Positions 1 to 32,547 of a stretch of 32,547 nucleotides of DNA are shown here, piece by piece (the stretch's first letter is position 1; each line of letters opens with the position of its first letter). This DNA comes from a virus: positions 1 to 32,547 of IMG/VR virus record IMGVR_UViG_3300035204_002067. One strand, given 5' to 3'. The position numbers and the translations under genes were made by a program. Under the pieces are notes generated by a model. The model was not told where the DNA came from and searched no databases. It was given only the letters and a program-made list of their open reading frames with translations.

Positions 1-3000
1 ATATTGGCGGCCGCCAACATATTTTTCAGTGAAGGGTCCTTGCATCGGAACGTCGGAACCCACCACATAATCGTGATGCAAATTGGTAATATCGATACTT
101 CCCGTGAAGTTAGCAATGATGTCGGCGTTATAACCTGTTCTCACCGAAGAACTGTAAATGCTAAAAGGCGCATACATATTACCATCGAAAGCATTGTCTT
201 CCCCCGTGTTGGCTCCTGGGTTAAGATTAAACCCTAAGCGCTGCTTGTAGGTGGGATAATATTCATCAGTTGTGGGAATTAGTTTTTCAATTCCAGATGC
301 CGGAGCTACAAGGATGTTAGCCGGAGCATTGCCTGCCAGGGTGCGCCCCCAGGCTGCCGCTGCATCAAAAACATAGTTGGCCACGAAGTTGTGATGGCGA
401 GCAACACCTCCAACTGGAGTTGTAGCTTCCATAGAGAACTTGACCGGAGTGGCATTTCGTAAGTTAAAGCCTTTCTTAATCGTCTTAACAAGATTTTGTT
501 CCGCTGCGGTGGAGCGCTCCTCAAGATAGCGATGCCAGTAGGTTTTACGATTAACCGTGCTTACATAATCCCCATAGGCGCCGGCGGTATCAAAAGATGG
601 CGATACGGTCTCTATATCCGTAGCGTCAAGATTTTCAGGCGTAGCGTTACGTGTCGAAACCTGATCGTAAATAAGGCCGTCATAGGTGTCGTTGGGGTCG
701 CTTCCCATCCGCCACCATGAAAGAAGGTTGGTTGCGCAACTAACTCCCTTAAGATAAACCCGGGTGCCACTTCCATAAACTTCAAGAACCTCAGCAGGAC
801 TCAGTTCTTTGTCCCACACGGCCATATCGCACATATTGCCCTTGTAATTGAAACCGGTGCCGTTGCTGCCGGCGATGGTGGAATTGGATGTTTGAATCGC
901 CGCGGGGGCGTCCGTCTTCACCGCTGAGGCATTGTCGTTTGCACCATTGAGATAGATAATGGTATCTCCGGCTAGGCCTCCGCCAAAGGTAACTACCACA
1001 TGATACCAGGTGTCGGCTGTCAGGGTTGTGGCGCCAACAGCCCGATTATCGGTAACACCGTTGTTCGCTCTAAGTTTGGAGGTGGCCAAGGTGGAATCAT
1101 TGAACCATAAGTCTCTATCTGCATTACCAAACGAATAAATGCGAGGAAAACTATCTCCGAACGTGTCGGGACGGATCCAAACAGAAACACTATAGGGTTT
1201 TGCGTCGCCGCCGGCTTCGCCGATTAATGGATCCCAAACTCCTGGGGCACCAGTATCCAAATACTGATCATCTCCATCAAACAGAATGGATTTGGCAGTA
1301 CCAGGATCAATACCTTTAGGCAACGGAGCGTGGAAATGGCGCCACGGACGGTTCTGTGGTGTGTTGGAGGAGCCGATCTGGCGCTTTGTCAATGCAGTAT
1401 TACTAAACAGTGCCGACCCTTGTGGGAACTCCTCTGGAGAGCAGAGCATCGACTGATCTGCAGCCATATCTCCATCGACCGACCCAGTAATGTCCGTCCC
1501 GCCCTTACGTTGCAGGAAGGGGAACTTCTGTTGATACTTTGGTCGCTCAAGAACATGACTTTCAATCATTGTTCGAACATTATCGCTAAACTCAGCCGAC
1601 GCAGGGACAAGTTGCCCAAGCATCAATGAAAGGGAGCTATCGAACCATTTATAAAATTCATAGAACTTATCAAAGTCGAGCTGATCATTCCCCACCTTCT
1701 CGAAGAAGCGCTGGCGCAGGACACCCATTTGCTTATATTCTGGTCGATACTTCTCGACCGGATCACCTATAAGGTTATGTAGATCTTTTAAGTTCGCGAA
1801 ATAATTGATCATTTCCTCAGAAACAACCTGATACATACTCTTTTCAAAGGCAAAGTAATAGTTTGTCGGTCTGGATTCGGTGGTAAAGACATCTTGGTCT
1901 TCAGCCCCCAGGACGCGGACCATATCTTCAGATCTAATATTTTCCGGCAGATTGAGGCGTGCTGCGACGACGAAATCTCGGTCGATGGCAGTCGTGGAGT
2001 TTTCGGCAAAAAATGAGCCGCTAGCTGTATATTGTTTGTTGAGAATATTACCTAGATCGCCGAAGCGCGTAAATGCAGCCGATCCCGAACTAATATCGTC
2101 AACAGTCAGTTGCCCCCTGGCATTGGAGCCAGTATTGTTAAGGAATTCCCAGTTAAACACCAGAGTGTCAAATTTGGTAACATCTCCATATGATGCGGTG
2201 GGGTTAAACCCATAGGCGTAAAGATGAGGCTGCAAGGCGCCATGGTTTTCGGTGTCGAGGAGATGGCCGCGGAGGGCTTCGTCATCAACATAATCAAGCC
2301 AATAGCGAGTGGCATTAACCTTGACATCTGAGGTCTGCAGAACGGAACCAGTAAAGTTGGTGCGGTGGGCGCCGATGTAGGCGCGCTTGCTCCCGGTTAC
2401 GAATGCGGCAGGAGGCGCCGTCACGCTCCCGGAGACCGTAAACTCCTGTAGAATCTCCCCAGCTTCAGCTTGGACACCGTGCAGCTCAACCACATAGTTG
2501 GAAGTGGTGCCGTCTACAAGGCCGGCGAGTGGGTATTCGGCTGGGCGTATTCGCACAGCTAGATTCCATCGTGTATTGTTATAGACGTCTTCGTATAGGT
2601 CAGAAGTTAAATAAGGGACATAGCCGCCCGCAGTGCCCGTAAGGATAAAGCGGGCGTTCGAGGATAACAACTCATCTCGGATAGCATACACTTGGAAGTT
2701 GCCAGCGTCAGGGCTGCCCCAAGTTGTGTCAGTAGCCGTAGAACTAGCGCTGTGCATCCCGAACAGTGATGAGCTGATGACATTGGTGTTAAAGTACGCG
2801 GTGGAGGACTCTGCGGGCTTCAGAGGAAAAAGTATCTCTGTCTCCATCGTGGTGGCATACCCTCCTGTGAGGGACGCCAAGGCGGCCACATAACCTACTG
2901 CGTTGGGATTTGAAGGATCCACATAGTTGTATACACAGGCATCTGCGTTATCGGCCGTGTTAAAATCTATAAATCGATCGGCCACAACCACATTACGGCG

Positions 3001-4893
3001 ATTGTTACGCAATTCATATTCCACGTTGTTGGCATACATGTTGGTCTTGATGAGTTCATCATCAATTCCAAAACATCGAATAAGATTTCTAAATGCTTTC
3101 TCTGTACCCTTCGATTTATAAATGTAAGAAAGGTTGTTGTAGATATTTTGATAAATGGTATTCTTGGTCTCTTGCAACGACTGGGCGTACACCAAATCTT
3201 CGCTGCGGTCTGCCAGTTTCTCCAAAACGTCCGCATCTAAGAAAAGATTGGGGGCCACCATTCCTTTGGACGAAAGCAGCCGCTCCGCAAAAGGAAGCGC
3301 CTTTTGGAAACTACCACTTAAGTACCTTACATCATTAAGTTTATTAAGGTTCTCGATCTGCAGCTGCAACGTATCGAAGTAGCTCGAAATAATCTGTGTA
3401 AGGTAGGAAACATCTTTCGATCCTTCCGAGTCTTCTTCAGTAATCCACGCAGGGATAGAATTGTAGATGGCCGCGTTGTTGTTAACGTCATGATATGACC
3501 CCGACAGTTTCAGGGAAGCTGCTAGTGCTTCAACTTGGGGGTGGAAAGAATAAATGATGGGATCGCGGAACTCTGCAGTTGCAGCGCTGGAAGATATAAT
3601 GGCCGAGCCAGTGTTCCTAGACCCAACAACATATCCTGTCCAACTCCCATTAGAGCTGCGACCTGAATAATCTAGGACGGTGCTGTCGGTTGCCTCGACT
3701 CCTGTTATCCCTTCGTTGAATTTGAAGTAGACGCCCAGATTAACATTAGCCACGTCTTTGGTTTCTATATAAGGCGTTGGATCACTGTTAACACCGCCGC
3801 CCACTTGTGTAAACCAATACCGGCCGATGTCTTTAGAGCTGCGTTGTGTCTTCCAATAACGGAATTCATCTAGAGATCCTGAGAGCTTGCCGTCGCCTGC
3901 AGCGGTGGAGCTAGGAGTGGTCGTGCCCGAGACCGCAGTTACAAGGGCGCCGATGTTCGCTTGGAGGCCTCCGACGGAGACATCATTAACACCAACCGTA
4001 CCAAGGGTAGTGTTACTCTCTAGAGTTCCATCAACATAAAATTTTGTTGTAACACCGGCAGAGGCCGACTTCATCGTAATAGCATAATGGTGCCAATTAC
4101 CATCCGCTAGCGAAGCACTAGTAAAACTGGTAGAACTTACAGACTGGCGGAAAAATCCAGTGCTTCCCGAGAGTACGGTTAATAATAGCGGTGTCGAGCC
4201 ATCGCTCACATTTCCGGTTAGTTCAACCCGGAGTCGTCCATAATCCGCGGAGGAGGAGTTCTGCCCATTCCACATGTCAAAAATGACTTCTCGACTGGTA
4301 ATACTAGGATCAAGGAATCCATCTTTTTTGAGCCAGAACTCTACAGATACGCCGCGAGAAGAGAGGTCGTACTGTAAGTTAGACGCTCGGTTCATCGAGG
4401 GTTCATAATAATTGGAACCTGTGAACTTCTGCGCTAGAGTGCCCCCTGTTTGGGAATTAGGGTTGGGGCCTCCGCGGAAGAAAATATATTCCGGGGTCGT
4501 GGGGCGCCCATAACCATCCGCAATATTATCTGTGCCAGCGCCATCTGCCGAAAAGATGATGTACCCTGTGGTTCGAGGATACTTTTCGTCAAACAAGTAG
4601 AGATCCAGATAGGTGGATTCATTTTGCCATTCAAGCTTTTCTTTCAACGAGCCATCATAAGGATACCCATTGTAAATGTGCTTCATGGCCGCATTATAGT
4701 ATTCTTCTGCGGATCCATAGCGAGCGAAGTTTTCGGGCTTGGAGAAGTCTGTATAGGGGAGGAATCTCTCTTCCGCAATAATATCCTGAGTATGATATCC
4801 TGGCGACTCTATCTCTCCAGATAGTTCACCGGCGGATTTTGCTGCTAAGGATTGGATATTCTCAGCAACTTCAAAATACTTCTTGATGCTCAT
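1..4893 (-). CDS. Giant LamG-domain tail/fibre-like virion protein (3' end outside window)
   Basis: An open frame runs from an ATG at 4893 to the window edge without a stop, giving at least 1631 residues; its C-terminus is not in the window. I see two laminin-G/concanavalin A-like beta-sandwich regions. The first is about residues 165-355 (cores VEFWLKKDGF, WHHYAITMKS, KFYVDGT, LDEFRYWKTQRS). The second is about 1195-1375 (SVSVWIRPD, WYHVVVTFGG, IIYLNGAND, MCDMAVWDKELSPAEV). Between them, near residues 485-600, is a helical stretch with a KGTEKAFRNLIRCFGID motif reminiscent of tail protein I / baseplate-fibre connector proteins. LamG folds commonly bind glycans, so a role in host recognition or as a tail fibre/baseplate periphery protein is likely but inferred. 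It is the last gene of the baseplate run, 7 bases after the DNRLRE-like gene. Confidence 0.85.
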   Translation of the reverse strand, partial: MSIKKYFEVAENIQSLAAKSAGELSGEIESPGYHTQDIIAEERFLPYTDFSKPENFARYGSAEEYYNAAMKHIYNGYPYDGSLKEKLEWQNESTYLDLYLFDEKYPRTTGYIIFSADGAGTDNIADGYGRPTTPEYIFFRGGPNPNSQTGGTLAQKFTGSNYYEPSMNRASNLQYDLSSRGVSVEFWLKKDGFLDPSITSREVIFDMWNGQNSSSADYGRLRVELTGNVSDGSTPLLLTVLSGSTGFFRQSVSSTSFTSASLADGNWHHYAITMKSASAGVTTKFYVDGTLESNTTLGTVGVNDVSVGGLQANIGALVTAVSGTTTPSSTAAGDGKLSGSLDEFRYWKTQRSSKDIGRYWFTQVGGGVNSDPTPYIETKDVANVNLGVYFKFNEGITGVEATDSTVLDYSGRSSNGSWTGYVVGSRNTGSAIISSSAATAEFRDPIIYSFHPQVEALAASLKLSGSYHDVNNNAAIYNSIPAWITEEDSEGSKDVSYLTQIISSYFDTLQLQIENLNKLNDVRYLSGSFQKALPFAERLLSSKGMVAPNLFLDADVLEKLADRSEDLVYAQSLQETKNTIYQNIYNNLSYIYKSKGTEKAFRNLIRCFGIDDELIKTNMYANNVEYELRNNRRNVVVADRFIDFNTADNADACVYNYVDPSNPNAVGYVAALASLTGGYATTMETEILFPLKPAESSTAYFNTNVISSSLFGMHSASSTATDTTWGSPDAGNFQVYAIRDELLSSNARFILTGTAGGYVPYLTSDLYEDVYNNTRWNLAVRIRPAEYPLAGLVDGTTSNYVVELHGVQAEAGEILQEFTVSGSVTAPPAAFVTGSKRAYIGAHRTNFTGSVLQTSDVKVNATRYWLDYVDDEALRGHLLDTENHGALQPHLYAYGFNPTASYGDVTKFDTLVFNWEFLNNTGSNARGQLTVDDISSGSAAFTRFGDLGNILNKQYTASGSFFAENSTTAIDRDFVVAARLNLPENIRSEDMVRVLGAEDQDVFTTESRPTNYYFAFEKSMYQVVSEEMINYFANLKDLHNLIGDPVEKYRPEYKQMGVLRQRFFEKVGNDQLDFDKFYEFYKWFDSSLSLMLGQLVPASAEFSDNVRTMIESHVLERPKYQQKFPFLQRKGGTDITGSVDGDMAADQSMLCSPEEFPQGSALFSNTALTKRQIGSSNTPQNRPWRHFHAPLPKGIDPGTAKSILFDGDDQYLDTGAPGVWDPLIGEAGGDAKPYSVSVWIRPDTFGDSFPRIYSFGNADRDLWFNDSTLATSKLRANNGVTDNRAVGATTLTADTWYHVVVTFGGGLAGDTIIYLNGANDNASAVKTDAPAAIQTSNSTIAGSNGTGFNYKGNMCDMAVWDKELSPAEVLEVYGSGTRVYLKGVSCATNLLSWWRMGSDPNDTYDGLIYDQVSTRNATPENLDATDIETVSPSFDTAGAYGDYVSTVNRKTYWHRYLEERSTAAEQNLVKTIKKGFNLRNATPVKFSMEATTPVGGVARHHNFVANYVFDAAAAWGRTLAGNAPANILVAPASGIEKLIPTTDEYYPTYKQRLGFNLNPGANTGEDNAFDGNMYAPFSIYSSSVRTGYNADIIANFTGSIDITNLHHDYVVGSDVPMQGPFTEKYVGGRQY

Positions 4894-4900
4894 ACCCTAA

Positions 4901-6424
4901 TTATTCTTCAACTCTAAATTTGAACGTCTGAGGTTGTTCCTGCCAAGCTCCTATGCTATCGTTATAATAAGATAATCTGATTTCGTACATATAGTCTGGC
5001 TCCAATAGAGAAATATCCAGATCAAAATAGTTCCCCTGTTTGTCATATGAAAGATAGGTGCATTTGCTTGAGCCCGTACCATACTGAATTGCGGGATAGT
5101 CGTCTGTAGTGCGATATACTGCGTACGATGCGCTCGTTATGATGTCTGTAGGATTGTTGGTCGTAGAGACCGTATAGAGAGTTGGGCTCCAGTTTTTGTT
5201 GCGCACAAAAAACCTAAACCGCGACGTGTCTTGCGGAGAGTATTTTTTCTTCAGATTGGTGCAGCTAGTAATAAGATTAAAGGTTGGTGCCGAATCATAT
5301 GTGGGCAGCTTTTCAGGATAGAAAGAGCCAGTATAATACTGTACGCCGCCGCTATGCCATACATCATGAATCTCTAGCAATGGGGTAGCTGCGGCCGTGA
5401 GAGCAACCTGGCACGAATAGAGGCCAGCGCTACTATAACTAGCTGTGGCATTTGTGTCTGCGTCAGCCGCTACTCCGCCACCCGCAGGAAGAGATAGGGC
5501 CGAGCCTGTAGGAACTCCAAATGAGCTGGAATAGAAGGAGACCAGCATCTCGCCAGTCCCAACGGCCGGAATATTCACTAAGCGCCCACGAATATAGTTG
5601 TAGAGATACAGATTATTTAGATTGTCCGCTGCAGGAGCTAAGGAGCTAGAATAAAAGAAATTTTCACGGTCGTCTTGTACTCGGGAATCCCATCTCGCCT
5701 CGATGACAGGGCGCCGGAAGAAGAACTCAGATGAGCGCGCAAAGAATTTCTTAGTATAGTAAGTTTGGGTAGCGCCCACTGTATTTTGAAGCACGCTTCC
5801 AGAGTCTGTGCCCAGAGAGCTTGAAAAATAAGCTTCCTGGCTGGCAGTCAGATGGATGCCAAAACCATAGTTCGTGAACTCATTTCCGGAGGTGATCCAT
5901 CTTTCCACGATTTCGGAAACATCGAGATTAATATTCTCATATCCTTGAGCAAAATGAACATTATAATTGGAAGCCGTTAGATAGTCGCCACCCTGGTTGG
6001 TCCACGCAGTGTTGCGCGCAGCTTCGCCCCAGTTGGCTTCGCCCAAATCTTGATACTCATCCATGTCTAATCCTGCGCCCTCAACCCAGGAGCGAGAGAC
6101 GGGTACGACCATTAAGTTAAAGTCTTGAGGAAGAGTAAATGGATGCTTAGCATTAAACATCCGAAGATAGAATGAAACGCTACCGGACGCCGGAATTGTC
6201 CCAGCAGCGCGATTTGCGGTGATAGTGGCAATGGGAAACTTGATCAGCGCTCGGGATAGCTCTTGCGATTGCCCATTGGAGCCCGACTCTTGGCCATAAA
6301 TAGAAAAGATTTCTAAAGAATCGGCATAACCCATATTCGAGCCGGTTCCTCGGAGACGAAGATTGGCCTCGAAGGCATTAGTAATTGTTGTATCAGCGCT
6401 AGCTGTATATCGTAGAATTGCCAT
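4901..6424 (-). CDS. DNRLRE-like beta-sandwich virion protein
   Basis: A 507-residue protein. The N-terminal half (roughly residues 1-235) resembles DNRLRE-type domains: a start with ADTTITNAF, an ALIKFPI strand, a long SGSVSFYLRMF strand, and a RSWVEGAGLDMDEY segment followed by LDVSEIVERWI. DNRLRE domains are beta-sandwich modules found in surface and carbohydrate-associated proteins. The C-terminal third (about 390-507) looks like another beta domain, with FDLDISLLEPDYMYEIRLSY. No signal peptide or membrane segment is visible, as expected for a virion component. The ATG shares one base with the stop of the gp6-like gene upstream (TAATG), so the two are probably translated together. Placement between a baseplate wedge gene and the LamG protein suggests a baseplate-periphery or fibre attachment role. 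Identification as a structural protein is firmer than the domain name. Confidence 0.75.
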   Translation of the reverse strand: MAILRYTASADTTITNAFEANLRLRGTGSNMGYADSLEIFSIYGQESGSNGQSQELSRALIKFPIATITANRAAGTIPASGSVSFYLRMFNAKHPFTLPQDFNLMVVPVSRSWVEGAGLDMDEYQDLGEANWGEAARNTAWTNQGGDYLTASNYNVHFAQGYENINLDVSEIVERWITSGNEFTNYGFGIHLTASQEAYFSSSLGTDSGSVLQNTVGATQTYYTKKFFARSSEFFFRRPVIEARWDSRVQDDRENFFYSSSLAPAADNLNNLYLYNYIRGRLVNIPAVGTGEMLVSFYSSSFGVPTGSALSLPAGGGVAADADTNATASYSSAGLYSCQVALTAAATPLLEIHDVWHSGGVQYYTGSFYPEKLPTYDSAPTFNLITSCTNLKKKYSPQDTSRFRFFVRNKNWSPTLYTVSTTNNPTDIITSASYAVYRTTDDYPAIQYGTGSSKCTYLSYDKQGNYFDLDISLLEPDYMYEIRLSYYNDSIGAWQEQPQTFKFRVEE

Positions 6425-8223
6425 TAGGTAATCGATCCCTTAATGTCCACATTGGGAAACTTTAGCTCAAAAATGACGTTAGCGTCAGCTGCAATGCGGC
6501 GGCCGTCGGGGGTGAGATTTTTGATAAAGTTATAATCCAACTGAGAGTATGATGCTCCGGACATTCCTACTATTTCTAAGTCCACCACATCAATGATGCC
6601 AGGTACTTTCTGTAGGACTTTATAAAAATCGGTTATCAAAATACTTTCCCCAATGTCATATTGGTTATTATTCAAATATTTGGTTAGGGCATCATTTGCT
6701 TTGCCCAAAACGGTAAAGCGGTCAGCCGTAATGTCCAGGGCCACGACATACTTAATACCAAAGTTGGCGATGTTAGCATCTAGGATATCAACAGTGTCGT
6801 TAACAATTTTATATTGTAACAGCCAAGTTTTTAAATTATTTTTGAGAGTTTGGTTAGCGGTCGTCAGTTTCTTACTAGAATTTTCTGATATAACATAAAT
6901 ATTGATGTTTCGACGCAGTTCATCAAAATCGCGAACCACAGCGGCTCTTTTGACAGCGCCAAATTTTCCAGGCATTCCGTAACAGATAGCTTGGTAGTCC
7001 TGAACTGTGACAGCTCGGTTTTGGGCTGCATAAAAGCCCCACACCCTCTGCTTGACTTCCTCAGAATTAGGTAACGAAACATCCCCTGTGAAGGGCTCGT
7101 CGTTTGTGACCTCTAGAGATGAACGTACGCGGCCGCGAGTGACAGCAGAAAGGGCGCCTTGGTTAGCAAAACGAATCTTAGCCGACGAAACATTCACAAT
7201 TGTAGCTACGCCAGCATTCACGTCTTCCGTGGTGTTGACGCGATAGGCAATAGAGAGAGTGGTATCGGAGGGTGCAATCCCAAACTTATCGGTACTAATT
7301 AATTTAGTGGGATCAAAGTCCACATCTGTCACATAAGTTCGACCATTCAAATCAAGAATTAGGTTCGTCGGGTCCACAACTGAGTCAGAGACCAACTCAG
7401 AATCGGAGCCATACCCAAACTGCAAATATGTTGTATTGGTGGCGGGCTCAACAGTAAATCGACGGGCGACAGGGACTGCCTTCATGATGCTCGGTACCGC
7501 TCCGTTGGTGCTCGTGTTGGTGTTAATTATGGCCTTGTAAATAACATTTTGAGATAAATTATCTACCTCAACATATTCATGCCCCTCGGTGTCTCTAACG
7601 GAGACCACTTGTGCAACATTGTTTGAATTAAGATCAACTTTAAGAAACTTCTGGAATGCCCCCACATCCACCTCGCGATAAGAAGTCAGACCCGACACGG
7701 CTCGGCCCTGGGCTCGAATAACGTAATTAAGGGGCAAATTGGTAGTGTTGTCAATATCCTTAGGGACTACCTGGTTTGTAAGTGTTGCAAAATTAACGTC
7801 ATCCAAGAGTGTATAGGTGCCGCCACCGGTAGAACTAAAGGTGGAGCCCTGCTGTAACACAGGCGCATATGCGAGGTCGGGACCCATGACAGCCTGGGCC
7901 GCAGGAACTTCAATATAAAAAGTTAAAATCCCATAAGAAGATGGACTGCGATCTAGGCGAAACCCCATCTGGCGTGCTAGCTTAACTACATTATCGTATT
8001 CGACGGCCGTCTCTAAGAAGCTCTCGTTGGCTTGATAATCAAGATAAAAAGAAAGAATATCACCAATATACGCAACCGTATCCAACATCAACGAACCAAA
8101 AGATGCTTTATTAAAATCTTTGTAGGTATCAGGGTAATACCTTTTGGCATAATTTTCTAAGTCCCGACGAATGGAATCAAAATCGCGGCTTGTATAATCA
8201 ATTGGTTGTAGTTTCTTGGGCAT
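6424..8223 (-). CDS. gp6: Baseplate wedge protein, T4 gp6 / baseplate J-like
   Basis: A 599-residue protein, close in size to T4 gp6 (about 660). The N-terminus is characteristic: DYTSRDFDSIRRDLENYAK, then ASFGSLMLDTVAYIGDIL and FYLDYQANESFLETA, the conserved opening of gp6/baseplate J proteins in many myoviruses. The C-terminal half contains the J-like core, for example NSEEVKQRVWGFYAAQNRAV, VQDYQAICYGMPG and VVRDFDELRRNINIYVIS. In T4, gp6 dimers form the continuous ring of the inner baseplate that triggers sheath contraction. The gene follows gp25 by 16 bases, the same neighbour pair as in T4, which strengthens the call. An AAAGAGA stretch lies upstream of the ATG as a weak ribosome binding site. 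Confidence 0.95.
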   Translation of the reverse strand: MPKKLQPIDYTSRDFDSIRRDLENYAKRYYPDTYKDFNKASFGSLMLDTVAYIGDILSFYLDYQANESFLETAVEYDNVVKLARQMGFRLDRSPSSYGILTFYIEVPAAQAVMGPDLAYAPVLQQGSTFSSTGGGTYTLLDDVNFATLTNQVVPKDIDNTTNLPLNYVIRAQGRAVSGLTSYREVDVGAFQKFLKVDLNSNNVAQVVSVRDTEGHEYVEVDNLSQNVIYKAIINTNTSTNGAVPSIMKAVPVARRFTVEPATNTTYLQFGYGSDSELVSDSVVDPTNLILDLNGRTYVTDVDFDPTKLISTDKFGIAPSDTTLSIAYRVNTTEDVNAGVATIVNVSSAKIRFANQGALSAVTRGRVRSSLEVTNDEPFTGDVSLPNSEEVKQRVWGFYAAQNRAVTVQDYQAICYGMPGKFGAVKRAAVVRDFDELRRNINIYVISENSSKKLTTANQTLKNNLKTWLLQYKIVNDTVDILDANIANFGIKYVVALDITADRFTVLGKANDALTKYLNNNQYDIGESILITDFYKVLQKVPGIIDVVDLEIVGMSGASYSQLDYNFIKNLTPDGRRIAADANVIFELKFPNVDIKGSIT

Positions 8224-8239
8224 AATAAAGTCTCTTTAA

Positions 8240-8632
8240 TTAGTTAGATATGTCAATTTGGAGCAGATCGCTTTGCTGAAGTGGTATGATCGTGAACAAG
8301 ATGCTCACCGATAAGGAATTGGGAAACAAGTCTGGGTTATTTTCTGGTAGCGAAAAATCAATACTATCAATCTGAATATAGGGTAAATAGATCTGTGTCT
8401 GCTGGCGTATTCGGCCTGCGATCGTAGAATAGGTGTCGGGGCCGTTATTTTCGAACAAATACGACGTAATGCCCACTCCAAATTCCGGCATCATTATGCG
8501 CTCCCCGGGGCTTGTCAAAACAAGCATCTTAAGGTTTTGTTTAGCCAGTTCGTTATATGTGGTGTTAAGATCGTAAGGTCCAAAAACGTTACTTACAACC
8601 AAGGGTAGCTTCGGTGATAGTCCTGATGCCAT
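8240..8632 (-). CDS. gp25: Baseplate wedge protein, T4 gp25-like
   Basis: A 130-residue protein, matching T4 gp25 (132). The GPW/gp25 family pattern is clear: NELAKQNLKMLVLTSPGER, MMPEFGVGITSYLFE (the conserved PEFG segment), then IAGRIRQQTQIYLPYIQI and a C-terminal SVSILFTIIP strand. gp25 sits in the inner baseplate and, with gp6, is part of the wedge core that nucleates sheath assembly; homologues occur in contractile injection systems generally. The ATG is preceded by a strong AGGAGGA ribosome binding site located inside the end of the 1832-residue gene, so this small protein is probably translated efficiently. Confidence 0.96.
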   Translation of the reverse strand: MASGLSPKLPLVVSNVFGPYDLNTTYNELAKQNLKMLVLTSPGERIMMPEFGVGITSYLFENNGPDTYSTIAGRIRQQTQIYLPYIQIDSIDFSLPENNPDLFPNSLSVSILFTIIPLQQSDLLQIDISN

Positions 8633-8638
8633 TCTACT

Positions 8639-8645
8639 TCCTCCT
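8639..8645 (-). promoter_or_regulatory. Strong ribosome binding site for the gp25-like gene
   Basis: On the minus strand AGGAGGA is followed by 6-8 bases and then the ATG at 8632. The site overlaps the TAG stop of the preceding 1832-residue gene, so translation of gp25 can restart independently. Confidence 0.75.
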
Positions 8646-11600
8646 ATTCCTCTGACTCAACATAGGGCGGGCGCACGCTCTGCGGAGTCTGTGCTTCTTC
8701 GGTTTCAGGGTCTTCTGTGGCCGAGGTGTCGTCGTCGCACGCGGTCGCATCTTCTCCTTCAGCATTAACATTCCCCGATCCAAAATTAACACCCACATCA
8801 ATGTTCGCTTGCTGTGTGTCAAAGTTAATTAGTGACAGCAACAGATAAATGAGCCCCAAAGGCGTGGGAGGAATCATCATCATCCCCATTCCAGTTCCAA
8901 GGAAGTCCACCCCGTCTTGATTAATGCGGGGGAAGAAATTCTCCGGAGGCTCGAGGAGTTCAAATGGATTGTCTTCGCCCAACGTGGGATTTTCTATCAG
9001 CCACTGCATCAGGCACAATAACGCTGTGAATAAATCTGCGCCGGTGGCTCCGGGGGCGAACGGGGCTGTGGGATTCTCGTCAACGCTGGGCAAATCCACC
9101 TGCCTCATTTGGGATTTTATCATATTGAAAGCCTCTCCGGTGCCCAGCTTAATAAACTTAGATATAACCACATGGGGGTCAATCAACTGAATAACACCTT
9201 TCAAGATATCAATGGGTGTTTTGATGAGCATCTGTATGATAAAGTCGCGCGCCATTGCCTCGGGATCAATATCGGTATCATTCTGCAGAGCTGCCTGTCG
9301 TGAGGCGCCGCGAGTGAGATCCGGGAGCTGGTTGTAGCTGTCATGATTGGCAATCGTCGTATTTAGGATCTCCAACACGCGGTTCTTAGTAGAGCGCATT
9401 GCTTTTCGGATATCACTAAAGTAGTGGTTTGTGAGGTAGAAGTTATGAATGATGGGAAGTATTCCGATGATTTCTTGATCGAATACGGTCGTGAACCAGG
9501 TTTGGTATTCCGGCTTGGCCAAGATGCGCCCAACCTCTTCGGCGCTAAGCTCTATAGATTGGGGCGTCGCAGGCGTTAGGTCTTCTTCTTCCGGATTTTG
9601 AGATTCCCACCCAAAGAGTTTGAAAGCCACCATATTGGCCGTACGGCTTTGTGCGTCATCAATCGCGGGCTGACTTTCGGATGGGGGTGTCGGGCCGCCG
9701 AGGAGAGCCTCTTCATACTGGCCGGCAGCCGGGTTTCCAATGCGATTCACATAGTCGTTGGCTACAAACCAGAATTCATAACGAATTTTGGGAACCTCTG
9801 CGAACCCACTGGGAAAGGATAATAAAGGGGCAGCCGGACCTGATTCTTCAAGGCCAGGATACTCAGGGTGAGTGTGTGGTGCATATGGCGCCGAGTGATT
9901 AGACATACTAGTGTCATTGTTCTGGTGTACAGTGAAGTCTCCGCCGCCGACATGCATATGTTGGTGTTCATCCGTCCCCAGCGTAGTTTGTTCTTGGTAA
10001 TCTATTTCAGGCTCTTCAAAGGATTCCAGGCTTTTAAGAATTATAAGCCCATCTTGATTTCCGAGACCTATGCGAAGCTGTTCTAGAGCGCGTGAGCGCT
10101 GGGCAGCGTTCTCAGAAGATAGATCGTTCACGTCGGCTCCATCCATCAGCACCGCAGGCATTGAGGCTAAGAAAATCTCTTCCATACTTTTTTGGTTAAC
10201 AACTGGGAGTGATTTAGCAATTGCATTGGACAGAGGGCCTGGCGCACTAGTGGTTCCCATAGAAGTCTGGATTCTATAGACTGCGACAAAGGAAACAATA
10301 TCGTTAAAGGTTTTTATAATGGAATTGGGGGCAACCGTCGTTGGTTGGCCTTCAACTACGAATACTGTTCCAATTGGAAATACGACCTCCCCTTCAGCAT
10401 CGGTAACTCCTCCAGCCGCTATCACGTTCGGGCGGGTCATCATTCGATTAAAGATGGTGACCATAGCCTCCTTAAGTTCTAAGATTTTGTCGTCTTGATT
10501 AGCTCTTTCAAAATAACTCTGTATGGAACTGTTCACTTGCGCGCGCATATACGAAACAATAAACTCCTTACCAAACAGCTCATCTAATTGAACCGCGGCA
10601 AAAACGAAAATATTCTTTATCACAAATTCAGCAACATGTACTTGAACCAGAAGCAAAAACATTCCAAATTTAATCACCTCGCGCATTCGCTCGCGAGAGG
10701 TAGAGGGGTTGTTATTACAAGCCTCTTCAAGATATTCCTCCTGCATTTGCTTGAAAATACCCGAGACATCCAAAAGGTCAGCCACATCATCTGCAGCACA
10801 GTTCGCGTTATCATGGAAAAAATTAAGAGACTGCAGTGTCGCTGCGTCAAAAATACCATTATTAATATAGTAATTGAAAATTTGATCGACTATGACCCCA
10901 TAGGCAAAGGGAAAATATTTGCGTTGGGCATTCGTATTATTAATGTCATAGCCGGGAGCGCTTGTTGCTGCAGCCACAAAGGGGTCCATAGTATAGGAAA
11001 TAAGGCCGCCCTGCTCGGTCCCTTCGATATCCACCCTAAATAATTCTTCTGTAGCCTCTGTGAACAAGGCGCCTAATTCAAACGTGGGCGATCGGGGGGG
11101 AGCCGTAACGTTATAGGGGGGATACTCAATATCAATATACTGCTTTTCTAAAGCACTAAAGCGGGGAAACGTAAATTCAATATGACTATCTGGAGATCCG
11201 TCGAGGCGGTACCTCTTAAAGTGATTTTGAATTATAAAGGTCTGGTTTGACATCTCTTGGGTCATCTGAGTCAGCTGACTTTCTGCCACTACAAGCCTGT
11301 CTTCTAGTCGCCTGCGCGCTGCTTGCGAAATAGAACTTCCTGCTAGCTGACTCTCGACTTGACTAATGTATGCCTCTAAACTGTCTACTCTGGCGAAGCG
11401 CTCTGTTCCTGACACATAATCGGATTTGGCGATATTGATATAATCGGCAAAAGCATCATAGAATTGTTGATTAAATCGATAAGTATTAACCGCAGGGCCA
11501 GCGCCGCCGGTTGTAATGGCACTCATCTTGTCTTGTACATTCTGCAGGGCATCCTGAACTTCGGGGTTGCCTAAGATATCTATAATTATATCAATGGCTT

Positions 11601-14142
11601 CTGCAGCATCCCTGATCCCCGGGGCCAGCAAATTGGGCGTATCCACAATACAAGTTTCAAGCGCCTGATAAATCCCGCTCGGGTCCTCTGAGAGTTCTTT
11701 GAGTGCATCGGCAATGGCGGTGATAGCCTCCGAATCCGGTTCAGGTAACTCTGGATAGTCAGATGCTTCTGGGTTTGTCTTTAATATTGTACTGTAAGCG
11801 GACTCTCCCGAGCCTTTGCCTGCGCCACTGCGGCCATCAGCGCGGCTGAGAACGGGCTCTAACAAGACATTCTTGATAGAATCTGTGGAATAAATGAACT
11901 GCATCTCAACAATTTCGACCATGGTGCTTAGAGTCTCGGGGATCAACCGAGTCATCACCGGATCATTAATATAATTCTCAGCATCTGGACAGTCAAAATT
12001 AAACACTGGCGGCGATTGATCGAAGCCGTTCTCTATGATGTCTAAGAGATCTTCGATGTTCTGTTTTTCCTCATCACCCAGCGCGTCCAAATCCAAACAG
12101 ATATTATCCTGATTCAATAGGGAGAGGTCGGTCAGGATTTCATTACACAAGTCGCTTACATCTACAACGTTCCCAAGCAGGGTCCAAAATTCAATAACAG
12201 GAGTCGCCTGCACAAGCTTAGTAGAAATGTTGGTATCAGAATAATCTAAATTAAAATCTATGACACGATCAATCAGAGCCTCGGAAGCACTCTGCGGGTC
12301 CATCAAAAGCACACAAATATCAATAGAGCTTAAAATGGCCGAAACGTCTTGGAGATATTGATATATCTCGTCTGGGGACATTCCCAGCATATTAGCTAGA
12401 TCGGCCAGAGCATTGTTATCGTCGTTACCATATCCAAAAGGATTCTGGCCAGCGAGGGGGTCTAGGAAATTATTCTTTATCAAATCCGCGATATCCACGG
12501 CACCAAAATCATTGGCACGGGGATTGTTAATGTTGCAAACTTCTTGCAGCTGCTCTGTTAGTTTTTTAATGATGTTCATCAACGCTGTGGTGAGGCCATT
12601 GAGAATGGCATCCAAAACCATCTTTCCAATATCTCCTTTGATTTTGAAAAGCTCAAATTTCCCCAAATCCATTGCGGGGCGCTCATTCAACTCTTCTTCT
12701 AGAGTGTTGCCTACAATATCCGCGATGCGAGCTAATTCAAGATTCGCACCAAAAGTTAAGCAAATCAGTGCTTCTTTGGCCAAAGCCTTAAGACCAATTT
12801 GTTCTAAAATACGATCAACCTGCGATCCTTCTTGCAGTAAGCCCATACCCCCAGTCTGCAAGACCCGCGAAATGGTTGTGGCAACATCCACCCCATTTTT
12901 AAGTTTTTTCTTCTTTTCCTCTTGATACACTTGTTCGTAAAGTTCAGGATTTTTGGCCACCTCATTTTTAAGCTGTGCCAGCTCCTCGTTGGTGAGTGCC
13001 TTAATCCCCTGCTCAAGCTCATCTGTATCATTAACATCGATGAGACCTAGGCGGATGGCTTCTTTTTCAAGCGCGCTTTGGTTGCTATTATTCCGATCAT
13101 TGGATGTGGGAAAACTAAAGAAATCCCCACTTTGCATTTCGCCCTGTATTTGACTTGGCAGTGTCTGACTGAGGAAATCAAACATAGGGAATTGGGTGCC
13201 GGCAGCGCTGTGGTCATTGGCCTTCTGGACCAGCTCCTCGTAGTGTCGGAGCATCTTCAATGTAATTTGATCGCTAAAAATCTTGCGATACTTGATCATC
13301 GTAAAATAACCAACCTTGAAGAAATCTGCAGCCAAAGCATCAGCTGCGAAGTACACGATACCATTGAGAGCGATATCCGGGGGAACTAGGCCCAAAGGAT
13401 CAGGAGGAGGTGCGGGTGCTGTGTGATTGGGGTTCGGACCGGTACGATGTCCGAAATACAAAGTCAATTGATCACCCTCAGTGGCCGTAAAAGAGCCTCC
13501 AATAATACTCTCTATATCAAGGGCTGTACCAGTTATAATGTCGGCCCAGACGTCATTGACTGTCTTAGCAAGAGAAGGAAAATTTAAGCCCCCTATAGGC
13601 ACGGCGCCGTTATAATTGTCTTTTTGGCTTGAAAAGCTTGTCATCAACTCTGTAAAAGTAGAAATAGGATTGAAGGCCGTGTCGAGGGGCATCTGAGTGT
13701 AGGAGATTACTTCGGAGCCAATATTCTGCTGGGAGTTGAAAAACTCTAGGTTTGTTTGAAAATCGGGCAACTTCCTTTCCCGCTTCCACTCGTTTCTCAT
13801 TTGATATAGGGTGCGACCCACGTCCAGCTTCGTAATTACAAACTTATAAGCAGATGGAGGCTTTGTGTCGAAGCCAGCATTTTCAAAAGAGAGTCCGCTC
13901 TGGAGGGTGATGCGTAACTCCTCATAGTTCGTATTGTCTCCATCAAAAGATGAGTCCTCCATGTTTCGATAAAACTCGGGAAAATAGTGGGTGATATAGA
14001 TATCCAAAGCATCATTCAAGATGGACGAGTTCGAGCGGGTGGAACGCACACGCAACTTTAGCCGACTAATATTACCCTCCTCAAAGGGAATATTGGCAGG
14101 CCGGGCGGGGTATTCGTTATGAAGGTTAACTTGGGCTGGCAT
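8644..14142 (-). CDS. Very large virion/baseplate protein of unknown fold
   Basis: An 1832-residue protein that I do not recognise as a named family. It lies between a spike-like gene and gp25, so a baseplate or tail-associated structural role is the natural inference. Visible parts: an N-terminal region with FEEGNISRLKLRVRSTRS; long helical stretches around residues 330-560 with charged segments; a likely coiled coil near 914-962 (ISQVESQLAG to VAESQLTQMTQEM); a histidine-rich patch near 1388-1428 (DEHQHMHVGGG and APHTHPEYPG); a hydrophobic segment near the C-terminus (GLIYLLLSLI); and a very acidic tail. No signal peptide is present and no catalytic motif was found. The start ATG is two bases from the stop of the 336-residue gene and lacks an obvious Shine-Dalgarno sequence, suggesting coupled translation. 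Candidates include an outer wedge (gp7/gp10-like) or a baseplate-attached arm; neither can be shown from sequence. Confidence 0.8.
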   Translation of the reverse strand: MPAQVNLHNEYPARPANIPFEEGNISRLKLRVRSTRSNSSILNDALDIYITHYFPEFYRNMEDSSFDGDNTNYEELRITLQSGLSFENAGFDTKPPSAYKFVITKLDVGRTLYQMRNEWKRERKLPDFQTNLEFFNSQQNIGSEVISYTQMPLDTAFNPISTFTELMTSFSSQKDNYNGAVPIGGLNFPSLAKTVNDVWADIITGTALDIESIIGGSFTATEGDQLTLYFGHRTGPNPNHTAPAPPPDPLGLVPPDIALNGIVYFAADALAADFFKVGYFTMIKYRKIFSDQITLKMLRHYEELVQKANDHSAAGTQFPMFDFLSQTLPSQIQGEMQSGDFFSFPTSNDRNNSNQSALEKEAIRLGLIDVNDTDELEQGIKALTNEELAQLKNEVAKNPELYEQVYQEEKKKKLKNGVDVATTISRVLQTGGMGLLQEGSQVDRILEQIGLKALAKEALICLTFGANLELARIADIVGNTLEEELNERPAMDLGKFELFKIKGDIGKMVLDAILNGLTTALMNIIKKLTEQLQEVCNINNPRANDFGAVDIADLIKNNFLDPLAGQNPFGYGNDDNNALADLANMLGMSPDEIYQYLQDVSAILSSIDICVLLMDPQSASEALIDRVIDFNLDYSDTNISTKLVQATPVIEFWTLLGNVVDVSDLCNEILTDLSLLNQDNICLDLDALGDEEKQNIEDLLDIIENGFDQSPPVFNFDCPDAENYINDPVMTRLIPETLSTMVEIVEMQFIYSTDSIKNVLLEPVLSRADGRSGAGKGSGESAYSTILKTNPEASDYPELPEPDSEAITAIADALKELSEDPSGIYQALETCIVDTPNLLAPGIRDAAEAIDIIIDILGNPEVQDALQNVQDKMSAITTGGAGPAVNTYRFNQQFYDAFADYINIAKSDYVSGTERFARVDSLEAYISQVESQLAGSSISQAARRRLEDRLVVAESQLTQMTQEMSNQTFIIQNHFKRYRLDGSPDSHIEFTFPRFSALEKQYIDIEYPPYNVTAPPRSPTFELGALFTEATEELFRVDIEGTEQGGLISYTMDPFVAAATSAPGYDINNTNAQRKYFPFAYGVIVDQIFNYYINNGIFDAATLQSLNFFHDNANCAADDVADLLDVSGIFKQMQEEYLEEACNNNPSTSRERMREVIKFGMFLLLVQVHVAEFVIKNIFVFAAVQLDELFGKEFIVSYMRAQVNSSIQSYFERANQDDKILELKEAMVTIFNRMMTRPNVIAAGGVTDAEGEVVFPIGTVFVVEGQPTTVAPNSIIKTFNDIVSFVAVYRIQTSMGTTSAPGPLSNAIAKSLPVVNQKSMEEIFLASMPAVLMDGADVNDLSSENAAQRSRALEQLRIGLGNQDGLIILKSLESFEEPEIDYQEQTTLGTDEHQHMHVGGGDFTVHQNNDTSMSNHSAPYAPHTHPEYPGLEESGPAAPLLSFPSGFAEVPKIRYEFWFVANDYVNRIGNPAAGQYEEALLGGPTPPSESQPAIDDAQSRTANMVAFKLFGWESQNPEEEDLTPATPQSIELSAEEVGRILAKPEYQTWFTTVFDQEIIGILPIIHNFYLTNHYFSDIRKAMRSTKNRVLEILNTTIANHDSYNQLPDLTRGASRQAALQNDTDIDPEAMARDFIIQMLIKTPIDILKGVIQLIDPHVVISKFIKLGTGEAFNMIKSQMRQVDLPSVDENPTAPFAPGATGADLFTALLCLMQWLIENPTLGEDNPFELLEPPENFFPRINQDGVDFLGTGMGMMMIPPTPLGLIYLLLSLINFDTQQANIDVGVNFGSGNVNAEGEDATACDDDTSATEDPETEEAQTPQSVRPPYVESEE

Positions 14143-14143
14143 G

Positions 14144-15154
14144 TTAATTCGTATTATTGTAGCGGCTCAGAATATATTGACTCTTTCCGTCTTTGGTTGC
14201 TGTCGAACCGGCTGGGGCCTCCAAATAATTAGTCTGTACAGTAGTTAGCTTTTGCATAGATGTGTTGAGTTGCAATTGAACGTTTGTAATTTTGTTTATC
14301 AGTGTCTCGATACCAGTGGGCAGAATTCCTGTAAAATCAGGAGCGGTCAGAGAGCCAAAGAAAGGCGAGTGGTGGGTGTGCTTAAGCATAGCTTGTGTCA
14401 TTTTACGATCTTCTTCAATAAAGTTATCAAAGAGGTCCCGGAGGTCGTGGATCGCTTCAATGATAGCCTTCAAACATTCCTTAAGGTTGTCGCCCTTAAC
14501 CATTGGCTGCAGGCCCTTATCATCATTCAAGGCTATCAGGTCAATGCCGTATCCTCCGACAAAAGTGTTAGGAAGTGGGGCGCCCTGAGAATTTGCCGCA
14601 TCTGTACGGGTCACGAGCTTGATGTTCTCGCGGCCAATAAGTCGCACAGTGTCTGCTTTAACAGCGACTGTGCTTCTCGGGATGTCTGGACTTGTATTTC
14701 CCACACTGCCGGCTGCGAGTCCGAAATAACCATCAGGATCTGATTTTTGGGAAATGTAGATGCGCGCTGCATCGAGTCGAAAGTTAGGGTCGGCATTCAC
14801 ATAATCGCCGGCTTTTGTGTGGGAAGCTCCACGATAACCTAGCCGGCCGGTAACAATGTCAATGGATGCGCAATGCGTGTTTTGTTTTCCCCCAAATCCC
14901 GAAAAGATATTACTGGGCCTATCGAGGCCCAAAACAATGGAAGAATTGCCCTGAGCGATGGCGCGCTCGTTGGAGGTAGATATATAGCCCGGGGTGTCAA
15001 AGTTTTGCTTAAACCCATCATCAAAACCCAGGTACCTGGCCTTACCTTGAGGTGGCCGAAGGTCAAAGTTCTTCCGATCATCGTCGGACATTAAATTCAG
15101 ATCTATAGCGTCGGTAACCTTTTTAATGACTGAATCAAGTGATATTCTAGGCAT
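14144..15154 (-). CDS. Putative baseplate spike-associated virion protein
   Basis: A 336-residue protein without a confident family. The middle contains short beta-rich units such as TVAVKADTVRLIGRENIKL and YGIDLIALNDDKGL, like the repetitive strands of phage spike beta-helices. DAARIYISQKSDPDGYFGL precedes them. A KHTHHSPFFG motif near residue 265 resembles the HxH motifs that bind metal in several phage spike and fibre proteins. The C-terminal 70 residues are helical (LINKITNVQLQLNTSMQKL). The gene overlaps the M15 spike-like gene by 8 bases, and a GGGGA motif precedes its ATG. Position directly after two gp5-like hydrolase genes suggests it supplies or caps the spike, a role that the C-terminal beta-helix of gp5 plays in T4. 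This is inference; structure prediction would be needed. Confidence 0.7.
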   Translation of the reverse strand: MPRISLDSVIKKVTDAIDLNLMSDDDRKNFDLRPPQGKARYLGFDDGFKQNFDTPGYISTSNERAIAQGNSSIVLGLDRPSNIFSGFGGKQNTHCASIDIVTGRLGYRGASHTKAGDYVNADPNFRLDAARIYISQKSDPDGYFGLAAGSVGNTSPDIPRSTVAVKADTVRLIGRENIKLVTRTDAANSQGAPLPNTFVGGYGIDLIALNDDKGLQPMVKGDNLKECLKAIIEAIHDLRDLFDNFIEEDRKMTQAMLKHTHHSPFFGSLTAPDFTGILPTGIETLINKITNVQLQLNTSMQKLTTVQTNYLEAPAGSTATKDGKSQYILSRYNNTN

Positions 15155-16388
15155 AATCTTTCCCCGTAATGGCTCCAGTGCGTTCTAGGGCAACGGCATC
15201 GTCATAATTCGTCTTTCTCCAACCTGAAACGCGGCCGTTTATCTCTATATGAAAATGGCCACCGCTGGTTGCGGCACCAGTCTGCGCCGAAGAATACTCA
15301 TTTTTAAAGAGGACTTTGGCATTCGTCCCTACTGAGTATTCATACAGAAGCTTGTTTACAGCTGTTTTGTTCAACGTAGTCGTAGGATGGATGGTGATGT
15401 CCATTGCGTCGCCGTAGCAGTGCCTGCTTCGGCCGGAGCAGGGCGGGCAATGATGATAGGCATCGTTGCCACCGGTGATCCTTGTGTAGTTGATAGAAGG
15501 TATCTCATCAATTACATCCTGCAAAAAGCTTTTGGCAAACTTTACAAAGTCAGCCGTAAGATCTCCTCCATTGTCGAGTTGTGGACCGTCATCAGAGTCG
15601 CCGTCGCTTTTGACCTTCTCTCGAATGGGTTTCCCCACCATCCAAGCGCGAAGGTCCTCGGCGTTGGGGCCCGGGGTATATCCAGTCACGGCGTCGCGGC
15701 AAATATTCTGCGCAGTAGCCGGGCGGGGGGCTGGACCACCACCACCAGGGGTTGAGCGTGGTCGGCGCTCTCCACGGCCTTGACCGGCGGGGAGAGAGTT
15801 GCCTCCCCGATGGGCGCTTTGATTTCCCGTCGGATTAATACCATGGAAAGCCACGGTCTTCCCGACGCGGATTATTCGAGGGTCAGCAAAATTATCCGTA
15901 TTACTAAACTTTACGGTCACAACGCTTCCGAGTTCTGCTTTTCTTGCTTCCAGCATACCCACACTATTGTCCATATAAACATCATAATAAGTGGTAATGA
16001 TTGGGTCATCAAAACCATAGGGCACAGGACGGCACTCTAACTCAGGAATATAAACTTTATACACCTTTCGCATTCCGCCCTTCCACCATTCGCTAATTGC
16101 ACGGCCGGCGCGTTGTGCTGCATTTCTTTTAACATAAGCGTCCAACACCGCTTCACGGTCGCCGGCTGCGAAGGCTTCTTTATCAGATACCTGCACAACT
16201 ATTCCGCGGAACTCATCAACTCCTTCTAACGAATGAGTAGCATATACGCTGTCAATTCCTGCGCGGAGGAAATCGCCCGTGCCGGAACGCCGCCGATCCG
16301 TAGAATTACCGGTTCTTCGATCTTCAATCGGATTAAGAAATCCATAAGAAAGATCCTTAATCGCTAGTTCGTCATTATTATTGGGCAC
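15147..16388 (-). CDS. gp5-like spike module fused to an M15-type peptidoglycan peptidase
   Basis: A 413-residue protein starting at GTG; the start is supported by a GAGGAA site 5 bases upstream and by alignment with its neighbour (PNNNDELAIKDLSYGF versus PDSDDQLALKDLSYGF). Residues 1-194 are paralogous to the same region of the next protein and look like an OB-fold-containing gp5-type N-terminus (RGIVVQV, YKVYIPELECRP, LGSVVTVKFSN, DPRIIRVG). A Gly/Pro/Arg-rich linker follows (about 195-225). The C-terminal domain carries the M15 zinc signature: HxxGxAxD at H323 to D330 and HFH at 378-380, so H323, D330 and H380 are the likely zinc ligands. Such enzymes cut peptide cross-links or stems of peptidoglycan. 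It probably acts locally at the baseplate tip during entry. It overlaps the 336-residue gene by 8 bases. Confidence 0.85.
   Translation of the reverse strand: MPNNNDELAIKDLSYGFLNPIEDRRTGNSTDRRRSGTGDFLRAGIDSVYATHSLEGVDEFRGIVVQVSDKEAFAAGDREAVLDAYVKRNAAQRAGRAISEWWKGGMRKVYKVYIPELECRPVPYGFDDPIITTYYDVYMDNSVGMLEARKAELGSVVTVKFSNTDNFADPRIIRVGKTVAFHGINPTGNQSAHRGGNSLPAGQGRGERRPRSTPGGGGPAPRPATAQNICRDAVTGYTPGPNAEDLRAWMVGKPIREKVKSDGDSDDGPQLDNGGDLTADFVKFAKSFLQDVIDEIPSINYTRITGGNDAYHHCPPCSGRSRHCYGDAMDITIHPTTTLNKTAVNKLLYEYSVGTNAKVLFKNEYSSAQTGAATSGGHFHIEINGRVSGWRKTNYDDAVALERTGAITGKDYA
15808..15848. repeat. 41-base near-identical tract, copy 1 (domain junction of M15 gene)
   Basis: This 41-base stretch matches 17184-17224 with a single difference (T at 15839 versus C at 17215, giving Ile versus Val). 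It encodes the last residues of the shared N-terminal module (HGINPTGNQSAHR), immediately before the linker where the two proteins stop resembling each other. All synonymous positions are identical. Confidence 0.9.
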
Positions 16389-16456
16389 TGTTCTTCCTCG
16401 ACACCTCTGGGGTGGTTGCTGATATTCTGATAGTGAGCTTTATTTTATGCACAGTA
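16389..16456. other. Largest intergenic gap, possible promoter for the M15 spike gene
   Basis: These 68 bases separate the M23 and M15 genes. On the minus strand there is an AT-rich run, CATAAAATAAAG, near 16441-16451, loosely like a T4-type late promoter (TATAAATA) but not a match, and then the GAGGAA ribosome binding site at 16394-16399. No convincing terminator hairpin is visible. It is the only sizeable gap in the window, so a local promoter is possible. Confidence 0.3.
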
Positions 16457-17764
16457 TTAAACCCTCCGCGGGGTGTGTTGTGGCGACCCGCGTCGATAGT
16501 GAGTCTGAGCCGGGGGGTTAGTAGCTCCATCATTGATCCAAATCCAGTCGGCAGGATAGAAATCAGCCGCGTTGAGTTTGGCCGAGGATGGAGTGTTTTG
16601 GGTGATTTGCTGGGTGCCCACCGCCCAATGAAGATGTTCGCCTGCGCGTCCGATGGGGTCGGTATGCCCCGTGTTTCCTACATAACCAACAAGTTGACCT
16701 TTTCTAACCATATCGCCGGCTCGCAAATGCGAAGGCATATCCATATGGATATATAATACATAATACCCCTCAACAGTCTTATATTGAATTTGATTACCGG
16801 CGGTCGATGGCCCGTGTGATCGACACAGGCTTGTAGGACTCGCGACGACTTGCCCATCCTGCACCGCATAAAGGGGGGTCCCCGTACGAGCGCTTAAATC
16901 AATCGCATAGTGTGCTCCCCCCGACACGCGGTACCAGCCGCCAGAGGCGCGCAATCTAGTTGGGTGCCCCTCAAATCCCTCACTGGGTTTTATAGGCAAA
17001 ACCCAATTACTTACGGGATTAGATGGCCAGTCGGCAGCTGTCCAGTCATCTTGATGGAGCTGAGTTCCTGTTTGTTGGTCACTACCATTGACAGTACTGG
17101 TGGAGGGGCATCTCATATCTGTGCCCGCGGCTGGAGGAGGGGATGAGCCAGGCGTGCCCGAAGCGGGCCGGGAGGAATTGCTGCGATGGGCGCTTTGATT
17201 TCCCGTCGGATTAACACCATGGAACGCAATCTGCTCACCTATGCGGATTATCCGCGGATCGCTAAAATTGGCCACGTTGCCAAATTTGACCGTTACAAGG
17301 CTTCCAAGTTTAGGCTCGCTTTTAAAAATACCGGTGACACTATCATCCAAATAAACGTTATAATAGGTGGTGATTATGGGGTCTCCAAAACTGGTAGGCG
17401 CCGGACGACACTCTAGTTCCGGAATATACACCTTATAGACTGGCCTATTAGGGCCCTCAAGCACCGACGTCGCTGCAGCCGCAGCGCGCTGGGCCCAATT
17501 CCTTTTGGCATACTCCTCCAGTACAGCCTCTCGGGGGTCGGCAGCAATGCCGGTTTTTTCGGCCACTTGTACTACTATCCCACGGAACTCTTCAACACCC
17601 TTAAGAGCATGACGCGCATATTCCGTTCCGATGAAGGCGCCTAGGCGCGACATGGTATCTGTCCGTCGAAGGTCGGTGGAATTGCCTGTTCGTCCGTCAG
17701 CTACGGGATTCATAAATCCGTAGGAGAGATCCTTGAGAGCTAGCTGATCATCACTATCAGGCAT
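16457..17764 (-). CDS. gp5-like spike module fused to an M23 (LytM-type) endopeptidase
   Basis: A 435-residue protein. Its first ~195 residues are paralogous to the M15 protein (shared strings include KDLSYGF, RTGNSTD, YKVYIPELECRP, DPIITTYY, NPTGNQSAHR) and resemble the gp5 OB-fold entry. A Ser/Pro-rich linker follows. The C-terminal domain is a zinc endopeptidase of the M23/LytM family: GGAHYAIDL gives H285 and D289, YIHMD gives H340, and EHLHW gives H377 and H379; the zinc set would be H285, D289 and H379. Other family marks are TGTPLYAVQDGQVV and GQLVGYVGNTG. M23 enzymes cleave peptide cross-bridges, so this is a tail-borne wall-penetration enzyme rather than, or as well as, a lysis endolysin. 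No signal peptide or holin-like partner lies nearby. A GAGGAA site at the end of the upstream gene precedes the ATG. Confidence 0.9.
   Translation of the reverse strand: MPDSDDQLALKDLSYGFMNPVADGRTGNSTDLRRTDTMSRLGAFIGTEYARHALKGVEEFRGIVVQVAEKTGIAADPREAVLEEYAKRNWAQRAAAAATSVLEGPNRPVYKVYIPELECRPAPTSFGDPIITTYYNVYLDDSVTGIFKSEPKLGSLVTVKFGNVANFSDPRIIRIGEQIAFHGVNPTGNQSAHRSNSSRPASGTPGSSPPPAAGTDMRCPSTSTVNGSDQQTGTQLHQDDWTAADWPSNPVSNWVLPIKPSEGFEGHPTRLRASGGWYRVSGGAHYAIDLSARTGTPLYAVQDGQVVASPTSLCRSHGPSTAGNQIQYKTVEGYYVLYIHMDMPSHLRAGDMVRKGQLVGYVGNTGHTDPIGRAGEHLHWAVGTQQITQNTPSSAKLNAADFYPADWIWINDGATNPPAQTHYRRGSPQHTPRRV
17184..17224. repeat. 41-base near-identical tract, copy 2 (domain junction of M23 gene)
   Basis: Partner of 15808-15848, in the same orientation and at the same place in the reading frame, 1376 bases away. 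One mismatch in 41 bases, while the flanking paralogous DNA has many synonymous and non-synonymous differences. Confidence 0.9.
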
Positions 17765-17767
17765 TGC

Positions 17768-18067
17768 CTATTTTTCCTCGTTCAAGAGATCAAAGAGCTG
17801 CTCTTTGTCGTCGTCAGTTAGTCCAATCTGGTTGGTTTTTTGGCGCTGGAGGATGCTGGCTAACTTGACCATCTGCTCGTTAGAGCGTTGCAGGTTTTCT
17901 ACAAACTTGGCCGCAATAGGGCCCATTTCTCGCCGGTCTGTGGCGGAGGCTGCCATATCGGCCATGACATCAATAAGTAGCGTCTTGGCCATTGCACGAT
18001 CTTCTCGTATATTTTTCGTAGTTTCCTCTACGTAATCTTCAAGATTTAAATTTGACCGCTTTGCCAT
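17768..18067 (-). CDS. Small helical phage protein, unknown function
   Basis: A 99-residue protein, predicted by eye to be almost wholly alpha-helical and rich in charged residues (LEDYVEETTKNIREDRAMAK, then FVENLQRSNEQMVKLASILQ). No cysteines, membrane segment or known motif is visible. It overlaps the end of the sigma-factor gene by 22 bases and is three bases before the M23 spike gene, so it is part of the same transcript and most likely expressed late. It could be a small assembly factor or chaperone for the baseplate genes that follow, but nothing in the sequence shows that. Confidence 0.75.
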   Translation of the reverse strand: MAKRSNLNLEDYVEETTKNIREDRAMAKTLLIDVMADMAASATDRREMGPIAAKFVENLQRSNEQMVKLASILQRQKTNQIGLTDDDKEQLFDLLNEEK

Positions 18068-18753
18068 TTGCCTTTAAACACCCTATAACGCTTCCTTAAT
18101 TTATTCAGATTATTAACAACCTGTTTGGTATTAAGGCCTGTGATCTCTCTCAGGTATAAGTAAATAGCTTTTTTGTTAAAAATTTCTATTGTATCGGCAG
18201 AGTCCAAAAGGATTCGAACTGCCATCAAAACCTTTTTCTCATTTTCTTTTAGCATAAACGAGTCCCACGTATCGATTTCTTGGTAGAGAGACGTCCAAAA
18301 TTCGATTTCGGATCGTTTCTGAAGATATGTGGGCTCCGTGGATACAAGATCCTCCTCCAGCTGGTTTAACATATCTTCCATAAAAATCTCGGTTTGATTC
18401 CGCTTCTGCGTTCTCTTGACTTTATGAATAAACCAGTTTTTGGTGACCACGGAGAAATAGGAGAAAGCTTTTGATCCCTTGTTGGGGTCATACTTGTTAA
18501 GAATGGTGGTGAGCCACACCTTACAATCAGCTTTAAGATAATCTATGTTTGGCAATGTTGTAAAGCGATAGGTATAGATAATTTTATCCACCATCTGATC
18601 GAAAGCTGGTTGTATATATTCTTCGTATAGCTTAGATCGAAGGTCCCTATCTTGAGTAAGAGCGTATTTTACGATAGCATCTTCATGGACCTGGGTGAAA
18701 TAGTGATTCTTTTTACTGCGCGATCTCTTCTTGCGCTGCTTCTTCGGCTGCAT
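18046..18753 (-). CDS. gp55: Late-transcription sigma factor, T4 gp55-like
   Basis: A 235-residue protein when started at the ATG at 18753; an in-frame ATG at 18762 directly abuts the GGAGG site and is too close to it, while 18753 has a 9-base spacing. The N-terminus is very basic (KKQRKKRSRSKK). Around residues 79-117 is a sigma region 2 pattern, VWLTTILNKYDPNKGSKAF then SYFSVVTKNWFIHKVKR, which matches the -10 recognition and core-binding region of gp55-type factors. gp55 directs host RNA polymerase to short late promoters with no -35 element. This version is longer than T4 gp55 (185) and ends with a helical segment (AIYLYLREITGLNTKQVV then NNLNKLRKRY) that looks like a helix-turn-helix. 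It overlaps the upstream membrane protein gene by about 40 bases. Confidence 0.9.
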   Translation of the reverse strand: MQPKKQRKKRSRSKKNHYFTQVHEDAIVKYALTQDRDLRSKLYEEYIQPAFDQMVDKIIYTYRFTTLPNIDYLKADCKVWLTTILNKYDPNKGSKAFSYFSVVTKNWFIHKVKRTQKRNQTEIFMEDMLNQLEEDLVSTEPTYLQKRSEIEFWTSLYQEIDTWDSFMLKENEKKVLMAVRILLDSADTIEIFNKKAIYLYLREITGLNTKQVVNNLNKLRKRYRVFKGKWQSGQI

Positions 18754-19048
18754 TAAGCTCATCCTCCAATTCCTGGTCTAACGTATATTCAAAGATGTCC
18801 CTAAAGTTTTCCATCTCCTCGCTCACATCTTGGATCTTTAGCACCAATTCTTGAATGATCGGCTCTCCATGATAAGAGTCCATTCCATATACAGAGTTAA
18901 CAAATATCTGGAATGCTTTGGTGGTAAAGAAAAGGTCTCCTAGGGCCTGTGAAATAAATATAAACTTTCGCAAAATTCGAATAATATACCAAATAAGCGC
19001 CGCATTGAGGCCCAGGGATATTAAGCCAATTAAATCAAAAATTGTCAT
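18713..19048 (-). CDS. Small membrane-anchored phage protein
   Basis: A 111-residue protein with one N-terminal hydrophobic helix (about residues 4-25, LIGLISLGLNAALIWYII) followed by basic residues RILRK, so the N-terminus is probably outside and the rest cytoplasmic. The remainder is helical and becomes strongly acidic (DQELEDELNAAEEAAQEE). There is no enzyme motif. It is too long and has too few membrane spans for a typical holin call to be safe. The ATG overlaps the stop of the zinc-ribbon gene (ATGA), and the 3' end overlaps the sigma gene, so the three are translationally linked. Function unknown. Confidence 0.75.
   Translation of the reverse strand: MTIFDLIGLISLGLNAALIWYIIRILRKFIFISQALGDLFFTTKAFQIFVNSVYGMDSYHGEPIIQELVLKIQDVSEEMENFRDIFEYTLDQELEDELNAAEEAAQEEIAQ
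18763..18767 (-). promoter_or_regulatory. Ribosome binding site that decides the sigma factor start
   Basis: GGAGG on the minus strand, inside the end of the membrane-protein gene. It touches the first in-frame ATG (18762) but lies 9 bases from the second (18753), favouring the second as the real start. Confidence 0.65.
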
Positions 19049-19299
19049 TCCTGGTTCTCCAAATGGTTTTTATACTTTTCAAGGTCTTCTCGGGAGTCCT
19101 TGATGAACTCCTCCGTTATCTGGCCCGTAGGCGTTTTTGCTGCAATGGGCGACGACGGTTGTGTCCGAAAACTTGTTAGCATCTTTGTGAGGCTATCTTG
19201 GGCGTCACACTGTGGACAAATAGTTACAATTTCGTCGCTCAAATGATGAATGAGTGAGATTTCCTCACACTGTTTGCAGCTGTATTGATATCGTGGCAC
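19045..19299 (-). CDS. FmdB-type zinc ribbon protein
   Basis: An 84-residue protein starting at GTG. The N-terminus PRYQYSCKQCEE followed by CPQCDAQ gives two CxxC knuckles (C8, C11, C28, C31), the layout of FmdB-type zinc ribbons, which usually begin with MPxYxYxC. That family resemblance supports the GTG start. The C-terminal half is helical and charged. Such small zinc ribbons occur in phages near transcription genes and may bind nucleic acid or a protein partner; the role is not established. The stop overlaps the ATG of the membrane-protein gene by 4 bases, and the gp55-like sigma follows, so a link to late transcription is possible. Confidence 0.85.
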   Translation of the reverse strand: MPRYQYSCKQCEEISLIHHLSDEIVTICPQCDAQDSLTKMLTSFRTQPSSPIAAKTPTGQITEEFIKDSREDLEKYKNHLENQE

Positions 19300-19301
19300 T
19301 C

Positions 19302-19508
19302 TTACGGTACCAGAATTTCGTTATCTTCTTCCGTGTTAACCTCAACACCTTCTAGCGAAACAATGGGGGGGTTAGTAACTTGTAAGTCCCCTGCCTCAGT
19401 AGTAACAAAATCCATTTCTAATAATGTTGGAACAATATCTGATTGCTCCATCAACGATTTCTGAAGTGCCATCATAAGTGCACCGACGGCTTGATTTGAT
19501 AATTTCAT
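19302..19508 (-). CDS. Small conserved-looking phage protein, unknown function
   Basis: A 68-residue protein. The N-terminus is an amphipathic helix (SNQAVGALMMALQKSLMEQ) followed by DIVPTLLEMDF and an acidic C-terminus (VNTEEDNEILVP). No cysteine, membrane or catalytic motif. It is preceded by a perfect AAGGAG site with a 6-base spacing, one of the strongest in the window, and starts the block of small genes leading to the sigma factor. T4 has a small late-transcription coactivator, gp33, that partners gp55; the size and position would allow such a role, but I see no sequence proof. Confidence 0.75.
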   Translation of the reverse strand: MKLSNQAVGALMMALQKSLMEQSDIVPTLLEMDFVTTEAGDLQVTNPPIVSLEGVEVNTEEDNEILVP

Positions 19509-19514
19509 TTTTTT

Positions 19515-19520
19515 CTCCTT
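19515..19520 (-). promoter_or_regulatory. Strong ribosome binding site for the 68-residue protein
   Basis: AAGGAG on the minus strand, 6 bases before the ATG at 19508 and overlapping the stop of the RmlB gene. It marks a change from weakly initiated, overlapping sugar genes to a strongly initiated small-gene block. Confidence 0.75.
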
Positions 19521-20469
19521 ACCAATAAAATTTATTCTTATAGAATTCTACGATACTTTTGATCTCTGTGTCAAAAACTCGCGAGGGTTCCCACCCCAGA
19601 CTGCGCAATTTGGTGTCATCTAGTGAGTAGCGCACATCTTGACCAGGGCGTACATACCCCAGGTCCACATAATTCTCCCACTCTGTCCCACTACTATAAT
19701 ACTCTTCTATGATTTTTTTAACTGTTTCTTTGTTCTCTTGCTCGAAACCCCCGGAAACATTGAAGATTTCGTTTTTCACGCCATTTTCAATAATAGTGAT
19801 GACTGCCGCTGCAGTATCTGCCGCGTGTAGCCAGTTGCGAACGGGAGTGCCGGCATCATGAAGACGAATCTTTTTCCCCCACTGGAGCAGCTTGACCGCC
19901 AGTGGTACCAGTTTTTCCGTATGTTGATAAATGCCATAGTTATTGGTTGGACGCAAAATAATATATTCCATTCCATATGTCCGAGCCCAGGCTTTGATAA
20001 GCATATCAGATGCAGCCTTCGACGCAGAGTAGGGATTGCTGGGGTTCATTAGATCTTCTTCGGTGTGACTTCCAGATGTGATATCTCCATATACTTCATC
20101 GGTGCTAAAGTGAAAGAAAACCGGCTGCCGGCAGATGTTCTCAGGCTTAAATCTAATGACGTCCAATAAATTTTTAACGCCGTCAACATTGGTGTGAATA
20201 AAATCAGAACTGTCTAAAATACTGTTTCCGACGTGGGTCTCTGCTGCGACATTGATAACATAATCACAATCCGGTATATATGTAACATCTGCGATGTCTT
20301 CCTTACTAAACGTAAAGTTTGCATTCTTTTCAAATTCGTCCAAAAGCGCTGGGTTGCTGGCATACGTACACTTGTCGATGCCGTAGACGCGCCATCCTTT
20401 CTCCAGGCAAGCCCTAGTAACATAGGAGCCAATAAAACCCAGGCAGCCGGTTATTGTTAGTAGTTTCAT
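19519..20469 (-). CDS. rmlB: dTDP-glucose 4,6-dehydratase-like SDR enzyme
   Basis: A 316-residue extended short-chain dehydrogenase. The N-terminal NAD-binding motif is G8xxG11xxG14 (GCLGFIGS), preceded by a hydrophobic strand. Residues T123-D124-E125 in FSTDEVYGD and the catalytic pair Y147/K151 in YSASK match RmlB, where the Asp-Glu pair performs the 4,6-dehydration. RPTNNYGIYQHTEKLVP and the C-terminal PGQDVRYSLDDTKLRSLGW are also typical of RmlB. The usual reaction converts dTDP-glucose to dTDP-4-keto-6-deoxyglucose, the branch point for many deoxy and amino sugars. It is somewhat shorter than bacterial RmlB (about 350). The ATG overlaps the stop of the phosphodiesterase gene by 4 bases. 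Other nucleotide sugars as substrate cannot be excluded. Confidence 0.88.
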   Translation of the reverse strand: MKLLTITGCLGFIGSYVTRACLEKGWRVYGIDKCTYASNPALLDEFEKNANFTFSKEDIADVTYIPDCDYVINVAAETHVGNSILDSSDFIHTNVDGVKNLLDVIRFKPENICRQPVFFHFSTDEVYGDITSGSHTEEDLMNPSNPYSASKAASDMLIKAWARTYGMEYIILRPTNNYGIYQHTEKLVPLAVKLLQWGKKIRLHDAGTPVRNWLHAADTAAAVITIIENGVKNEIFNVSGGFEQENKETVKKIIEEYYSSGTEWENYVDLGYVRPGQDVRYSLDDTKLRSLGWEPSRVFDTEIKSIVEFYKNKFYW

Positions 20470-20900
20470 AATAATCCTACAAAATCACTACATATGCCGC
20501 CAACATCCTCAGCCCTATAGTGTTCTTCTGTCTCCTCTAGACTTTTACACACTATAACACTATGCGTGTTCGCGGGGATGCCGGGGTACACCCAAATATG
20601 GCCATGGCTCGTTACTGTGTAGTCATCCTCTTGGTGCCAAAAACAGTGGATATCATTTTTAAGCATATGCGTTAGGGCTGCTAGATTTTTTGCGTGGCAC
20701 CATAGCCGGGGGTCCTGAAGGAATCCTATCTCAACTTCATATTGGGGCTTGTCATGACCCAGGAGCCACTTATGATTCTCAAACCAGACGTCAATCTCCA
20801 CCTCGTACCCCTCTTTGAGTGCATTTAAAATATAGGGCGGCGAGTTCTCGTCTTCGGGCCTCAAGCCCCGGGTATTGCCTCTATGAGAGATTAAACGCAT
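20466..20900 (-). CDS. Compact glycerophosphodiester phosphodiesterase-like protein
   Basis: A 144-residue protein with the catalytic signature of the GDPD / PLC-like TIM-barrel family in its first 50 residues: H6-R7-G (ISHRGN), E18-N19-S20, E35-I-D37 (YEVEIDVW) and H49-D50 (LGHD). These correspond to the catalytic histidine pair and the metal-binding acidic residues. Family members hydrolyse glycerophosphodiesters; versions inside polysaccharide clusters may act on phosphodiester-linked substituents. The length is only about 60% of a standard GDPD (around 240), so the barrel is trimmed. It overlaps the sulfotransferase upstream by 10 bases and RmlB downstream by 4, fixing it in the sugar operon. 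Confidence 0.75.
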   Translation of the reverse strand: MRLISHRGNTRGLRPEDENSPPYILNALKEGYEVEIDVWFENHKWLLGHDKPQYEVEIGFLQDPRLWCHAKNLAALTHMLKNDIHCFWHQEDDYTVTSHGHIWVYPGIPANTHSVIVCKSLEETEEHYRAEDVGGICSDFVGLL

Positions 20901-21526
20901 AATTTATATCCATTCTCCAATAACCATACTCCATACTCTAATTCTAGTAGACTAATTTGTGTTGTATCCAACGTTTCGCGATAAGAGCCAATCTTGCCAC
21001 CATTAGTAACATGATGAGATGTCATAAGATCAAATTTATGATGAGTGAGTTTAGATGAATATTTTTTGTCTTTTAGGCTCTCAGCCTTTTCGATGACCTT
21101 TTCAATATCACACTCGACCGCCAAAGGCAAACTCTCTAGCATTTCTTTTGCTACCTCTACTGGGCGCGCCTTATATTCCTCATAACAGAACAGATAATCA
21201 CACGGATTGCACTGATTATACCACGTCATATTTCTTGCAGCAATCTTTAGAACGTCTCCGCCGGCAAACTCCGGATCTTTCCGAATATTAGACGCCACAG
21301 AATCTCTTATATCTCTTCTTACGTTTATAAGAAAATTACTAGTTGTTCGAACGTGGACTTTTACTAAGTCGATCAAGCTATCTGTCTCCTTCTCACAGGC
21401 AATATAGCCCATTTTGCGAGAGCCAACCCATAGTTGAAGATTGTGTTCCTCCTGCAATGCAAACTTAAGCAAGTTGAAACACAGGGTACTGCCAGCCTGA
21501 GGCATTCCCCCTACTTGAATTTTCAT
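20891..21526 (-). CDS. Sulfotransferase-like P-loop protein (copy 1)
   Basis: A 211-residue protein with the start placed at the ATG at 21526, which overlaps the nucleotidyltransferase stop as ATGA; the longer frame would begin with GTG at 21574 deep in the upstream gene. Residues 6-17 (GGMPQAGSTLCF) form a phosphosulfate-binding loop like the 5'-PSB loop of PAPS sulfotransferases. Residues 67-79 (INVRRDIRDSVAS) match the 3'-phosphate-binding RxxxDxxxS segment. GGKIGSYRETL near 176-186 resembles the C-terminal RKGxxGxW-like motif. The expected reaction is transfer of sulfate from PAPS to a hydroxyl or amino group, here probably on a glycan. No PAPS-making gene lies in the window, so the donor would come from the host. 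Confidence 0.72.
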   Translation of the reverse strand: MKIQVGGMPQAGSTLCFNLLKFALQEEHNLQLWVGSRKMGYIACEKETDSLIDLVKVHVRTTSNFLINVRRDIRDSVASNIRKDPEFAGGDVLKIAARNMTWYNQCNPCDYLFCYEEYKARPVEVAKEMLESLPLAVECDIEKVIEKAESLKDKKYSSKLTHHKFDLMTSHHVTNGGKIGSYRETLDTTQISLLELEYGVWLLENGYKLCV

Positions 21527-22236
21527 CTTTTTTTCAAGTACCTTTCGAGATCTTCTGGGGTGCCTATTCCCCACATCTCATGAACATAGAAAGGAACCAA
21601 GGTTTTGCCATCGGCTATCAATTCATTATACACTGGGGCAATGTAAAACTCGTTGTTTACACGAATATTACTCTCGATCATCTGCTTAGCGTATTTAACA
21701 AAGTCTGAGCCGCGGCGATACCAATAAATACCGCAAGTGGCAATGTCGGAGATAGGCTTCTTTTCAGCAACCTCAGTAATATATCCTCTAGAGTTTGTTC
21801 GAACAAAGGACCACTTAGGATGCACCGCATTAAAAGTAAAAACCATCGAATCTACGTTAGACAAATTTTTTAACAACGTAAAATTCTTGGGCTCGTACTC
21901 GACAACCTGATCTGAATTTGCGATTAACAAGTCTTCATCGTTATCAATATATTCTTCTGCCAACAAAGCTGTACAGGCGGCGCCTTCGGTAAGTTTGTCG
22001 ACAACGACGTGCTTAAAATTACCATTTGTAATTCTATCTAAGGTGTCTAAAAGGCCAGCATATTTTTCTATATGCTCGGCTCGGACCAAAAAAATATATT
22101 CGCAATCGAAATCTAAGTTTTCGACCACTGTCTGTATCATTGGTTTGCCTTTAACGTCAATTAATGGTTTTGGAAACGTATAGCCCTCTTTGGCAAAGCG
22201 GCTTCCTTCACCCGCCATTGGGATTAAAATTTTCAT
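21523..22236 (-). CDS. Sugar-phosphate nucleotidyltransferase
   Basis: A 237-residue GT-A-like nucleotidyltransferase. The N-terminal signature is G9-E-G-S-R13 in IPMAGEGSRF, with K23 in FPKPLIDVKGKPMI, the standard nucleotide-binding loop and catalytic lysine region. D109 in LLIANSDQVV is the likely metal ligand, and TEGAACTALLA (83-93) matches the base-binding loop. The family joins a sugar 1-phosphate with an NTP to give an NDP-sugar. The length fits RmlA-like or GlmU N-terminal domains without extra C-terminal domains; the nucleotide and sugar cannot be read from the sequence. Paired with an adjacent HAD phosphatase (29-base overlap), an arrangement also seen in pathways for phosphorylated sugars such as heptoses. 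It might feed RmlB if the product is dTDP-glucose. Confidence 0.88.
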   Translation of the reverse strand: MKILIPMAGEGSRFAKEGYTFPKPLIDVKGKPMIQTVVENLDFDCEYIFLVRAEHIEKYAGLLDTLDRITNGNFKHVVVDKLTEGAACTALLAEEYIDNDEDLLIANSDQVVEYEPKNFTLLKNLSNVDSMVFTFNAVHPKWSFVRTNSRGYITEVAEKKPISDIATCGIYWYRRGSDFVKYAKQMIESNIRVNNEFYIAPVYNELIADGKTLVPFYVHEMWGIGTPEDLERYLKKR

Positions 22237-22843
22237 CTATAAATTCCTTTACTCTGTGGATTGTGACTTCTGTTGCGTCTTTGACTTCCAGTATAGCGCA
22301 ACCAGCTTCTTTGGCTGCCCGCAACCCCTTGGGAGAATCCTCCACTATTATCGCATTTTCTGGCGCACATTTATACTGTTTTAAAATTTTTAAATACCCT
22401 TCAGGATGGGGCTTAGGATTCTCTACATCCTGGTTTGTCACCAAAGTATCTATACTGGAAAGTATTCCTGTTTTTTCTAGCATCAAGGATGCTGTTTCTC
22501 TTATACTATTTGTATAACAGCACACTACAACCCCTTGATCCTTAAGCCACTCAATAAGTTGTATTTTTTCTGAACTCACTTCGCATTGTCTTTCAATAAT
22601 GTGCATTGTATTGCTCTGCTTTAGTTCATAGATGGCAGTATGTGCTTCCGCAGAAACAACACCCATCTCTGTCAGTTTCTGTAATTTTACTTTTGTGGGG
22701 CTCCCATTAAATACGGAATAATGGTCTTCCCGGGAGATCTCATAGTTACTAACCTCCTTCAGTGCCATGTTGAGAGCATCGCGATGCCAATCACAAGCAT
22801 CCACCAAAACCCCATCCATATCAAATATTATCATCTGTAACAT
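22208..22843 (-). CDS. HAD-superfamily phosphatase
   Basis: A 211-residue protein with start at the ATG at 22843, which shares a base with the upstream stop (TAATG); a slightly longer frame begins at TTG. All HAD motifs are present: D8 and D10 in FDMDGVLVD, T111-N-S in CYTNS, K144 in NPKPHPEGY and E168-D169 in VEDSPKG. The cap is an alpha-helical C1 type as in beta-phosphoglucomutase and GmhB-like or sugar phosphatases. The expected activity is removal of phosphate from a sugar or phosphomutase chemistry. It overlaps the nucleotidyltransferase by 29 bases, so the two probably act in successive steps of making an activated sugar. Confidence 0.88.
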   Translation of the reverse strand: MLQMIIFDMDGVLVDACDWHRDALNMALKEVSNYEISREDHYSVFNGSPTKVKLQKLTEMGVVSAEAHTAIYELKQSNTMHIIERQCEVSSEKIQLIEWLKDQGVVVCCYTNSIRETASLMLEKTGILSSIDTLVTNQDVENPKPHPEGYLKILKQYKCAPENAIIVEDSPKGLRAAKEAGCAILEVKDATEVTIHRVKEFIDENFNPNGG

Positions 22844-23595
22844 TAGCAAGTTCCTCTCTCTTCTGGGTCTATCCCGTATTGGGAAAATATCTCACGTAGC
22901 TCTCCAGGATATTGGTCCACGGTCCATTTTCCTTTAAATATTGCGGTGGCAATCACGGGCCATACATAAGAGTCCCAATGGTGACGGCCTCTTCTCTTCT
23001 CATTTCCTACGAAACTATAATAACATTTATAATTTCGATACCTACAGAAGTGCTGCGCCTGCGCTTCAAACTCCCAGATATTAAGTCCCGTGTGATGAGT
23101 CGCGATTTCCAAAAAGGTGGCCACCTTCCAGATAGACGATTGTATTGCCACTATATAGTCGAAACCCGGGTATATCTTCCGAAGAGAAGGGTTTTTTGTG
23201 TGTGGGGTATCAAACTTAGTATCCTTAGCGGCACCCCCCTTAAGTAGCTTAATGTAGTCGATCTCTTCTTCCTGTGTGACGTCCCAAATCGACCTTAGTA
23301 GGTCCACCTTAACATCATCGTAGAGAATCATATCTTCATGTTGGAAAATACAATATTCTGTCTCTATCTGCTCAAGGCAGAACCTAAGCCTATCGGTGTA
23401 GGGTGCCGAATCATCATAATAGACAACTTCATATTTCTCTGGAATATGAGTGGCTAAGGGGACGTCTACGCTATCAACGAAAAAATAGTATTTCTCAAAC
23501 TCTTCTGCTACGTGCTTTTCGGCACGACTAAAGAACGGCGCCCACAAGTCGGAGTAGGTGGAGTGGCTATAAACTACGAACGATATATTATTCAT
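22843..23595 (-). CDS. Putative glycosyltransferase-like protein (GT-A-type features)
   Basis: A 250-residue protein with a GT-A-like outline: an N-terminal beta strand ISFVVYSHS, a nucleotide-sugar-type region, and an acidic motif at residues 85-88 (QHED) after a hydrophobic strand, in the position of the DxD motif. Toward the end come NIWEFEAQAQ (an ED-like acceptor helix) and RRGRHHW. I cannot assign it to a numbered family. It sits in the middle of the sugar operon, overlapping its upstream neighbour by 8 bases. Transfer of a sugar to a growing glycan is the most likely role; a non-catalytic role is possible. Confidence 0.6.
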   Translation of the reverse strand: MNNISFVVYSHSTYSDLWAPFFSRAEKHVAEEFEKYYFFVDSVDVPLATHIPEKYEVVYYDDSAPYTDRLRFCLEQIETEYCIFQHEDMILYDDVKVDLLRSIWDVTQEEEIDYIKLLKGGAAKDTKFDTPHTKNPSLRKIYPGFDYIVAIQSSIWKVATFLEIATHHTGLNIWEFEAQAQHFCRYRNYKCYYSFVGNEKRRGRHHWDSYVWPVIATAIFKGKWTVDQYPGELREIFSQYGIDPEERGTC

Positions 23596-24310
23596 ATTGT
23601 GTCTCTAATGACTCTCTGATGTCCCAGAGTCCATTTTTTTGCAGCCACCACTTATAGAGAAGCACAGCATTTGAGATATTCTGAATTCCAAACTGAGGCG
23701 CCACAAACTGACTAAATTCACTACCGAACACCATATATCTACTAATATCATCATATATCGAGCAAAACTTGGCCATATTTACATCTGAAGAATAAAACCA
23801 CATATCCGGGGGGCCCTGATCGAACATCTCCCAATGAGCCATATAAAATCTGCTCATATCAATATTAGGATTAAAATTAATACACTGTACAGCGTAGGTG
23901 TGTCGCTTGCCGGGACCAGAAGTATTCCTGTTGATCCGACCTAGGTCAAACCGGGCTTTGATAACCACATCATACTTATTGCCGGAAGCATAACAGAGCT
24001 TAAAGGCTTCTTGAATGGAGTAGAAATGCGAATAGATTGTGCTGGGTTTTCGTGGCGGATTGGGCAACCGATCTAGATGTCGCGAGTGGGCCATGGCCTC
24101 AAAATCAATCTGCTCTTCATATTTGGTGAGCACCGGCTTATAGAGTTCATTTATCGTTCCTGAAAGCGTTGGCTGCCAATTGTGTATGAATACATCTGTA
24201 TCGGCGACATCAAGGATGTGCTTTTTAATATGGTGGTACCCGTCTGCTCCTTTTGATGTAGAATCGTGGAGCGAATCGAAATAACCATGGAGACAAAGTG
24301 CTACTTTCAT
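23588..24310 (-). CDS. Putative polysaccharide-biosynthesis glycosyltransferase-like protein
   Basis: A 240-residue protein. It begins with a strand-loop MKVALCLHGYF, then TDVFIHNWQP (39-47), a motif I associate with surface-polysaccharide proteins, and YDVVIKARFD (113-122), where the RFD resembles a metal-binding acidic site at the end of a GT-A strand. WFYSSDVNMAKF follows. No membrane segment is visible. It shares a 4-base ATGA overlap with the sulfotransferase upstream and 8 bases with the next glycosyltransferase-like gene, which implies a common pathway. The family is not named here because the resemblance is partial. Confidence 0.6.
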   Translation of the reverse strand: MKVALCLHGYFDSLHDSTSKGADGYHHIKKHILDVADTDVFIHNWQPTLSGTINELYKPVLTKYEEQIDFEAMAHSRHLDRLPNPPRKPSTIYSHFYSIQEAFKLCYASGNKYDVVIKARFDLGRINRNTSGPGKRHTYAVQCINFNPNIDMSRFYMAHWEMFDQGPPDMWFYSSDVNMAKFCSIYDDISRYMVFGSEFSQFVAPQFGIQNISNAVLLYKWWLQKNGLWDIRESLETQYE

Positions 24311-25002
24311 AAGGCGTGATACAACCTCAATGATTCTGGATCTATCGCCCCGTCAATCTGTTTTAACACGTCCGTACTGAAGGTTGATTTAATCTCTTTT
24401 TCGTAGTTTTCGCTCAGAACTTGGCGCTTCCCTGTGGCGTGCATAGCGTGTGTTAGGTTGTCCTCCGTGTCCACAAATTCTTCATTCATTTCTAATCCGA
24501 AGTAGTCGCTCAGATCTTCTAAGACACCCTTAGGGTTCCGGTTAAGTTTCTCGTAAGAGAGAATGATGTGGGAGTCGTAGTCAAACTCAAAATAAGATTT
24601 TATGCGTTCATTCCAATCTTTCATTTCCGTGGCCAGGTCTTTATTCCTCTTTAGTCTACTCTTCATAAAATTATAGGGATTCTTTACAATAAAGCAGTGT
24701 ATTATTTCCTGAGCTTCAAAGGCTTTCTCAATCTCGTCTTTCATACTCCTAGCGGTTAGCCCATTGGATAATTTTTCATCCTTTATTGCATTTAAGACTT
24801 TATTATATTTTGAACCTAGGTTCTTTTTGTCATCCCACTCTACAACTGTGCCAGTCCAATCCACGAAACTAGTGGGTGGGCCATGCTTCCAGGCTAACTG
24901 GTTACGAAAGACAACACTATCTTTTATATTCTTCTCGATAAGCCATTGCAGCCAGTTTGTGCCCGAGGTACGCAGGCCATATATCTTAAAGAAATTACTC
25001 AC
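24307..25002 (-). CDS. Sulfotransferase (copy 2)
   Basis: A 231-residue protein starting at GTG, supported by GAGGTAA just upstream. Residues 8-20 (YGLRTSGTNWLQW) carry the classical SGTxWL phosphosulfate loop. VKNPYNFMKSRLKR (106-119) is the 3'-phosphate-binding segment with the conserved serine. SYEKLNRNPKGVLEDL then YFGL (about 148-170) is the typical YEDLxxDPxxxxxxxxxFLG element. This is a clearer sulfotransferase than the one at 20891 and not a recent copy of it, since the two share little beyond the motifs. The likely substrate is a glycan made by the surrounding genes, with PAPS from the host. It overlaps the DegT gene by 8 bases and the next gene by 4. Confidence 0.82.
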   Translation of the reverse strand: MSNFFKIYGLRTSGTNWLQWLIEKNIKDSVVFRNQLAWKHGPPTSFVDWTGTVVEWDDKKNLGSKYNKVLNAIKDEKLSNGLTARSMKDEIEKAFEAQEIIHCFIVKNPYNFMKSRLKRNKDLATEMKDWNERIKSYFEFDYDSHIILSYEKLNRNPKGVLEDLSDYFGLEMNEEFVDTEDNLTHAMHATGKRQVLSENYEKEIKSTFSTDVLKQIDGAIDPESLRLYHAL

Positions 25003-25621
25003 TTCTTACCTCGATATCAGCAAATAATTCAAATTCGGTCAGATCTCGATATGGAGGGTCCTCGGGGATATCGGCCATCTGATCTGGGTAATTCTGCATC
25101 AACGTAAGGCCGCGGGCTGCCTGCTCAGGGGTCATATACATATTCCAGCCTCCTTCATCAATCATATCTTCGTGATACATTTTTCCGGCTGTTCGACCTT
25201 CATACCGGCGAGCCTTAAGCCATTCTACTGCCGCCGGGTCATCAAGGAGAATCATTCCTCCTTTGCCGATCTTAAGGTGTTTTTTAATATGAAAACTTAA
25301 GCACATCATGGTACCCGGCAGATACATCCCCGATGTTAATCTCTTTGCAGCGTCATAGATGGGAAAAGGCTTAAACTGGTAGATGCCCTCCCACTCCCTC
25401 TCGTCAAAGACCAGGGTGCCGCCGGCTTGTAGAACGGATTGGGGTGGTGATAAATAAGTTCTCTTAGGGAGAATCACCTCGTGGCCGGCTATATTGTGCC
25501 ATTTGCAAGCTAAAAATAAAGCATTTGTGCAGCTATTCACAGACACAGCGTAGGGGGCCCCAGTATAGTGGGCCACCTCTTCTTCAAACATTTGAACAAT
25601 TTTATAAGGGCTGTGCAACAT
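24995..25621 (-). CDS. Short DegT/DnrJ/EryC1-type sugar aminotransferase
   Basis: A 208-residue protein with the core of a PLP-dependent sugar aminotransferase: VSVNSCTNALFLA (27-39, cofactor phosphate loop), IYDAAKR with D90 (pyridine-nitrogen Asp), and LSFHIKKHLKIGKGG with K114 at the place of the Schiff-base lysine. Typical family members are about 370 residues; here most of the C-terminal small domain is missing, although there is no frameshift and the gene ends cleanly at a coupled junction. Compact versions of this kind appear to exist in other phages, from memory of the family. The expected reaction transfers an amino group to a keto-sugar nucleotide such as the RmlB product. Whether the short form is active alone or needs a partner is open. 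Confidence 0.82.
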   Translation of the reverse strand: MLHSPYKIVQMFEEEVAHYTGAPYAVSVNSCTNALFLACKWHNIAGHEVILPKRTYLSPPQSVLQAGGTLVFDEREWEGIYQFKPFPIYDAAKRLTSGMYLPGTMMCLSFHIKKHLKIGKGGMILLDDPAAVEWLKARRYEGRTAGKMYHEDMIDEGGWNMYMTPEQAARGLTLMQNYPDQMADIPEDPPYRDLTEFELFADIEVRSE

Positions 25622-25623
25622 TT

Positions 25624-26322
25624 TTAATTTATACCCTCGTAGAAGAGAATGTGTTCTCCAAACTTACAACGCAAATTAAAAAATAAACTCAAATGCTCTA
25701 AAAGCTCAGCTGTCAGGTCCTCGCCTATGAGGCCAGGATGAATTTCTAAGGTTAAAAAATTTATCTTGGATAAATCTTTATTAACTAAAAAGGGATACTC
25801 CGACCCCTCGCAATCTACCTTCAAATAGTCAATATAATCTATATTATACTCAACATAAATGTCTTCCAGTGAAATGGTTGATACCGCTTCCGTTTCGTCG
25901 CGCGTCCACTCGGGATTTTCTGCCGGATTAAAACAGCTAGTGTCGCGCGATAATTCGCCTTGGTGAGAACACAAGTATACAGTCTCGCCTGAGTCGGTGC
26001 CCACGGCTAAGTTGTGAATATTTATATTCTCCTTACCGGAGGCCTTTATATTCTCCAACCCCACTTGATAGGTATTGTGGGCTGCCTCGAATCCGATCAC
26101 ATTTTTGAAGAAAGGGCTCGCATAAATGCTGAAAGCTCCTACATTGACACCAATATCTACACAGTATTTAGGAAGACGCTTAAAGGTGAGATGAGAGTCG
26201 GGGTATGGTACATTATAACCAGGAATTCGATAAGTATGGGCTGCGTCTTTTAACTCTCTGCTCAGCCAATGCGCTCTGCTCTCTTCGGTAGACTGGTCTA
26301 TAAATTTCAACGGCGCGCTCAT
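25624..26322 (-). CDS. FkbM-family SAM methyltransferase
   Basis: A 232-residue protein started at the ATG at 26322, overlapping the GNAT stop as ATGA (a longer frame starts with TTG). Residues 55-65 (VDIGVNVGAFS) are the SAM-binding motif I; VIGFEAAHNTY is motif II; KVDCEGSE (168-175) followed by LTLEIHPG is the hallmark of FkbM/Methyltransf_21 proteins. These enzymes O-methylate sugars or other hydroxyls in glycans and natural products. In this cluster it probably caps or modifies a sugar of the phage-encoded glycan. Two bases separate it from the DegT gene downstream. Confidence 0.9.
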   Translation of the reverse strand: MSAPLKFIDQSTEESRAHWLSRELKDAAHTYRIPGYNVPYPDSHLTFKRLPKYCVDIGVNVGAFSIYASPFFKNVIGFEAAHNTYQVGLENIKASGKENINIHNLAVGTDSGETVYLCSHQGELSRDTSCFNPAENPEWTRDETEAVSTISLEDIYVEYNIDYIDYLKVDCEGSEYPFLVNKDLSKINFLTLEIHPGLIGEDLTAELLEHLSLFFNLRCKFGEHILFYEGIN

Positions 26323-26717
26323 TCTGTTTCCTCTGCTTTCTCTAAAATATAATATTTTCGGGTGAAGACACAAGACTCAAATAGCCTCAAGCTGGCTTCG
26401 TTTTCGACCTTTACTTTGGCGACACTATCAGGATGCATCACCAACAATTGTTGAATCATAAACTTCCCTAGTCCCCGCTGCTGGTAGTCTGGACTTGTCG
26501 CGACACGAATGTCTTTATCTATTACTCCTACAAAGCCCGCAGCCTCATTGTCTACTAAACAAATATAGAAACACTCCCCATATTTTTCCATAAACCGAGC
26601 ATGATCTTCAGTCTCGATATAGTCTTGCCGAATGAAGCCCGGGCGTACCTCTATATGATTACGCAGGGTTCGAAGGAACTCCCAATACTTCGGTTCGTTT
26701 TTTACTAATTCAATCAT
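26319..26717 (-). CDS. GNAT N-acetyltransferase
   Basis: A 132-residue single-domain GNAT protein. The acetyl-CoA pyrophosphate loop is QQRGLG (79-84) in SPDYQQRGLGKFMIQQL, preceded by the strand AAGFVGVIDKDIRVAT, and followed by VKVENEASLRLFESCVF, which is the common NxxSxxLFxxxGF-like C-terminal pattern. It would transfer an acetyl or similar acyl group to an amine. The nearby DegT aminotransferase makes a natural partner: amino sugar followed by N-acetylation, as in formation of Fuc4NAc or Qui4NAc. Overlaps the GT-D-like gene by 8 bases and FkbM by 4. Confidence 0.88.
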   Translation of the reverse strand: MIELVKNEPKYWEFLRTLRNHIEVRPGFIRQDYIETEDHARFMEKYGECFYICLVDNEAAGFVGVIDKDIRVATSPDYQQRGLGKFMIQQLLVMHPDSVAKVKVENEASLRLFESCVFTRKYYILEKAEETE

Positions 26718-27489
26718 TACACGAAGTTACCAAACTCAAATGCGGGCGGCGGCTCCAATAAGCCTCAAGATAACCTCGCTTAAGCGATAATTTCATCTGC
26801 TTGTGAAGCGTTGTTCCTATGTCAATATACGTGTTTTGATCATAATTTTTAAATAAATTGTGAATTAATATCTCTGAGAGGCTGCTGGCCGAAAACAAAA
26901 ATACGTGATTTGTTATCTTCTCCTTTTCAACCCATTCCTTCATTTCGCCGATCAAGTGATGATCGTTCACAATACAATTGCGCCCAACGCGGAAATCTTT
27001 TACTACTTCAAATGGCATTTCGGATAAGTCAGCATTCTCGCTACACACCATTACAACTTTGTGGTTCTTAAGAGCAGGTATGTAGTGGCTCACAAAATCA
27101 GTATAATTCGAGTTAACCAACAGATTGGCATAACTATACTGGTCATCAAACTCTCCATATTCGGCTCTCATCCAGGGCACATATTGTGCGGATGCACAGT
27201 TGCAATTTTTGCATATACCGCCAACAAAATAGTTGAGCTTCTTAAACGTATATGCCTCAACCAAGGCTTCGCGCACAAACCCATGTTGTGAGGGCTCAAA
27301 ATTCTTATAATCGTCCGAAGCATAGCCAAAGCTGTGCCGTACGTCTCCCGTGATAACATAATCTTGTTCTAAAACTAGCTGCTTATTTTGCATCACCAGA
27401 ATTTCTCCATCCGAAAATCTTGTAAACGCAAACGGCTCACCACGCTTAAGCTTGTCTAATAGGAGCCAAAAATCAGATTTAAATTTCAT
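26710..27489 (-). CDS. GT-D-like (DUF1792-type) glycosyltransferase candidate
   Basis: A 259-residue protein. FAFTRFSDGE at residues 20-29 matches the RFGDGE motif of the GT-D fold enzymes (DUF1792, first described in streptococcal adhesin glycosylation). The second part, HVFLFSASSLSEILIHNLF followed by TYIDIGTTLH, matches the C-terminal region where those proteins have a hydrophobic strand, a glycine/serine loop and an Asp-Ile-Gly motif. A C-rich patch, GICKNCNC (about 91-98), is unusual and could bind metal. No close signature of GT-A or GT-B is visible. It would add a sugar to the glycan made by this cluster. The assignment rests on short motifs, so moderate confidence. Confidence 0.65.
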   Translation of the reverse strand: MKFKSDFWLLLDKLKRGEPFAFTRFSDGEILVMQNKQLVLEQDYVITGDVRHSFGYASDDYKNFEPSQHGFVREALVEAYTFKKLNYFVGGICKNCNCASAQYVPWMRAEYGEFDDQYSYANLLVNSNYTDFVSHYIPALKNHKVVMVCSENADLSEMPFEVVKDFRVGRNCIVNDHHLIGEMKEWVEKEKITNHVFLFSASSLSEILIHNLFKNYDQNTYIDIGTTLHKQMKLSLKRGYLEAYWSRRPHLSLVTSCND

Positions 27490-27490
27490 T

Positions 27491-28510
27491 TTATTTGTTC
27501 GGTGTGAGGTGGCTTTTTAATACATCGTAAATTTTTTGTGCTGCAAAACCGTCGCCATATGGACATTCGTCGCTGGCGAGTGGCTTGTAGTTCTCTTGAG
27601 TATTAACAAAATCAAATTGGGCGCGGAGTTCTGTAGGGTTATCGCACATATAAGCAAATATACCCATCCCTTCGACGCGTTCAGTTATCTTTCGACACAC
27701 AATACACTTTTTCCGCATAAAGGAGGCTTCTTCTTGAATCCCGCCGCTGTCGGTAATAATAAAGCGACAACTGGCAATCATCCGAATGAATTCGGAATGC
27801 TCGACGGGATCCACAACCTTCACGTGCTGAAGGAGGTGCCGGTATTGTGTAACGTTAGGGTTAGGATGCAGCGGAAGTATAAATTCATATTCCGGATGCT
27901 CTTTCGCCAAAGTATCCAGTTCTGAAAACCACTTATCCATCTCTGAGTGATTCTCGCGCCGGTGGAGAGTGACAAGAATCGTGTTCCCGTATACCGACTC
28001 AATGTCGCGAATATTATCCAATACCGTGTTACCAACAATGAAAACGTTGTGTGTAATATGCTCAGCTTTTAAATTAGCTGCCGACACATCTGTCGGGCAC
28101 AGGTGGATGCTGGCCAACCTGGCGATGGCTTGACGATTGAATTCTTCAGGGTAGGGATTCTCCAAATCCCACGTGCGCAAGCCCGCTTCAAGGTGTATTA
28201 CTTTAAGTCGCCGATGAAAGGCGGCGAGACCCACAGCTAGTGCAGATGTGGTATCTCCCTGTACCATCACAGCGGTGACTTCGTTGAACACATGATCATT
28301 ATTCATAATTGACGAAACAATAGAATCCAGGCGATTGGGGCCGTCAGTAATTTTAAGACGGCGAATATCCGTAGTGTTCACTACATTTTCCAGAAGACTG
28401 GTATGTTGGCCGGTGAAAAGGAGAGCATAGGGGAGCCTGCCGTCAAACTGCTCCAAAAGTGGTTTAATTTTAATATACTCTGGGCGCGTGCCAAATGAAA
28501 TCAATAACAT
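27491..28510 (-). CDS. wecB: UDP-N-acetylglucosamine 2-epimerase (non-hydrolysing)
   Basis: A 339-residue protein with the start chosen at the ATG at 28510, which has an AGGAG site 5 bases upstream; an upstream ATG at 28540 lies inside the preceding gene. FGTRPEYIKIKPLL (6-19) is the family opening. D86 in VQGDTTSA, E108 in HLEAGLR, E122 in YPEEFNR and H183 in LHRREN line up with the E. coli WecB catalytic/structural residues D95, E117, E131 and H213 (the first three at a constant offset). TDSGGIQEEA is the UDP-binding motif. It interconverts UDP-GlcNAc and UDP-ManNAc. The product could be used directly or oxidised to ManNAcA, but no dehydrogenase of that type is in the window. Confidence 0.95.
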   Translation of the reverse strand: MLLISFGTRPEYIKIKPLLEQFDGRLPYALLFTGQHTSLLENVVNTTDIRRLKITDGPNRLDSIVSSIMNNDHVFNEVTAVMVQGDTTSALAVGLAAFHRRLKVIHLEAGLRTWDLENPYPEEFNRQAIARLASIHLCPTDVSAANLKAEHITHNVFIVGNTVLDNIRDIESVYGNTILVTLHRRENHSEMDKWFSELDTLAKEHPEYEFILPLHPNPNVTQYRHLLQHVKVVDPVEHSEFIRMIASCRFIITDSGGIQEEASFMRKKCIVCRKITERVEGMGIFAYMCDNPTELRAQFDFVNTQENYKPLASDECPYGDGFAAQKIYDVLKSHLTPNK

Positions 28511-28511
28511 T

Positions 28512-30098
28512 TTATCTCCTGTAAATGGGCTTCCAGCCATTCTCGATGGCGTTTTTCACACAGTTGTCCCGCTCCGTATAGAATACTTGATGATTTGTGG
28601 GACGCGAAGTCGCCTTAGTGTCTACCCCATACTCCATCCCCTTAGTGGAACTGAACATGGCGGGCTTATCGGGGGGATGCGGCGGTACATAAGTTTTGGT
28701 ATTGCTGTACTTCTGAGCGAGGTAGGACAGCTGTATGTCCTCCCCATTATCCCAGCAATAGGGTTCTTCGCGCCATAGATCCATTACCGCCGTGCGCGGC
28801 AAGAACCAGGCGTGCCCAACCAAGTCTACTTCAGTAGTCTCCGGATTAGGATTACTCCATCCAACCCTCTGATGGCCATAATAGCGATCTTCTTTCAATT
28901 GAACTCCTACACCTCCCAAGATCCCCGGGTGTTGTGCGTACGTCTGCAGACAGTTATCAAACCATAAGGGTCCCGGGATAGTGTCATCATCAAAAAGGGC
29001 TACAAATGTTGTTTGAGCAAGTAATGCAGCACTGAATCGGCCGTAGAATTTCCAGTTATAATCATTTTTAATCACCCGATCAACGTCGAGACTTTCGAAA
29101 TCAAAACCAGCATTGTCTTCATGATAATTGACCCATACCCAAATTTGCTGAGGCTGGATTGTCTGCGCCCTCAAGGCGGCGATCTGCTCTTCGAGATACT
29201 CCGGGCGACGATAACAGTTGAGAATCACAGTAATACTTTCCGTAGGACTTTTTTCATTTTCGTGCTCAATAAGATTATCAAAAAGTACTAGGGCCTCTTC
29301 TACTCTTTTCCGCAACGCATCAATTAGCTCTTTTCCAGAGAGGCCGAATATGTCTTCTGATGCAAAACCAAGCATTTTGGGACTAGTAAGAAGCTTACAT
29401 TCCAGCATTTTGGCTTCAGCAGATATGCGAGAGAACGTCTCTAGCACTTGGGGGCAAAATACCAGAGCTTTATATTGGGCTAGTTCTGTTAGCAGATCAG
29501 CAGGGTCGGCATAGGGTCCAATAAGTTCATAGTTAATCTCTCGGTCCTTGCAAAGCTGTATTGCCGGGGCCGTACCCTTCACTGGGTTGGAAGAATTGAT
29601 GATCGCAAACTTGTCACTCTTGGGCGTCTCTAGAAGAGACTCAATATGATCCAGGCGCTCATCCGACCATAAGCTGCTCCCGATACTATAGACATTAGTT
29701 AGGTGCAAATTCTTTTCTAATATTTCCTTGCAGACGGCACTCAATACAACAACTGCTTTAGCCTTCCTATACAAAGCCACATTTATGTGTTCCGAGGCTG
29801 GGATATCAAAGTGCGGGTACCTACTGGGGTCTCGCGTTTTCAGGTATTTATGGTCATGCTCATAGATGATATAATCGCATCCTAACAGCTCTTGCTTCAT
29901 AGGTGCCGAAAGTCCAATAAAATTACTTACTATAACGATAGATGCATTCGTTAGCAACTGGGAAGTGACCTGATTGCTGTGGACTTTTACTACCCGTGTG
30001 GTTTTTTCTAGATGCCTAATAAGGATAGCATCGTTGAGTTCAGCGCCACCTGTTAGCTGATCGCTAAAGAAATCTGCTATAAACAATACCGACTTCAT
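28512..30098 (-). CDS. Bifunctional glycosyltransferase: GT-B-like N-terminus fused to GT2 C-terminus
   Basis: A 528-residue protein begun at the ATG at 30098 (ATGA overlap with the upstream stop). Residues 1 to about 285 look like a GT4/GT-B enzyme: VLFIADFFSDQLTGGAE at the N-terminus, AVVVLSAVCKEIL, FAIINSSNPVKGTAPA and ALVFCPQVLETFSRISAEAK, the last equivalent to the ExxxxxxxE helix. From about 290 a GT2/GT-A domain begins (ITVILNCYRRPEYLEEQI), with the metal motif FDDDTIPG near 368 and WDNGEDIQLSYL near 449 (the ED acceptor-site motif). Both halves keep their key motifs, so the protein may add two sugars in sequence. It overlaps the GT4 gene by 4 bases. Confidence 0.85.
   Translation of the reverse strand: MKSVLFIADFFSDQLTGGAELNDAILIRHLEKTTRVVKVHSNQVTSQLLTNASIVIVSNFIGLSAPMKQELLGCDYIIYEHDHKYLKTRDPSRYPHFDIPASEHINVALYRKAKAVVVLSAVCKEILEKNLHLTNVYSIGSSLWSDERLDHIESLLETPKSDKFAIINSSNPVKGTAPAIQLCKDREINYELIGPYADPADLLTELAQYKALVFCPQVLETFSRISAEAKMLECKLLTSPKMLGFASEDIFGLSGKELIDALRKRVEEALVLFDNLIEHENEKSPTESITVILNCYRRPEYLEEQIAALRAQTIQPQQIWVWVNYHEDNAGFDFESLDVDRVIKNDYNWKFYGRFSAALLAQTTFVALFDDDTIPGPLWFDNCLQTYAQHPGILGGVGVQLKEDRYYGHQRVGWSNPNPETTEVDLVGHAWFLPRTAVMDLWREEPYCWDNGEDIQLSYLAQKYSNTKTYVPPHPPDKPAMFSSTKGMEYGVDTKATSRPTNHQVFYTERDNCVKNAIENGWKPIYRR
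28516..28520 (-). promoter_or_regulatory. Ribosome binding site deciding the WecB start
   Basis: AGGAG on the minus strand, 5 bases before the ATG at 28510. It favours this start over the in-frame ATG at 28540, which lies inside the upstream coding region. Confidence 0.7.
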
Positions 30099-31360
30099 AA
30101 CATCTCGATGTCGGCTAGCTCCTTGTTCCACGCTTCCGTCTCCTCAGACAGCTCTGCTGGGTCAATCAAAGCATTAATAAAATCAGCATAGATCTTCTCC
30201 GCTGTGAAATTCTCTAGTATGTGCTCCTGTAGAACCTTGGCTTCTTGTTTGAAGTGCGCCTCTTTTTCTAGGGCGGCTGTCAAGGCTCTCTTAAATGAAG
30301 CTTCGCGGGGGAAACACCACTTAGAATCCGCCTCAATGATCCCAGGCCATACTGCGTGAGGCTGTACCTGTCCGAGATCAAATTCGACGCGGTTAATACG
30401 GGGGACACTTTTCCCTTTTTTGTTCTTCTTGCAAATAAAGTCCATCTGCCCGCTCCAAGTAGACGTAATTAAAGATAAACCGTTATAGGCAGCCTCAAAC
30501 AGCGGGAGGCCGTACCCTTCTCCATGGCCAATATTAATCAAAGCTTTCATCGTTGGATGTTGGTAAAGCCACGTTAGTTGAGATTGAGTGAGTTCTCCGT
30601 GCACCAAATAGATTTTACATTTGTGGTCTCCGCCGAGCTGGTCTAGCAAGTTTTCAAGGCGCGCGCCTGTCGCTTCGCGATCCATTATGCTATCGCCTAC
30701 GATGTTTGTTTTTAAAACGAGACCTACGTCAGCATTATCTTTAAAGTGTTGCACAAACCATCCTACGGTATTCTCGACATTTTTCCGGGGGCCCCATTGT
30801 GCGACGGCTAAGAAATTCTTATCTGTACTAAAGTTAATGTCTATTTCCTCTGGCTCAAAATGGCGCACGGGATAGTTGACGGCCGTAGTGGGAACTTGAA
30901 GACCCCAGCCCTTTATTTCTCGACCTTGCGGATCTGTTACATCATACGTGGTCTGTTCGAACACTTTTTTGGAGTGCTGAGATACTACTATTAACCGATC
31001 AATGAATGCATTGGTCTTCTCAATCCAGGCGCCGGCCACCTTTGTTGTTTCAATTCCGGCAGTATATCCAATATTCACCGGCGCAATCTTCTGAAATTCG
31101 TTGGGAACTGTAATTTGGAGGGACATATCAAAGGGCCCCTTGTTCTGTACATAAACAGCCGTTTTCATCATCGTTGATTTAATGTACAACATCTCGTCTG
31201 TGTTTTCAGCTACGTGGCCTGTTTGGCCCCATGCAATATTATCGATATAAATCTCAAAAAGGTCTTCACGAGAACGCAATGCATTAATTGCCAGCCTTGA
31301 CTGCTCACCGTAACCAGACCTAGACAACACGGGCCCTCTAACTAAAATTCGTTTTCGCAT
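30095..31360 (-). CDS. GT4-family glycosyltransferase
   Basis: A 421-residue protein begun at the ATG at 31360, two bases after the upstream stop (the longer frame would start with TTG inside the previous gene). The opening ILVRGPVLSRSGYGEQSR is like the SGYG/SGFG acceptor loop of GT4 enzymes. FLAVAQWGPRKNVENTVGWF is the start of the nucleotide-sugar domain. GHGEGYGLPLFEAAYNGL (278-295) carries the Glu-x7-Glu donor-binding helix. Fold is GT-B. The sugar and acceptor cannot be told. It shares the operon with the GT4 enzyme upstream but the two are divergent. Confidence 0.9.
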   Translation of the reverse strand: MRKRILVRGPVLSRSGYGEQSRLAINALRSREDLFEIYIDNIAWGQTGHVAENTDEMLYIKSTMMKTAVYVQNKGPFDMSLQITVPNEFQKIAPVNIGYTAGIETTKVAGAWIEKTNAFIDRLIVVSQHSKKVFEQTTYDVTDPQGREIKGWGLQVPTTAVNYPVRHFEPEEIDINFSTDKNFLAVAQWGPRKNVENTVGWFVQHFKDNADVGLVLKTNIVGDSIMDREATGARLENLLDQLGGDHKCKIYLVHGELTQSQLTWLYQHPTMKALINIGHGEGYGLPLFEAAYNGLSLITSTWSGQMDFICKKNKKGKSVPRINRVEFDLGQVQPHAVWPGIIEADSKWCFPREASFKRALTAALEKEAHFKQEAKVLQEHILENFTAEKIYADFINALIDPAELSEETEAWNKELADIEML

Positions 31361-31362
31361 CT

Positions 31363-32547
31363 CTAAAATTCCCTCACTTCGTAAGCAGCGTATCCTTTGC
31401 GATCTTCCCAAGATCCCTGTTCATCATAAATTTTTGTAAATAGGGTGTCCCAGCGCTCTGCAAAGGTTTCAAAATTAAACTCTTTTTGAGTGTAGGCTCG
31501 GCCGGCTGCTCCAAGTTCGGCGCGCTTTTCCGGACCCATCTCATAGAGTTCAACCAAGGCCGCTGTTACTTCGGCCCCATTCAGCCGGTCCTCATAAATA
31601 AAAGGCACCTCTTGGCTGCCAATGATAGCTCGGGATGAAGGTTCTAGCTGAATTCCAAAATACGTCTCGCCGTCGGTAATTTGATCTTGGAGGCCTCCAG
31701 TCTTATTAACCAAAATAGGTGTGCCACAAGAGAGAGACTCAAGTGTAGCGAGTCCAAATCCCTCTGCGTCGGATACATTTATTGTCAGGTCAGCCATATT
31801 ATACATTAAGGCCAAGTCGGGGGAGTCTACCTTTTGGCGAGAAAATAGAACTTCGCCGTTAATAAGGCCCAAATTTTGAATGATCGCTTCGAGGTCCTGT
31901 CCGTGTACATCCTTAGGGTCGGTGTGCATGATGAGCGTTGCCTTATCGTGGCCCACTTTGTCTAAGAAATCTTTAAACCAAAAAATAAGTGATCCCGATT
32001 GTTTTCTCCGTGCATTGCGATTGTTCCATACACAAACAAATTTGTCATCTAAATTTCGCTGCCGGCGATGGTTCTGAATCTCTTCCGGAGTAAAGGGTTT
32101 GAATACTTCTGCGTCCACCGCGTGAGGAATATAAGAACTCTCAACCTCAGGAGCAACCGTTTGAACAATGTCATAAGTAAGCTTGGAGATACAAGCAATG
32201 TGATCATTGGATAGATAAAACTTTCGATTGAACTGTGGGTATGGATAGTTATCCCAAACGTGGTAATACACCATTGGGACTCTGGTTCGTATTTCATTTT
32301 CTATTTGCCAGAGCCACCCATAAAATCGAGGGTCCGTCATAAACCAAAGAATGTCAGGGCGTTGCTGGTCTAACAGCGCGCGCACTTGATCGGGGTTTCC
32401 GTAACCATCCACAGGCCAGATAATCCAATCATCTCCCCAATCAGTCGTTTTGGTAGGCTGATAGTTGGGGTGCTTGATGGCGCCGCCGAAAGACACAAAT
32501 TGGTATTTTCCCGTCTTTAGCATTGCTTCAATGATATATTTTGTTTG
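31363..32547 (-). CDS. GT4-family glycosyltransferase, 5' end outside window
   Basis: An open frame of 394 residues reaching the window edge. An ATG exists at 32523, but the eight upstream codons are open and read like protein (KYIIEAMLKTGKYQFVSFGG), so the true start probably lies beyond the window. DHIACISKLTYDIV and YIPHAVDAEVFKPF are the hinge elements of GT4 enzymes, FVCVWNNRNARRKQ opens the donor domain, and DAEGFGLATLESLSCGTP is the Glu-x7-Glu donor-binding helix. Fold is GT-B. First of at least four glycosyltransferases in this cassette, so the cassette may continue upstream. Confidence 0.9.
   Translation of the reverse strand, partial: QTKYIIEAMLKTGKYQFVSFGGAIKHPNYQPTKTTDWGDDWIIWPVDGYGNPDQVRALLDQQRPDILWFMTDPRFYGWLWQIENEIRTRVPMVYYHVWDNYPYPQFNRKFYLSNDHIACISKLTYDIVQTVAPEVESSYIPHAVDAEVFKPFTPEEIQNHRRQRNLDDKFVCVWNNRNARRKQSGSLIFWFKDFLDKVGHDKATLIMHTDPKDVHGQDLEAIIQNLGLINGEVLFSRQKVDSPDLALMYNMADLTINVSDAEGFGLATLESLSCGTPILVNKTGGLQDQITDGETYFGIQLEPSSRAIIGSQEVPFIYEDRLNGAEVTAALVELYEMGPEKRAELGAAGRAYTQKEFNFETFAERWDTLFTKIYDEQGSWEDRKGYAAYEVREF

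Follow-up and report, generated by a model that had tools for sequence, protein, structure and literature searches.

Tandem OB-fold spike-like proteins with different wall peptidases in an uncultured phage suggest an enzyme swap cassette at the tail tip

In T4 gp5 an OB domain (residues 1–129) is followed by a lysozyme (174–339) and a beta-helix (389–575) (PMC4576200). Anabaena phage A-1(L) has endoglucanase and peptidase domains in one hub protein, gp15, and its OB spike gp25 is enzyme-free (PMC10966104). In the Rak2-like phage CBB, a gp5 N-terminal domain is found with lysozyme and possibly an M23 part (CBB_239/CBB_240), and a second lysozyme-domain gene adjoins the gp5-domain gene (PMC5259590). 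Spike paralogues with exchangeable C-terminal enzymes are described as 'evolved' VgrG in the T6SS, where a heterotrimeric VgrG spike has been reported in Vibrio cholerae and effector genes are displaced sequentially (PMC8668125, PMC5361080). Tail tips with two enzymes are already known; no description was found of OB-enzyme paralogues that stand in tandem at a conserved position and have a separate putative needle.

The window analysed here, a 32,547-nucleotide stretch of an IMG/VR virus record, carries two such genes on the minus strand at 15147–17764, where an earlier sequence-only reading had placed tandem paralogues. The first to be transcribed, P0002 (435 aa, 16457–17764), consists of an OB-type N-module (residues 1–195, 17180–17764), a Pro/Gly/Ser-rich linker and an M23 zinc endopeptidase (residues 284–386). 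The second, P0001 (413 aa, GTG start, 15147–16388), has an OB-type N-module (residues 1–195, 15804–16388), a linker and a hedgehog/MepA-like LAS (M15-like) zinc-peptidase domain (residues 233–387), and ends in an 8-bp overlap with the next gene. That the two share an N-terminal module of about 195 residues, more than half of them identical, is borne out by an alignment of residues 1–195 with 63% identity and no gaps. BLASTP of the full-length proteins yields 56% across a stretch of 236 residues (E 5e-84), and past about residue 195–235 similarity is not significant.

The C-terminal enzymes are indeed different and unrelated, an M23 domain and a hedgehog/MepA-type LAS fold. In P0002 the M23 family is matched by PF01551 at residues 284–386 (E 2.1e-18; 66.7 bits, Pfam cut-off 28.7), and the predicted residues H285, D289 and H379 are all there, as HYAID and HLH. 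P0001 had been read as M15 on the basis of H323, D330 and H380. All three residues are present in its zinc motifs SRHCYGDAMD (H323, D330) and GGHFH (H378, H380), which recur in relatives with SRHxxGxAxD and GHFH largely kept; however, the invariant histidine of the HxH pair is H378, and L083/L157 have Asp in place of H380. As modelled by AlphaFold2, residues 233–387 resemble hedgehog N-domains at Z 8.8 and MepA at Z 7.2, so the LAS fold and the H-x6-D/HxH zinc site stand. The M15 label itself does not: because no family model in Pfam, PHROG or NCBIfam matches the C-terminus, M15 models (VanY, M15_3, M15_4) included, the domain is better named M15-like/LAS (hedgehog/MepA fold). A hedgehog signalling protein was considered and rejected, the hedgehog matches in the PDB reflecting the common zinc-peptidase fold instead. 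The place before HxH that is usual for the catalytic acid is taken by small residues in P0001 and its relatives, and an invariant Glu within [ND]EY may substitute for it. With the acid off its normal place, catalytic activity of P0001 is not certain.

The sequence-only reading had staked its gp5/OB-like N-terminus on structure prediction, and the model of residues 55–177 does give an OB fold (Z 7.5–7.9). It matches T4 gp5 (2z6b Z 7.8, 1k28 Z 7.5) and, among other contractile-injection spikes, those of the P1 baseplate (9vzk Z 7.9) and A-1(L) (8kea_D Z 7.5); gp5 proteins are also among the predicted viral structures matching it. OB folds are common, and IF1 scores as high as gp5 against the model, so it is the context on which a specific gp5 kinship rests. 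Foldseek of the model against the PDB gave no match passing E 0.001. The N-module has no sequence match in Pfam or PHROGs, and N-module and needle profiles have none in PDB sequences. Searches of cultured phages by tblastn with the modules, the 336-aa protein described below and consensus sequences, IMG/VR protein scans with each full spike protein and a scan of genome contigs also gave no match, whereas an IMG/VR scan with the aligned N-modules recovered relatives. Judged from these sequences, the N-module marks a large uncultured myovirus group.

All neighbouring genes described here lie on the minus strand. The spike genes are bordered on the left by a 99-aa gene, gp33-like by position (17768–18067; 66–91% identical in the first 18 relatives), preceded by a gp55-like late sigma factor (18046–18762; phrog_234, E 1e-5; 81–93% identical in relatives). 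On the right lies a conserved 336-aa protein (14144–15154), a putative separate needle/tip present in all relatives with about 41–75% identity. It is followed by a conserved 1832-aa protein whose function is not assigned (8644–14142), then by the baseplate wedge proteins gp25 (8240–8632; PF04965 E 1.7e-11, phrog_261 2e-18) and gp6 (6424–8223; phrog_219 4e-20). This baseplate neighbourhood is kept in relatives, in the order sigma, 99 aa, spike(s), 336 aa, about 1800 aa, gp25 and gp6 wherever contigs are long enough.

Calling P0001 and P0002 gp5-like spikes is only partly correct: the N-terminal OB fold and the baseplate neighbourhood agree with it, but both proteins terminate at or shortly past the enzyme domain, and since no beta-helix comes after the enzyme they are not complete gp5s. 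The locus resembles T4 gp5 in that genes of the baseplate region encode an N-terminal OB with a wall-degrading enzyme behind it; unlike T4, it has two zinc peptidases on two paralogues, the beta-helix is absent from the chain and the separate 336-aa gene comes next. This gene may supply the beta-helix/needle. Its model (pLDDT 73) has a beta-rich first half with partial beta structure only and a C-terminal helical hairpin; profile comparison did not establish homology to gp5C (hhalign probability 12.5%, C-terminal part only), and the list from a structure search with the model was filled by helical hairpins. As in A-1(L), several wall-cutting domains would sit on one baseplate, but here they are on tandem OB paralogues; for CBB, PMC5259590 describes no tandem OB paralogues with exchanged enzymes. 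The paralogy and the exchangeable C-terminal enzymes are as in evolved VgrG, although the T6SS is a secretion system delivering antibacterial effectors with immunity genes and the window encodes the baseplate of a phage, its putative needle being a separate protein. Both Flavobacterium phage Immuto and Microcystis phage Mel-JY01 share the order sigma, gp33-like, spike region, gp25 and gp6, and their gp6 proteins are 28–29% identical to that of the window over the full length. In these phages, however, one gene seems to join OB- and beta-helix-like parts and to lack an enzyme, and the GH19-type enzyme of Mel-JY01 is encoded by a separate gene. Because profile comparison of the N-module and needle with the OB-needle gene of Immuto/Mel/LR756508 was not significant, the link consists of synteny and pattern.

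It is quite probable that the tandem genes encode central-spike subunits of a T4-like contractile-tailed phage and that the locus is an enzyme swap cassette. P0001 and P0002 would be tail-tip subunits whose common N-module, a gp5-type OB domain, docks the spike protein on the baseplate hub, while the two metallopeptidases would each attack another part of the stem peptide or cross-bridge of the peptidoglycan as the tail penetrates. We infer that one virion contains both spikes, that they are catalytically active, which bonds they cut, and that the 336-aa protein acts as the needle. A lineage would retain its own anchor and trade the enzyme by recombination between the gp33-like gene and the 336-aa borders; a second or third enzyme would be loaded by anchor duplication, or several enzymes could be strung on one anchor.

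Our survey covered 58 non-redundant complete loci of uncultured phages. In all of them the spikes lie between the gp33-like 99-aa gene and the 336-aa protein, near gp25 and gp6; there is one spike in 48 loci, two in 6, three in 4, and none has more. The proposed paralogue duplication with enzyme replacement is no isolated case: the locus is a recurrent variable cassette with 1–3 spikes. The C-termini fall into at least ten enzyme classes, and those assigned are wall hydrolases, GDSL esterases or, once, a tyrosine-phosphatase-like domain, and nothing else. GDSL esterases are confined to multi-enzyme loci (9/9), where each has a putative glycan cutter next to it, and single-chain fusions of muramidase and GDSL (and VanY) are another route to multi-enzyme loading. 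In six records of 100–194 kb the N-module is present once per genome, at the spike locus only. Array mates differ in enzyme class in 10/10 arrays; as chance alone would give this with probability 0.15, it was dropped as evidence.

Duplication, enzyme replacement, their recurrence and a recombination-like boundary tract are all documented at the sequence level. The window N-modules are sisters on the tree (support 99/94), as are array mates in L096, L118, L186, L138 and L196, and enzymes have been swapped on near-identical anchors elsewhere, which upholds duplication followed by catalytic-domain replacement: in L087/L089 anchors 95% identical carry an Amidase_2 and an unrelated domain. N-module identity follows needle (backbone) identity (rho 0.54) but is uncorrelated with enzyme class (rho 0.001). 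A 31-bp tract, TTAATCCGACGGGAAATCAAAGCGCCCATCG, at codons 184–194 of spike 1 (17184–17214) is identical in spike 2 (15808–15838), at the module boundary, as recombination would leave it; none of 1000 codon shuffles reached 31 (shuffled mean 12). Exact DNA tracts beyond chance were also found in L138 (44 bp), L117 (32) and L096 (29), and a 416-bp identity in L142 proved to be an artefact of ORF overlap. The anchors of L117, L142 and L145 are orthologous position by position (p1 100/98, p2 98/90, p3 91/98), although none of the enzymes has stayed the same.

How the paralogues are used allows more than one reading. Tentatively, and with somewhat less than even chances, tandem paralogues could surround one hub as a hetero-oligomeric spike, with distinct subunit positions and two or three complementary enzymes. 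This would account for the maximum of three genes per cassette, the subunit number of a gp5-type trimer, and for position-specific anchor orthology in L117/L142/L145 despite complete enzyme turnover. An esterase plus a lysozyme would be an example of such complementary enzymes. Slightly less likely is that each spike is a homo-oligomer of one paralogue, so that a burst yields a mixture of virions, or that one gene sees little use; the pair would then be a population-level bet rather than a two-enzyme drill. Single-spike loci dominate (48/58), so one enzyme suffices, and the window anchors, 63% identical with a converted tract, could each fill the same site. Simple redundancy, however, does not predict the three distinct anchor slots kept in L117, L142 and L145, and GDSL solely beside other enzymes suggests joint use.

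Two other explanations depart further from the swap cassette. The proteins could be endolysins or lysis accessories merely sited in a baseplate operon, with the OB part as a wall-binding domain; their catalytic domain types are common in endolysins and several PHROG names read 'endolysin'. We consider this improbable in view of the gp5-type OB fold, the strict baseplate synteny, a position matching that of the gp5-like OB gene in Immuto and Mel-JY01, and the largest (194-kb) relative, where an Amidase_2 gene that lacks the N-module lies separately and far away. Still less probable is that the second copy is decaying after the duplication or that the tandem is an assembly artefact. The GTG start of P0001 and its missing canonical catalytic acid would fit, but both frames are open for more than 410 codons, zinc motifs are conserved, only 57 codons are identical among the 133 identical residues of the modules, most synonymous sites differing, and other tandem arrays lie on independent contigs.

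Our results suggest that the tails of related phages carry their enzymes in the manner of exchangeable drill bits: the anchor stays and the enzymes are traded freely. The 58 distinct uncultured phage loci form a natural experiment with one anchor and many enzymes. If the swap cassette is real, contractile-tailed phages re-arm the tail tip on meeting hosts with different walls, evolved VgrG spikes have a phage counterpart, and the survey becomes a catalogue of the enzymes, of roughly a dozen types, borne on the tail tip. The exclusive pairing of GDSL esterase with a putative glycan cutter gives a testable prediction on O-acetylated (lysozyme-resistant) walls. The short spike of L070 is frameshifted, with GDSL and VanY parts lying in downstream frames.

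In the window, a 32.5-kb IMG/VR virus fragment, the two tandem spike genes are embedded in a minus-strand block. Its order of transcription is gp55-like late sigma factor (18046-18762), a 99-aa gene (17768-18067), P0002 (16457-17764), P0001 (15147-16388), a 336-aa protein (14144-15154), an 1832-aa protein (8644-14142), gp25 (8240-8632) and gp6 (6424-8223). Residues 1-195 of P0001 and P0002 align without gaps at 63% identity (BLASTP E 5e-84). The P0002 C-terminus is an M23 peptidase (Pfam 2.1e-18), with lysostaphin and LytM among the nearest solved structures. The P0001 C-terminus has no family match; it carries SRHCYGDAMD and GGHFH, both kept in relatives, and its predicted model has the hedgehog/MepA-type (LAS) zinc-peptidase fold. 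Because of the Pfam match in one protein and the zinc motifs and LAS model in the other, both enzymes are, judged by motif, metallopeptidases of unrelated folds. The sequence-only reading, paralogues with a common N-terminal module and unrelated enzymes, thus stands, with its M15 label for P0001 replaced by the hedgehog/MepA fold. The pair would be a putative peptide-only combination, resembling those of the related loci L096 (M23 and amidase) and L117 (amidase, DUF2272 and VanY).

In the AlphaFold2 model computed for P0001 from a 47-row alignment (mean pLDDT 75.7), residues 55-177 form an OB barrel. VIA-align matches it to IF1 (Z 8.8), a P1 baseplate chain (7.9), T4 gp5 (7.5-7.8), PVC and Anabaena injection-system spikes (7.4-7.7) and A-1(L) (7.5). 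Among predicted viral proteins the best matches are unnamed and uncultured-phage proteins (E down to 1e-11); named ones rank lower (E 0.006-0.02) and include cyanophage proteins called 'Baseplate hub + tail lysozyme' as well as proteins called 'Protein Gp5 N-terminal OB-fold domain'. An OB fold alone is non-specific evidence. Gp5-type, as proposed earlier, is nevertheless the best reading of the module, because the modelled OB fold occurs in a baseplate neighbourhood and is fused to wall enzymes. The module is unmatched in Pfam, PHROGs, NCBIfam, PDB sequences, 50,697 phage records and 84,980 prokaryote genomes.

The two aligned modules as a joint query found 18 relatives. Two scans with the 336-aa protein gave 128 and 167 matches, of which the best 80 each were used. 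Once loci whose 336-aa proteins shared 97% identity or more had been removed, 58 loci had both borders, the 99-aa gene and the 336-aa protein. One spike is present in 48 loci, two in six, three in four and more than three in none, which considerably extends the original, partly supported interpretation to a variable cassette. Spike genes alone fill the interval, and neighbours mostly overlap or lie at most 70 bp apart. The exceptions are L070 (frameshifted spike), L146 (broken 336-aa frame) and L198, where an extra VanY-like gene (5898-7004; SPHGTGLAMDF, AWHWEV) with no recognised N-module separates spike and 336-aa gene. In each of six 100-194 kb records the module is single-copy, always at the cassette locus.

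C-terminal classes were assigned to representatives by Pfam and PHROGs and extended by phmmer; several matches (SLT, some VanY, GH19) are below the curated Pfam cut-off. The repertoire comprises VanY/M15 (15), GDSL esterase (9), a lysozyme-like class matching phrog_90 'endolysin' (9), SLT-like (7), LAS/hedgehog-like of P0001 type (6), M23 (5), GH19-like (5), Amidase_2 (4), PF11860 muramidase (4), DUF2272 (3), T4-type phage lysozyme (2), tyrosine-phosphatase-like (1) and five C-termini without class, some lysozyme-like by eye. The phosphatase-like C-terminus (HCKAGTDRTG, PF13350 match at its cut-off), carried by the spike at L145:5598-6920, is no obvious wall enzyme. Since L069 and L072 hold single-chain muramidase-GDSL(-VanY) fusions, there are two routes to multi-enzyme tips, tandem genes and fusion. 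Multi-enzyme single spikes at L067:4451-6985, L069:4454-6985 and L068:2-2617 carry muramidase, GDSL, then VanY or an unclassed domain; their anchors are near-identical, yet the final domain varies.

Between loci, module identity tracks 336-aa protein identity (Spearman 0.54) and shows no relation to the class of enzyme (0.001). L087 and L089, with modules 95% and 336-aa proteins 94% identical, carry different enzymes, the outcome of a recent swap. In a maximum-likelihood phylogeny built from 74 modules, the two window copies are sisters (support 99/94). So are the pairs in L096, L118 and L186 and the triplets in L138 and L196. The tree requires 8 changes of array label, and well-supported branches force at least 6 of them. 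The window modules share an exact 31-bp tract at codons 184-194, the module boundary (matched by 0/1000 codon shuffles), precisely where an enzyme-swap crossover would fall. Duplication with catalytic-domain replacement, already read from the sequence of this pair, is borne out by these results. Further within-array tracts occur in L138 (44 bp), L117 (32 bp) and L096 (29 bp, 1/1000); as codon shuffling does not explain such tracts, they indicate recombination or gene conversion inside arrays. By contrast, the modules of L117, L142 (truncated by the contig end, two positions visible) and L145 group by position (p1 100/98, p2 98/90, p3 91/98). Their enzymes differ at nearly every position: Amidase_2/GDSL at p1, DUF2272/unclassed/lysozyme-like at p2 and VanY/GDSL/phosphatase-like at p3. 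These position-specific orthologous groups carry differing enzymes: the anchors stayed distinct while enzymes turned over.

GDSL esterase is absent from all 46 single-enzyme loci and present in 9 of the 12 with several enzymes (P 2e-8 by Fisher's test and 8e-5 by a hypergeometric test over enzyme slots, both uncorrected for kinship). As the nine loci form seven clusters at 60-70% 336-aa protein identity, they represent more than one clade, and fewer than nine independent events. A putative glycan-strand cutter accompanies GDSL in all nine (PF11860 muramidase in two, phrog_90-type lysozyme-like in seven). O-acetyl groups block lysozymes, and it is plausible that the esterase strips these groups, its putative substrate.

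The highly conserved 336-aa protein adjoining the cassette is modelled with a beta-rich first half and a terminal helical hairpin (pLDDT 73). In Flavobacterium phage Immuto, Microcystis phage Mel-JY01 and LR756508, the equivalent place is taken by one enzyme-free gene made up of an OB-like region, a middle segment whose layout looks similar by eye, and a terminal region. Since the profile comparison with this OB-needle gene was below significance, we only infer that gp5 is divided here between two genes, one for the OB-enzyme and one for the needle.

Tail tips bearing more than one wall enzyme are already known. The A-1(L) hub protein contains an endoglucanase and a peptidase domain, both active (PMC10966104), and in CBB a gp5-type protein combines a lysozyme part with a possible M23 part (PMC5259590). 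In the open-access literature we came across no account of a phage with tandem OB-enzyme paralogues. Their closest functional parallel is the T6SS, where VgrG paralogues carry differing C-terminal effectors, a heterotrimeric spike is reported (PMC8668125) and effectors are displaced sequentially (PMC5361080). A hetero-oligomeric spike built from the tandem paralogues is a testable reading, which we consider possible and rather doubtful.

Directly upstream of the late-sigma/baseplate block, about 13 kb (19519-32523, minus strand) hold surface-glycan and nucleotide-sugar genes: epimerases, nucleotidyl transferase, HAD phosphatase, DegT aminotransferase, FkbM methyltransferase, GNAT, sulfotransferase and glycosyltransferases. 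At positions 1-4900 the longest ORF on both strands is at most 124 aa, and the remainder of the window is densely coding.
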